In this document: piece after piece, positions 1 to 64,000 of the stretch
Layout of the letters: every line of letters starts with the position of its first letter
Position numbering within the stretch: position 1 is the stretch's first letter
NCBI GenBank assembly: GCA_034401795.1
Contig: CM067367.1
Span: 79,749,079-79,813,078 of the forward strand
Direction of reading: 5' to 3'
Length of the DNA stretch: 64,000 nucleotides
Origin: Chaetoderma sp. LZ-2023a
Taxonomy: Eukaryota > Mollusca > Caudofoveata > Chaetodermatida > Chaetodermatidae
Notes under the pieces: generated by a model
Databases searched by the model: none
Seen by the model: only the letters and a program-made list of their open reading frames with translations
What the model was told of the DNA's origin: nothing
Made by a program: the position numbers and the translations under genes

Positions 1-590
1 TCTTCGCTTTTGCCCACTGTGTCTTGTCCTCCGCCGAAATCCGTAGCTTCCTCAGGTCCATTCTTGGCTTGAGTGTACCGAGTCCTGCTTTCTTGAGGTC
101 ACCTCGTAGCTCACTTAGCAGATTTATGCAATGCCGTCCGGCCTCTCCTGGCTTTGTATTTGCTGGCTCCTTGTAGGGCGAATTCCAAGGCTCTCTGCGC
201 TGGTGTCTCTTCTGGCATCCTTAACACATGGCTAAACATTGACCATCTTTGCTGAACGACTTTTACAGACAGCGGCGACGTATTACCCATCTTGTATAGC
301 GCATCATTGGAAATTATGCTGTCTAGCCATCGGTGTCCAGTGATGGTGCGTAGGTGTTTGCGGTGGCAGGCATCGAGTTTGTCTAAAGCTGCCTTTGGAG
401 CTGCCCAGCTGTTACAGTTATACAGCATGAAGGATACATTTCTTGGCTTGGTAATAATTCTAGTTCCTTTTATCTTAGCATTAGGATGGGTCTGCTTGAC
501 AATCTTCAGCTTTTTGCGCAGTTTCCTATCATTTTCGCTTTGTAGGGGGTCATATCCGGGCAGACAAAAACTTGGTTTGGGTTGAACGGA
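1..590 (-). mobile_element. LINE 3' coding fragment (family L2w), cut by the window edge
   Basis: Reading the minus strand, 428 to 111 encodes the region downstream of a LINE reverse transcriptase. It contains SWAAPKAALDKLDACHRKHL, then an ITGHRW motif and FSHVLRMPEETPAQ, a pattern common to the C-terminal part of many animal LINE proteins. Readable but frameshifted sequence continues on both sides, upstream to about 590 and downstream to base 1 (LLSELRGDLKKAGLGTLKPR), so the copy is truncated by the window. The same family is found on the + strand at 59.1-61.26 kb, where the matching SWAAPKAVLDKLDAC segment lies immediately before a poly-C junction. It is a decayed, non-autonomous remnant. 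The exact LINE clade was not determined. Confidence 0.75.
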
Positions 591-962
591 AAATTTGTGC
601 TGTCAACCTTTGTCATCAGTGTTGCATTTTTTAACGTACCGTGGCTTTAATTCTTCTGTAGGTAAGCTGACTTTCAATGACCTAAAATATGTGCTGCATT
701 TGCCATGACCAATTTTACTGTGTTGTAGGATATGTTGGCAGTCATGTTCGAAGCCACGTCTTTATTTTTCGATTGCAGGAATGTTAATACCCGCTCATGG
801 TTCCTGGTCTTGTAATGTAAATTCTGCCTCTCTGAGTTTCCATTAACACGGCCAAACCGCCAAATAAGAAGTGTATTCCTAAGCAATTTCATTATAAGTT
901 TTTGCAATGTACATTATATACACTAAGTTGTGTTGTCATTATTTGTCTTTTCACAGGCAATT

Positions 963-1190
963 CTATCGGAGGTGATTCAGAGTAAGGTGGAGTGAGTGCT
1001 TCTTATGCAAGCTGAAGCATAGTTCTCTTGCATATTTTTCGACTGTCTCAAAGTGTGATTCTGTGAGCTTGCTTGTGTTCAATATTATTTGTATGTAACA
1101 TTCGTCTGTAGTTGCGATATTCTGTTGTTGTGTCAATGTTCTGATCTTTGACATATTTGGACGTCTAACATGGTTCGCCTACAACAGGTA
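963..1190 (-). mobile_element. LINE C-terminal fragment (family L1w)
   Basis: The minus strand encodes HVRRPNMSKIRTLTQQQ and then a segment with ILNTSKLTESHFETVEKYAR before a stop near 963. It aligns by eye with the C-terminus at 4825-5190 (EHVRQPYLIKIRKLLKRL, ILDASKLSDTNLETFEKLSR) and, more distantly, with the end of the LINE at 22430-23248. It is a short 3' fragment in inverted orientation to the neighbouring copy at 1267-1710. Confidence 0.6.
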
Positions 1191-1266
1191 GACAGGAACT
1201 ACACAACAGGTAACAAGTAAAGTTACTTCTTCAATACCAGCTTCCCTCTGCTCACAACTTATTGGT

Positions 1267-1710
1267 TCACGTACCGACAAAATCAGCATGGAAACGACAG
1301 GTGCATGAAGCAGTCGTTAGGTTCTGGGAGGTTAAGACCTGGAATGTAGCATCAAGCATGTCATCTATGTGACACATGTCGGATGAAGTGTTCAAACACA
1401 TGTCGGATGAAATGTTCATGCTACAAGGCAATCCTGCACGCATATGGTTGGAATCAGCCAAACAGTACTTGTGAAACGTGATAGACGTGGAACCACCTGT
1501 CGACTCTGCAACCTCAATCAAGATGATATGTCACACTTTCTTACCGCCTGCACATCATTTAATACAGCACGACAGTTCCATGTAAGGCTCTGCACGATAT
1601 ACTTTGTGGCAAACAAGCGAATGACACCACGGTCCTCCTGCTCTTAAATCCTACACATCCAGACCTGCCTTGCTCTCTTCCAAATGACATCATCTCGAAT
1701 ATGGAGCGTA
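1267..1710 (+). mobile_element. LINE C-terminal zinc-motif fragment (family L1w)
   Basis: In shifting + frames this reads a tryptophan-rich segment (KRQVHEAVVRFWEVKTWNVA), then RRGTTCRLCNLNQDDMSHFL followed by TACTSF, that is CX2C followed by HX4C. It ends with an out-of-frame LLNPTHPDLPCSLPNDIIS segment. The same order is seen in the LINE ending at 23248. A 21-bp segment (catgtcggatgaa...) is duplicated around 1376-1420 and breaks the frame. Decayed remnant. Confidence 0.6.
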
Positions 1711-1842
1711 TCAGCAGAGATTGGATCGATTCCTGTCACAAAGAGAGAATGCATCTACTGTAGTTCGGATCGACCAGACGGGTACCAGCCATACCAGCCA
1801 AGCTGGGTCCGCGCCGCCCGTCCTGGACTCGTTCCCTGAACA

Positions 1843-1862
1843 CGCCCCCCCCCCCCCCCTGG
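1843..1862. repeat. Poly-C tract
   Basis: A run of about 14 C follows GAACACG. No coding role is seen. Similar C runs occur at 47397, 58898 and 61258 and are likely length-uncertain in the assembly. Confidence 0.8.
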
Positions 1863-2186
1863 GTAGAGCCATAAGCATATATGAGCCTATGGAAGAGATC
1901 ACGTTATAAAAATAACTAAGTTCGTTAAAGCGCATAATGCACATGTGCACGCTTAGATACTATTTTTGACAGAGCGCATAGTTTATGACCAAGATGGGAT
2001 GACGCTTTTAGTGAACAGAGACGGCACAATGTAATCCTTTTAAATTACGTGTTCCCACCGAATCTGGCATTAATAAAGATCACAATTTGACGGGCTTTCC
2101 AAATCTGTAAACCATTTCAAAATCGGTTAAGAAATGGCTGAGTTATCCACGGAAAACCACTTTTGATTGTCTTCAAAGTATTGCGG

Positions 2187-2330
2187 TGACGTCATAACCA
2201 CGAGAATGCAGAACTTCTAGAATAGTCTAGAACATTCGACTTCATTATTATTAGCTACGTGCTGATTAGCTGTTTCTCGACCGATGATTGGTTGGAGCCT
2301 GCGCCTGTGACGTCCCGGGTAGTATAAAAG
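2187..2330 (+). promoter_or_regulatory. Stress-type promoter cassette: CRE, heat-shock elements, CCAAT, TATA
   Basis: In order on the + strand: TGACGTCA (2187-2194); heat-shock-type alternating GAA/TTC repeats in AGAACTTCTAGAATAG and CTAGAACATTC (2210-2238); an inverted CCAAT box, ATTGG (2287-2291); TGACGTCC (2308-2315); and TATAAAAG (2323-2330). Order and spacing are those of an RNA polymerase II promoter inducible by heat-shock factor, with transcription expected to start near 2355. No HSP70 or other host coding sequence is visible downstream. The next recognisable + strand coding piece is a LINE C-terminus at 2753-2878. It could be a promoter of a retroelement (LTR-like) or the detached promoter of a lost gene. 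Function is inferred from motifs only. Confidence 0.5.
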
Positions 2331-2752
2331 GAGACGAGATCCAGAGTTCGAGAGCATCCTCGGCCAGGGGCCGAATAGGTTGGACCTGTTTCAGCTACGA
2401 TCAGCGTGACATTACGCAGATCACTTTGCTTTCTGTCGTTTCTCTCCAGTAGCCAGCAGTACTCCAGCCCACCACACTAAAAACAATTTTGTAACTCCCA
2501 TTGCTTGCGGGAGCATTTTGGAACTTTTTAGATATTGTTCACGAATATATCAAGAGCTAATTCGGAACACGAACTTGCGGTGAGGCCTTTCCGGCCTGAA
2601 AATGTGATTCTACAGATGTAGAGGCAGCGATGTTCTTTGGTGGACGACTCGCCGGATCTGCTGGCCACGTCAAAAAGTGGTTATTTAACTGAGGTCGCTG
2701 TCCGTGCTATAACTCTTAAACAGATAAAGAAAACTGCACACAGGCGATTCTG

Positions 2753-2878
2753 GATCCCAGTAAGATAATTGGTACACACAAGGCTCCATCACAGAAGCTA
2801 TTTAAGCTTGAGCGACTGTCCATAGAATTATGTTACGCACTGCACCAAAGACGAGCTGAAAAAATACTGATGAGTTAA
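2753..2878 (+). mobile_element. LINE 3'-terminal coding scrap
   Basis: One open + frame reads DPSKIIGTHKAPSQKLFKLE, then RLSIELCYALHQRRAEKILM, and ends at TAA 2876-2878. The LCYALH signature followed by basic residues matches the extreme C-termini of the LINE copies at 4825-5190 (LCYSLH) and 19283-23250 (LCYALH). Too short to carry function. Confidence 0.6.
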
Positions 2879-2879
2879 A

Positions 2880-3985
2880 GTGGTGTGAAACAACCCATGG
2901 CGATTGGAATTATGGGAGAAAAATCAGGCAACGATACAAAATGACTTGGCGTGGGAACGGGAATCGGGTCAAAACAACCAGGATATGTGCAAAAAAGCCA
3001 TTGAACTAAAGTAACCCTGCCGTACTAACAATATGAACATTAACAATGCGCTAATGAACTTGTACACAAAACAAGGGACAATAATGAAACTACTTAATGG
3101 TGCTCTGATAAACATGTACACACACAATTTGCTTTTACTTTTTGCTGCACATAGATAAATATATAAGTGCGTTAAACAGCACTCATGCCCTAGTACAATT
3201 ATTACATGTAAGAATAACTATTTTGCTACGCTGTGTATGCTAATCTACAGATCTCAGAATCTGTTAAACTGCTAAAAATAGGATTAGGAATCCACTCCAA
3301 AAGGAGGTTCGTCAAAAGGGCCGGTTGTCTGATAGACGCAGATTCACAGATGCAGACACACGTGCGCAAATTCTTACAACAAAGTCATTCAAAAAGTACA
3401 TAAAAACCAAAATTATTGAGAGCTACTAGAAGCCAGATTATTAATAAACACACCAGAAACTATTAATGACAAAGAAGGAGTAATTTCCTATAATATAATG
3501 AATGTTCTGTTGGCTATTTTGGGACAAATTTGAACTGCCCCTGTTGCTGTCTGTGACAATAGCAGACTACAACTGAATCGGTTGCAAAATACTCAATGAT
3601 TTCAATGTTCACTGTACACCTGACTGAAATTAAGATACTAAAATCTTAAGGGTTAAAGGTTTAACCACCACCATGGCAGCCATGTTCCAAGACAGCAGAA
3701 CCTGTCTATAGTGGCCACTCGCTTTCTGGATCCAGGAGGTGATGGTCCTTTAAAGCAGGTTGACAGAAGACCCCAGGTCCTGAAAAGTCGCTGCCCTGTT
3801 GTATTACAAGCCACTACCTATATTCCCAAATGTATGAAATAACCAATTTTTAGTGACATATTATTTATTTTTTAATGTTGTATAAATGTCATCTCTGTAT
3901 AGTAGACAGGTTCTTCCGTTGTAGCGCACCCAGCCACAAGGACAACAAATATGTAGAAATATGTACATGTACATGATGTATGAGT
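2880..3985. other. Gene-free stretch
   Basis: No recognisable coding sequence or element ends were found. It is AT-rich, with a short segment around 3660-3810 of higher GC that looks like old repeat sequence but matches nothing else in the window. Confidence 0.4.
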
Positions 3986-3987
3986 GC

Positions 3988-4500
<513 letters not shown>

Positions 4501-4699
4501 TAATAATACTCCACACGATTTTCACTCCACTCCCTCCACCGCCCCTCTCCCCTCCCCCTTTTGTAAAATGTTATGTCATAAGTCATGTCTCCACACATAA
4601 TTTGTTTAAATGTATTGTATCGTACTCTATGTCATTTGTACATGTATATAAATGCTATATGTATAAACATAATATTATAAATTTATGTTATATATCAAG

Positions 4700-5190
4700 G
4701 GTCCACCGCATCATAGGCCTTGCCTTTGGTGGATGCCTGTATTGAACTGTTGAATTATTTACCTATAAGGAAATAAAGAATCCTGAATCTTGACGGGATT
4801 CACTCAACACAACACCAAGAAGAGGTGAAAGTAAGACTACTCGTGCAGAGATATCATCTCTTCGGTGGCCCAACCAGGAACAGAGGAGGAGCAGTAAAAT
4901 GTCAGTTATGCAGCCACCACAGAGAAGGTCTACAGCACTTCCTTATCGACTGCCAAGAGTTTGAGCATGTCAGACAGCCATATCTCATAAAAATACGAAA
5001 ACTACTAAAGCGACTCAACATCAGCATGAACAGTGAACACTATATGCAGGCAATTCTAGATGCTAGCAAACTATCAGACACCAATCTAGAAACATTTGAA
5101 AAATTATCAAGAAAACTCTGCTATAGTCTACACTTAAAACGTTCATCACTTATGAACACCTCATCTGTTGGAACTCTGTTAACCCATTAA
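4700..5190 (+). mobile_element. LINE 3' end in the KDSR upstream region (family L1w)
   Basis: An open frame at 4825-5190 encodes the zinc-like tail CQLCSHHREGLQHFLIDC (CX2C then HX4C) followed by EHVRQPYLIKIRKLLKRL and LCYSLHLKRSS, ending at TAA 5188-5190. This is the typical C-terminus of this family, also seen at 1267-1710 and 22700-23248. Just upstream, 4765-4800 has an AATAAAG-rich segment resembling the 3' tail of another LINE insertion. The fragment ends only about 240 bp before the KDSR start codon, so it sits within the likely promoter or 5' UTR. Not functional by itself. Confidence 0.7.
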
Positions 5191-5428
5191 AATCAGTCTA
5201 AAAAACTACTGAACTACACATTTAAAGTCACAACACATGATAAATCCTGCGGTTTGAACATTGACATTCGACGAAAATCCAGTAGTCAATTCCTTGTGTA
5301 TAGATCTATGTACCTAGCGCGATATGTGCAGTTAGTCTGATATGTGCAGTTAAAGTTCTGATACCCTGGAACATTCTCGAGAGGCGGTATCTACGCAACA
5401 AGAAGGAGAAGAGGAAAATATCACAAAT
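5191..5428 (+). promoter_or_regulatory. KDSR upstream region and 5' UTR
   Basis: The 238 bp between the LINE tail and the KDSR start codon should contain the transcription start. No clear TATA box was found. A purine-rich stretch (AGAAGGAGAAGAGGAAAAT) directly precedes the start, and the start context is CAAATATG with A at -3. The role is inferred from position. Confidence 0.4.
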
Positions 5429-5539
5429 ATGTTATTTCTTATTTGTCTATCAGTGATAGGAGGATTTTTAATCTTTCTTTATTTAATATCGCCAATTATA
5501 TCTCCAAAACGATTAGACCTCGACAGAGCTCATGTTGTA
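5429..5539 (+). CDS. KDSR: KDSR exon 1 (residues 1-37)
   Basis: ATG at 5429 opens [20 protein letters not shown], then [17 protein letters not shown], a hydrophobic anchor followed by the ISPK...AHVV segment that precedes the nucleotide-binding loop in KDSR proteins. The donor is GTAAGA at 5540. Too short for ordinary ORF calling; identified by searching upstream for the missing N-terminus. Confidence 0.88.
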
Positions 5540-8500
5540 GTAAGAATACTTGAGAAAATCGTAAGATACCAGTTTTCGTTTTTTATAGAATTGCGATGAC
5601 GTCAGAAATAGTTCGCGGCAAAGGTGGTGCCGGCTATACCCTTATTCTTACCCCTCACGAAAAGCGGTAGCTCAAGTCTATTTCTGTTATTTAGTTTTAG
5701 CTCTTTCTTCGTATGGCGAAAAATCATGATGGAAGTTGGATTTTTTCGATAAGGTACGTTTTTCCTGTGTAAATCATCCTTTTGGTGAAGAATTATTTTC
5801 AGTTTTTGAAGCTAATAATGAAACAGAATCTAAAAACAGTACAGAATCCAACCGAACGCATGTTTCAGCTAAGCAGAATTCGTCAAAACTACCCGCATTA
5901 GCTAAGTCGGATCAGAAAAGGTAAAAAGTAAACTAACAGACAATGTGTGAGCATCCGCCAAGATGGACATCTTTTCTGGACAGCTAGAATAAATTCAAAA
6001 ATCTAGAAAACCTGTGCATACTTAACGATTCGATCATCTGTGCTAATGATATGATTACAGAACATTAACTAGAAACTGCAAACAAGTTCTTACACATCCA
6101 ACAATTCTAAGACATAGATGATAGTACAGGCTCCATGTTCTGAGTTTCCGTGATTGTGTACCGTAGCAACGACTAGAAACTTTAGTTTCCACACGAACGT
6201 CGGACACAACATCCGGGTATCAAATAAAATGTGAGCCTCTATCGTCTGTTAAAATCATAATTGAAAACAATATCAACAAAATCAGGACTCAAATCTAAGG
6301 TCAGTTAAATCTCACGTGTGAGAATGACAGTCTGAAATGCACACCTAGCATTTGGCCTCGGCCTATTGTGAAAATTAACTATTAAAATCGTGTTAAATAC
6401 CAGTTTTCGAAAATCAATTGTGCAACTACAAGTCTATTCGGGAAAGCTATGCCACATCAGTAAAGCAACCTATCTGATTACGAGAGATCTAATATGACGA
6501 CGGCACTGTTAATTCTTGTTCTCCCTTTACTACTGTTTGATCCTGGACCAGAAACCTGGAAAAAATGCGTAACTCACATACCAATTTTGGTTGAATTCTG
6601 TCCAATGCTTTCAGAGGAATTGCGTTATGATAAGTTTGACCTTTTGAGCGATTTCCACCCCCATGGAGGCTGAGCCAAATGTAAATGTCCTCTTTACACC
6701 CATATAGGCTCTCATATAGGTAAATCACATACCAAACGGTTGATTTCCATCTCTAGATCTGCTTCTTGTAATTACTTATTTCTACTGCATTTTAATACAA
6801 TCTTCAAATACTGTGAAAAGTTTATGTATCTATTGAAATAAACATGTCACCAAAGCAACGAGTGCGGGAGAACGCAAAAACGACCTATTGTTAGAAAGCA
6901 ATCCCTGTTAGAAACGGGTACCATGACTATAAAAGTCACGGCGGATCAATGGAAGCTGACATTGCCTTCTTTTGTTATTCCAACGATTGAGGTAGGTCCT
7001 GAAAGTCAAGCTCGTAGCGATATGATGAAATGATCAGGTCACTGACAAACCGCATGAGCAGAAATGGACACATTTTTACACACACACGCCTGTCATTTTG
7101 TAACATGTAATGTTTAGAACAGCCAAACGTAACACCTACGTGTATTTAATTATCCAGACAATGACTATCATTTTACCGATCCCATTATAAAACACAAATC
7201 GTGAATGGCTAAAAACACCAGTTTTCGTTCATTACACTCGCCTAGTCCGACCACTCATCGGCCACAGTTTATTTGCTGAAGGATCCTTGTGCTTATTTTC
7301 CCATTTAATTTTGAAATGGCCTCATATAGTTAGCCAAAAATTGGTCCTGCTTCCCATATTTCTCATATTCAGTCAAAGTATTTATCTTTTTGTCAATAAA
7401 ATAAAAATCTATCTGCAAGTCAAGATTATTATTTTTTTAATTACCACTGGACCGATTGGATCTGTAAATCTTCAAAAATGGTAGTCTGCGAACTGACGTT
7501 GTTTATTGATCGGTAACACGTATCAAACTACAGTAACATTACAGAATATCTAGCAGTAGGGTTCGTACAGGTCAACGAATATCTGGCGAACCTGTGAGGC
7601 GAAAGTACTGTCCTTTGGATGTTTCGCAATGACCGATCAGGATCAAGAAGAAGATCTGGACAGTCATGTAATCTGGCTTCACCTTTGCTCCCAACCCCCA
7701 CCCCTGAGGGCCGAAATGAAATATAAATGTCCTCTTGGACTTCACAATCATATGAGTAACTCACTGTTTTGCGATTGACTGACTAAGAGACATGATAGTT
7801 TATTTATTGAGCTACTACCCGCAGCTAAAATACTACTGTGAAAAATTGTGATATAGCAAGAATTCTGCGGAATTAAATGTCTCGCCTGTCTCCTGTTTGT
7901 CACAACTGCCGTTGACCTTCTGACCTCAATGTTATCATGCTGCTTCCTAACATCATAGGTAACCAGGTATCCAAGCGTAGTTCAAGGATTAACGAATCCT
8001 GAAATATATATGTAAATGATCTGTTAAACGGAAAAACTTAATGTTGAAAGAGCGGAGGTTAAATAGCAATGTCAAAATGTCCTTGACCTATTGACCTCAT
8101 TATCATCATGATGCTTCGTTATGGTATATGAAACCGTGTGTCCAAGTTTGCTTCCTGTAGGATTAAGCAATAATACAATTTAAGCAAACACATACTTAAC
8201 ATTGCAAGTACATCTGACATGACAGAGGTCAAATATAAAGGTTACAATGACCGTGAGCTTTGACCTAGTGATATCACTATCAGCGCACATTTTCCTTATG
8301 GTATTAGCGAACCATGTGTCGAAGATTAGTTCTGGTAGCATTAAGTAATTCTGAAATATACATGCAAATGATTTGCTAAACAGAAAAATTTAACGTTGAA
8401 AGAGTGGAGATCAAATAGCAAGGTTAGTGACATGGACCTTTGACCGGGTCATGTTTCTGTCACTATCCTGCATCCTCTTGGCATAAGCAATCATACATAT

Positions 8501-11500
8501 ATACCCAAGTTGTGTTTCATTGGACTTAACCAATCCTGAAGTATAAGCTGATAAGTTTTGCTAAATGCAACAAGAGATATCACAAGATACCAAATATAGA
8601 TCGTCATGTTATGGAAGAACTTGGCCTGCCCTTGACTAAATATTCAGTGACAAAATAATAACCAAGCAATTCGGGTACATTTATAGAACCAAAGCTATCA
8701 AGAAGATAGCAAAAAGCTAAACTGTATATATATTAATTGTTATAGGATATGATGGACCACCGGATAGTCTCATTTTGAAATGAGTCTACTTGTCAAAGCA
8801 AAGTACCCATGGTACAACACAACAGGCAAGCATAGATTTGGAGAAGCATAATGTTAAGACCGAACAATAAAACCTCGCTGTCTGATAGCAGTCTGCAATG
8901 CAATGACTCCTGGCAAACCAAGTCTGACGGAAAGGCATTTTGGTTCAAACTGAAGCAAAATTCAAAACCTGAAAAAAGTAGAAACGGTTTCAAAAATCAA
9001 GTACATTAATATGATGCAGACTACATTTAAGCAGCATATAGAGCAAATCAAAACATTTTATCTAAATTGTTTAAGTCTTTGCTGATTAAATTGTCGTTTG
9101 AAAAAACCTTAACCACAGCATAATAAGAAATACCTAGATGCATATTTGCCCTAAAAAATCAGAGTCCAAACCCAGTAAAAATATGTCAAAATCTAATCAA
9201 AGTCTATTTCTTTTTAATGCAGACTAGACATGGGATCATCGCATAAAATGAATCTGTTAGGTTTTAATCAAATCAGATTAATCCTTGTTTACTGGGTGGG
9301 TGTTAGGCCACTACTACTGGCTTATGTGTTTAATTATAATGGTAAATGTTAGAGTGCTAATATCTAATAATATATACTAATAATATATTATACATGTATC
9401 AATATCTATTACATATTTTGTATACATATGTCGCATATCACTGAATATTTAATGCATTCGAGTTGTTTGTTCCTTCCTTTCAAGATCTGATTCGCATTTT
9501 GACAGATGTGACCTTTGATCTTAAATATGTCCACTGAATCTGAAGGTATACGTTGAAGAAAGCAAAGGTTTGGCATACAATATCAACGGGGAGAGAGCGT
9601 GCATCATGTGCTTGATTTAGTCCAGCTGTAATCTGGCCCGAAAGTCATCCACTGTTGTTGCTTGGCTGGTCGAGTCGTCTAGCTGGTTCCAATCGATAAG
9701 TACTTTTGTGAAGAATGAGTTCCTGTATACAGGGGTGGTGCTGGAGTCGACCATGAAACCACTGATTGGTCAAAATAAATACCGCTTAGAACATAACAAA
9801 TAGCAGGAAACGGTTACATTTTCAAAAGATTTAATGCTTTATTTTGTCATTTATTTTGTCATTTATGTACAAAATCAGTTACAAGATCATAGAATAATGA
9901 TAGATTACATTATTAGGTGACATTTTCTTCCCTCCACCAAATTTATATCATTATACATGTATGATAAAACAATGATTCCTGACTCGTCAAAATCACATTT
10001 TCTGCTCAGACATGTCAAAATTTTGTTGTTTTGACAGGAAATTTAGACCCAAAAAATGTGCTCAATTATAGGATATACCACCTTCTTAGAACATGTAGTT
10101 TGACCAAAAAATGCATCCTTTAGTCAAGATTTAATGGTACTATGAGCAATTGTCTCCATTGAGTTGCAATTTTTATATGCATATATGTATAAAACGACCT
10201 ATGAGCCTATCAAGTAGAAATGTTAAGAGCGGCTCGCGAAAGACTTTTTGAAAGATGAACCCATGTAAATAAATGAATTTTATTCCGCAACACCTACATG
10301 TATTTATATGCAGAATACAAATTACAGATAAAACTGCTTCTACGGGCACCTGCTTTGGGAGCAAACAAAATTATATTTTCTTTAAATATCAGATTGAATG
10401 ACGACCCATGTGTCACGGAATAACTTCAACATACTTTCTAAAGAGCATTATGATCATCGACGTACATCGGTTATTGACTGACATTTTATTGCAATTTTTT
10501 GGGTGTTCGCAAAGGAGTCTGTTGAAGACAGGGTTCACTACGCTTTTTCGACTGTTGTTTAGATGAGAATTCTTCTACATTTTACACGTATTTATCATAC
10601 AACTTGTATGGTCAAGTTGCTTAAATTCATGAGTACCGAATTTCGTGAATTAATTTTTATCACTCGTTCTATGATGTAGCGTTGCACAGAATGCATCTGC
10701 GCAGTGGACAGTTTTTGTTTGACAGTTCTAAACCTTTTGACAAAGTTTTGAGCAAAGTGCTGTCAAAACAAGTAACTACTCATACAATTACTGATGGTAG
10801 CGATAAAAATTGCCAGATTCCTTAATGCACTTTCTTAGATTACTTAATTGCATTTATTTAGCCGCTTAGACGAGCAATTTTCATAATCCACGGTTACCAC
10901 CTGCTTTGTGCACATTTCTCCGCCGCATCGGATTAGGCTGATTGACAGGATCGCCTCTAAAGAGGGGCTGTACAAGAAGGGATGGGTACTTATTAATGTT
11001 TTAGCACAATGTCAAAATTAACATAAAGTGAGCACATGTTTCTTAACTGTTAAAAAAGATTTTAATTCTTGACTTATGTGTACTGAGCAAGTTTCAAAGA
11101 ACCTAGGGTTATTCACTTACTTCAGCTCATTAATATTCATGAAATTCACTTGATATCACCACCGGTTACTGAAAGCGGCATCCATTTTGGGTTTTTTCTT
11201 CACTTCAAATCTATTACTGCTTTTACAGTTTATACATTCATATGTAGGACTAATTTATAGGTTTTAACGGGTAAAACAAGCAGAAATTTTCTCTAGTTAA
11301 AATTATGTTGCAGTAATTATGAAACTCAACATATCAGCTGTCACATAGTTATATTTTAGCTCAGAATCGCTTATTGGTTAAACAGGGGGTGTAAATTTGT
11401 GGCGAATGGCTGAACGCATTCGCGTGGAGGTTACGCAAATACGATTTTAGGAGACCTCTATCTGTTCTCCATAAAATACCTATTTTCGTTCGCCATAAAA

Positions 11501-14500
11501 AAACTCAGCACAGTAGACATAATAGTTACATGAAATAATTGATTCCTGTCGTCAAAATATGTTTGACGAACGACTGTTGTGGCAGACCGCAAGTCCGCCA
11601 CACTAAAATGCATAACCAGCTCTAAGGAATTTAGTAGATAGCTTGACCCTTCTTAACATGTACGCTTTAAACTGACAATTTACTGGAAATGCCATTTACT
11701 GGAAATAAGAGTTACTATGCACCGGTTTTCCTGACAGAGACTCATTTTCTCGGTAGCTCCAAAGTAATGAACCACTTAAATATCGGGTGGTATTACTCTC
11801 GTAACCTTCCAGTAATAACATATTAGGTCATATAACCCATCAAAGTGGGCGCTAAGATATTGCTTTACTGCGTTTAAAAGCGGCACAGTGACTGGATTTT
11901 TTGTTCTGCCATTACCCATCAATGTTGATCATGAGAGTCGCACAGAGATTGGTTGAAAGTAATTATGTGATTAATTCGTTATGAATGACAATGAGTCACG
12001 TGATCAAAATTTTACTACGATAGTAATTTTTCATTCATGCCTAATGACATCGGATGGCCTGTGAGCCAATCATAAAATATGACTGCATTATCGATTATTA
12101 TTAACTACGACTGCGCGGTCATGCGAGACATTTCTCATTACTGGTGAATTAGCAGACCCCCCTCTAGGCTGATTCGTGACAATTTTTTTTGTTGAAATTA
12201 GTAACCGGGATCACGCCTTTCTGTAAGAATGGAATGTTTACGTTGCCGGACAGCTGTACCAGAGCTGATAATGCAATCTACTGGCCATTGATAGATAGAA
12301 ATAGTGCTAGAAAAATATTTCTTCCCAAAATAACAAGTTGCCCAGGAGTGCAACCTGTATACTAGACAACGTCTCTATCTCTACCAGCAAGTAATCTACT
12401 GTAGGTACAGTCATGGGACCAACTTTGTCCCAAAAGGGTCTAAATTTAGAAATCAATTTTGGGGTGAGTTTTATTTGTTTAAGTGAGGAATATGGCGTGC
12501 AATTAAATCTGGTATATATACAAGATTGGCTTGCCCGCCATATTTTTCACTTCCCTGGGAAAGCGTTACATTCATCATCATCATCATATTCTTGGGACAT
12601 AAGCCGCTAGAATACTGTGGTATTACACGTTATCGTATGCACAATATCATTCTCTATCTGGTACTGGCCGTTCAAGTTCAATATTATTTATTTCATGATT
12701 TAGTACAGCTTTACTGCGGACCGGGTAGCCTATATAGTATTAGGTTACCAAAGGTTACCATGGGTTACCTAAAATTTATTATTGCGTAACCTACCATGAG
12801 GTTGCCATATGTGCATTTGCGAGACCTACTGTAGGTTACCATAAAAATTCTAACTTTACACACCTGTTAAATATAACTGTAAAGCTAGGCCCCTCTAAAC
12901 ATCAACAGAATTTAAGGATGGCGGCCATTTTGAAGCCTGAAAACTGCAGTGCGAGGACGGATATATATTGTATAGAATAACCGCTGATCCAATTTATAAA
13001 AAACAAAACATTGGTAGGCATAAATAATCGTTGTATTTTTCATGCATAGCTAAATTTTCTTCAAGCATTATGTATTTTTCCTACATGTATATCACCCTAT
13101 CAAACATAGTTACCATGATACCGTAGTACCCACAGTAGCATAGTACTCAACCCTAAATCTCGACCAGCCCAGAAACTGCTTGATAAATCAACACTTACTT
13201 TGAGTTACCAGTGTTCCTGACTTTTATGTTTAAGAGCTGCTACTAAGACTAATAGTCATCAGTTTATGATTTTATTTCTAAAATTGTGTCACGTAGACCT
13301 GTTAAGAATGTAGATCGTGCATGTGCTGCATTAGAGTCGTAATACCTAGTATGGTCAGGGTACCTGTTTCTAACAGTTCTATTTCTAACAATTGCTCATT
13401 TTTGCGTTCTCCCGCACTCGTTGTTTTTTACAGAACATTTATAGATTTTATCAAAATGTAGTAGAAATTAGTAATTATTTTACCTATCTTTTTATTTGAC
13501 GTGTGAAAAACATGTGTATTACTTTTTTGAAGGTCCATAAATATGTTCACAACTGGTAAAGAAATGAAATAAACTGCTCCAGTTTTCACGTCAGGCGACA
13601 TATGCCAGTTCCTGTCAAACACGGTTTGTTGATTTCAACAACATAAAAATAATTCTTCTATGGATGCTACGAAGGCACATGGGGTGCATATATTGTTTTC
13701 AAATCTAGATTGATTTTTGCAAAGCGCATGCACAATACAAACACAGCCATAGTTTCTATATATATGTTTAAAACTAAAACAATTTTATCGTCTTATGATA
13801 TACATAACAATCTTTATTTTCATTTTAAACACCAGATTTATGACTTTACAAAGTAAGGATACAGGATTTTGATTTAGAAAATGGTGTTGCCGCTGTCTAT
13901 ATATACAGGGTATTACGAAAAATGGAATTTGACCAGGTCTCGATTTACTACAATAAATTAAGTTGTGCTCCCTTCTTAGCGGTGTTTGTATCATTATTTT
14001 TGCTGACAGACTCTCATGTTGTCATATCATAAACAGTGATGTCATATCACCATCTTGTCACTATATAAATAACGAATTTACATCCCTGTTTGAAACTGGT
14101 ACCTAAGTACACAAAAACTCTGAAAACTGATAATTATTATCGATAATACTGAACACAGGCTTTTCAAAGCTTTGAATGGTCGGGGCATTAACGATATGGT
14201 CAGTTACATGTAGGCTATTACATACTTTTGCTATTCTGTAATAAAATAAAAACTTGGATGTATTGTATTTAGCTCTCTGGATAAATAATTTTTTACTATG
14301 ACTCCTGTTACTATTTCTTGAAGCAAGTTTTAATATTGGTACTGTGTCTGGATCATACATGTAGGTATTCAAAACCTTATGTTTCAACCATGTCCCCTCT
14401 CACATGTCTGTATGTGAGTGTGAGGAGATTTAGAGAACGTAACCTATGCTCATAACTGAGATTCCAAAATCCAGGAATAATCTTTGTTGCACGCCTCTGC

Positions 14501-17500
14501 ACATTTTCCACAGAGTACGTATGCTTTTTAAGGTGTGGATTCCATACTGCATGTGCAAATTCAATGTGGGGGGGGTGCACAAAAGCTTTATATAATAGCA
14601 AAAAGTTTTCTTTATCCAAATATTTGTATGTCTGTCTAATGAGGGCCATGATACTGTTGGCCTTATTGATTTTATTTTGAATGTGATGATCAAAGGAGAG
14701 AGCTGAGTCAAAGATGACTCCGAGATCATTTTCGTTGTCCACATGGGATAGGGTATGGCTAGCATTATCTCATTCAAGTTTTTATTGGAAATTCTGTTTT
14801 GTACCTCTACCAATGGATAATACAGTACGCCACAAAAAGAACTTATGAAAAACGCATTTTTTAATGCGCCAAAAGGAAAACAAAAATGTGCCCATTTTTC
14901 AATGCGTGGTAAAACAAAATGCAATATAGAACGCGTTGTCTAGACATTTTCAGACGGGCCTAAACTCTTGTTTTGATGTGTCTAATTTGTCTTGACCCAT
15001 TAATTTTTTTCTGACGAACCTACTGAAATCTTTAAATGCACTGATAATTTTAAATTTAGGATGCGCTATATATTTGACGCGTGTTTTAAAATATTACGCG
15101 CTGGAACTACGCCGACACAAACTATTTATCTTGCGTGTGGTCGTCCTCGCATTTACTACTAATGAAGAGATCTCTGCACATGCGTAATTCCTTCTTTTTA
15201 TAACCCAAACGCATATACGATATCTCGGTGAGCACAGTTTGGCTAGAACGAAAACGTGGTTTAAACATTATTACCCTATATCGAGGACATTTGGGAATTC
15301 CCTGATGAAGTGTGATCTCAACCTATACGATTGCGTTCGCAGTGTTTTTTTTATAAATAACTAACCCACCGGGATGTACTGAATAGAGAGATCGCTAAAG
15401 AATTACGAAAATACGGTTTAAAATGTTAATACCATTTATTCAGACAAAGGAAATTTCCGGAAAATATTTCATTAAACAACAAATAAGTAAGTTACAAATG
15501 TAATAGCGCACTCATAACCTCACATGCTGTTTTATTCCAGGAAAAGTGCTACAGGTATTAGAAGTGAATGTATGGAATTGTATATGACTGAAATTTAGTG
15601 ATAATTTAATATTTAGTAATAGGTTTAGGATTATTTCTTATATGCGGAGTAGACATAAATAGGGCGTGTCACGTTAACATAATTAATGCGCGAACGCGAT
15701 GACATTAACAGCCTGAATTATAAACTCGAAAATTTATGCTAGCCACTGAACATTTAAACGCGCCTAAATAGTTTGAACTCGTTCAAATCTTCTTCAAAAC
15801 GGGTCTCAGTCTTTTCGACGCATCCACACGCTAAATGAAATTCTTGGTGCGCTAAATCTTCTTTTCCTAGCGCATCAAAATCTTATAACTGACGCAGCGA
15901 GGAAACTCCCGTTTTTTGGCGTCTTTTTGACGCTATGATCCCATTTTTTCCGCATTTTCTAGTAAAGTTATTCTTGCGGCGTACTGTACATGTATGAGGT
16001 AAAGTTTTAACATGCAGAAATTGATTATAACACAACTTCTCCAAAATCATTGGATGGAATTCAGTGAAATTTTGTATTTTGATTTACCTATATACCAGTA
16101 TATGATTGGTGAGTGAATTGATTGCAACCTAACTACTCCGAAAACCGTAGGATGGAATTCAACCAAATTTGGTATGTTTATTATCCATATTATTGCATTC
16201 AGTGGAAGAGGACACTGACATTTGACTCCACCACAGGGGGATCAAAGTGGTGAATGTGTGGACTTGCAATGATGCACTATCGCCCAAGCAATCTAGTTAC
16301 ATCATGTACATGGCATGCGTACAGTTAATCGCAATGATACCGAGGTATAAGACTGTGTTGGTGATGGTTTGGTGCTGCTGGGCAACTGAATCCTTTAACA
16401 TATTCACTATGAGTACGTATACAGGCCCTGAAAATAACAAATTGTCTAGGTTGTCCACCAGGCCAACCAGTGTATTAAAATGTGGTTGCCCTGCAGTAAA
16501 AGGTGATTGCCCCGGACCACAGGAACGTGTAATATTCATGGCCTGGACTGACAGTTAAAGGTATTGTGAATGCTTAGGCATTGTATTCTGCAGGTGTACC
16601 CAAATTGGCATAACCCATTTTTCGTTTGCGCAAATATTTCTGACACAACCTATTTTCCGTTCCCACAATTCCTTTCATGTTGTGCATAAATACATGAAAA
16701 ATGGCTGCGCAAAATGGAATGGGTTACCTAAAACAAATTTGTTTAACCCAAAAATGTGTTATGCACATTTTCAATTTGGGCAGGCCTGTTCTCTATATTT
16801 GTATATTTACCACACTTTTGGCCAGCTTGACAAATGGTGTCCTGTTTCTCTTAATCATGTCATTTGAGTGGTTGAAAATGTCTTAACCCTTTAACACGCA
16901 TATCAGCCAAAAATTATTTCTGCAGTGGTCTTGGAAAATGTCCATTTGCAGACCAAGAGAAGACTATTTTTGAAAATTTACCACTGGGTACGAGCCAGTG
17001 GTAAATTTTCCTGATAACCGAGCCAGTGGTAAATATTCAAAAAGTCTTCTTGGTCTGCAAATGGACATTTCTATGAGAAAATTGAGATTTTCTTGAACAA
17101 ATTCGAGGGCTAAAGGGTTAAGTATATCAATGATTGATAGATAGATAGATACATGTAGATAGATAGATAGATAGAATACCTATGGATTGATTTTATGTTC
17201 ATTTCTCTTGTGTGATTTGCATTTCCAGATTACCGGAGGGTCAAGTGGCATTGGCAAAGAACTGGCTGCTGAAGCATTAAAGAAAGGCTCAAGTGTCACA
17301 CTCATAGCTAGAAATAAAGTTAGTATTCGTTTTGGTCCTCTTTCAGGATTGATCAGGAGGGCAGAGTGAACTAAAGCTTTGAAATTGATCTATGTTTGTC
17401 TGTCTGCCTAACCATCTGTCCATTTATTAGCTCACCTGGTCTTTCAGGCCAAGTTAGCTTATGCCATGGCCATCGTGTCATCCGTCAACTTTTCTTATAA

Positions 17501-19071
17501 ATAACTTCTCAAGAACCATTGTGTCGATTTCAATTATATTTGGCAGGAAGCCTCATTATGACATAGGGATCCAAGTTTGTTCAAACGAAGCCGATCAGCC
17601 AATTTGGTGGGTGGCCATCTTGGATTTTGGCCGATTTTAGGAAACGTCTTTAAAAATCTTCTCTGAACTACTTGAGGGATCGATTGAAAACTCATGAAAT
17701 ATCATCTAGGGTAAGAGCTGAACCAAGTTTGTTCAAGGGAACTTGATTGGCCAAATAGTTTGGTGGCCATCTTGGATGACCTAGTCTTCCCGAAAACGAC
17801 TTCTCCAGACCCGCCAAAGGGATCGCGTCAAAATTTAGGAGATAGCATACCGTAATTAGGGAGTAAGGGCCATGGAAGTTTGTTCAAGAGAAGTTGATAC
17901 GTCAAAAAACATGGCCACCCTGCATCAATCAAAATGTAGCGCATTCGGCTGCTATTTTGAATTTCTTTATTTGATGGATTTTGATGCTGAAATTGGTTTT
18001 ATATATGTTGTTGAGTATGCTGATTTCAAATTTGCCGCTTTCAAAACTGTCGGATAAACAGTTTGGTGGCCATCTTGGATCGTTTTCCCGCTGAAACTCC
18101 CATACTAAAGCAATTGGAAAATTAAAATGTCTTCTTGAGAACCACTCGGCCTATTTCAAGTATATTAGGCAGGAATCATCCGTAGGGAACGGGATCCAAG
18201 CTTGCTCAAACGAAGCCGATCGGCCAACTTGGCCAGTGGCCATCTTGGATTTTGGCCTATTTTGAGAAATGTCCTTAAAAATCTTCTCTGAAAACGGTTG
18301 GGGCATCGATTCAAAACTCATGAAATATGATCTACAAAAAGTAGGCGAATAACTGAACCAAGTTTGTTCAATAGAACTTGATTGGCCAAATAGCTTGGCG
18401 GCCATCTTAGATGACATAGCCAAAATTTGGCAGATATAATTAGGGACTAAGGGCCATTAAAGTTTGTTCAAGGGAAGTTGATACATGTACATAAAAACAT
18501 GGCTGCCATCCACCAATAAAAATGTAGTCTTCGGCAGCCATATTTGATTTCTTTTTTTGATGGTTTTTTAAGCCAAAATTGGTTTTATATAGGTCTTTAG
18601 GTATTCTGATTTCAAATTTACAATTTTCGTCGGATCAATGGTTTGTCGGCCATCTAGGATCTTTTTCCTACCAAAAACTCCCGTACATGTACTAATACAA
18701 TGGGAAATTTAAAATGCCTTCTTCTTGAGAACCACGGCTGATTTCAAGCATACTGGACAGGAGGCATCCTTAGGGAATAGGGATAAAGGAAGATGATCGA
18801 CCAATTTGGCCCGCAGCCATGCATATTGGAATTTGGCCGACTTTTAGAAACGTCTTTAAAAATCTTCTCTGAAACTGCTTGGTGGATCGATACAGACCTC
18901 ATGAAATATGATCTAGGGCAAGAGCTGAACCAAGTTTGTTTGAGGGAACTTAATTTGCCAAATGGTTCGGTGGACATCTTGGATGAACTAATTTTCGCGA
19001 AAGCGTCTTCCAGAAATGCTGACATGGCTGAATGGATCGCGCCGAAATTTGGCTGATATGATAAATATACG

Positions 19072-19114
<43 letters not shown>

Positions 19115-22100
19115 GGTGCATATTCACATCAAAATGACTGAAAATAAATTTGGCAAAATTATATACTTTTAAAGGCTTAAATTGTTTGAATAGATGTACA
19201 TTTGTGTTTGTGTACATGTAATGAAATGAAATAAATCTTAATATATATGGATCGGGCCGACATTTGGCTGATACATATATAAATGTCTTATGTTGCTGAA
19301 CTTGAAGATAAGATCAAGGAGCTGCAATCGGCTATCCGACTTTTGAAGCTAAAGGTATTAGCACTTCCCATTCAAGGCGAGAATAGTACGAGGACTCTTC
19401 CAGGCCAGTCAATACCAAATAGCTGTGATGCAGTGCACGCTCACTGTGGGACAGCTATTCAAAATCTACATAATCGAGTAATGGCCTTGGAACATAAAAT
19501 GCTTGAAAACATGGAAAATATTGAGAAATCATCGCAGATATATATCTCACCTAACGAATTAACTTCTCAAGATCCGAAAGCACCAATGATCCTTGTACAA
19601 TCTCCTCCTATTGCAACCACAAGCGAGACAGAATACTCTTCCTACATGTATATACCATCTGGGCATAAACAGGCACATCAATCAAGCAGCCAGCAACATG
19701 TAGATAAACCAAGAGCTCATCAGCATAATTTTTTAGGTCAGGGCCACTCCATTTGGCCAAATCGAAGGCAACAACACCAGCCAAATATGTATGCAGATCA
19801 GGCACAAATGCGCAATATAATGGAAGCACAGGAAATAGATTACCCAGATGTGCACATGCAAAGGCAGGATCAATGGCATCAGAACAAGAATGGGTACCAA
19901 ACAATTATATTGCCAAACCAGTTTGTCCATCACCCCCTCAGCAGAGAGGCGCGAGAGTGAAAGATTGCTACACAACACACCCCAATCATTGGGAAGGACT
20001 CCAAACCTAGAGGGTATGGGGGTACTGCGATCATATGGCCGGAGAAAATCAATAAACATATTAACAAGCTCCCTGATGGAAGCGTCCGAATCACTGCAAT
20101 CAAACTCTTGGCTGATATCCCTATTTGCATTATAAAAATGTTTATATGCCATCTAGATCCTCAACAGCTTCAGAAGCAGAATTCACAGGTGTACTTGACG
20201 AACTTCATGAAATAATCGAAAAGTTCAAGTCTACTCATCACATCTTGCTAGCAGGTGATTTCATAGCATCACTACACAAGAGACCAAGGGATTAGAAGAG
20301 ATGCACTACTAAGGGAATTCATGAATGCGCATAGCCTAGACCTTCCATGGAACTATCCTAGACAACACACGTTTTGTTCAGAAAGTGGAAAACTTACTTC
20401 TCAGGTTGATTATTGGATGTATAAAGATTGCGCCAGTAGCATTGTAAGTGGTGTCATTATAAGTGAGCACTTCTTGAACTTATCAGATCATACTGATATT
20501 ACTCTTTCCATTAATATCAGTTTCAAAGAACGACGCTCCATCGCAACAAGAAACAAATAATTCTAATATTTGCTCAAAGATCAGATGGAATAAATGTGAT
20601 ACTACTATGTATAGGGGTATAATTTCTTCAGTCTTCAAAAACATCTCGGAAATCACTTATCATTTAGATGCAGAACTATTGCTGAACCGTGTCTCAGAAG
20701 AAATGTGAGAAGCATCTGTTACTGCCACTGGGATTGTCAAATCAGTCAGAAAGAAACATGCTAAAGGTATTCGAATATGGAGTCCAAAAATTGCCCAAGC
20801 CATAAACAGCAGTAAAGTAGCTTACAAGATATGGGTAGAAAATGGCAGGCCAACCAACCAAGAAAACAATGTGAAATATCGCTAGAAATCAAGCACGTGC
20901 CAATATTTGGATGACTATTCGACTCGGTATAAATCAAAGCAGAATAAAACATCTCAATGAAATTATGGCAGCAGACGAATATGACAAACAAACTTTCTTC
21001 AGGCTTATAGCCAAACAACTTGCCAGCCCAATACAGGGTATTACCCAACTGACACACAATGACAAAGTGTTAACAGATCCTTCTGATATACTACACACAT
21101 TCAGTCAGCCCTTCAGTGCCTTAGCTACATGTACACCTCTCAAGAACGTAGAGTACGATCAAGAGTACAAGGATATTATGGAATTGGACAGAGCATTAAC
21201 GAAGAGATGTGCCTTCAGCATTCAAATATTCAGAACTGTAAAATGCCAACTGTCAGTGAAATTCGCAAGATAATTGTAGGACTGAAACCAAACAAAGCAG
21301 CAGATCCAGCGGGTTTAACTGCAGAACATCTAAAGTATGCCCCACCTGTCGTCATGTAGCTCATGACAGATCTTATGATTTACATAATTGTACAATTATA
21401 ATTATACCAACTGCCATGAAGCAAGGCGTGCTCACACCAATTCTAAAGAAGAGCAAAGATAGTAGATTAGCAACGAATTATAGAGGGATCACGGTATTAT
21501 CAATCATAGGAAAAATCCTTGAGAAAATTGTACTACAGAGGACAAAGTCGTTCCATGATGTTGAACAGTCTAGCTTCCAAACATGGTTTACTGAAAAATC
21601 ATCACCCATAAACACAGCCCTGTTTATCACAGAACTAAAAAATGAGGCCATGGACAAACATGAACCACTATTGTTAGTAACATTAGATGCATGTAAAGCC
21701 TTTGATACTGTATGGCATTCCTCACTTTTGTGAAAGATCTACAGCGTCGGCATAACAGGTTCACTATGGACTATTGTCAAAGAGATGTACACGGGTACCC
21801 AGACAGCCGTCAAGTGAACAAGTGTACATCTCACCCCTTCCAGATACACCAAGGTGTTCGTCAAGGTGGCATACTCTTATCCATTCACTACAAACAGTTC
21901 AATAATAAATTGCTACATATTATCAACTGCAGTGCACCTACATGTGCAGATGATGTTGCAAAATTGGCAGACAATACAAATCACTTGCAGGAGCTTCTCA
22001 CTGTCGTGGAAAGATATACAAAAGAGGAAAGATATACCATTAATCCGCAGAAATCTGCTATCATATCATTGAGCCAACATGTGAAAGAGTTGGGCATGAT

Positions 22101-25100
22101 ATCACTAGCGGGAGATATCATCAAAGAGTCAGTGAGTGAAACACACCTTGGAATTGAGCGGTCAGTTTCGAATAAGGAGAATGTTGAAAAGCGTATCAAC
22201 CCAACTCGCAGAACACTACTCAATGATGGGTGCTGGCTTACATGGACATGGCAGTCTCTCTCCTATTGTATCAAGTGCCATTTGGAAAATCTATTGTCTT
22301 TCCAGACTCCTGTATGGCCTAGAAGTACTAAAGCTAACACAAGTAGCTATTAATGATCTTGAACAGTTCCAGCGATCAGTTTTTTGACAGCTACAATCAC
22401 TTCCTTCAAACACAGCATCTGTCTCAGGTTTGAGTTTGCTTGGTGTAAGACCAGTCCAAGCTGAACTTGATAGCAGGAAACTAATCCTTCTTTGCAATAT
22501 CCTTTCAGAAAAGAATACTATTGAGCATCAAATAGCGGCCCGGCAAATCGCTATGAAAGACATCAACAGCAATTGTTGGTTCTCTGAGTGTCGTAGTATC
22601 CTTCACAAATATGATTTACCAAGCATATATGAGCTTATTCATAACACTCCTACAAAAGGTAAATGGAAATCTAAGGTACCAGACGCAATTAATACTGCAG
22701 TCCAAGCACAATGGCACGAAGAATCGCTAATGAAGTCATCTCTGAAGTACTTGTGTATTAACTCATGTGCGGTGGGATCAGTTCACCATTGTTGGAGCTC
22801 AGTTGATAATAACGTTAGAGATGCTAGGCGTGCTGCCATAAAAGCGAAATTATTAACTGGATCATATACACGTAAATCAAATCGAGCTTGCTTCAATCAG
22901 CATAACACGCCGGATACATGCCTGCTTTGTCGCGATGCTCCTGACGATAGGATTCATTTTCTAGTAACCTGCAAAGCGACCGAAAACTGCAAAAAATTCT
23001 ACATAAATAACATTCAAATCATACTGCAAGACGAAAATCACCCAAACATCATCAAGACCATTATGGCAACTCCTTCACTTGCAGCACAGCTAATATTAGA
23101 TCATGAAAATATGAGGTCAGGGCATGATCTTCAATTATCTCCATCAAACTCAACACAAATTGTTAGGATCACCCGTTTTCTCTGCTATGCACTGCATAGT
23201 ATTAGAAGTAATGCTATGGATCAGCTTGCATCTTCTTCCCCCTACTAACTAGCTTTTAAATGACTGCAATGTACATGTAAGTGTACGAGCTGTTAATATG
23301 AACTGTCTTTTAAATGCAGGAATTAACAAACCTTTGATTCTAGAACACTATAATTGAACGATCTTTAGTTGCAATTTTAATTGAAATCTGACCATATTAT
23401 ACTTGATTGCCGACAATGAGCACTAAGGTTGGTGCCTCGCAAAAGGGATGTCAGAAGAAAAAGAGGAATATTTACCCTGACTTCAGGACTGAACCCACAG
23501 TGGCTGGAATTACTGATACAGTATAGTATGGCGATTTCATTCGGTATAAACAAATATAGTATTTTTAGTTGCAAATTTAAATTGGGGACTCATGTCTCTA
23601 ATTCCATTTCACAACTTAAAAAAATTATATTAATTTATAGGGAATGAAGTCATCATTTGTTAGGATTTATTTCGTTTCCTTGCAAATAGATATACAATTT
23701 AAGCCTCTAAAAGTATACAATTTTAACAATTTAATTTTCAAGCATTCTGGTGTGAGTATGTATCTTTAACAGACTAAATAGATAATCAACATGAGTGTTA
23801 TATATGCCCTGAAAGTTACCAAACTTTTTGATTGCCTCCAGGGCAACCAGTATGTTAAAATTTGCTCATCCTGCAATAAAAACTCATTGTCCAGGATCCA
23901 AGGAATGTGGAATTTTCATGCTCTGGGTTAGAATATCTTGATTTTCATTGTTGCAGGGACAGACCTGGCGTTCACAAATGATTAGCCAATAGATTAGCCA
24001 ACTACACTTTTTCTTAGCCAAACCGTAACAATTTTAGCCAATGTTTTGCAACTGAACTCTACATACCATTAATACAAGATTATGTTGGATATTTTGAAAC
24101 TAATTTGCTTGGAAGCCTAAGGCAGCAACAGCTTCCAGTCAAATTAGTTTAAAAATATCAAAAAATGGGTGCTTTTAATCTGACATATTGGGATTTAAGT
24201 GTTTATTTGGTCACAATAAAACATAATATAAGTACTAGTTAGTTCTTCACTTAGAAAATATGTATAATAATATGATTTTAATGATTAGCCAAATGTTTAG
24301 CCCACCCTGTTTTTTATTAGCCAGATCTCAACTTTAGTAGCATGTGGCTAATTGCCGAATGGCTAGGTTGGTCCCTGTGTTGTGAATCTTGGAATTATAT
24401 AAAAAAATTTTATTGTACATATATTTTACAGAATCGTCTTCAGGAAGCTAAATCTGCAATTGAAGTCTTCATTAAGCACAAAGGTGTACAGGTAAATATT
24501 TTCGTCTTATTCAGGAAATGTTAACGATGGCTCAAGATTGCGATTCAATTTGTGTACATTGTCCGATGTAGACATTAGGCAGTACGTTAACCCTTAACCC
24601 TTACCACTCTGATGTCAAAATTTTTAATTTTCAAAATAAATTAAAAGATTAACTGGTGTTCATTTTTAAACAAATTTCGTGGGAGATGGTGCTGTCGTAG
24701 ACAGCAAAATCGTCCACCAAAATTGTTGAAAAATGGACACCAGTTTCTTTGACACAGGAAAAGATAGAATATTGACATCAGCGTGCTAATGGTTAAATGG
24801 ACAAGCTAGGCAAACCAGCCTCGGCATGGGTGTTGAGGAATGTCTATTTGCAGACCAGGAAATTACAATTTTTTGAAAATATACACATGTAATATGCATG
24901 ATTGGCTTGATAACTGGCCCAGTCATTCCAGTGGTAAATTTTCAAAAATTGTCTTCTTTTGGCATATAAACATTAATTAAACAAAAAATTAAGATTTTAA
25001 CCAAAGGTTAAAGGTTTTCAGGGATTCCTGAATGTTTTGGCAGGCTGACTGAGGCCTATTACTATTAGCTCACCTGGCCTATGAGCTTATGCCATTGCGA

Positions 25101-28100
25101 CCGTCCGTCGTGTGTCCATCCGTCATCCATCCATCCGCCAACTTTTCCTTTAAACGACATCTCAAGAACCACTGGGCCAATTTCAATTGTATTTGGCAGG
25201 AAGCATCCTTAGTGCATAGGAATCCAAGTTTGTTCAAATGGAGCCAATCGGCTGATTTGTCTGGTGGCCATCTTGGATTTTTGACTGATTTTAGGAAATG
25301 TCTTTAAAAATCTTCTCCGAAAATGCTTGGAGAATCGATTCAAAACACATGAAACATCATCTAGGGAAAGAGGTAAGCTAAGTTTGTTCAAGAAGACTTG
25401 ATTGACCAAATGGTTTGGTGGCCATCTTGGATGACCTAGTTTTCCCGAAAATAACTTCTCCAGAATCACTGAAGGTATCGGGCCAAATTTGGGAGATATG
25501 ATTCGGGACTACGGGTCATTAAAGTTTGTACAGGGGAAGTTGATTCATCAAAAAACATGGTCACCGTGGCCCAATCAAAATCTAGTGTGTTTGACAGCCA
25601 TATTGGATTTTTTTAATTGATGGATTTTGATTGGTTCTATATATGTTTTTGGGTATTCTGAGTTGGCAGCCATCTTGGATTGTTTTCCCGCAAAGGCGGC
25701 CATACTAAAGCAATGGGAAATTTAAAATGTCTTATTCTGGAGGACTACTAGGTCGATTTCAATTATATTTGACAGGAAGCATCCTTACAGCATAGGGATC
25801 CAAGTTTGTTCAAAAGAAGCCAATCAGGTAATTTGGCCGGTGGCCATCTTGGATTTCGGCCAATTTTAGGAAATGTCTTTAAAAATCTTCTCCGAAACCC
25901 CTTGGGGAATCGATTCAAAACTTATGAAGCCTCATCTAGGGAAAGACATAAGCCAAGTTTGTTCAAGACGACTTGATTGACCGAATTGTTTGGCGGCCAT
26001 CTTGGATGACCTAGTTTTCCCGAAAACGACTTCTCCAGAACTGTTGAATCATCCTTACAGCATAGGGATCCAAGTTTGTTCAAAAGAAGCCAATCAGGTA
26101 ATTTGGCCGGTGGCCATCTTGGATTTCGGCCAATTTTAGGAAATGTCTTTAAAAATCTTCTCCGAAACCCCTTGGGGAATCAATTCAAAACTTATGAAGA
26201 CTCATCTAGGGAAGGACATAAGCCAAGTTTGTTCAAGATGACTTGATTGACCGAATGGTTTGGCGGCCATCTTGGATGACCTAGTTTTCCTGAAAACGAC
26301 TTCTCCAGAACCGTTGAAGGGATCAGGCCAAAATTTGGGCGGTATGATTAAGGACTAAGGGCCATTAAAGTTTGTTCAAGGGAAGTTGATCCGTCAAAAA
26401 AACATGGCCACCGCGGGCCAATCAAAATCTAGCGTGTTTGGCAGTCATATTGCACATACAAAAATGTCCACAAACTCATTTAAAAGACTACTAAACCAAC
26501 CACCAACAATTTTGACAAAAATGCATAGTGCTCCAGGTGAGCGACACGGGCCCCTCGGGCCTCATGTTATCATTGTGTGTCATTCTGTTCAAAGTTTTAA
26601 GTCATGCTGTAGTCTATGATAAATATTATGATAGTATTGAGCTCTGGATCCATTTCTAGCTATGCCCCACCACCCGCTTCTAGCTAAGGGCAATCCACTT
26701 TGTACACACCTTTGAATAAATTTGAACACTTCGAACCCTGGATTTCCAGAATCTCTTTCCAGGTAGCTTTACAGGTAAGCTGTTGAATATTTTGAAAGTA
26801 ATTTGACTGAGAGCTGTTGCTGCCTATGGCTGAATGTTTATTAATGGTAAATCTGTAAATTCACTAAAGACAGACAATTCAGACGGTTAACAGTTAATTT
26901 GCTGTTAACAGCAGATACCAGATAGACAAAAATAGTTTCAATAGGTCGCTCTGTTAGAGCACTCTGTAACAAAACTATTCTATGACAGAATGATAATGTT
27001 TGCTAAGCAAACGCTATCACAGCATCCTTTGTGCGATAAGCTTAGGATGTAATATATGTGCGATATGCTTAGGATGTAATATATACCTCTATGACGTATG
27101 ACGTTGTTTCGCATGCAATTATGTCACAGATCAAAAATATGTTTTGTTTTTCGCGAGTTACCTCCAAACATGTTTCCCGAAATAGCAGAGCGTTCTAACA
27201 AAACATCGCTCCATAGGAGAAACTTGTTTCTGCTCTGCTAATTTAGCAGCGTGCACTGTTAAGTTTTCCTGATGGAATGAGCTACTGTATTTGAGTGCCT
27301 GGACAGTTCCCTTCTTTGGTTGCATTTTTCTTGATATACTGTTATACACATACATGTACACTACAGATCAGAAATAACTGTAGGATATCATGGTAGAATC
27401 AGAACAGAAGCAAAAGAAAAATTAAACATAAATGCCATTACTTAGCCATTTAACACTCAAATTTCTTCAAGAAAATTGAAATTTTTTCATAGAAAATGTC
27501 CATTTGCAGATCAAGAGAAGAGTATTTTTTGAAAATTTAACACTGGAATGACTGGTTCAGTTATCGAGCCAGTTATTCCAGTGGTCAATTTTCAAAAATA
27601 CTCTTGTGTTGGTCTGCAAATGGACATATCCCAAGGCGACTGCTGAAGCCACTTTTGGACTGGTTCAGTTATCGAGCCAGTTATTCCAGTGGTAAATTTT
27701 CAAAAATACTCTTGTGTTGGTCTGCAAATGGACATATCCCAAGGCGACTGCTGAAGCCACTTTTGGATGATATGGGTTATTAACACAGTGTGAAATCTAG
27801 CCATGATGGTGATAAGTGAAAACCCCATTCAGCATTTTCTGACACCCCATCTGTGTTTTTAATGAACACCAATGGCTTTTGATCTGATGAACAGGGACAG
27901 ACCTGGCCTACTCAAAGCATTAGCCAAAAAATTAGCCATTTGAATTTAATTTTTATTTGTGAAATTTGTACTTGATTAGTTAGCTAATTCCTTTCTATAT
28001 TAATTATTAATCCCAGAGAATATCATTTGAAAGTAATTTGCAGGAAAGTTGTTGGTATTTTGATAAGACTCAGTGATTCGCATCCCTGAAACAGAATGGT

Positions 28101-31100
28101 ATATGTAGCTAATCTATTGTTACTTGTTTTGTTTTTGTTGTAGAAAATACACTGTATATCAGTGGATTTATCCAGTAGCTATGAGAATGTACACAATGCT
28201 ATTAAACAGGTAGGATCTCTAAGTACCATTATCACAGATTTCCTCCCAAAATTACATATTATGAAATATATCATGTGTGCATGTGTTCTTAAATCTTAGC
28301 ACGCTGATGTCAAAAGTTTAAATTTTCAAATTAAATTAAGAGATGAACTGGTGTTAATTTTTCAGCAAATTTGGGGGGAGATGGTGCTGTCATAGACAAC
28401 TACATCTTCCAGCAAAATTGTTGGAAAATGTGCACCAGTTTCTTTGATACTGACACAGTAAAAGATAGAATATTGACATCAGAGTGCTAAGGATTATGCT
28501 TATGAATTGTTCAGTTAGGTTTAGGCGGCTAAGTACATGTAGTAGTAAACACAGGAATTTCCATTCTTCAGTGAATAACATTGGGTGAATAAGCATTTGA
28601 AATATTTACTTCAAAGTGCGCATGGTGCTTGAATTCAATAGTCTTTTAAGGTCTTGGCTATTTCAAATTAACTTATTTTTATCAGCTTACGCTTAACAGA
28701 AATCAGGGAAAATGATGTTCTCAAAACTTTTACTCCCCATTGGTAAAAGTACATAATGTCATATTGACTAAACCTTTAAAAGGTCTGTAAGGATCATAAG
28801 AATCCGTGAAAATGTTTGAACAAGCACATTAAAGTGAATAATCGTTAATCTGTAAATATGTGTTGTTCATTCCGTCAGGCAGAAGAGACACTGGGACCTA
28901 TTCACATGCTTGTTAACTGTGCTGGTACATCGATGAGCTGTGCATTTGAGAACACACCCATTGATGAATTCCAGGTATTCTAACTGTTTAAAGGAATGGA
29001 AAAGGGAAATAACAAATGATGTTTATTGGTAATCTCATACCATATTAAATAAACTACCATTGGCAAAGGCATTTACTAAATCTAGGAGCGCTTAACTTGG
29101 AGCCAATTAGTGACTAAGCTGGTGCTTCTCACTCCGCCGTGTGTCAACTGTATGTGCAGGCCTACCTGAATATAACGAAAGCACACCTGAATATAGTTTT
29201 GTAAGCAGTATGAATAGTATTCTCTATAGGCATCTATGTAGAGCGGTTAACTCACTACTGCTAAGTCACTGTTGATCCTTTTGAAAACGTTATATTTGAA
29301 AGTCACTTTTTCTGGTGGAAGCAACACGTTTCGCTCAAAAGGATTTCAAAATACACTGCTGGTTTCCAAGGTCGCAATATGATGCCTACTGAATATTGTG
29401 AAATGTGTGTGACTGAATGTAGACCCTGCCTCTAGAAACAATGTCTTTCAGTCAAATTGTTTTAAAACTGGAAAGTATTTTACCTGTAAGATGCAGTGGC
29501 TAACCAGCTTAGGACGAATATAACTGAGCTTATATGACAGGCTAATGAGCTGTAGCGGGTATTATTTATTCACTCTGCGTACACCAGAGTGCTTGGGTCC
29601 AACTTCGTCACTAATTGGTTCCCGTCCGAATGCCATAAATGGTATTTAACTGCTTTTTTCTAAGTATTCTGATTTATTTGTTTTTCAGTTGTGGCTATAG
29701 GTTGATTATTATATAAAGCTGTCATTTAAGAGCATATGTTAGTTCCCTGATCCTTTCCTTTAACACTTAGCAACCAGAAATTACAAATTCTTTATGATGT
29801 AGGGGGGGATATTCTGGTGAATATGTTGAAACTAATTTGACTGGGACTAAGCTCTCAGTCGAATTCCTTCCAAAATATTCCACAACTTTGCTGTATCTAT
29901 ATTCTTTTCATCTTGAAATTGAGACACTGGGTTAAATGGTTAAGGAACAGTTAATGTTATATTTACTTTTCATCTTCACAGCTTAGTAGAAAGTACACCA
30001 TTGCCTAACTGTCTGCCTGCTAAATTTCTGCAGACTATATTTTACATGGATTCTAACTTTGGATATGCTGAATATTTTGAAAACAATTTTGACTGAGAGT
30101 TGTTGGTGACTAAGTCACCAACAACTTTCAGTCAAATTGTTTTCAAAATATTTAACAGGTCCAGAGCTACTGTGCAAAGAAATCTCTCTATGTTTGTGTC
30201 CGCCGTAGATAAGTTGCGCTCACTGTTTTCAGACAGCACATTTTAATTATGTTAACAACCATATAAACGTGTATCACTGTTTCGTCACCAAGTGAAACTG
30301 GATGGACACGGGTTATATGCTTAAGGTCAGTCTTGCATCTTGTTACATAATATTATTGTCACGGCTTTACTTGTTTTTACAAAAATGGTGATGGTACATG
30401 TGTATGTGTTTATTTTGTGTTTCATTTGCTGAGAGTATACGAAAATGAAGTGAAGCCTTTTGTCTCGTGTCCTATAGTACTTTGCATCAGTACAAGAGAG
30501 CGTATAGGACATAAGAGGTCATAGCTTCTCCTTTCTCAAAATGTGTTGGGGTGTGGGGGGAGCGCATTTGATATACAGTCATTACTCTCAACCATCGGTG
30601 GTGTTCTCCGATGTTCAAGTCATTACCTGATTGTGTTTGACACAATTTCTTGTTGGTGTTTCATACGTAAAAATGCGCAAGGGATGAGCTAGTCTTTGGA
30701 CTTCGCCTCCCTCCCCCCGAATTCACTGACGAATTCTGGGAATATCATAGTGTTAGGGAGGTAAGTATATCTTTTGAAGTGAAATAAATGAAATAACAGA
30801 TTTCTTTTTTCATGAGAGAGTAGTTATACTTACCTCCCTAAGATGGACCCAGCCTCTCTGTCCCACAGAGGCTCGGTCTTTAGGCTTGTTAGTTGCATGT
30901 GTCGGCCAATAGTACCAGCTGAGGCAGTGTCAGTCTGCACATGCGCGAGGTTGGGGCTGGCATGCGGCAGACTGACAGCTAACTCCCTGCCCAGTAGGGC
31001 CACCTTGCGTTTTTAATCTGGGGTTATTGACTCTAGGTCGATATTTAGGAAATATCATAGAATGGTTGGGAGGTTAGTATAACTACTCTCGTGAAAAAAG

Positions 31101-34100
31101 AAATTCGTGATTTTGTTTATTCACTAATAATTATTTAGAATTTCTTTGCGAATCTTGACCATGCAAGTGTTAGATTTTAATACTAACCTGGCTACCACAT
31201 TTTTTTTTTATTGAATGTTTTCTCAGCGTATGATGCAGATCAACTATCTTGGATCTGTGTTCCCAACGCGTGCCGTGATTGACAGCATGAAGTCGCATAG
31301 TTTTGGCAGGATTGTATTTGTTTCATCAGCGGCGGGTCAGCTTGGTGTGTACGGCTACAGCGCATACTCGGCTTCTAAATATGCCCTGCGAGGTTTGGCT
31401 GAAGCTCTACAGATGGAGGTTAGTAAGAATGAGTGCTGTGTCGCAGACATAGAGCTGTTCGAGTATGGAAATAAATAATCGATTAGAATGTCTGGAAAAT
31501 AATTGATTTAATCGGATAATCGATGATTTTAGTCTTGGCAATTTGAAAGTATGCATGGTGAGAACTTTACAAAAATCAAAATAAATAAATAAATAAATAA
31601 ATAGTTTCGTTTTTACTAAAGAAATTAATTACTAAAATACCTGATTTTCTAAAACATTAACAGAATATGCAATTCCCTAAATTTTGGGCATTGTTAGATT
31701 TAGATTACCTCAACTAAGGGTAGGCCTATTAAAAGACTGCAAGACACACAATAGGCCAAGCTATATCAACTAGTCTTCAGATTGGCTGAACATGAAGAAC
31801 AGCCCTGTCCAGCATATTGAAGTCTATGTGGAACCCATTTTCCGCTCATTGGATAATTAGTTTTATTAAAGCGGCGAGTATGTTCAGATTTTCAATCCAG
31901 TAACAAGGTGCCAATTTAATTTTAACGTTACATAAGCTAATTTAACTTTTAATTATTTTGAGTTCGCCCGTAGTCTATCAACGATGTTTCCATATTTATA
32001 AGTTTTACTACCAAAGGTAGATGATGGTTACCAATCAGCGTGATTGATGCCGAGTGGGTCCATACAATGTAGTTGATGGATCCAGAATTTTTCATGGTCC
32101 TTGCGGAAAGCTGTGGCTTCCGTGCTATCAGGATCGTGACGTAACACTTCGATGATTCTGTGGTTAACATCTGTGGGTCCGTGGTTAGGGAGATTAAAAT
32201 GTTGTGCTACAGGCGTGTCTTTGTTGTTTTTAATGTCCCTCATATGTTCTTTGATGCGAACTTGGAATTCTCGTTTAGTTTCACCTACATATTGTTTGCG
32301 GCATTGGTTACAGGTAAGTAGGTAGATAACATTCATTGTGTGACAGAATGTTTTTGTTTTGATGAAATATTTTAGCCCAGTGTGCGAGCTTTTGAAACTT
32401 TTTGTGCTGTCCATGTTTTTGCAAAATAAGCAGTTATTTTTGGCGCATGGATGTATAGGGTTTGCTATGCTTTTCCCTTTTTGTCCGAATTTCCTTGGGT
32501 CTTTGAATTTAGCAGTGACCAGTGTGTCCTTGAAGGACGGATTACGTCTGTGACCAAAGATAGGTGTTTCTGTGAATGTTGCCCGACATTTTGGGCTGGA
32601 CTGTAGTGTTGGCCAATGGCGTTTAATGATTTTTTGGGCTGATTTGCTGTGTTGGTGGAAATCAGTGATACATGGTATCCGAGTGTTGATTTCCTTGGTT
32701 GGTTTTGGCAAAAGTAGGTCTGAGCGGTTTTGTTGAATTGCTCTGTGCAGGCTGGTAATGAGGGTATCTGTTGGGTATCCTCTGATAGCATACTGGTGAA
32801 CCATTTCATGGGCATTTTTGAGAAAATCTGTTTCTCTGCTGCAAATCCTCCGTAGTCTCAGAAATTGACCATATGGGCTCGCTTGTTTGGAAGAGTTTGG
32901 GTGAGCCGATGAGAAGTGTAGATACCCATGTGTATCTGTTGGTTTGGTATAGAGGTCGAAGCCTAAGTGTGTATTTGGGAGGATAAACACTTTTGTATCC
33001 AAGAAATTGATGGAATCTGTGGATTGTTCTACTGTGAATTTAATCGTGGGGTGTGCGTTATTCATATGTGTTATGGATTTTGCTAGTGAATCGGAACCTT
33101 TGGTCCAGATTATGAAAATATCATCAATATAGCGATAGTATAGGGCCGGCTGTGTTTCAGCTGTCCTGAGTATTTTTTCGTCGAGTTGGGCCATAAAAAT
33201 GATGGCATAGCTGGGTGCTAGTTTTGTGCCCATAGCTGGTACCGCCAATTTGGAGATAATGTTCATCATTGAACTCGAAGTTGTTACATGTGAGCACTAG
33301 TTTGAGTAACGTTAACAATCTGCGTGGTGTTAGCGTGCCTGGACAGCCATGTGTTCTCAAATGTTGGGATACAGCTCTAAGACCCTCATTGTGAGGGATG
33401 TTAGTGTATAGTGATGTGACATCCATAGTAACTAGAATGGCATGAGGCACTATGGCGCCAAAAGTTTCTAGTTTGTTTATGAAGTCAGTGGTGTCCTGGA
33501 TGTATGATTTAATATTATGAAGATGAATTTTGATATGTTCATCGACAAAGCTACTGATGAGTTCAGTAGGGCTTCCATTGCCACTGATAATTGGTCTCCC
33601 TGGGGTGAGTTGGCCATTCATTTTTTTATGAATTTTAGGAAGTAGATAGAACCTGGCTGTTCGTGGGTTGTCGGTTCTGAGACCGTTAGCTATTTCTACT
33701 TCGAATAATACTTACCAGATGTACTATTATGATAATGTCTATTATCCAGTCTAGGTCAAAATAAACAATTAAAACTCCGCACTCTCCTGGTCCTGCCCAT
33801 ACTGTGTCCGGGAATACCATAGCCGCAGGTACCGAGTCCATTCCCAATCACAGACAGATTCGTTTATTTTGCGCTTGTTTCAAGTCGCATGTGTTTAGAG
33901 TGTCAATTTATTGATAAATTAAGCAGTTTTAGCGCGTGTTTGTGAAAACCATCGCTGGACTAATGGAGGAACTTGGAAAATCATCACAGGGGCAGGTTGT
34001 ATCAATCTAGAATTTATACATTCGTGCCATAATGCCTGTTTGAAATTTCCTTAAATTGGCACATTGATTTATAATGGTAGCCATTGTTGGAGTCGCTTCT

Positions 34101-37100
34101 GTACCCGTTAACTTTTAGTTTTAATTCGGGTACTCGGTTAATTTTCTCTTGCGACTCGGTTCCTCTAAGATGGATGCGTCCTTAGCCAAGATGGCGGCGC
34201 CCATGTAATATGTCGTTATTGGCTTGGGGTATCCAGGCACTCTGTTATCGCCGATTTTAGCTCTCGCTTCATTGTCGAGGGTGTTTGTAGTGATCGGTGA
34301 GGTTTTCTTGGTTATTTAACGCTAGTTAAAGGCTGAGTTGTGTTTTGTAAAATTTTCACTCAAAAAAGTTTCAAATATTTCCTGCCTAAGACTTGTTATC
34401 ATTAATTTAAAGAAAAAGTTAATGTGTTTAAGAAATCTTAACTATCAAGTCTATTGTGCGTATTGCTCGTCATCACTTGTCATGTGCAGCGTTTTAATTC
34501 TCCTCTGTGTTCGCAGAAACCGAAGAACCCGGACACTTTGTGCCAGAAGTGTAATAGGTTCATGAAACGCAAGTATCTTGGACATCACTGTGTGGCGTGT
34601 GCGAGGTGTAAGGTCGGCAGTCCGTGTGATGTGTGCGCCAAGTGGTCGTCGGCAATGGTGGCTGAGTTTGACAGGGATCGACGGGCGAGGCTGGAGCGCA
34701 TAGAGAAGGATAAGACAGTGAAGCGTCAGCAGGCGTCGTTGGTTGGACTGGAAGGTCGGCTGAATGAGAGGATGGATTCAGCACTGGGCGTATGGGCGGC
34801 CCAGTTCAAGGCCATGTTTGATTCATTACAGTCCACGGGTCCGGTGAGGCAAGCTGGTGCAGGGCAACCATTAGGTGGCCCGGCTAGTTTTGCTGAGGGC
34901 CATGCACCTGACCTTTCTCTGTCTTCGGCTCAAGAGCCGTCGGCAGAGGAAGAAGAGTTCCTGTTGATGGGAGATTCCGGCATGCCGGATCTTTCAATGT
35001 CGGCAATGCTGAGTACGTCCCAGGGGTCTCCCTCGGGATTTGTACGGGTTTGCCAGGCGGATGGTGATGTCGACGTTCCGTCGGGCATTTTTCATCCGTC
35101 ACTTGTGCAACCGGATATGCCGGCGGAGCCGTGGTTTGCGGTTCCGACGGCTATCCCGACGGCGTTGGGTGCGGCTCCTATCGGAGTTACCGTGCCAGCC
35201 GTGATTAAGGCGGTCGTAGTCCCGGATCCCGTGTTGGAGCCGATGGACTGCGGAGAATCCGTATCCGACGGTTCGTTGGATGCTGGTGCCGCCGGTAGTC
35301 GCGCTACGGATGCGCTCTGTCCTGGCAGAGACGTTTATCGTAGCGCTCAGCATGGATCGTCGGTGGCCCTCTCATCCAAGGGTGAGAGGGAAGATGAAAA
35401 CGGAAGCTCTTTAATGGACGATTCCGCTTTCTGCGCCGAGGCTGAATGGGTGCAGGTCCTAGGATGGATGACCAATCGTCTCGGGTTGGCATCGGATCTC
35501 GGATCTCAGCGCGATCCGGCGATGGAGCGGATGTCAGAGCGTGCGGCTAGCGCTCTGTCCAGTGGCTCTTCGGCCATGCCTACACTCCCCTTGGACTCGC
35601 AGACTTCTGACATGTTGGAAGTTGCGGCATATCGTCTGGTTCAGCCAGACTATGCATTGCCCAAGGCCCTGAAGGGGATAAGGAGTAGGGTCCGTTTTCC
35701 GGAGCAGGCCTATCATCAATACGCCAGGGTTCCACGGCTTTCCGTTGCGGAACGTGAGGCGCTGAATAGGCCGTTGGCTGGGAAGGCCAAGGGGCGGTCA
35801 CGTCCCTTGGTTTCCCAGACCAACAAAGACCCGTTTAATGAGCTCACGCTCATTGAGGATGCGGCTAGGGCGGCCATGGCTGCGCTGTCGCACGGGTGTA
35901 CCGTCCTGCAGGGTATGCTGGACTGCACGGCGGAAGGCGGACAGGTGCCAGAGGCTGCTCCCGGAGTTGTTCGGGACACCATGCGCCTGTCTCAGGATTG
36001 CCTGGCCAGGGTGATCACAAGAACTTTAGCAGAGCGGCGGAGAATGGTTCTCGATTGTGTGGAACCAGGACCGGAAATGAGGGCAGCGTTATCTTCTGCG
36101 CCTTTCATTGGTCCAGGCTTGTTCGGCGGCTCGGCACGACAAGCGCTTTCTAAAGTTGCATCGATGGTGGCGGAGCAAGAGGTGGTCGGCAAGTCGTGGA
36201 AGTCGACCAAGAGGACTCAGCCGCAACAGTCCTACCGTCAACACAGACAGGACCAGCAGAGGCAGCGTCCTAGATCGCCCTTCCGTCCTTCTGCCCGTGA
36301 TGCCCATAGGCCATCCGGAGCGCAAGGACCTGGCCGTTCGTCCACATACAAGCCCTCTAGTAAGAGGCCTTATGAGGACGACAGGAAGGGTGGCGGTTCG
36401 GGCCGTGGCGGCTACCGTAAGGATAGTCGCGGCGGCGGTTCCGGACCGTCATACCACAAGAAGCCGCGGGGCGGCCGTGGGGCTCGTTCCTGACGGGTTT
36501 CCGGCGGAATCAATACCGGCGGCTTTGGAAACAAATGGAGTCGAGAATCTTCACCCAAGCGATGTAGCGTCTTGTCGGCTAATCTCGACCGACAACTGTG
36601 TGCAGATTCCTTCCGTCGGAGGCAGACTTCAGCTATTCCTAAGCCAATGGGAACAGGTCGTGCGCGACTATTTAGTCTGTCAGTGGATAAGAAACGGCTA
36701 CGATCCGGACTGGCTCATCCATCAATCGTTAGTTCCGTTAACCTCGACTCCAATATGGACTCCTATTCCAAGGGAGTTAGACCGTCTAGTTGCCATTCAG
36801 TCAGAGATAGAATCGCTTCGTCTGAAGAAGGCGATTCACCTGGTAGCCGATCAGTCATCACTGGGCTTCTATTCGATTATGTTCCTAGTTCCGAAGCGTA
36901 CCGGAGGGTGGAGACCAATTCTCAATCTCAAACCGTTGAACAAATTTATTCTTTCTCCCAGGTTTCAGATGGAGACGGTAGCAGCTGTGATGGCAGGCCT
37001 CAGGAAAGGCATGTGGGCGGTATCAATAGATCTGAAGGATGCTTATTTTCATATTCCAATGTCAATTCCCTTTCAGAAGTACCTGCGATTTGCATTCCAA

Positions 37101-40100
37101 GACAATGTTTGGGAATTCAATGCTCTTCCATTCGGCCTGACCACGGCTCCGAGGGTCTTCACCAAGGTGGTTCTCGCCATGACTTCTTTACTTCGCAGGA
37201 GAAACATAGCTGTTCACACTTACATAGACGACTGGCTGCTAAAGGCGGGGAATCCAGTCACTCTGCGCAGCAATCTGAAGGTAGTCCTAGACTTATTAAA
37301 GAAGCTAGGATGGATTGTGAATCTAGAGAAATCAGAACTGACTCCATCCCAGGAGTTTGTTTATCTGGGAATTTTTTTCAATCTCAGGGACGGCGTAGCT
37401 TTTCCGGCGGAGAGCAGAGTCAGAAGCCTGATTGCAGTATTGGAGTCAGTTTCTCTAGGAGCCTATCTGACGGCACGTCAATTTCTCAGAATACTCGGTT
37501 TGCTAGTATCTCTGGAGAAGGTGGTGCCATATGCGGCGCTCAGGCGCAGGCCGATTCAGATGTATTTGATGTCGTTCTGGTCACAGAGAACAGATCCGTT
37601 ATCTCTGAGAATACCAGTAAAAGAACCATTGATATTCCACCTTCAGTGGTGGTTGTCGGAACAGAATCTCCTGCGAGGTGTTCCTCTACAACCTCCTCAA
37701 CCTCAGATGTCCATGTTCACGGATGCCTCGTTGACAGGTTGGGGAGCGGTATTGGACAATCAGTCAGTGTCCGGGGAATGGGATCGGACCAATGCGCAGA
37801 AACATATCAATGTACTCGAGCTATTAGCGGTGGTATTAGCACTGCAGAAGTTCGAGGGTCGAGTTCAAGACAAAATTGTCCTGGTAAGGACAGACAACTC
37901 AACAGTGGTGTCTTATTTAAACCGCCAAGGCGGGACAAGATCACCGGAGTTGTGTATGATGGTTTGGAACCTTCTGCTGTGGTGCCAAGAGAGGAATATT
38001 ATTCTTCGGGCAGCACACATTCCAGGAAGATTGAACATCTTAGCGGATGCTCTCAGTCGAAGGACGGTTTGTCGTCCGACGGAATGGCAGCTCAACCAAG
38101 TGGTAGCAGAGGTTCTATTCAAACAATGGGGCAAGCCGAATGTCGACCTATTTGCGATGAAGACAAACGCAAAGATGGTCACGTACGTGTCACCGATCCC
38201 GGACCCGTTGGCTCTAGCAGTAGACGCACTGGCGATAAGTTGGAAGGGAATGTACGCGTATGCGTATCCTCCAACAATTCTCATCCCGAAAGTTCTGGCA
38301 AAGATAAGAGAGGGGATGTGCCAAGTACTACTGATCGCTCCTTATTGGCCAGGCCGATCATGGTTTACGGATCTGCTGGACCTTCTGGTCTGCAGTCCAA
38401 TCCCTCTTCCAGACACAAGAGATGTAATCTCTCAGAACAAGGGTCTGTACCTTCACGACAGACCAGAAATGTTCAAATTAACTGCATGGATGTTGTCAAG
38501 CAGCGTGCAATTGAGGGTGGCTTTTCTGAGCAAGCAGCGAAGTTTGTTGCTTCGGCCAGAAGAGTTTCTACCACAAAAACATATAATTATAGAATCAACA
38601 AATTTGCACAGTGGTGTGAGAGAAGAGATATTGATCCCTTTTCTGCATCTGTTCAACACGTAGCAGATTTTGTCTGTCATTTATACGAAGTTGACAAACT
38701 TGTACCTTCTACCCTAGCAGCATATAAGTCTGCATTAGCTTCTGTCATTCCTAGTCTCACCATTGGGGGAGTAGAGAATGACACCTTGAATGAAGTTATT
38801 AAAGGAATGAGCAATCTGCGACCTAGACAGCCAATTCCTATCCCATCATGGAATCTATCTCTTGTTCTACAGGTTTTAGGGCATGCTCCCTTTGAACCGA
38901 TTAGAACTATTGACATTAAACTGTTAACTATTAAATCAGTTTTCTTGGTTGCAGCAGCGTCGGCGAGAAGGAGAAGCGAGATCCATGCGCTTTCTGCCGA
39001 ACAAGACCGTTTTGTCGTCACGGGTGAAGGTTTAAGATTACTTCCACGTCTTTGTTTCCTGGCAAAGAATCAGTCACTTAAATATCCAGGACAGCCGATC
39101 AATTTGCCACGTTTAACTAGCCATGACCCAAATTCTTGTGCTTGGTGTCCTGTCAGATGTCTAAAGATGTATAAGAAACGTACTTCTGAGTGGAGAGACG
39201 ACCCGAAATCTCTGTGGTTATGTCTCAAAGCTCCCCATTTACGTGCTTCGAAAGATACTATTTCTCGTTGGATAGTTGACGCTATTCAGATGTCGCACAA
39301 GATCGCTACAGGAAAGCAGATTGATCGTGCGAATGCCCATGAGGTCCGAGCACTAGCAGCATCATCGGCCCTTTATAAGGGTGTCTCTTTAGAGCAGGTG
39401 ATGTCTGTAGCACAATGGCATGCCGAGTCGTCATTCACTGATTTCTACCTTCGTGACATCTCCAGCACACTTAATCCAGTAGCCGTCGCCAATCTGTCGA
39501 ACCTAAACTAAGCCACGTCCGACCACTACTTCGCACACATCACAAAGGACTTCCGCCTACACTGACCAAGCGCTATGCACATGACTGAGTACGACCGTGG
39601 ATTGGGCCTAGCTCCTGTGATGATCAATACAGATCGACCACTCATAAATGGTGAGTGTTTACATTAATTAAGTGACTATAAATATATTTACTTCCAGTCG
39701 AAATACCAGACTGAGTAAGTGAATAGTCTGGTACAAGAGTATATTTATCCTCTCATACAGACATGAGACTCATTCCAATTTGAAAATCTAATCGATATAC
39801 TGATAGTTTTTTCAAAGATTTGAAGTTGTAGTAGCTTCTTTGCACTCTACTGGACTGCCCTAGCTGAGACTTGGGGCTGACACGGGTCTGGTGGGTGTTG
39901 CATCCCCATGGACATCCCTCTGGTTTTGTGCGGACAAAAGAGGGGGGGGGGAGCGCGGTCTAGACCATAGAAGTTTAGCACTCTATGAGTCAGATAGCAG
40001 AACCCAAGCGTATGCCAGGGTTTTAGTCTCTTCACAACCTTCTCTGTTGGATGGTTGATGAGTGCTGGTTCGAGCCTCACCTCCTCCCACCGGCATTTCC

Positions 40101-43100
40101 TGGCTGTCGAAATCCGGAGTTTATCATAATAGTACATCTGGTAAGTATTATTCGAAGTAGAATCAAAAAAGCATCCGCTTTTGTTTCTACGAGAATTCTT
40201 AATACTTACCAGATGTACTATGGCCCTGCCTCAGCCGCCCCGCTGAGGTGAGGCTGAGCTGCTTTCGCAGTTTGCCAAGGCAAACATAAGACGAATCTGT
40301 CTGTGATTGGGAATGGACTCGGTACCTGCGGCTATGGTATTCCCGGACACAGTATGGGCAGGACCAGGAGAGTGCGGAGTTTTAATTGTTTATTTTGACC
40401 TAGACTGGATAATAGACATTATCATAATAGTACATCTGGTAAGTATTAAGAATTCTCGTAGAAACAAAAGCGGATGCTTTTTTGAGTCTCTTGTGATTTC
40501 ACCACTGAGAATCATGTCCGTGATGGCGGTTTCTACCTTCTCTGCGTGGTACGTGGTGAGATCTGTGGTTTCTTTGGTATAGTAGTGAGTGTCACTAAGT
40601 TGACGAAGTGCTTCCTTTTTGTATGTTTCCGTGTCTTGGATAACAGTAGCCTGGCCTTTATCAGCTTTCTTGATGACAATAGTTTTGTCATATCTTAGCT
40701 TGTTGATAATCTTTCTCTGTGTGTTAGAAAGATTCCCATTATTATGCCTTCGGTGGGCTTTTTTGTTGATGTCGTGTTTGACGGATCTGATGAACGCATC
40801 TAGTGTGGCGTCATTACCTGGGTTTGGTGTCCAGGTGCTGGCTGGTTTAAATTTATGTAACAGTTTGTCCATAAAATTGTTGGTGGGATTATCGGTTGGG
40901 GGTAATGGGTGTGTCCGATGTAGAAATATTTCCGTTTTCCCAGTAGGTGGGTGGGAACTGGAAATGTAGTTTTAATCTCAGTCTTCTAAAGAATCTGTTT
41001 AGATCTTTATGAAGTTGGCCCAGGTTGGGCTCAATGACATTTGGACTGAAGCCCAGTCCTAGATCTAGGACGTCTCGTATCTCCTTGGAGATGGGTTTTG
41101 ATGATAGATTGACAACAAAAGGTTTTTGTTGACTGGAGAATTTATTTTTATAATTTAGAAAAATATTAAAATTACAACATTTATAGGCTGTGCCTACGTA
41201 AGTGATAGTGTTTACATTTATGCAAGTCTTTTGAGTATCTGGAGGACTTGAGCCAGTGTGTCTTCCTTGTAGGGGCGCCTGTCTTGTTTGCCCTGTGGTC
41301 TCCTGGGTGGTGGGCGTCTCTGGCCTGGTTCCCGTAGCGTGTTGTGGTTGCCTGGTCCTGGAGGAGGTCTGCGCCTGTCCTTTTCTCTTGCCCGTACCCG
41401 CTTGGGTGGACTGGTCGACGGTTCCCGTGTTTTCAGTACCGTGGCTCTGACTGCTTTCTGACCTAGAAAAACTGCTTCGTTTTCTGTAGCTGCCCTGAAA
41501 CCCGCTTTGTGTCGTCTAACCAATTCTGAGAGGCGGTCAGCTCTGTTTCTGAGTAATGAATGTAGATCAGACGTCAGTTGGAGACTGTGTTTGGTGAGAA
41601 TGTCTTGCCATTCTTTGACTAGTTCAGTATCATCAGACGGCGGAATGTATCTAACCGTTGCCATGAGGTTGGCGGGTGGTTTACGTGCACCATTGCGCCA
41701 CTGGCGGTACGCCTGTACGTGTTCTTCAGGGATGCAAGGTTTCTTCCGTGGATTCTCATCTGGCCGGCGTTGAATGTCTTCGACTTGTTCAGTCTCCATT
41801 CTAGAATGTTTGCGGCTAGCCAGTGTCTTTCCCACGTCGTCAATGACAGCGTTGTTCAACAGATTCACTACAGTTTCAGTGGATCCGATAGAAGTGATGG
41901 AGCTGCTGCTTGCTGATTCCATACTAAAATTCTTAGTATCAATCACGCTGAACTTCTATAGAAAAATAAACTTAGAGAAGCTTGATTGTGCTTAGTTTGT
42001 CCTGATGCGAATTTGTGTGCAAATTTGAGTCTGGATACCAATACACAGTTTGTGTCTTCCTTTTATACTTTCCAAAAAGCGGCTACATGAGGGTGTGTGA
42101 CCGGATTTGATTTTTGTAGCCGGATTAGACATTTGGTAGCTGGATCTATGGCTAGTGTAGCCGGTTGATCAAGTTATGTAGCCGGGATTAACTGGCTACA
42201 CTAGCCATAAATCCGGCTACCAAATGTCTAATCCGGCTACAAAAATCAAATCCGGTCACACACCCTCGTGTAGCCGCTTTTTGGAAAGTATAAAAGGAAG
42301 ACACAAACTGTGTATTGGTATCCAGACTCAAACTTGCACACAAGTTAGCGTCAGGACAAACTAAGCACAATCAAGCTTCACTAAGATGTTTCCATATTTC
42401 CCAGCATTGGAAAAGCTGAATATTTTGAAAATCATTTGTTAGGCAGCATCAGCTTTACGTCTAATTTGTTCCAAATTTTGTGCATCTATTTTTGCGAAAT
42501 ATCGATATTCTTATTTTTAACCCTATTGAATATTCTGAACCTAATTTTATAGGAACCTGTTCCTGCTGTAGACAGCAACCGCTCCCAGTCCATTTAGATT
42601 CAAAATAGCCTCCAGCACTTCAGCCTTTAGTCTTTCGAGGCGGATATTGTTTTATAAACAGTAGCAATTCAGGGCTTGTTTTCACGACTGACTTGGTTTG
42701 TGGAACCACAGACCCAGGAACCACTGACCATGAACCAGAAATGCCAAAACGGCATTTATGTAAATTGACGAGGCTTGCCGATTGCAATTTCGTGGCAATG
42801 TTCTGAACCCACGAGCATTCTAAATTGTGTTAACTTTAGCAATTTATTTGATCGTAATTTGATTTAGACTTTAATTTCAGTTTATGTAAATCGCAGGCAA
42901 TCACACCCTAAAATATTGACGAAATCTCGTCATTCAGATAAGTTGTACAATTTAGCTGGGCGCCGCCATCTTGAAATTTACAAACCAGTAACCATTGGCA
43001 ACAACGAACCGAGATCAAAACTTGGTCACTGGTTCGACGAAATAAGTCAGTAAATCTGCAACTTCTGGAATGCCAAAACACAGAAACCACGGACTGTGTC

Positions 43101-46003
43101 AGTCAACCAATGACTCTGTCAGTCACGAAAACAAGCCCTAAATGTTAGTGATCACTGACAATCACCGGTATATCAAGAACATAATTATATAAATATTTGT
43201 GCCGAACAGACAGATTTATATTATTTGTTATTCGGAAGTAAAAATCAGTCTGTTATGATGTCGGTACTTCTCCCTTAAATATCCGTGTAAAGTTTCAGCA
43301 ATACTGAATGAGAACTATATGAGAATTAGAAAAATATGAACAAAATACACAATAACCAGAACATAACTATTAGCTTTTAGTGACCATTCCCAATCTTAAT
43401 ATGTCAGTCCAATATGAAAAACCTGGCAGCTAGTTTTTGTTTTGGAAACAACTTAATTTATTTCTAATCTGTACTGTAATTGTTATTATTAATTCCTGTA
43501 TTGTTACTGACAGTTTCTATGCATGAGGATACTCCTAATGATGTATACGCTATTATTGTTTACAATCAAGTTTACCACATGCATAAGTATGCATGCAAAT
43601 TGGGTGGGATATCGCTAATGGATGATCCATTAACATTTTAGAAAGGCAGAATTGTATCTGTATCTGTGACTGCATAGCTTGCTATAAAGTTAAAATTATA
43701 TATTATGTTTAATATGCTTGAAAGAGAATGGTTGGATCAGATCAGATCTGTCACTCCAGTATCGTAAAAATACAAAAAATCTTTACAATTGGACAAAATA
43801 GGAGGGCAATGGTTTGCAGTCTCTCATTGCTCTGGCTGATCATGATTTCTTATGTGTCTTTCAGTTAAAGCCATTTAATATTCACATTACATTGGCATTT
43901 CCACCTGACACGGACACACCTGGGTATGCTGAGGAACAGAAAGCTAAGGTATATAGTACAATCAAGACTTGAATAAGAAATGTTCATTTTCAGATCCCAT
44001 CTGTTTATTCAACATAAAGCCATAAATATGTGTACACAATGTGTAGCAAAAGTAACAAGAACCAAATAATGTACTTTGTCTTCGTAGCTTGTCATGTGGT
44101 TAAAGTATACCTTTGTCCTCATCGTCTGTCATGTTGCCAAACTATTCCTTTCTCCTCATCATCTGTCATATGACCAAACTGTACCTTTGTTTTCATAGCC
44201 TGTTATGTGATCAAACTATGTCATTGTCATCATAGAGTATCATGTGATCAATCTATGCCATGGTCTTCATACGCCTTTAGACCAGCGAAGTCTTGTTTTT
44301 AGAAAATATCGGATGGAACGACTGGCATGATAAATGAGCCAATGATTCCAGTGATAAGCTTTAAAAATAATCTTCACCTAGTTTGCAAATGGGTATTCGT
44401 TAAGGATAGAATTCAATGGAAGAATCAAGTTTTAGCTACATTTTAAGCCTCGTCCATCTCTATCTAGCTTCATCCACACTGTTTGGATCAATCGATCTCT
44501 GCACTCTGAATCTCAATTTTCAGAGAACTATAAAGGTGAGCTGTTGACTATTTTGAAACTAATTTGACTGGGTGCCTATGGCAGCAACAGCACCTGGTCA
44601 AATTAGTTTCAGCATATTCAACAGCATGTTTATTAAATAGTAAATACATAGAATTTGTACAACCCGACAGACTAGTAAGTGTTTAGGATGGACTAAATCG
44701 AGTCATTTATGACATTATTGATTATCACGTCATCCTACACGTCAGATAGTTAATTATGAGGTAATATGATTGACTGAGAAACTGAAATCGTCCATTCAAT
44801 TTACTGGACAAATATTGACAATGTTAGGGTTGTAACTGGTTTTACGATGTTTAATGTTTCAGCCTCAAGAGACACACTTAATATCAGAGACAGCAGGCTT
44901 ATTTCAGCCAGATTATGTGGCCAAGGCTATTCTAGCTGATGCTGTGGTGGGTACAACATTACTATCTCCCAAACCAGACAATTATTCAAATATCCATTTG
45001 CCAATGTTTTAATAAATTATTAAATATATCGTTATGTCTTATATACTCTGAGAGGTAACCGTGGAAAGCTTCTGAAATAGAAAACACAATTTCAATCTGG
45101 CCGTCGATTCCAGGGATTGAAAGCAAGGGAGATCAAGCAGAGGTGACAAACAAAGTTCTTGCATTGAGTCATATTGCAGAAAACTACCCTGAGGAAGAAT
45201 GGATACATGTTTATACAGATGGACCAGGTATCCAGGCTGTCAAGAATGGAGGGGCAGGTGCTCACATTCGGTTTCCATGTGGAGATATAACAGACTCATG
45301 CTTGCCAACAGGGAAGTACTGTAGCAATTACACTGCAGAAATCCAGGCACTGATCTTAGCTAGCCAAATGCTGATACAACGAAAAACCAGAAATGAAAAT
45401 CTTGTCTTCCTGACAGACTCCCTCTCAGCGCTCCAGGCGCTGGAGAGTGGAAAGGAAAGTACACATTTAATTCATGGAAATCTTACGCAACTGGCTAAGG
45501 AGAACAATGTCAACTTACAGTGGATCCCCTCGCATTGTGGAATATTAGGAAATGACAAAGCTGATCAACTGGCTAAGGAAGGGTCAAATAAAGAACAATT
45601 CAACCGTGAGGTTGACTTTGAAGAACTGAAGCATATCATTAAAGCCACAAGAACCAGCAACAGGCAGCATAATGATGCAATACACAGCCTCAGTAGGGAG
45701 GATCAGACATGTATCTTCAGATTGAGGACTGGTCACAATCGCCTCAATGCACATCTTCACCGTCTCAAGATTACAGATTCTGCACTTTGTGAGTGTCAGC
45801 AGGCAGAAGAAACAGCAGAACATCTCTTGCAGCACTGCCAGCGATATGAACGGGCTAGGAGAAGCTTCTGGCCTATTCATGTATCTTTTGAAGAGAAGAT
45901 CAGAGGAGACAGAGACAGTTTGATGACCACTTCAGCTTTCATGCACCAAATAAGGAAAACAGTCTAAGATTACTGTCATGAGAAAGATGAACGCAAGAAG
46001 AAG

Positions 46004-46064
<61 letters not shown>

Positions 46065-47702
46065 GTAATATAATTCTGATTGTTTTGCGTTTTTATGGCT
46101 GACAGTATTTTTCTTGTTATATGAAGATACCAGTCAGCAGTGTTTGATAGTTCCTGGTATTTTCCGTAAAGCACACACATCCAATAGTTTGCGAAAAAGT
46201 GACCCACCTAGGTGGTCATTTCACAGAGGAAATGTGCCCCAGGGCAAAAAAATGGCAACACTATAATCTGCACAAAGCGATCCCCAGCCCAAGCATCTGT
46301 TTAATACAAAGCTTTGTCTAACTCAAGGCTCTATGCTGTCACAAGTTCTCTCTGGATAGAAGCAGGTGCCTGACCAAAGCTCTGCAAACTGAAGCACTGC
46401 CCAGCCCATGGTGTTATCATGATCTAGTCAAATTCTCTGTGCACTAAAATCTATTGAAGTGACAAACATTTCACACACACTCGGGGTGGGAACGATCGAT
46501 TCCAGAACTCCCTGACTATCAATTTCCAGAAAACTATGGCCTATGGCAGTAACAGCATCCAGTTAGATTAGTTTCAAAATATTCAACAGCATGTATATTA
46601 AGTAACAAAGACAGGCAATTCGTACACCATGTCAGACTATTAAGATTTTAAGACTGACTAAATTGTATCATTCATGACGTCATTCTACACGTCACATAGT
46701 TGATTATGAAGTCATGATGGATGGATAACCTGGAAAGGTCCATTTATTCTTGCATTGGCAAAATGGCTGCACACATTAGTCTCATTAAATGGTATTTAGC
46801 TGTTTGTTAAACTCTTGCGATTTGTTTCAGTCTGTTTATTACTCGTGGTTATAGTTTTATAAGTATATGAAATTACTATTTAACAGCAATTGTTAGTTCC
46901 CTCGTCTTTTCCTTTAATACAACGAGTACTAATAGTTGTGCTTCCCTGTTTCAGCAAGGCAAGTTTATGTCGTTCATGGGTGTGGATGGCTACATGTTAT
47001 CTACATTAACCTGTGGTATGTCTCCTGTGAACTCCATTATGGAAGCTACGCAACAGGTAATTTATCTATTTGTATTGGTAGGAGGAAATCGAGAAGTTGC
47101 TGAAATGTTGTAATTATTGTTAGGAAATTCAGTGACTTAGTCCTTCAATGTTTAGGCCTTCAAGAGGCGATTTTTGAAAATTTACCGCTGGACTGTCTGG
47201 CTCATTTATTGAACCAGTAATTCCAGTGGTAAATAAATAAAAATAGGTTTCTCTTGGCCGTGCTAATGGATGTTCCAAAAGACCACTGAAGAGGCTGGTT
47301 TTGGCCTCTTCGGCAGGAAAGTGTTAAGAATACTGACATTCACCACCATTGTCATAGATCTTATGTGCCCAACAAGCATACCCATTCAGTATGTGCCCCC
47401 CCCCCCCCCAACGACTATGCAACAGGATTTTTTGGTATTTTCATATCAAACCCCTGCCCTCCCCCAAAGCTGTGGAATCCTAGTGTATGGGCACACTCTT
47501 TCTTGTGTTACAATTTGAGTCAAATCGGCCCAGTGGTTTCCGAGATATCAACATATCCAGACTTTGATTTATTTTATCCGGATCATGGCCAACGTCTGGA
47601 AATTTTCTTGCAAGGAAAGTTTCTTCGATGTGTTAAAATTTTAGCTAAACTGGATCAGTTGTTTTTGGATACATTCCAGAATATGCTTTTGTGACTAGCT
47701 AG

Positions 47703-47742
<40 letters not shown>

Positions 47743-48024
47743 GGGACATGATGCTTTATTGAGCTGCTAGCCTCAGCTAAAAATGATGAAAGGCATTTGC
47801 TAAAAGTATGTTATTTTGGGAATACTGGACTACACATGTATATTATTAATGTCTATTTCTATTGCTATCAGCTTTCCACTTATATCTGTCTTCTACCACA
47901 GGTAATTTTAATGGGTTTCTTTCGAGCTGTGTCACTGTTCTACCTCGACAGTTTTGATCGAATCGTCAAAAAATGCAAAGCTGAACGAGAAAACCAAGTT
48001 CAACCTCCTAGTAGTACCTCATGA
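5429..48024 (+). CDS. KDSR: 3-ketodihydrosphingosine reductase, ten-exon gene
   Basis: The enzyme reduces 3-ketodihydrosphingosine to dihydrosphingosine with NADPH, the step after serine palmitoyltransferase in de novo sphingolipid synthesis; the family is an ER-membrane short-chain dehydrogenase/reductase (SDR). Ten exons join in one frame to 335 codons (animal orthologues are about 332). Seen in the sequence: an N-terminal hydrophobic anchor (residues 1-24); the cofactor motif TGGSSGIG (39-46); NCAG in exon 5; the catalytic triad region VSS (about S174) and YSASK (Y188, K192); the KDSR-typical [13 protein letters not shown] in exon 7 and [11 protein letters not shown] in exon 9; and a C-terminal hydrophobic segment (about 296-312) followed by a basic tail. 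All splice sites are GT-AG and all introns phase 0. Introns are filled with transposons, none of which interrupts an exon. It is a single apparently intact copy. Exon 1 is the least certain exon by length, but its end (AHVV) joins ITGG exactly as in orthologues. Confidence 0.95.
5540..6855. other. Start of KDSR intron 1
   Basis: No coding sequence was recognised. A perfect CRE-like TGACGTCA occurs at 5597-5604, shortly after exon 1. A segment at 6640-6725 shares a short motif (AAATGTAAATGTCCTC) with 7690-7740, suggesting an old interspersed repeat. Confidence 0.4.
6856..6927 (+). repeat. Left copy of a 72-bp inverted repeat pair
   Basis: It begins CAACGAGTGCGGGAGAACGC and runs to GGGTACCATGAC. 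The reverse complement of 13354-13423 matches it along the whole length with scattered mismatches, and similarity stops at both sides. Both copies point inward, as the ends of one element would. Confidence 0.7.
7900..8600 (+). repeat. Diverged tandem repeat, about 175-bp period, four units
   Basis: Each unit carries a TGACC(T/C) segment followed by a GATGCTTC-like stretch, a GGTATCCAAG-like stretch, TTAA..AATCCTGAAATATA and a GAAAGAG-GGAG-TCAAATAG segment. Unit starts lie near 7913, 8092, 8262 and 8442. Non-coding. Confidence 0.65.
9615..9745 (-). mobile_element. LINE C-terminal scrap (CR1-like pattern)
   Basis: The minus strand reads [20 protein letters not shown] then [14 protein letters not shown], the NSFF..R....WN.L......SF...L pattern that ends many CR1/RTE-type LINE proteins. 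Only the tail is present. Confidence 0.7.
9750..13350. other. Gene-free part of intron 1
   Basis: No coding sequence, microsatellite or clear element was recognised. Short local inverted repeats exist, for example GGTTACC-rich sequence at 12740-12845 (TAGGTTACC... / ...GTAGGTTACCAT), but none forms a convincing element. Everything here lies between the two copies of the 72-bp inverted repeat. Confidence 0.4.
13354..13423 (-). repeat. Right copy of the 72-bp inverted repeat pair
   Basis: The reverse complement begins CAACGAGTGCGGGAGAACGC, identical to the left copy over its first 25 or so bases. No target duplication was recognised outside the pair, and no coding sequence lies between the copies. 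Confidence 0.7.
14103..14810 (-). mobile_element. LINE reverse-transcriptase C-terminal fragment, CR1-like
   Basis: The minus strand reads [20 protein letters not shown], then [41 protein letters not shown] and [10 protein letters not shown], then (one frame over, from about 14387) a C-terminal region with [12 protein letters not shown] and [12 protein letters not shown]. The DLGV / RRATK / RGDM.E series is the thumb region after RT in CR1-type LINEs. A frameshift separates the two parts near 14385, and the catalytic RT half is missing. The fragment ends against the TA-flanked element that begins at 14823. Confidence 0.8.
14823..15986. mobile_element. TA-flanked non-autonomous DNA transposon with CAGTACGCC ends
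   Basis: The left end TA|CAGTACGCCACAAAAAGAAC and the right end (reverse complement) TA|CAGTACGCCGCAAGAATAAC are inverted repeats of about 35 bp, both flanked by TA. A CAGT-type end and TA target duplication are features of Tc1/mariner-related elements (established). At 1.16 kb it has no recognisable transposase frame, so it would depend on an enzyme supplied elsewhere. It abuts the 3'-to-5' LINE fragment on its left. Confidence 0.7.
16000..16880. other. Gene-free end of intron 1 with one old repeat
   Basis: Nothing coding was recognised. At 16425-16560 a repeat (GCCCTGAAAATAACAAATTG ... AACCAGTGTATTAAAATGTG) has a diverged direct copy at 23805-23935 in intron 2 (CCCTGAAAGTTACCAAACTT ... AACCAGTATGTTAAAATTTG). 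Confidence 0.5.
16883..17121. mobile_element. Foldback MITE, family A (complete)
   Basis: It begins TTAACCCTTTAA and ends TAAAGGGTTAA. The arms pair over most of the length: GTCCATTTGCAGACCAAGAG on the left is matched by its complement CTTGGTCTGCAAATGGACAT on the right, and a TTTACCACTGG / CCAGTGGTAAA core lies in between. Ends 107 bp before KDSR exon 2. The other copies in the window are partial or diverged. Confidence 0.8.
17141..17174. repeat. (GATA)n microsatellite
   Basis: Repeats of GATA with one ACATGTA interruption, 55 bp upstream of KDSR exon 2. Confidence 0.9.
17229..17318 (+). CDS. KDSR: KDSR exon 2 (residues 38-67)
   Basis: Acceptor TTTCCAG ends at 17228 and donor GTTAGT starts at 17319. 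It encodes [20 protein letters not shown] and ends ARNK, carrying the TGxxxGxG cofactor loop. Confidence 0.95.
17429..19065 (+). mobile_element. AGCTCACCTGG-type repeat element (family D), right end missing
   Basis: Starts AGCTCACCTGGTCTTTCAGG followed by AAGTTAGCTTATGCCATGG, the left end shared with 25069 and 53640. The body is about two and a half units of roughly 600 bp, each with CATCTTGGAT, AGTTTGTTCAA and GATTTCAA-type segments. The opposite end (CCAGGTGAGC) is absent; the copy runs into a (TA)n tract. A 35-bp piece of its edge (GGATCG.GCCGA.ATTTGGCT) recurs at 19247-19282, just before the LINE. Confidence 0.7.
19073..19112. repeat. (TA)n microsatellite
   Basis: About 20 TA units separate the family D element from the LINE region. 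Confidence 0.9.
19283..23250 (+). pseudogene. Nearly full-length but broken LINE (family L1w): ORF1, endonuclease, RT, zinc tail
   Basis: In order on the + strand: 19283-19960, an ORF1-like protein of 225 aa with an N-terminal heptad-like coiled coil ([20 protein letters not shown]) and a Q/H-rich C-terminus; 20140-20560, AP-type endonuclease remains ([22 protein letters not shown]); 21129-22400, reverse transcriptase with [19 protein letters not shown], motif [15 protein letters not shown], motif B GVRQGG and motif C CADDV (usual YADD has Cys here); 22430-23248, an intact tail with [24 protein letters not shown] (CX2C, HX4C) and [10 protein letters not shown]. At least four frame breaks or stops separate these parts, so no functional ORF2 is made. 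Inserted in KDSR intron 2, same strand as the gene. Clade not assigned. Confidence 0.85.
23954..24377. mobile_element. CAGGG-ended MITE with AGCCA subterminal repeats
   Basis: The ends CAGGGACAGACCTGGC and (reverse complement) CAGGGACCAACCTAGCC are inverted repeats. Several GATTAGCCA / AGCCAAA repeats lie inside each end. A family C hairpin (24084-24163) sits in the middle. A CAGGG end suggests a hAT-like element, but an 8-bp target duplication was not found (only a shared TGTTG). A second copy's left end is at 27895-27960. Confidence 0.65.
24432..24491 (+). CDS. KDSR: KDSR exon 3 (residues 68-87)
   Basis: Acceptor TTTTACAG ends at 24431 and donor GTAAAT starts at 24492. It encodes [20 protein letters not shown], continuing the ARN...KL.AK.EI pattern of orthologues. 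A miniature element ends 54 bp upstream of this exon. Confidence 0.92.
24594..24796. mobile_element. Foldback MITE, family B, copy 1
   Basis: TTAACCCTTACCACTCTGAT at the left pairs with ATCAGCGTGCTAATGGTTAA at the right; the interior has AACTGGTGT / ACACCAGTTT and GGTGCTGTCGTAGACAGCA. A second copy lies at 28288-28496. Its TTAACCC ends resemble family A, and both could use the same transposase (inference). Confidence 0.75.
24837..25013. mobile_element. Foldback MITE, family A, diverged copy
   Basis: Contains TGTCTATTTGCAGACCAGGA, CATTCCAGTGGTAAATTTTC and a right end AACCAAAGGTTAAAGG. The left terminus is degraded. Confidence 0.6.
25069..26568 (+). mobile_element. AGCTCACCTGG-type repeat element (family D), both ends present
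   Basis: Left end AGCTCACCTGGCCTATGAGC, right end GCTCCAGGTGAGCGACACGG then CCCCTCGGGCCTC; the CACCTGG / CCAGGTG ends form a short inverted repeat. The body has internal units with AGTTTGTTCAAG, GGTGGCCATCTTGGAT and CTTTAAAAATCTTCTCCGAA. A 270-bp segment is duplicated in tandem with few differences (25780-26049 and 26050-26319). No protein-coding sequence was found. Confidence 0.75.
26643..26835 (+). mobile_element. Family C foldback element, left arm only
   Basis: GGATCCATTTCTAGCTATGC then CCC..., a middle with CCAGAATCTCTTTCCAGGTA, and the arm AAGCTGTTGAATATTTTGAA ending GAGCTGTTGCTGCC. The left part contains two copies of the TTTCTAGCTA motif that is greatly amplified at 51796-53120. Confidence 0.65.
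26940..27280 (-). repeat. Repeat family E, copy 1
   Basis: Contains CTCTGTTAGAGCACTCTG, GCATGCAATTATGTCACAG, CGCGAGTTACCTCCAAACAT and AATAGCAGAGCGTTCTAACA. The reverse complement matches 57955-58285 and 58320-58495. The ends are complementary (AGAGCGCTCT-type), so it may be a foldback DNA element. Confidence 0.6.
27443..27772. mobile_element. Foldback MITE, family A, with internal 108-bp tandem duplication
   Basis: The left arm has AAATGTCCATTTGCAGATCA and the right arm TTGGTCTGCAAATGGACATA. From 27551 to 27658 a 108-bp block (starting ACTGGTTCAGTTATCGAGCC) is repeated at 27659-27766 with a single difference seen (C/A), so the duplication is recent relative to the element. Confidence 0.8.
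28144..28209 (+). CDS. KDSR: KDSR exon 4 (residues 88-109)
   Basis: Acceptor TTGTTGTAG ends at 28143 and donor GTAGGA starts at 28210. It encodes [20 protein letters not shown] then KQ, the second beta-alpha unit with the Asp (VDLS) that follows the adenine-binding strand in SDR proteins. Confidence 0.93.
28288..28496. mobile_element. Foldback MITE, family B, copy 2
   Basis: Same layout as 24594-24796: TTAGCACGCTGATGTCAAAA at the left and TTGACATCAGAGTGCTAA at the right, with the central GGTGCTGTCATAGACAAC. Situated between KDSR exons 4 and 5. Confidence 0.75.
28879..28974 (+). CDS. KDSR: KDSR exon 5 (residues 110-141)
   Basis: Acceptor CCGTCAG ends at 28878 and donor GTATTC starts at 28975. 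It encodes [16 protein letters not shown] followed by [20 protein letters not shown] is the conserved SDR motif stabilising the central sheet. Confidence 0.95.
29099..29622. mobile_element. Probable MITE with GGA(G/A)CCAATTAGTGAC ends
   Basis: GGAGCCAATTAGTGACTAAG at 29099 and its inverted counterpart (reverse complement GGAACCAATTAGTGACGAAG) at 29603-29622 define a 0.52-kb interval in KDSR intron 5. A hairpin CACTCTGCGTACACCAGAGTG-like segment lies inside the right end. No target duplication was recognised. Confidence 0.5.
29815..29892. mobile_element. Family C foldback, short copy
   Basis: GTGAATATGTTGAAACTAAT TTGACTGGGA pairs with TCTCAGTCGAATTCCTTCCA AAATATTC; the loop is reduced to a few bases. 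Confidence 0.55.
30066..30160. mobile_element. Family C foldback, near-perfect hairpin
   Basis: TGCTGAATATTTTGAAAACA ... GTTGTTGGTGAC pairs with GTCACCAACAAC ... TTGTTTTCAAAATATTTAAC around a TAA loop, giving an about 45-bp stem. Confidence 0.75.
30700..31105 (+). mobile_element. 3'-end remnant of a second DIRS-like retrotransposon
   Basis: The module at 30741-30842 consists of ATCATAGTGTTAGGGAGGTA AGTATA, a short spacer, and then TTTCTTTTTTCATGAGAGAG TAGTTATACTTACCTCCCTA. After about 200 bp the matching terminal repeat follows at 31048-31105 (ATCATAGAATGGTTGGGAGG TTAGTATAACTACTCTCGTG AAAAAAG). This is the same architecture as the internal complementary region plus right terminal repeat of the intact DIRS-like element at 40121-40485, but with different sequence, so it is a different family. 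No coding sequence remains. It ends 121 bp before KDSR exon 6. Confidence 0.65.
31227..31418 (+). CDS. KDSR: KDSR exon 6, catalytic exon (residues 142-205)
   Basis: Acceptor TTTCTCAG ends at 31226 and donor GTTAGT starts at 31419. It encodes [37 protein letters not shown] and [17 protein letters not shown]. Catalytic Ser (about 174), Tyr188 and Lys192 are present. Reading past the donor would run into a short intronic extension, which is not coding. Confidence 0.97.
31585..31606. repeat. (AAAT)n microsatellite
   Basis: About five AAAT units after exon 6. Confidence 0.8.
31983..31997. repeat. Left target-site duplication of the Penelope-like element
   Basis: GATGTTTCCATATTT, identical to 42385-42399. 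The two copies bracket the whole Penelope/DIRS composite. Confidence 0.8.
32028..33693 (-). pseudogene. Penelope ORF2, C-terminal part: RT palm and GIY-YIG endonuclease
   Basis: From 33693 downwards the frame reads [10 protein letters not shown] (a Penelope RT hallmark), [27 protein letters not shown] (motif A with catalytic Asp), then after a one-base shift near 33240 [22 protein letters not shown] (motif C) and NFLDTKV. The C-terminal third has CAKNNCLFC, a likely zinc-binding linker, then the GIY-YIG-type nuclease [18 protein letters not shown] with RIKEHM and the later His/Glu-containing segments ([14 protein letters not shown]). Stop TAA lies at 32028-32030. Penelope proteins use the GIY-YIG domain to nick the target and RT to copy into it. 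Apart from the single frameshift this part is well preserved. Confidence 0.9.
33707..33863 (+). repeat. DIRS left inverted terminal repeat
   Basis: Begins AATACTTACCAGATGTACTA and ends CACAGACAGATTCGT. Reverse complement of 40291-40447 with no mismatch seen. Confidence 0.9.
34186..34198 (+). promoter_or_regulatory. YY1-type motif in the DIRS 5' region
   Basis: CCAAGATGGCGGC matches the YY1 core (AAGATGGCGGC) known from promoters of TATA-less genes and some LINEs. It lies about 260 bp upstream of the Gag frame; a weaker CTAAGATGG precedes it at 34166. A promoter role is inferred. Confidence 0.4.
34454..36493 (+). CDS. DIRS Gag-like protein
   Basis: An open frame of up to 679 aa. The N-terminus has clustered cysteines and a histidine ([35 protein letters not shown]), a probable zinc-binding region; the true start may be one of the Met codons near 34454-34562. 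A helical segment rich in charged residues follows ([20 protein letters not shown]). The middle is acidic and low in complexity; a conserved-looking core lies around [19 protein letters not shown] and [19 protein letters not shown]. The C-terminus is RG/GG-rich ([20 protein letters not shown]), typical of RNA binding. It should package the element RNA. It ends in TGA followed by CGG at 36491-36496; the same frame stays open beyond to the recombinase stop. The RT frame overlaps its last 385 bp. Confidence 0.8.
   Translation: MCVLLVITCHVQRFNSPLCSQKPKNPDTLCQKCNRFMKRKYLGHHCVACARCKVGSPCDVCAKWSSAMVAEFDRDRRARLERIEKDKTVKRQQASLVGLEGRLNERMDSALGVWAAQFKAMFDSLQSTGPVRQAGAGQPLGGPASFAEGHAPDLSLSSAQEPSAEEEEFLLMGDSGMPDLSMSAMLSTSQGSPSGFVRVCQADGDVDVPSGIFHPSLVQPDMPAEPWFAVPTAIPTALGAAPIGVTVPAVIKAVVVPDPVLEPMDCGESVSDGSLDAGAAGSRATDALCPGRDVYRSAQHGSSVALSSKGEREDENGSSLMDDSAFCAEAEWVQVLGWMTNRLGLASDLGSQRDPAMERMSERAASALSSGSSAMPTLPLDSQTSDMLEVAAYRLVQPDYALPKALKGIRSRVRFPEQAYHQYARVPRLSVAEREALNRPLAGKAKGRSRPLVSQTNKDPFNELTLIEDAARAAMAALSHGCTVLQGMLDCTAEGGQVPEAAPGVVRDTMRLSQDCLARVITRTLAERRRMVLDCVEPGPEMRAALSSAPFIGPGLFGGSARQALSKVASMVAEQEVVGKSWKSTKRTQPQQSYRQHRQDQQRQRPRSPFRPSARDAHRPSGAQGPGRSSTYKPSSKRPYEDDRKGGGSGRGGYRKDSRGGGSGPSYHKKPRGGRGARS
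36108..38663 (+). CDS. DIRS reverse transcriptase-RNase H
   Basis: Open frame of 851 aa; the recognisable protein starts near 36530 ([20 protein letters not shown]). RT motifs: [20 protein letters not shown], motif [14 protein letters not shown], motif [18 protein letters not shown], motif C TYIDDWLL. RNase [55 protein letters not shown], with the catalytic Asp/Glu/Asp/Asp set visible. After it comes the DIRS-typical region [11 protein letters not shown] and [19 protein letters not shown]. No frame break was seen. The first ATG (36108) lies inside the Gag frame; the start or frame-change mechanism is unknown. It ends inside the recombinase region. Confidence 0.92.
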   Translation: MVQACSAARHDKRFLKLHRWWRSKRWSASRGSRPRGLSRNSPTVNTDRTSRGSVLDRPSVLLPVMPIGHPERKDLAVRPHTSPLVRGLMRTTGRVAVRAVAATVRIVAAAVPDRHTTRSRGAAVGLVPDGFPAESIPAALETNGVENLHPSDVASCRLISTDNCVQIPSVGGRLQLFLSQWEQVVRDYLVCQWIRNGYDPDWLIHQSLVPLTSTPIWTPIPRELDRLVAIQSEIESLRLKKAIHLVADQSSLGFYSIMFLVPKRTGGWRPILNLKPLNKFILSPRFQMETVAAVMAGLRKGMWAVSIDLKDAYFHIPMSIPFQKYLRFAFQDNVWEFNALPFGLTTAPRVFTKVVLAMTSLLRRRNIAVHTYIDDWLLKAGNPVTLRSNLKVVLDLLKKLGWIVNLEKSELTPSQEFVYLGIFFNLRDGVAFPAESRVRSLIAVLESVSLGAYLTARQFLRILGLLVSLEKVVPYAALRRRPIQMYLMSFWSQRTDPLSLRIPVKEPLIFHLQWWLSEQNLLRGVPLQPPQPQMSMFTDASLTGWGAVLDNQSVSGEWDRTNAQKHINVLELLAVVLALQKFEGRVQDKIVLVRTDNSTVVSYLNRQGGTRSPELCMMVWNLLLWCQERNIILRAAHIPGRLNILADALSRRTVCRPTEWQLNQVVAEVLFKQWGKPNVDLFAMKTNAKMVTYVSPIPDPLALAVDALAISWKGMYAYAYPPTILIPKVLAKIREGMCQVLLIAPYWPGRSWFTDLLDLLVCSPIPLPDTRDVISQNKGLYLHDRPEMFKLTAWMLSSSVQLRVAFLSKQRSLLLRPEEFLPQKHIIIESTNLHSGVREEILIPFLHLFNT
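36572..39511 (+). CDS. DIRS tyrosine recombinase (with long open N-terminal frame)
   Basis: The recombinase occupies about 38480-39511, roughly 340 aa. An N-terminal SAM-like core-binding region ([35 protein letters not shown]) precedes the catalytic domain with [11 protein letters not shown] (catalytic Arg), [13 protein letters not shown] (HxxR, His near 39338), [16 protein letters not shown] (His/Trp and nucleophile Tyr near 39444). It would integrate the circular DNA copy without making a target duplication. The same frame is open back to 36494, right after the Gag stop, all the way across the RT-RNase H gene; this part is Ser/Gly-rich with no recognised domain. Overlap of the RT and recombinase frames is known for Dictyostelium DIRS-1. 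Confidence 0.9.
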   Translation: MSANLDRQLCADSFRRRQTSAIPKPMGTGRARLFSLSVDKKRLRSGLAHPSIVSSVNLDSNMDSYSKGVRPSSCHSVRDRIASSEEGDSPGSRSVITGLLFDYVPSSEAYRRVETNSQSQTVEQIYSFSQVSDGDGSSCDGRPQERHVGGINRSEGCLFSYSNVNSLSEVPAICIPRQCLGIQCSSIRPDHGSEGLHQGGSRHDFFTSQEKHSCSHLHRRLAAKGGESSHSAQQSEGSPRLIKEARMDCESREIRTDSIPGVCLSGNFFQSQGRRSFSGGEQSQKPDCSIGVSFSRSLSDGTSISQNTRFASISGEGGAICGAQAQADSDVFDVVLVTENRSVISENTSKRTIDIPPSVVVVGTESPARCSSTTSSTSDVHVHGCLVDRLGSGIGQSVSVRGMGSDQCAETYQCTRAISGGISTAEVRGSSSRQNCPGKDRQLNSGVLFKPPRRDKITGVVYDGLEPSAVVPREEYYSSGSTHSRKIEHLSGCSQSKDGLSSDGMAAQPSGSRGSIQTMGQAECRPICDEDKRKDGHVRVTDPGPVGSSSRRTGDKLEGNVRVCVSSNNSHPESSGKDKRGDVPSTTDRSLLARPIMVYGSAGPSGLQSNPSSRHKRCNLSEQGSVPSRQTRNVQINCMDVVKQRAIEGGFSEQAAKFVASARRVSTTKTYNYRINKFAQWCERRDIDPFSASVQHVADFVCHLYEVDKLVPSTLAAYKSALASVIPSLTIGGVENDTLNEVIKGMSNLRPRQPIPIPSWNLSLVLQVLGHAPFEPIRTIDIKLLTIKSVFLVAAASARRRSEIHALSAEQDRFVVTGEGLRLLPRLCFLAKNQSLKYPGQPINLPRLTSHDPNSCAWCPVRCLKMYKKRTSEWRDDPKSLWLCLKAPHLRASKDTISRWIVDAIQMSHKIATGKQIDRANAHEVRALAASSALYKGVSLEQVMSVAQWHAESSFTDFYLRDISSTLNPVAVANLSNLN
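39512..40120. other. DIRS 3' untranslated region
   Basis: No methyltransferase or other frame was found. It contains a run of about ten G near 39943 and a pyrimidine-rich segment before the internal complementary region. Confidence 0.6.
40121..40221 (+). repeat. DIRS internal complementary region
   Basis: The complement of the left outer end (TTATTCGAAGTAGAA) is joined directly to the complement of the right outer end (TCAAAAAAGCATCCGC...), with a piece of terminal repeat on each side. The junction GAA|TCA identifies the outermost bases of the element. Confidence 0.9.
40291..40447 (-). repeat. DIRS right inverted terminal repeat
   Basis: Begins ACGAATCTGTCTGTGATTGG and ends CATCTGGTAAGTATT; same length as the left repeat. 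Confidence 0.9.
40486..41222 (-). pseudogene. Penelope ORF2, N-terminal part
   Basis: Minus-strand frames read [32 protein letters not shown] and [20 protein letters not shown], the conserved N-terminal region that precedes RT in Penelope elements; then, after a frameshift near 40950, [49 protein letters not shown] and GQATVIQD (RT1-2 region). The frame is cut at 40486 by the DIRS-like insertion and continues at 33693 in the same phase if the insertion is left out. Confidence 0.85.
41218..41946 (-). CDS. Penelope-like element ORF1, 242 aa, function unknown
   Basis: Starts [16 protein letters not shown] and ends [10 protein letters not shown]. It is basic and proline/arginine-rich in the C-terminal third ([29 protein letters not shown]). 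No zinc motif or known domain is recognised; a middle region ([36 protein letters not shown]) is predicted to be helical by composition. A nucleic-acid-binding chaperone role like LINE ORF1 is possible but unproven. It is an uninterrupted frame that ends just where ORF2 begins, without a shared promoter other than the upstream palindrome. Confidence 0.6.
   Translation of the reverse strand: MIDTKNFSMESASSSSITSIGSTETVVNLLNNAVIDDVGKTLASRKHSRMETEQVEDIQRRPDENPRKKPCIPEEHVQAYRQWRNGARKPPANLMATVRYIPPSDDTELVKEWQDILTKHSLQLTSDLHSLLRNRADRLSELVRRHKAGFRAATENEAVFLGQKAVRATVLKTREPSTSPPKRVRAREKDRRRPPPGPGNHNTLREPGQRRPPPRRPQGKQDRRPYKEDTLAQVLQILKRLA
41970..42384. repeat. Large inverted repeat at the 5' end of the Penelope-like element
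   Basis: The left arm (about 41975-42160) and right arm (about 42190-42380) are reverse complements with few mismatches. The arms contain GCTTGATTGTGCTTAGTTTG / CAAACTAAGCACAATCAAGC, several TAGCCGG units and one TATA-like motif each: GTATAAAAGG at about 42289 on the + strand and its mirror near 42060 on the minus strand. The loop is about 30 bp. Penelope elements commonly carry terminal repeats in inverted arrangement (established); here they would put mirrored promoters upstream of ORF1 on one side and facing the host intron on the other (inference). Confidence 0.8.
42385..42399. repeat. Right target-site duplication of the Penelope-like element
   Basis: GATGTTTCCATATTT, matching 31983-31997. 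Confidence 0.8.
42400..42670. repeat. Degraded family C foldback sequence
   Basis: GCTGAATATTTTGAAAATCA with CAGCATCAGC at 42412-42460, and a second half TTGAATATTCTGAACCTAAT ... GCTGTAGACAGCAACCGCTC CCAGTCCATTTAGATTCAAA at 42528-42610. Confidence 0.5.
42671..43139. mobile_element. MITE with AGGGCTTGTTTTC ends
   Basis: The left end AGGGCTTGTTTTCACGACTG AC and the right end (reverse complement AGGGCTTGTTTTCGTGACTG AC) are 22-bp inverted repeats with one or two differences. The 469-bp interior has ACCACAGACCCAGG / repeated ACTGACC segments and no coding sequence. No clear target duplication. It lies in intron 6 between the Penelope element and exon 7. Confidence 0.65.
43140..43864. other. End of KDSR intron 6
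   Basis: AT-rich, nothing recognised up to the exon 7 acceptor. Confidence 0.5.
43865..43948 (+). CDS. KDSR: KDSR exon 7 (residues 206-233)
   Basis: Acceptor GTCTTTCAG ends at 43864 and donor GTATAT starts at 43949. It encodes [20 protein letters not shown] then YAEEQKAK, the PPDTDTPG segment being highly characteristic of KDSR. Intron 6 before it is 12.4 kb and holds the nested retroelements. Confidence 0.96.
44281..44402. mobile_element. Family A foldback, decayed copy
   Basis: TTTAGACCAGCGAAGTCTTG ... CCAGTGATAAGCTTTAAAAA TAATCTTCACCTAGTTTGCA AATGGGTATT retains the family A order with many changes. Confidence 0.5.
44455..44820 (+). mobile_element. Family C foldback element, long copy
   Basis: The left part (CATCTCTATCTAGCTTCATC C) is followed by TCTGAATCTCAATTTTCAGA, then the hairpin GAGCTGTTGACTATTTTGAA ... 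GGCAGCAACAGCACC ... TTAGTTTCAGCATATTCAAC. A tail follows with TTATTAAATAGTAAATACAT and ATTATCACGTCATCCTACAC. The same tail follows the hairpins at 46590 and 56190. Confidence 0.7.
44863..44946 (+). CDS. KDSR: KDSR exon 8 (residues 234-261)
   Basis: Acceptor GTTTCAG ends at 44862 and donor GTGGGT starts at 44947. It encodes [20 protein letters not shown] then KAILADAV. Confidence 0.94.
45060..45967 (+). pseudogene. LINE 3' fragment with RNase H domain (I/Jockey-type)
   Basis: One open frame (GTG at 45143 to TAA at 45965) encodes an RNase [19 protein letters not shown] (first catalytic Asp), [12 protein letters not shown] (Glu), [12 protein letters not shown] (Asp) and [20 protein letters not shown] (His/Asp). 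The C-terminal part has [14 protein letters not shown] then [17 protein letters not shown], the zinc-like tail of such LINEs. RT and upstream parts are missing, so this is a 5'-truncated insertion; there is no ATG and no evidence of independent expression, although the frame is undamaged. It is followed by (TA)n at 46004-46062. It sits in KDSR intron 8, same strand. RNase H after RT is typical of the I and Jockey-related LINE groups. Confidence 0.85.
46004..46062. repeat. (TA)n microsatellite
   Basis: About 29 TA units immediately after the LINE fragment. Confidence 0.95.
46480..46930 (+). mobile_element. Family C foldback element with long tail
   Basis: CTATCAATTTCCAGAAAACT, then GCCTATGGCAGTAACAGCAT CCAGTTAGATTAGTTTCAAA and ATATTCAACAGCATG, followed by the shared tail (AAGACAGGCAATTCGTACAC, ATTCTACACGTCACATAGTT). 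From 46785 a separate old repeat (GGTATTTAGCTGTTTG... TTGTTAGTTCCCTCGTCTTT TCC) is shared with 29640-29760. It ends just before exon 9. Confidence 0.6.
46955..47056 (+). CDS. KDSR: KDSR exon 9 (residues 262-295)
   Basis: Acceptor CTGTTTCAG ends at 46954 and donor GTAATT starts at 47057. It encodes [20 protein letters not shown] then [14 protein letters not shown]. Confidence 0.95.
47150..47330. mobile_element. Family A foldback, diverged copy
   Basis: TTTTTGAAAATTTACCGCTG GACTG ... CCAGTAATTCCAGTGGTAAA with TTCTCTTGGCC and the AAGACCACTGAAGAGGCTG segment also present after the copy at 27640. Located 95 bp after exon 9. Confidence 0.6.
47693..47742. repeat. (ACTA)n microsatellite
   Basis: About ten CTAA units. 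Confidence 0.9.
47902..48024 (+). CDS. KDSR: KDSR exon 10, C-terminus and stop (residues 296-335)
   Basis: Acceptor TACCACAG ends at 47901. It encodes [20 protein letters not shown], then [20 protein letters not shown] and TGA (48022-48024). The hydrophobic start of this exon is the C-terminal membrane-associated segment; the tail is basic. Confidence 0.94.
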   Translation, partial: VILMGFFRAVSLFYLDSFDRIVKKCKAERENQVQPPSSTS

Positions 48025-48127
48025 ACAGCAACCACAAAGAAGAAAAGATTTGATATTATTGATACTACATGTACAATGTATCCATATACAAAAAACAAAT
48101 TCCTAAAAAAGTTTATTCGTTACGATA

Positions 48128-48202
48128 TACAACTTATTTGGTTGAATGTTTGGAAATTAATTTGACTGGAAGGCAGTCAAATTAAATTAAAAATATTCAA
48201 CT
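48128..48202. mobile_element. Family C foldback in the KDSR 3' UTR
   Basis: GGTTGAATGTTTGGAAATTA ATTTGACTGG pairs with CAGTCAAATTAAATTAAAAA TATTCAACTG, a stem of about 30 bp with a small loop, 105 bp after the KDSR stop codon and before the AATAAA. Confidence 0.7.
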
Positions 48203-48263
48203 GTTTTCCTGTATTGTCGCCTTGAAGATGAGATGTGAAGAATTCATCATTGAAAGGGTTAAA

Positions 48264-48269
48264 AATAAA
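48264..48269 (+). terminator. Candidate KDSR polyadenylation signal
   Basis: AATAAA lies 240 bp after the stop codon. The 3' UTR up to here holds a foldback hairpin at 48128-48202. Assignment is by position only. Confidence 0.5.
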
Positions 48270-48289
48270 GCTGTGACAAGAATTTTATA

Positions 48290-48800
48290 TGATCAGTGAA
48301 CCGTAAACAGTACTACTGAACTTTTGATTCAGTTACTGTATGCAAAAAAACTCTTGAAACTACAGCCCAGACAAGAATAAACTATGATGTTCAGTGAACT
48401 GTAAAAAGTAGGTCATGCTGAGCTACCTTTTATACATGACACACCGGTAGCCTACAATCCATCCTTACACCAAGTTTGGTTACTGTATACCAAAAAAGAA
48501 CTCGAAGCAACAATCTGGACAAGATTTTTCTATGCTGCTCAGTGAATCATGAAAAGTAGGTCATGCTGACCTACTTGTAATAAATGATGCACCGTTTGCC
48601 TATAATCCATCCTTACACCAAGTTTGGTTACTATATACAAAATCTCTTGAAACTACAGTCCAGTCAAGAATAAACTATTATGTTCAGTGAACATTGAAAA
48701 GTAGGTCATGCTGGCCAACTTGTGATGCATGACACACCTTTAGGCTAGAATGCATCAGGATACCAAGTTTGGCGACTATTTGTGAAAACTTGAAAATATG
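48290..48800 (+). repeat. Tandem repeat, about 145-bp period, four units
   Basis: Each unit has TCAGTGAAC.GT.AA.AGTAG GTCATGCTGA, then ATGACACACC, CATCCTTACACCAAGTTTGG and CTCTTGAAACTACAG. Unit starts are near 48292, 48387, 48534 and 48679; the first is shorter. Confidence 0.7.
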
Positions 48801-48886
48801 GTCCTGACAAAAAATTGGGAATGCATGAATGCATGAATTCACGCACATACGGACAAAGCAACTACTATATACCCTGCTTTTGCGGC

Positions 48887-48889
<3 letters not shown>

Positions 48890-48928
<39 letters not shown>

Positions 48929-48930
48929 CG
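48890..48930. repeat. (ATA)n microsatellite
   Basis: About twelve ATA units. Confidence 0.9.
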
Positions 48931-49309
48931 CAAGTGGTTATGCACTCAGGGACCAAGCTTCTCACCTTGTTGGTAAATTTTTGATAAAGTAAAGCAAATC
49001 GCATGTATCAAAGTTGTATTCAGAACCCGGAAAACTCCAAAAATGTACCTCTCGGATTAAACTTAATCAGCCTCATATGATATATCTGAAAAATCACGAA
49101 ATAAGGTAAAACCAAGCTGAATCGACTGTGGAATAAAATTCAACATCAAATTTGTATTCATGAGGTACTCTAGCATATATAATGCCAGTTTCACAATCAA
49201 TATCAGATAAGTAATACACATGCTCATTTTTGATTGGTCGATAGCACCAATGTTTCTTTGGAAATAACTTCTCTTAAGCAAACATAAATTACCCTTAAAA
49301 TATTTCCCA

Positions 49310-49560
49310 AGCTTGGCTTGATCAATTCAACAGTTAGAGAGGAAGGGATTGTTATGTGAAAACTGTTTCATCCAAGATGTCCACCAGCCCAATTGACCAA
49401 TCACCTCTTGAGGAAATTTGGTTAGGTATTATACATGGTCCAAATCGGATTTCAGGTTAAATCTGTTCATTTCAGAGAAGAAAATGTTTAAAAATCTCAG
49501 TGTCACCAAATGTTCAAGATGACCATTGAGCAATCAGATTCTCTCACTGTCAGATACGAG
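49310..49560 (-). repeat. Diverged family D fragment
   Basis: The minus-strand sense matches the TTGATTGGCCAAAT..TTTGGT GGCCATCTTGGATGA segment of the AGCTCACCTGG elements (here TCATCCAAGATGTCCACCAG). No ends are present. Flanking sequence from 49000 to 50110 shows nothing else recognisable. Confidence 0.5.
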
Positions 49561-50114
49561 CCATTATGGATCCCTATCTCAAATGTTTTGTTTCGTCTTT
49601 GTGGTAATAATCAGACCAAAAAGAATAAGATGCCAGCCATGCTGACTTGGACTCTAATAATAATCAGTGAGTGATGTATATGGTATCGGGGAACTAACTA
49701 CCCTTGTCATTGTAATTCAACTGGAATATTTACCACTACTTAACCAGAGAACCCAGTTTGGACATGAGCTATGTACTATCTCACCATCATTGGAAACGTG
49801 GGCAATCTTCTCTCCACCTTGAGTATAAATGGATACCAGTGTCAAAACTAGGGAAGTTACATATATAGCCGTAATGGTGTAATAGACTAAATAAAACCAG
49901 CACAGATATGACCTGAGTGGGACCTAGAAATTAAGTATTCGATATAGTTCAATCAAACCAATAACTTCTACAATGGATGTTTCCAGTTTATCCATCCACC
50001 ATATGACATCATGATCAACTCTGCACTGATAAAATGAATGACCTACTTAAGTACATCATGAATGCATAATTGGTGATGGACTAAAGAGTTGTTGTACAAA
50101 TTGTATGTTTTTAC

Positions 50115-50290
50115 TATTTAATAAACATGCTGTTGAATATTTTGAAACTAATTTAACTGGGCGGGGCACTGTTGCTGCCATTGGCAGGGAGTTCAGGGAT
50201 TGATCAATCCCAACACGGGTAAAGTGTGGGTGGAGCTTAGCTAGAGATGGATGGAGTATATCATAGCTAAAACTAGATTCATCTATTATC
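50115..50290 (-). mobile_element. Family C foldback element, inverted copy
   Basis: CATGCTGTTGAATATTTTGA AACTAATTTAACTGGG...GTT GCTGCCATTGGCA, then GGGATTGATCAATCC and GGTGGAGCTTAGCTAGAGAT GGATGG, the reverse of the left part that carries TTTCTAGCTA motifs elsewhere. Confidence 0.65.
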
Positions 50291-50340
50291 TCCTTATGGC
50301 CTAAGGATGTAAGAGCATTGTGCTAGAATTCTAGTTATTA

Positions 50341-51585
50341 CCGTATTCCTCCTATTAGAGGCCTATGCCTTAATAGAAGCCTACCCCCAAACTCAGCAAT
50401 GTCAGTCTTTAGATTTTCTTAGCCCTTTGAAAATGGGAAAAAAAACCTAATATAAGCCTACCCCCAAACTCGGCATCTTGGTTCGATGAACCTTTTCCAA
50501 ATATTGACATTAATAAATAATTCCTTGTTTATTACTTCGAAATTCGTCATAAAAGAAAAATTGAAAAAAAAATGATACAAAATGTCAAAAAATAACATGA
50601 AATTAGAACACATTTTCAATTCTTCATGCTATAAATTCTGACCATCTTACGCCTCTGCTTAATGCATACCTTATATCCATCATCGTGGGAGTGAAATTAT
50701 TAATTGGAACCGCTTAAATATTGCGTATATATTTTAATAAACATTGTTTATTTCATCAAAGTTAATCCAAAGTTTGACATAAAATGGTGTCGAGAAAAAA
50801 ATTAAAATCATGTGGATGAGTTTAGGTTGTTACCCGAGTAGCACGAAGATGCTAATAGTATTACCCGGTTAGAGACTTGCGCAATCCACAAATAGCAGGG
50901 GAGCTTTGAGTAGGTACGAGCGTGATGGCATAAACTTGTCCTATAGCTGATTAATACAGTGATTATTACTCGGTAGAATGTAATGTAACCAAGTTGTCCG
51001 GGTGAAATCGCCCAAGGGAATAAAAATCTCGCCACAATCTTCTGTATATATTTATTATTAATTTGCGATATTGGCATTTGCGACGTTACAAAATCTGTTT
51101 ATTTTGGGAGTCTCCTTCTAGTCCAGATAAATTTCACCGGAATGCCTCCAATCACAAAAGAGCTTTAATTTGGTCATCCAACTTAAGAAGGGATCTAACC
51201 TCATTTTATTTCTTACATTGTTTTGGGTCATTTTATGTTGGTTTGCGACAATACATGTACAATGACTTGTCAATTTGAGTTTTATTTCATCATTTAAGAA
51301 TGATACATGTAAGATTTACAAATATTGCATAGAATACAATTATTACAGCCAATATAGCCCACAATATTTTTTATTGCAATACGGCAAGAGGAAATAGCGA
51401 TTTCCCTTTGATGATAACAGTAGACGTCTAACATGAGCTTATTAGAAATCTCGTTTTGGGAGGGACAAAACATTTTTTGGGGAAAACTCCCTAATAGAAG
51501 CCTACCCCCTTTCTCTGACATTCTGCTGGTGAAATTTCTTCGATACTCCTAATAGAAGCCTAGGCGTCTAATAGGAGAAATACGG
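50341..51585. mobile_element. TA-flanked non-autonomous DNA transposon with CCGTATT ends
   Basis: Left end TA|CCGTATTCCTCCTATTAGAG, right end (reverse complement) TA|CCGTATTTCTCCTATTAGAC; the inverted repeats extend about 27 bp with a few mismatches. Copies of CTAATAGAAGCCTACCCC and variants recur inside both ends (50371, 50452, 51491, 51549). The 1,245-bp interior encodes no recognisable transposase. TA duplications point to a mariner-like or other TA-targeting transposase (inference). Confidence 0.7.
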
Positions 51586-51795
51586 TAAATGTAAAGACCA
51601 TTCGGCCAATCATATCCATCTTTAGTTCCTATCTTATGCATATATAAGGGATAATTAACCTTGGTACAAACAAGGCAAGAAAGTTAATGGCATGATTAAT
51701 AGCCATAGGATGCATGTAATTGACAATTACGTCGCCTTGATCAAAGCTTTGTACTCTCAGGCTCAGCTATAACATAACTGATTGTAATCTCAGCC

Positions 51796-53265
51796 ATTAG
51801 AGGGATCCATTTCTAGCTAAGCCCCTCCCATTTCTAGCAATGCCCCTCCCATTTCTAGCTATGCCCCTCCCATTTCTAGCTATGCCCCTCCCATTCCTAG
51901 CTATGTTCCTCCCATTTCCAGCTATGCCCCTCCCATTTCTAGTTATACCCCTCCCATTTCTAGCTATGCCCCTCCCATTTTTAGCCATGTTCCTCCCATT
52001 TCCAGCTATGCTCCTCCCATTTCCAGCTATGCCCCTCCCATTTCTAGCTATGCCCCTCCCATTCCTAGCTATGTTCCTCCCATTTCCATCTATGCCCCTC
52101 CCAGTTCTAGCAATACCCCTCCCATTTCTAGCTATGCCTCTCCCATTTCTAGCTATGTTCCTCCCATTTCCAGCTATGCCCCTCCCATTTCCAGCTATGC
52201 CCCTCCCATTTGTAGCTATGCCCCTCCCATATCCAACTATGTTCCTCCCATTTCCAGCTATGCCCCTCCCATTTCTAGCTATACCCCTCCCATTTCTAGC
52301 TATACTCCTCCCATTTCTAGCTATGTTCCTCCCATTTCCAGCTATGCCCCTCCCATTTCCAGCTCTGCCTTCCATTTCCAGCTATGTTCATCCCATTTCT
52401 AGCTATTCCCCTCCCATTTCCAGCTATGCCCCTCCCATTTGTAGCTATGCCACTCCCATTTCTAGCTATGCCACTCCCATTTCTAGCTAAGTTCCTCCCA
52501 TTTTCAGCTATGCCCCTCCCATTTCCAGCTATGCCCCCCCCATTTCTAGCTATGCTCCTCCAATTTCTAGCTATGCCTGTCCCATTTTCCAGCTATACCC
52601 TCCCATTTCCAGCTATGTCACTCCCATTTCCAGCTGTGCTCCTCCCATTTCCAGCTATGCCCCTCCTCCCATTTCTAGCTATACCCCTCCCATTTCTAGC
52701 TATACCCCTCCCATCTCTAGCTATGTTCCTCCCATTTCCAGCTATGCCCCTCCCATTTCCAGCTATGCCTCCCATTTCTAGCTATGTTCATCCCATTTCT
52801 AGCTATTCCCCTCCCATTTCCAGCTATGCCCCTCCCATTTGTAGCTATGCCCCTCCCATTTCTAGCTATGCCACACCCATACCTAGCTACATTCCTCCCA
52901 TTTCCAGCTATGACCCTCCCATTTCCAGCTATACCCCTCCCATTTCTAGCTATGCCCCTCCCATTTCTAGCTAAGTTCCTCCCATTTTCAGCTATGCCCC
53001 TCCCATTTCTAGCTATTTCCTCTCATTTCCAGCTATACCCCTCCAATTTCTAGCTATACCCCTCCAATTTCTAGCTATACCCCTCCAATTTCTAGCTATG
53101 TTCCTCCCATTTCTAGCTAAGCTATGCCCACCTTTTATGCGTGTTCGGATTGATTTATATACTTTGAATCCTGACATCACAGAATTCATCTCCAAGGTAA
53201 CTATACAGGCAAGCTGTTGAATATTTTGAAACTAGTTTTACTTGGTGCTGTTGCTGTTACTCCGT
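51796..53265 (+). mobile_element. Family C element carrying a 1.3-kb minisatellite
   Basis: The left boundary GGGATCCATTTCTAGCTAAG and the right part (TTGATTTATATACTTTGAAT CC, then CAAGCTGTTGAATATTTTGA AACTAGTTTTAC..GCTGTTGC TG) are normal family C sequence. Between them the motif is amplified to about 60 units (see next entry). The right hairpin arm is incomplete. Confidence 0.7.
51800..53125 (+). repeat. Minisatellite, 21-bp unit
   Basis: The unit CTAGCTATGCCCCTCCCATT T varies at C/T in TCTAGC/TCCAGC and in ATGCCCC/ATGTTCC/ATACCCC. The length of 21 bp is a multiple of three, so both strands show spurious repeating reading frames (for example LPFLAMP or NGRGIAR repeats). Higher-order blocks recur: 52384-52500 and 52784-52900 share the same order of variant units. 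Confidence 0.95.
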
Positions 53266-53637
53266 AATCTTGCTAGAATATTTTTTATGTACTTACATCA
53301 TGATCAACGTATTGCTGTTAAGAGTATAGACACTAATGGATGCATCCAATCTGTCTGACATCATAATCAAAATACATCGCGAGTTGTTAGCTAATGTCAT
53401 ACTCCATTGACGTAGGTCTGATATAAAGAGGCAAAGGTCTAAAATTAGCCGTTCGAACTGTATATCTTTCCTCATGTTTGCAATCAATGCAATTTTTAGT
53501 AGTGCCTCTACTAGCATAATATATGTCTGTCTTTCTATCTATCAGTCAGTCAGTTGGTCTTTCTGTCAAATTTTTGACATTTCTGACAAAAGTGACCAAA
53601 GCACACCTATACATGCCCATTACACTTGTTGCATTTT

Positions 53638-55512
53638 TAGCTCACCTGGCTCGAAGGGCCAAGTAAGCTTATGCCGTGGCGACCATCCATTGTCTGTCCA
53701 TCATCTGTCCATCTGTCAACTTTTGCTTTAAAACACTACTCCTAATTAATCACTTGGCTGATTTCAACCAAATTTGGCTGGAAGGACCCTTTGGTTGTAG
53801 ACTCCAGAACTGCCATTTGGAATTTTGATTAATCAATTTTTGTGTGTGAAAATCTTAGATTTTATGAAATTTGTACCTGAAAAAATGGAAATTGTCAAAT
53901 TGCTTCTCATTACCATTCTGAGCGATTTCAACCAAATTTAGCTGAAAGGATCCTGTAATGATGGGCTCTAGAACTTCCTTACAGAATTTTGATTCGTCAA
54001 TTTATTGGCGTCAAATCTTAGATTTTATTTTAAATGTACTGAAAATTATCAAATTGCTTCTTACCATCTTGACCAGTTTTAACCAAATTTTACTGAAAGA
54101 AGCATATGGCCATAGGCTCTAGAACTTCCATTCAGAATTTTGATTCATCAATTTTTGGCTCCTGGTGACCATCCGTCGTCCGTCCGTCCATCGTCAGACG
54201 TCCGTCAACTTTTGCTTTAAAACCAATAGCTGAATCATAACGAAATTTTGGTCTAAGGATGCTATTGTGCTCAGATCCGGAACTTCCATTTAGAATTTTG
54301 ATTCATAAATTTTTTGGGTCAAAATCTTAGATTTTATTAAATTGAAATTGTTAAATTGCTTTTTCTCCTTACCCTTTTGACCAATTTCAATCAAATTTGG
54401 TTGAAAGGATCCTATGGTCATAGGTTATAGAACCTGCATTCAGAATTTTGATTCGTAAATATTTTTGGTGAAAAACTTAGATTTTATTAAAAATTTACCG
54501 GAAATTGTCAAATTGCTTCTTCTCCTTAGAATTTTGACCCATTTCAACCAAATTGGGCTGAAAGAATCCTATTGTCATAGGCTCTAGAAATTCCATTCAG
54601 AATGTTTTTGCGTAGATATTTTGAGTGAAAATCATAGATTTTAATAAAAATTTACCGGAAATTGTCAAATTGCTTCTTCTCCTTACCAATTTTACCAATT
54701 TAAACCAAATTGGGCTGAAAGAATCCTATGGTCATAGGCTCTAGAACGTCCATTCAGGATTTTGATTCATAAATCTTTTGGGTAAAAGTCCTAGGTTTTA
54801 TTAAAAATTTACCGGAAATTGTTAAATTGCTTCTTCTTATTACCCTTTGACCGATTTCAATCAAATTTGGCTGAAACAATCCTATGGCCATAGGTTATAG
54901 AACCTACATTCAGAATTTTGATTCGTAAATATTTTGGGTGAAAAACTTAAATTTTAGTAAAAATTTACCGGAAATTGTCAAATTGCTTCTTCTCCTTAGA
55001 ATTTTGACTGATTTGAACCAAATTGGGCTTAAAGAATCCTATGGTCATAGGCTCTAGAACTTCCATTCAGAATTTTGTTGCGTAGATATTTTGGGTGAAA
55101 ATCATAGAGTTTATTAAAAATTTACTGGAAATTGTCAAATCTCTACTTCTCCATACCATTTTGACAGATTTCAACCAAATTGGACTGAAAGGATTCTATT
55201 GTGATAGGCTCTAGTACCTCTATTCAGAATTTTGATTCATGAATTTTTTGCGTGAAAATCTTAGATTTTATGAAAAATTTACCAGAACTTGTCTAAACAC
55301 TGCTTCTCTTTAGTTGCGTGTCATATTTCAAACAAATTTGGGTAGAGTGACCCTATCAAGGTAGACTAGAATTTCTATTCAGAATTTTGTTTGTTAAATT
55401 TTTTGGTTGGCCATCTTGGATTTTCCGAAAATTATCCATCATATCTATTTAAATGCAAATGGTTCAAATGCTAATAGTCCAGGTGAGCGCCACAGGCCAT
55501 TGGGCCTCTTGT
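53638..55512 (+). mobile_element. AGCTCACCTGG-type repeat element (family D), both ends present
   Basis: Left end AGCTCACCTGGCTCGAAGGG CC, right end GTCCAGGTGAGCGCCACAGG CCATTGGGCCTC. The interior is a tandem array with a period of about 155 bp (roughly ten units to 55440, with more diverged units continuing to 55900), each with TTTCAACCAAATT.GGCTGAA AG, CATAGGCTCTAGAACTTCCA TTCAGAATTTTG and ATTTACCGGAAATTGTCAAA TTGC. No coding sequence. Confidence 0.75.
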
Positions 55513-55914
55513 TTGGGTCAAAATCTTTATGAAAAATGTACCAGAAATAGTCATATTGCTTCTTCTCCTTACCATTCTGAGCGATTTCAACCATATTGGG
55601 CTGAAAGGATCCTGTCGTGATAGGCTCCAGAACTACCATACAGAATTTTGATTGTTCAATCTTTTTTGGGTGAAAATCTTTTATGAAGAATTTACCGGCA
55701 ATGGTCAAAATGCTACTCTTCCATAGCTGCTTGACATATTTCAATCAAATTTGGCTAGATGCATTCTATGGTGGTATGTTCTAGAACTTCTATTCAGAAT
55801 TTTTATTGATCAATTTTGGGGTGAAAATCTTAGATTTTATTAAAAGAATCTAGTGGAAATGGTCAAAATGCTACTCCTTAGCTGCCTGACATATTTCAAC
55901 CAATTTTGTCTAGT

Positions 55915-56055
55915 GTTGGGATTGATTTATATAATCCGAATCCTGAATTCCCAGAATCCTAATTTCATGGTAACTATACAACTAACCTATTGAATATTTT
56001 AATAACCTAATTTGATGATGCGTGTGGGTTGGGGGTTGTTGGAGAGAGGTGGGTT

Positions 56056-56105
<50 letters not shown>

Positions 56106-56330
56106 ATGCGTGCGTGTGTGTGTGCAGTTTCTGCCTATGGTAGCGATGGTACCAAGTCAAATTAGTTTTAAAAATATTCAACAGAATGTATTAAATGGTA
56201 AAGACATGCAATATGTACAATTGGCAGGCTATTCCAGCATCATGGTGGATTATCTTTATCAATTATCATTGTGACATCAGCCTACATGTGATGTAATTTA
56301 TTCTGACGTCATATATTTGATCGGGTTAGT
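55915..56330 (+). mobile_element. Family C foldback element with (GT)n in its loop
   Basis: GGGATTGATTTATATAATCC, TATTGAATATTTTAATAACC TAATTTGATG, then a (GT)n run at 56057-56106, then CTGCCTATGGTAGCGATGGT and AAGTCAAATTAGTTTTAAAA ATATTCAACAG, followed by the family tail (AAGACATGCAATATGTACAA). The microsatellite has grown at the hairpin centre. Confidence 0.65.
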
Positions 56331-57400
56331 CTGGCATATTGTAATGCATTTTTCTCAACATATGTCGCTAGCATGTGACTATTACACACATGAGATAGAT
56401 GATGTGTAGTGGCTTAATTAATATTGTACAATGCAATATATCATGGTTTATGTGATAAATGTGTAGAATATATTCCAGTGATAAATGTTCAAAGATATTC
56501 TTCTTTTGACCATCAACTGACTATTCTCATAACAACTGCAGAAGCCATTTTTTGGCCAGCGGGACCATTATTGTTAAAATCAATTCACTGTGACAGTATT
56601 TACTGGGCAAGACATTGGTCACAAAAATGCATCCACGAATTGGTATTAAGATGCATACTTAATCTATAAATAGGTGATGTATATCCTCATGTCTCGCCTC
56701 AATATTTTCAAACATTGTACTTTCTGTCATTGTCTAGTTGTAACAGAGATAATCATAATCTTTTCTTTTGGTTGTTTTTTATCTAATCATTCTTCAAACA
56801 ATTTATTATGTGTTCAATTATAAGCATACATATTTAGTTCCTCTGTGTTTGTACAGGTAATGATAAAAAATTTTATTGTCATGACTAAAAAATGTATAGT
56901 TGTCTCCAAACGTTTTAATAAATAAATGTTTTCTTGTTGTTTATTGTTTTATATCATAGTGAATATAATTTTGAAGCGATTTGTCTGTGAAATGTTTAAC
57001 TATGACTCCCTACGAGGAAGAATTCCACTGTATATGAGCATACTGATAATAATTTGTCGCACATTGGTTTTGATAAAAATTTGACAGTGAAGGAAATACA
57101 GAGATGCCTTTGCATCTTGAAATTGTATTTTGTGATCAAATTTATGTAATCTATTGTACAGAAACTGGATGACATATTTATATCTCAAGATATCATCAAT
57201 TTTTATATTCTTAGAAATATGTGTAGTGTGTACATAATTATGTTGTCAGAAAAGTTGAAAAAAATCTCTTTGTATTTTATTTTTCCTGTGAGAAAAATTG
57301 CAATATACTTGGTAAGTGATGACATACTTCAGGGTCTGCTTGTTTGTTTAATCGCCTTGACCATTGAAAATTTGCATGTCTCAAATTCAAGATACTTTTA
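56330..57400. other. Gene-free stretch
   Basis: Only a short family A-like piece at 56460-56560 (CCAGTGATAAATGTTCAAAG) is recognised. The rest is AT-rich with no coding signal. Confidence 0.45.
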
Positions 57401-57523
57401 CAGGAGAGCTGTTGAATATTTTGAACGTAATTTGCCGGGAACCTGTTGTTGGTTGCTGCCATAGGAAAGCGTTTCCATAGGCAACAACAGCTCCCACTCA
57501 AATTAGATTCAAAATATTCACCA
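57400..57523. mobile_element. Family C foldback, complete hairpin
   Basis: GAGAGCTGTTGAATATTTTG AACGTAATTTGCCGGGAACC TGTTG pairs with GCAACAACAGCTCCCACTCA AATTAGATTCAAAATATTCA C around a loop of about 25 bp. Confidence 0.7.
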
Positions 57524-57864
57524 GACTGTTCCTGACATGATAGAGAATTTCTAATTTCTGCTATGTAGGTGGTAAAGGGTTAAACATTTGTTAAATAAAA
57601 AACTGGTTTTGGTTAACAGAACATAATAGCACAAGTTACATACGAAATGTTTCAAGAAAGACATTCTGAACTCAATAAGTATATATTTATGAAGTAATCT
57701 TAACTCTCTCTCACTACAAGATTTTAATGATGTCACATTCAGTTATATGCCATTGGATAATCTTATCGGCTCCAAGCATAAAATCGTTATTAACCCGAAC
57801 CCTTCCTGTGTCAACAGCATCTCAAAACGCTCAAAATACTAATTATAGTAATTCTTTCACATGT

Positions 57865-57950
57865 TTAACCCTTTAAGCCTTAAATTTGATCAAGAAAATT
57901 TCAAAATTTTCACTGAAAATATCTATTTGCAGACCAAAGAGAAGTTTTCC
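57865..57950. mobile_element. Family A foldback, left end only
   Basis: TTAACCCTTTAAGCCTTAAA then TCTATTTGCAGACCAAAGAG AAG. It is cut off where repeat family E begins. Confidence 0.6.
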
Positions 57951-57954
57951 TTGC

Positions 57955-58495
57955 GGAACGAGCTCCTGCCTGCCTTGCATTCCGTAGGGAAAACACAACA
58001 GAACATTGCTAAAATGTCTCGGCAGAAACATGTTTTTCCTACAGAATAATAAGTTTTGTTAGATCGCTCTGCTATATCGCGAAACATGTTTGGAGGTGAC
58101 TCGCGAAAAGCAAAACATGTTTTCAATCTGTGACGTAATTGCATGCAAAACAAGTCATACGTAACAGAGGCATAAGTCCTAAGTGTGTCGCGCAAAGGAT
58201 GTTGGGATGCCGTTTTCTTAGCAAACATTGTTCCATATAGAATAGTTTTGTTGCAGAGCGCTCTAGCATAGCAGACCTATTGAAACTGTTTTAGCACATG
58301 GAATGTAAGGCTGGTAAATAAAACTTAACAGAGTGCTCTGCAGAAACATGTTTCTCCTACGGAATGACTATACGTTTTGTTAGAGCGCTCTGCTATTTCG
58401 AGAAACATGTTTGGAGGTGACTTGCGAAAGACAAAACATGTTTTTAATTTGTGATGTAATTGCAAGCAAAACAACGTCCTATGTCACAGAGGCCA
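57955..58495 (+). repeat. Repeat family E, one complete and one partial copy in tandem
   Basis: CAGAAACATGTTTTTCCTAC, GTTTTGTTAGATCGCTCTGC TAT, CGAAACATGTTTGGAGGTGA C, GACGTAATTGCATGCAAAAC and GTTGCAGAGCGCTCTAGCA in the first; the second (58320-58495) repeats the first half. Inverted copy at 26940-27280. Confidence 0.65.
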
Positions 58496-58897
58496 GGTTG
58501 ATGAATGCAACGTGATCACTGGCATATCCAAAACTAATGACATGTTCCAAGACCCTTGGTCCAATTATGAAGGCCTAAACCCCAGTATGTGGCCTGTTTT
58601 TGCTCCATGAGTACTAGCTTATGGCCTGTCTGTAGTTGCTGCTCTGAGTGTTTAGCTACTTTAGTCTCTTGATTGCATGATCGATGTTATAGTGTTCACA
58701 GTCTGCCCCTAAGGTTTGCCTCCTGGGAAGGTTGCATCGTCCAAGGATGTCAAGCACAGTTTCTTGTTTGAAGAAGCTTAGACATAATCAGAGTTGCCTC
58801 TGTATGCGGATGTCAGCCCGCAATCCTTGATGACTTAGTTTCCCAACAAAGTTGGTACCTACGGAGGAGACCGGTGTGAAGGTGACATCTTTCTCCC

Positions 58898-58910
58898 CCC
58901 CCCCCCCAAT
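58898..58910. repeat. Poly-C tract
   Basis: About eleven C within a T/C-rich stretch. Confidence 0.8.
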
Positions 58911-58959
58911 GTGAAAACATGGGTCGGTGAAAGCCAGTCCAGTGAAAGAGGATTTTTGT

Positions 58960-59075
58960 CCTGTGGATGGTGGTCTGGTGGTAGAGCACTCACCTCCCAA
59001 TTGCTAGGAGAATGTTGCCATGGAATTGCCATGTTCAAACCCCACTCAGGTCGAAAAAATTGAAAAAGGTAAAAT
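58960..59075 (+). mobile_element. tRNA-derived SINE head
   Basis: TGGTCTGGTGGTAGAGCACT (58971-58990) matches a tRNA A box region (TRGCNNRGTGGTAGAGC), and ATGTTCAAACCCCACTC (59031-59047) matches a B box (GGTTCRANNCC), spaced about 50 bp as in a tRNA. An A-rich segment (CGAAAAAATTGAAAAAGG) follows. Mismatches in the stem regions argue against a functional tRNA gene. It stands directly in front of the LINE remains that start near 59100. Confidence 0.6.
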
Positions 59076-59079
59076 TACA

Positions 59080-61257
59080 TTCCAGATGATGAATGAGCTA
59101 GATCCTAGTGCCAGTGCGTCATCAAAGACAGGGTTCATAGAACTAATGCTTGACAATAATAACAACCACTAAGTGTCGCATAGTCAACACATATGCCCCA
59201 ACTACCGAAAAAGCCAAAGAGAATCCAGCAATATTAGATTCCTTCTATGCAGAACTGAGCTCCGCCATTACATTCCCAGCTGGATGACAACTCTTCGTGT
59301 GTGGAGATTTGAACTCCCAGCTGTATACACTTGGAAAAGTTCAGGATTTGGCTTATGCATGGGATCGTATAGATAGGGACACGCGGCAGCAATGGAGATG
59401 TACTGGTGGCATTCCTTAGTTCCAATTGCCTATTTGTCATAAATACGGCTTTCAAACACCTATGCCATCACCGGACCACATGGGCTGGACACATTGCTGA
59501 TCGCAAAGCCCCAAAAGGGTCTAAGGCTGCAACAGCTGTCTTCAACCAAATATATTTCGTACTAGGCAAGACAGAAGCAAAACCCTACTTCGGGATCCTC
59601 GTTCCTATGGAGGCACAGACCTCAATTCTGACCATAAGCCAGTCATTACACACCTTTAGATGAACGAACTCTACCTAATGTATAAACGCCATACCAGGCA
59701 ATAGGGTAGAGTCACCTACAACCTACCAAAGCTCATCAGTGACACTGACACTCAAATACCATACAAACGGTCTCTCTGGGAGCAGTTAGCTAACATCGAC
59801 ATCAGCTCCGATCTAAACGATGCCCTAACCAAAATACTGAAATCTATGGAATCATCAGCTACCAGCACGATAAGTGTTCTTAAAAACAACCGAACTAGGT
59901 ATACTGACGACCCTCTAGTAGTAAACCTGTCAACAGAGCAGAAAACATTACGCCTGCACATCTATCAGAGTGGCCAAAACTTCGCCGGGAGAGCAATAAC
60001 ATTCTGCGCCACATTAGCGAACGCTTACAAGATTTTGCTATTCAACAAGCAGACTCCCTAGCAGATGAAATCACTGCCACAGATGACTGACACAAAATGT
60101 TTCGGGCAGCCTGAGCCCTGAGAGTTACTGACTACACACCACCACTCACTAAACAACTCTGAAGGACACTTTATCGGGACTGACCAGGGCAAAGCAGAGT
60201 CGATTCGAGAATTGTTCGAGGAACAGTTCACTGACCATGATGATGAGCCCTTGCACCCGGTCTTGGGAGACACCAGACCATTACTGATACCAATTAAAAC
60301 AGCAGCAGTTGAAAAGGCATTTAAAGCCCTGAAAAATTGACCGTGCATCTGAACCTGATGGCATGAGCAATGAACTATTCAAATATCCAAGTGACATTAT
60401 CTCAAAACCGATCACTATGCTGCATCGGAGACAAGATTGATGACTTTATCTGATCATGTCAAAGTGGCTTCAAACGTGGACGCAGCTGCACAGACATTGT
60501 TTTGGCTCAACGCATACTTGTATCGGTAGTCATGTCCAAATGCTGGGATTTCCACAAAATGGCCATTGCCATGTCACGAGCCTTCGACACAATTAAACGC
60601 TCAAAGATCCTAGATGTACTACACCAGGCCAGTTGCAATGAAGATGAGTTGCCACTACTGAGACTACTGCTTGTAGACACCAAGCTGAGAGTACGAGTCA
60701 AGTCAGTGAAGTCATTGTAGTTTGAGACATCAATCGGCTCCCCACAGGGATAAGCTCTATATCCTGTGCTTTTCACATATTACTTTGCTGCTGCATTGAA
60801 ATCCGTGTGGGAAAGTTGAAGAAGACCAAACACTCAGTGCCAATACTGGATGTGGACTTCATAAACGAGGAAAGGAAACTCCTCGACAAAATTTTCCCAA
60901 TAGCTGCGAACAAACTAAAAATTGAGAATCTCTATAAATGAATCCAAAACAGAGTTCACCCCCATATACTATCTACAAAGCATAAAACTAAAGAAAATGA
61001 CGATCCATTTCGTGGCGGCGAACCATGGAGGAAAAGTAAAATCCTGGGCTCACTGCTTTGCAGTACTGCTGACATTGCTGCATGCTGCATCATGAGGAAT
61101 ATAGCTTTCCAGTCTTTCTGAAAGCTATGGATTCGTAGATCAAAGATGTCCTTGATAAAAAGACTACGTTTATATAATGCAACCTGCGTATCCTTGATGC
61201 TGCAATACTGTAAAAGCTGGGCAGCTCCAAAGGCAGTTCTGGACAAGCTCGATGCCT
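59080..61257 (+). pseudogene. Decayed LINE (family L2w): endonuclease, RT and C-terminal region
   Basis: In shifting + frames: STYAPTTEKAKENPAILDSF and LFVCGDLNSQL (AP endonuclease), NTAFKHLC..RTTWAGH, SDHKPVITHL; then a linker with SLWEQLANIDISSDLNDALT; RT remains with QSGFKRGRSCTDIV, AMSRAFDTIKRSKILDVL (motif A-like), SIGSPQG (motif B); then KILGSLLCSTADI, LWIRRSKMSLIKRLRLYNAT and SWAAPKAVLDKLDAC, where it stops at a poly-C tract. Many stops and shifts; non-functional. The remaining C-terminal part is represented by the minus-strand copy at 1-590. Confidence 0.8.
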
Positions 61258-61290
61258 GCCCCCCCCCCCCCCCCCCCTAACCCCCCTCCG
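61258..61290. repeat. Poly-C junction between LINE and Gypsy remains
   Basis: About 20 C, then TAACCCCCCT. LINE coding stops on its left and Gypsy coding (minus strand) starts on its right. This is a likely insertion scar or a misassembled or compressed site. Confidence 0.7.
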
Positions 61291-64000
61291 CAAACATTTC
61301 GCCGTGGTGGATAGAAGTGTTACCAATTCCTTAGAAGGACGTATCCCCTCCTGAATCCACGCGTATATATTTCGTGTCTGCACGTCTGTTGTTTGGTGGT
61401 GTCCAATTTTCTCCGGATTCCACTCTGCGCACCTCAATTCGGGGTACTCCGGAGATGGCTGCGTTGACTGTGTCACTGTGGCGGCCTCTTCTTGTTCATC
61501 TTCCGCGCCGATTTTCCTGAGGCCATCGGCATTCCCATGCAATTTGTCGGGATGGGGAACAACGTTAAAGTTATAGGCCTGCAGGGATTGCTGCCATCTC
61601 GCTACCTGGCCCTCCAGATTTTTAAAGTTCCTGAGTCACCATATTGAGGCATGGTCTGTACGGAGTGTAAAAGGGCGCCCATATAGAAAGTGTTTATAAT
61701 ACTTGACGAAATGGACCGCCGCCAATAGTTCTCGCTTGGTGGTTGCGTATCTTCTCTCCATTTTATTCAGAGTACGCGAACCATAACCCAATACCTGCTG
61801 TGTTCCGTCTTCCGTGACCTAAGATAGAACTGCGCCGATAGAGAAAGCTGATGCGTCAGTGTCTAAGATGAAATCGAGGTTTGGATTAGGGTGAGCAAGA
61901 ATCGGGGCGGTCATCAAGAGTTCCTTCAGTGTCCTGAAGGAGCCTTCACACTCACTCATCCACTCAAATTGTCGATCTTTCTCAGTGATCTTGTAGAGGG
62001 GTGAAGCAATCTCACTGAAATGTCTGATGTAACGGCGATAGTAGCGGGATAGGCCAAGAAAACTTCGTGTCTCCGTAACTGAGGAGGGTTGTGGCCACTG
62101 CTACTGCCTTAGTTTTCGACAGCTGAGTAGCCACTCCACCACCGGATATGACATGTCCCAGGAACTCAATGCTCTGTCTAATGAGATGACATTTCTTTGG
62201 TTTGAGTTTCAAATTGGCCGTGCGGAATCTTGATAGCACGGTGTCCAAATTTATTAAGGTTTGCTCAAACGTGGGTCCGAAGACTATTACGTCATCGATG
62301 TAACAGAGACAGATTTCCCATTGCAGGGTGGTTAATACTTGCTCAATGAGTCGTTCAAAAGTTCCAGGAGCGATGCACAACCCATAGGGCATCTTGCGGA
62401 ATTGGAAAAGGCCATCCCTACAAACGAATGCGGTCTTTTCCATGTCAGCTTCATCCATGGCTACTTGCCAGTAACCGCTAGCTAAGGCAAGGGTACAAAA
62501 CCACTTGGCTCCGGACGAGGAATCCAAGGCCTGATCTATCTGGGGTAACGGATAAGCGTCCTTAATGCTAAGGTCATTAAGGCGGCGGTAGTTTATACAA
62601 AACTGCAAGGTTCCGTCCTTTTTTCCTGCTAGTACTATTGGGCTAGCCCATGGAGATGCTGAGGGTTCAATAATACCAGTCCACAACATGTCGTTCACTT
62701 GTTGGTGTGCTTCCGCTTCCTTATGAACGGGAAGACATCGTACTGGTTGTCGTACGGGGCGATTATTGCCTGTATCAATGGAGTGTCTTACGAGATGAGT
62801 TTCTCCGAGATCCATGTCTCCGTAGGAAAAACTATCGCGATATTTATGCAGTAGTTTCCGAATTTCTAGTTTTTGTGATTGCCCTAATCCAACTGTGGCA
62901 TGTAGATACAAATCATGTAAATGTTCGGGTAAGTCATCAGTCATCTGCGGTGGTATGTCAGCATGTGCATGTGATTCCAATGAGATTATGTCCACTAAAT
63001 GGCCGCAGCGTACTCTGGGTTCCAGAGTGATAGGATCTGCGGTACAATTGAACACTCTAAAAGGTATATTTTCCTTATTAGTGGTGTCTACTATTATGCG
63101 GGGACTCGCGCATTGTGAGGCAATCATATAATCAGGATCGGGTTCCAGCATGGCGTTGTGTGTGTTGCTTCCTAACTGTGGTGCGGTGGCCCATAAGATT
63201 TATTCCTGTCCCAGCTCAACTGTGGCGGTACTTGATAATATAACTGCACACGTATCGTATAATGACGATGCCGGTCCAAGAGGTATTCGTCGGCCGTGTA
63301 TGTCGAGTTCCTGTTGTTTGCAGTGTATGATGGCTTCGCTGGCACTGAGGAAATCAGAGCCAAGTAGGGCAACGTTATGAATAGAGGCGATGACAACTCG
63401 CTGTATGAATTGCATCTCTATTTGGATAACTAAATTGGCTACACCGGCTACGGGAACATCAGCTCCCATAGCCGTCTGTAGGTAAATGTTTGTAGGCTTA
63501 TGGGGAGGCTTTTTATGAGGTGGGATGCTCTCATATAAGCGCTTGTTAAATACTGTGATAGAAGCACCGGTGTCGACAGTGGCACTGGTGGAAACGCCAC
63601 TAAGCAGACAGGCACATTTATATATTACTTTGCGGTGTACCTGTGGAAGAGTTTCCAATGATGCCGTCTGCGACAATGGCGTCGGAGCGGCATCACTCTG
63701 TATGTATTCTGACTGTTTCTGTATGGCTTCTTGTAATGTTGTGGATGGCTGAGTGAGGAAAGGGCCAGTTCGTCGTCGCCGCTGCTGTGAGGGCTGCAGT
63801 GAAGATGGATCTGGGGGTAGCAATGGTGATGGAGATGTTGCTGTTTCAGGATATGCTGTATTGGTGTAGACAGCGGTGCACACGGGATGACGGATAAGCT
63901 CTACCTGCGCAAGCCATTTCCTCCAATACTTCATGGGATGTTTTGGTGAAGCACAGAAGAAACAGTGCTGGCGCCAGGAGCATGTTTTTCCTTGTTTACG
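61290..64000 (-). pseudogene. Gypsy-type LTR retrotransposon, partial gag-pol
   Basis: Minus strand, entering from the right edge. A zinc-knuckle-like CFFCASPKHPMKYW near 63950 (the last Cys replaced by Trp); protease ATVDTGASITVFNKRLYES near 63560 with the DTGA active site; RT 63151-62080 with INYRRLNDLSIKDAYPLP, MPYGLCIAPGTFERL and CYIDDVIVF; then RNase H remains to about 61500. Breaks: motif A reads TLALASGYWQV, with the catalytic Asp replaced by Ala; a frameshift near 62090; in-frame stops in the RNase H region near 61825 and 61645. Integrase and LTRs are not in the window. The order protease-RT-RNase H is that of Ty3/Gypsy elements. Confidence 0.88.

Follow-up and report, generated by a model that had tools for sequence, protein, structure and literature searches.

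A DIRS1-like retrotransposon nested in a Penelope-like element of Chaetoderma sp. and the insertion targets of its family

Into what kind of target, and at which bond, does a DIRS element join when it enters a genome? The question is raised by a 64,000-nt stretch of DNA (the window) from Chaetoderma sp. LZ-2023a (GCA_034401795.1, CM067367.1:79,749,079-79,813,078, forward strand), in which a 6,792-bp DIRS1-like element lies at exactly 33694-40485 within a Penelope-like element (PLE). Nesting of elements, such as DIRS in Penelope, is ordinary, and integrating without a target duplication is a textbook DIRS trait. The nested insertion is ordinary, too; what deserves notice is the target pattern of the DIRS family, which is invisible from one insertion. 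Features of the locus are collected in Table 1.

The boundaries of both elements can be read to the base. The window contains two copies of the 15-bp sequence GATGTTTCCATATTT, starting at 31983 and 42385. The bases adjoining them are unlike on either side, confirming that a target duplication brackets the PLE and that no longer repeat contains it. Within the DIRS element, an internal complementary region (ICR) at 40121-40221 matches the joined ends exactly over 101 bases: 33694-33720 and 40440-40485, read as reverse complements, meet there at 40162/40163, and this places the outermost DIRS bases at 33694 and 40485, as the preliminary description had claimed from the same region. Five of the five PLE copies that span the insertion site (L002, L004, L005, L006 and L008; L003 and L007 do not span it) read uninterrupted ...GCTAT|GT..., with no base extra or missing at 33693/40486. 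Together with 52 paired DIRS copies that share these ends (counting that of the window), these PLE copies bear out both the exact interval and integration without target duplication. The DIRS length equals 3 x 2,264 and PLE ORF2 is interrupted between codons, so that the two ORF2 halves share one frame around the junction, in agreement with the earlier claim, which fails farther on at a frameshift between 33157 and 33296. The locus without DIRS is expected to read AGCTATGTCTCT.

The uninterrupted paralogs and the divergence of copies support a history in which the PLE inserted first and the DIRS element later. Among top-scoring copies, 29 DIRS siblings were compared with the window copy: 23 share 99.06-99.82% identity with it (two of the 23 over <1.7 kb) and the other six 93.1-98.7%, while the other scored PLE copies (n=39, likewise top-scoring only) reach 96-98% over at most 601 bp; the DIRS siblings being closer than the PLE copies agrees with the Penelope-first order. 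The 'dated order' proposed beforehand stands in this relative sense, and anything beyond relative order falls away.

The PLE is recognised by its pLTRs, the 15-bp target duplication and a GIY-YIG endonuclease that scores above the Pfam cut-off (E 3.5e-6). Its reverse transcriptase frame is split by the insertion and the frameshift; RVT_1 matches at E 9.3e-5 (22.7 bits vs a cut-off of 29.6) and YIDD is readable, while the ORF1 frame has no Pfam match. In six of seven other PLE copies the 3' match ends at 31995-31999, and in L004 at 32023. Of 41 scored pLTR matches, which include the window's own inverted copy, 27 start at query base 10-13, the edge corresponding to the right PLE terminus at this locus, and 14 at base 1. 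Self-comparison of the window reveals a 91% palindrome at 41957-42396; at the PLE 3' end it shows no pLTR copy. We note that the inverted pLTR match extends one base past 42384, into the target duplication. A ribozyme in the PLE ends was considered and rejected: no Rfam family reaches its gathering score in the window, and nine of ten weak matches lie over the pLTR palindrome (42118-42298), scoring merely the palindrome itself. As far as the available part of PMC3846280 describes them, Adineta vaga Pen2a shares with this PLE the GIY-YIG, a head-to-head inverted pLTR with a 5' palindrome, and a target duplication, which measures 15 bp here vs 8-10 bp in the Penelope elements of that paper; unlike Pen2a-type elements, the window PLE has a 245-aa upstream frame and no 3' pLTR copy.

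The inner element carries the features of DIRS1-like retrotransposons, i.e. reverse transcriptase with RNase H, inverted terminal repeats (98.3% identity over 174), an ICR matching both ends and no target duplication. The gag-like frame has no Pfam match. The C-terminal stretch of the RT frame may resemble a methyltransferase, for which Pfam gives no match. In the tyrosine recombinase (YR) frame the catalytic domain is weakly recognised: Phage_int_SAM_4 (E 5.4e-5) and Phage_integrase (E 0.041) both stay below the Pfam cut-off, PHROGs gives an integrase at E 0.014, solved structures give one integrase chain (E 0.99 and 0.79), and the predicted structure is poor (mean pLDDT 45.7). The pattern R...HxxR...H...Y, which we take to be the residues with tyrosine recombinase roles, is retained in relatives of 66-70% identity. 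Overlapping RT-RNase H and recombinase frames, inverted terminal repeats, an ICR, an ATT-type junction and the absence of a target duplication are shared with DIRS1-like elements in the part of PMC3266345 at hand (e.g. SkoDIRS1, Table 3 there), in which the 28 elements span 3,974-6,283 bp vs 6,792 bp here.

Table 1. Features of the nested locus, in window coordinates
Feature	Position	Strand	Basis
PLE target duplication, left (GATGTTTCCATATTT)	31983..31997	.	sole other window copy starts 42385
PLE 3' part, RT C-terminal part and GIY-YIG	31998..33693	-	GIY-YIG match; ends of other copies
PLE ORF2 frame with RVT_1 (below cut-off) and GIY-YIG	32028..33296	-	Pfam
PLE ORF2 frame, junction into RT core	33157..33693	-	shifts to next ORF between 33157 and 33296
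Left crossover bond, target T / element T	33693..33694	.	ICR-predicted ends, uninterrupted PLE copies
DIRS1-like retrotransposon, complete	33694..40485	+	ICR ends, PLE paralogs, DIRS copies
Left inverted terminal repeat	33706..33877	+	98.3% to right repeat
Gag-like open frame	34442..36493	+	position only
RT-RNase H frame	36081..38663	+	RVT_1 E 2.7e-23, RT_RNaseH E 6.9e-7
YR frame	36494..39511	+	YR domain ~38468-39511; long overlap with RT frame
ICR	40121..40221	-	minus strand = joined element ends; folds as hairpin
Right inverted terminal repeat	40276..40448	-	self-comparison
Right crossover bond, element A / target G	40485..40486	.	ICR-predicted ends, uninterrupted PLE copies
PLE 5' part, pLTRs, ORF1, ORF2 N-terminal part	40486..42384	-	duplication, copies, ORF2 frame, pLTR edges
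PLE ORF2 N-terminal part	40486..40971	-	in frame with 33693 and below
PLE ORF1 frame, 245 aa	41218..41955	-	open frame
PLE pLTR, promoter side	41971..42190	-	edges from other copies
Inverted pLTR copy, right PLE terminus	42186..42384	+	matches pLTR query 12-211, minus strand
PLE target duplication, right	42385..42399	.	same repeat as left

The family was followed through 51 distinct insertions in the same genome, drawn from top-scoring copies rather than a random sample. First looks gave 1,425 and 1,603 DIRS candidates, and the best 40 rows of each were used. In the first search the window is one site, the tandem array L012-L014 is unpaired, L118/L095 were paired in the second set and two rows were left out; L018/L044 lack a right end, a second-family DIRS end lying inside the copy. 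The second search supplied 19 new pairs, 14 already in the first set and seven left out. L111, at the same site as L073, is excluded from counts of 51, and L111 and L127 from counts of 50, while the per-set motif tests include L111; left flanks ending in CTTTTTTGA were set aside by the scripts to avoid the ICR. All 40 scored copies of the first set align from base 33694, where the query itself started; these left ends are therefore biased, and the unbiased left ends number 19. In the second set, for which the query was internal and the copies were anchored inside both ends, 19/19 start |TTCTA and finish TTTTTTGA|, and the right end, obtained in 32 of 33 first-set pairs, is TTTTTTGA| throughout. 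Joined, the ends read TTTTTTGA^TTCTAC. Many flanks match other examined loci, i.e. are repeats. For ten distinct sites there is a spanning paralog, at least 85% identical, that in its best match runs through the junction without interruption; paralogs below 85% are often gapped nearby (e.g. L065, L075) and were not counted as tests. At least four of the 52 sites (L025, L032, L073, L111) lie within copies of a second DIRS family, whose junction is CGTTTA^TTTCAC (five right ends read); Dictyostelium DIRS-1, going by a 1984 title of Cappello, reportedly inserts into other DIRS copies likewise.

Across the 51 targets, the columns are dyad-symmetric, roughly TGAA-6 bp-TTCA. G stands at -9 in 38/51 (p 7e-21), T at +2 in 43/51 and C at +3 in 45/51 (p 7e-35), each significant in both insertion sets separately; of 80 positions tested against the far-flank background, none is significant beyond -9..+9. 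The dyad centre lies at -3.0, with a matrix symmetry of r 0.76 (next best centre 0.27) and 187 complementary pairs out of 510; in 500 random flank sets, the best of 40 centres never exceeds 177. Within single sites dyad pairing shows no excess over column shuffles (310 of 1000 reach the observed value), and the claim is hence confined to symmetric column preferences. TC at +2,+3 is found in 36/50 sites (6.4% expected), GA at -9,-8 in 20/50 (5.5% expected) and neither in 8/50. The element's own ATT occupies -1,+1,+2 in 11/51 targets and is still the commonest triplet; the window's triplet, read from the uninterrupted PLE copies, is TGT. These columns suggest that the DIRS family prefers a partly palindromic target.

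In every pair examined, element and target are joined at the right-hand border of the 6-bp centre, and in 10/51 sites, the window included, the bond is fixed exactly because both bases beside it differ from those of the element. No left flank among 50 ends in TTTTGA, no right end among 52 pairs lacks it, and no junction at the left edge of the centre was seen among the pairs examined. Two-strand exchange over an unlike centre should leave some of the latter; their absence favours exchange of one strand, with the structure then resolved by replication, a reading that we put forward tentatively.

Several other accounts have to be weighed. An assembly artefact or a product of ectopic recombination, instead of an insertion, found no support at the locus and is set against an intact duplication, exact ends common to 52 paired copies and uninterrupted PLE paralogs, leaving it a negligible prospect. 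The motif might reflect base composition or a few often-hit repeats, many flanks being repeats that match other examined loci and L019 and L127 occupying the same place of one repeat family; we judge this highly improbable, as the background came from far flanks, nothing beyond +-9 is significant, both sets agree, and the TC and GA excesses are those counted without L111 and L127. In the available text of Piednoel et al. 2011 (PMC3266345), a 3-bp circular junction recombines with an identical genomic 3 bp, both strands are exchanged and finer placement of the crossover is impossible; the same trinucleotide, often ATT, starts and ends 18 of their 28 elements, and ATT is the commonest triplet here as well. 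However, 40/51 targets are not ATT at -1,+1,+2 and the window target is TGT; the triplet need not equal the junction, and a target identical to it is rejected for this family. Ten elements of PMC3266345 start and end unlike. In six of them (AcDIRS1, AcDIRS2, AmDIRS2, NveDIRS6b, TnDIRS1a, XtDIRS2) the mismatch is confined to the middle base, the outcome expected if the crossover followed the first base; the other four (AcasDIRS1, AmDIRS1, BfDIRS2 and BmDIRS1) show mismatches of another kind. The identical-triplet model is thus very unlikely to describe these insertions.

A canonical two-strand exchange over the 6-bp centre, followed by mismatch repair that always favours one strand, is a serious contender, if short of probable. 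Tyrosine recombinases usually leave 6-8 bp between their cuts, the dyad centre fits two half-sites, and strongly one-sided repair would mimic one-strand exchange. The two TTTTGA counts speak against it, as does the element itself: the inverted arms of its joined ends (GTAGAA/TTCTAC; GTGAAA/TTTCAC in the second family) are 22-23 bp apart by hand count, not 6, so that a second cut would not be equivalent.

We show here the nesting and its order, the exact ends, the motif and the crossover bond, and these together very probably make up the best overall explanation of the locus. Based on them, we propose the following course. A PLE of GIY-YIG endonuclease type inserted first, creating the 15-bp duplication. 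The DIRS ends, joined before integration in a circle-like junction, later recombined into PLE ORF2 at AGCTAT^GTCTCT, adding 6,792 bp while target bases were neither duplicated nor deleted. The family's recombinase prefers the dyad target, and the join falls at the bond that borders its 6-bp centre on the right; one strand alone would be exchanged, and replication would resolve the product. Tyrosine recombinases usually cut as 5'-arm^spacer; given this geometry, the exchanged strand would be the bottom strand, carrying first-strand cDNA sequence. It is possible, albeit doubtful, that DIRS elements exchange this single cDNA-sense strand, folded as a hairpin of joined ends, with a double-stranded dyad target in an integron-like manner. 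Integron attC x attI recombination and CTX phage integration likewise use one crossover bond next to TT, single-strand exchange and a folded junction; the likeness is an analogy only, the window element being a retroelement in a eukaryote. A 2020 title of Malicki refers to 'linear, single-stranded cDNA intermediates'. A dyad target motif with a single crossover bond, resolved in the window family, is not described in the portion of PMC3266345 available, nor was a DIRS target consensus or one-strand exchange found in the literature searched, which comprised the accessible parts of that paper, PMC5633606, PMC2685390, PMC9210276 and PMC3783388, among others.

In conclusion, a young, high-copy DIRS family in a repeat-rich genome provides many insertions with readable empty targets. 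The identical-3-bp integration model, as worded in the part of PMC3266345 available, thereby becomes base-resolved, with half-sites in dyad arrangement around a 6-bp centre and a single crossover bond, and wherever a genome contains young DIRS copies the one-strand idea can now be checked from sequence alone. If true, the single-strand hairpin model would account for the use of one crossover bond, for targets that need not be identical and for the absent duplications, and would tie the inverted repeats and the ICR to a single-stranded cDNA intermediate.

Based on other copies of the Penelope-like element (PLE) fetched from the same 2.44-Gb genome, in which the window lies at 79749079-79813078 of its contig, the nested arrangement of the preliminary description, i.e. 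a PLE bracketed by a 15-bp duplication with a DIRS1-like retrotransposon inside it, is confirmed, and its interpretation as later entry of the DIRS without target duplication is supported. Five of seven such copies span the DIRS site, and all five read GCTAT then GT without gap, none with extra or missing bases at the junction; two (L004 and L005) carry single substitutions slightly beyond it. Across the empty site, the translation of L008 yields the local peptide of the window, and those of L004 and L006 yield the same peptide with substitutions. A frame change in the window's PLE ORF2 lies between 33157 and 33296, distant from the DIRS junction. Among top-scoring copies, 23 of 29 DIRS siblings are 99.06-99.82% identical to the window copy, mostly over 1.7 kb (the remaining 6 at 93.1-98.7%), and 39 other scored PLE copies reach 96-98% over up to 601 bp. 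This divergence agrees with Penelope preceding DIRS, as a relative order rather than an absolute date.

Features of the window.
Feature	Position	Strand	Remarks
PLE	31998-42384	minus	flanked by two perfect copies of GATGTTTCCATATTT
DIRS1-like element	33694-40485		inserted within PLE
PLE's own pLTR	41971-42190		edge set by genome copies
Inverted pLTR copy	42186-42384		right PLE terminus
Palindromic pLTR pair	41971-42384		short stem-loop; paired stem changes between copies, AATTTG..CAAATT vs AACTTG..CAAGTT
End fragment of DIRS relative	30706-31121		a little left of PLE; 80% to L130; own internal complementary region
Long tandem repeat array	51797-53130		open frames, both strands
Long tandem repeat array	53677-55916
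Retrotransposon piece	62012-63199	-	reverse transcriptase and/or RNase H match
Retrotransposon piece	21260-22353	+	reverse transcriptase and/or RNase H match
Retrotransposon piece	45059-45967	+	reverse transcriptase and/or RNase H match

The flanking duplication has no third copy in the window, and the bases outside its two copies are unlike each other. The PLE matches a GIY-YIG domain (E 3.5e-6). The 41 scored pLTR matches in the genome fall into two start classes, 27 at query base 10-13 and 14 at base 1, read here as terminal and ORF-joined copies, respectively, and these classes place the pLTR edge; head-to-head pLTRs are already described in Adineta vaga (PMC3846280). The DIRS element has inverted terminal repeats of 98.3% identity over 174 bases, and its internal complementary region (40121-40221) holds the reverse complement of both ends, meeting at 40162/40163. 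Both the RT-RNase H frame and the recombinase frame that overlaps it are open. Domain searches recognize the recombinase only weakly, but its R, HxxR, H and Y residues are conserved in relatives 66-70% identical to it.

Target preference was analyzed by matching the left flank of each DIRS insertion to its right flank. The best 40 matches to a left-end query gave 33 fetched pairs, 32 usable, to which the window was added; the best 40 to a query internal to the right repeat gave 19 new pairs, with anchors placed inside both DIRS ends, and all 19 start with |TTCTA and end with TTTTTTGA|. The 52 pairs represent 51 sites, L111 duplicating the site of L073. Against far-flank composition, with Bonferroni correction over 80 positions, target positions -9, -8, -7, -4, -1, +2, +3, +4, +5, +6 and +9 relative to the crossover are significant (n=51), with G in 38 at -9, A in 29 and G in none at -8, A in 28 at -7, A in 27 and T in 18 at -1, T in 43 at +2 and C in 45 at +3. 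The matrix has its centre of symmetry 3 bases to the left of the crossover (r 0.76 vs 0.27 for the next best). At that centre, 187 of 510 pairs are complementary; in 500 random flank sets, with the best of 40 centres chosen for each, the count never exceeded 177. Complementary pairing inside single sites is no greater than after column shuffling (310 of 1000 shuffles reach it), and the dyad is a property of column preferences, not of single sites; 8 of 50 sites match neither half of the motif. Two copies (L019/L045 and L127/L128) share an insertion position within a single repeat family, have unlike flanks, and look like independent hits on the same target. Two others (L109/L082 and L116/L089) have identical left flanks (40/40 bases) and unrelated right flanks, which may stem from inter-copy recombination or from an error in the assembly.

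In the published DIRS model (Piednoel et al. 2011, PMC3266345), the element recombines its 3-bp circular junction with an identical triplet in the genome. Here, only 11 of 51 targets have ATT at -1, +1 and +2; the base at -1 differs from the element's A in 24, that at +1 from its T in 24, and both differ in 10, the window's insertion included. At 10 distinct sites, a paralog at least 85% identical runs across the insertion point, and its best match passes through the junction without a break; paralogs below 85%, often gapped near the junction, are left out of this count. In the tandem repeat at L117, 2 of 8 such matches are gapped there, and at L010 the spanning paralogs are further units of the same array. 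In Table 3 of PMC3266345, start equals end in 18 of 28 elements; six others are unlike in the middle base only, as crossover after the first base would give, while AcasDIRS1, AmDIRS1, BfDIRS2 and BmDIRS1 are unlike otherwise.

If two strands were exchanged between cuts spaced 6 bp apart, over centres that differ, both junction classes would be expected after replication. TTTTGA, the last six bases of the element, is kept at the right end in 52 of 52 pairs, and none of 50 left flanks ends in it. Since only one of the two expected classes is seen, exchange of one strand is inferred, at somewhat less than even probability; a two-strand product followed by one-sided repair is about equally probable. 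Within the element itself, the inverted arms are separated by 22-23 bp (hand count), so that a second exchange would be non-equivalent. Given the usual cut polarity of tyrosine recombinases, the strand exchanged in a one-strand reaction would be the bottom one, carrying the cDNA sequence. A single-stranded cDNA intermediate has reportedly been found (Malicki 2020), and would fit one-strand exchange.

A DIRS relative downstream of one insertion (host of L073) has the junction CGTTTA^TTTCAC (L130). Five right ends of this second family read CGTTTA followed by ATTTG, GTCTG, ATCTT, TTTTA or TTTTG; the first three set the crossover after A, and the last two are compatible with this position, being too junction-like to locate the bond. 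Junction hairpins are far more stable than shuffles in both families (z -11.1 and -12.1; -7.5 and -8.5 in the second). Much of this is a consequence of the inverted repeats, but the inner arms next to the crossover, GTAGAA/TTCTAC in the first family and GTGAAA/TTTCAC in the second, are unlike on both sides.

Contig C2542 (L012-L014) holds a head-to-tail tandem array of ~5.1-kb DIRS units (33694-38813), joined GAGCA|TTCTAC, in which the left end meets a site resembling the target motif, GGAATGAGCA^ATCTGCG, that lies in the recombinase gene of the element itself. From its junctions, the array looks like a DIRS circle integrated into itself and then tandemly amplified. The matching place in the recombinase gene is also hit in a second-family member (L025, by eye). 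The nested insertion is in itself ordinary; what deserves specialist attention is the analysis of target and crossover.
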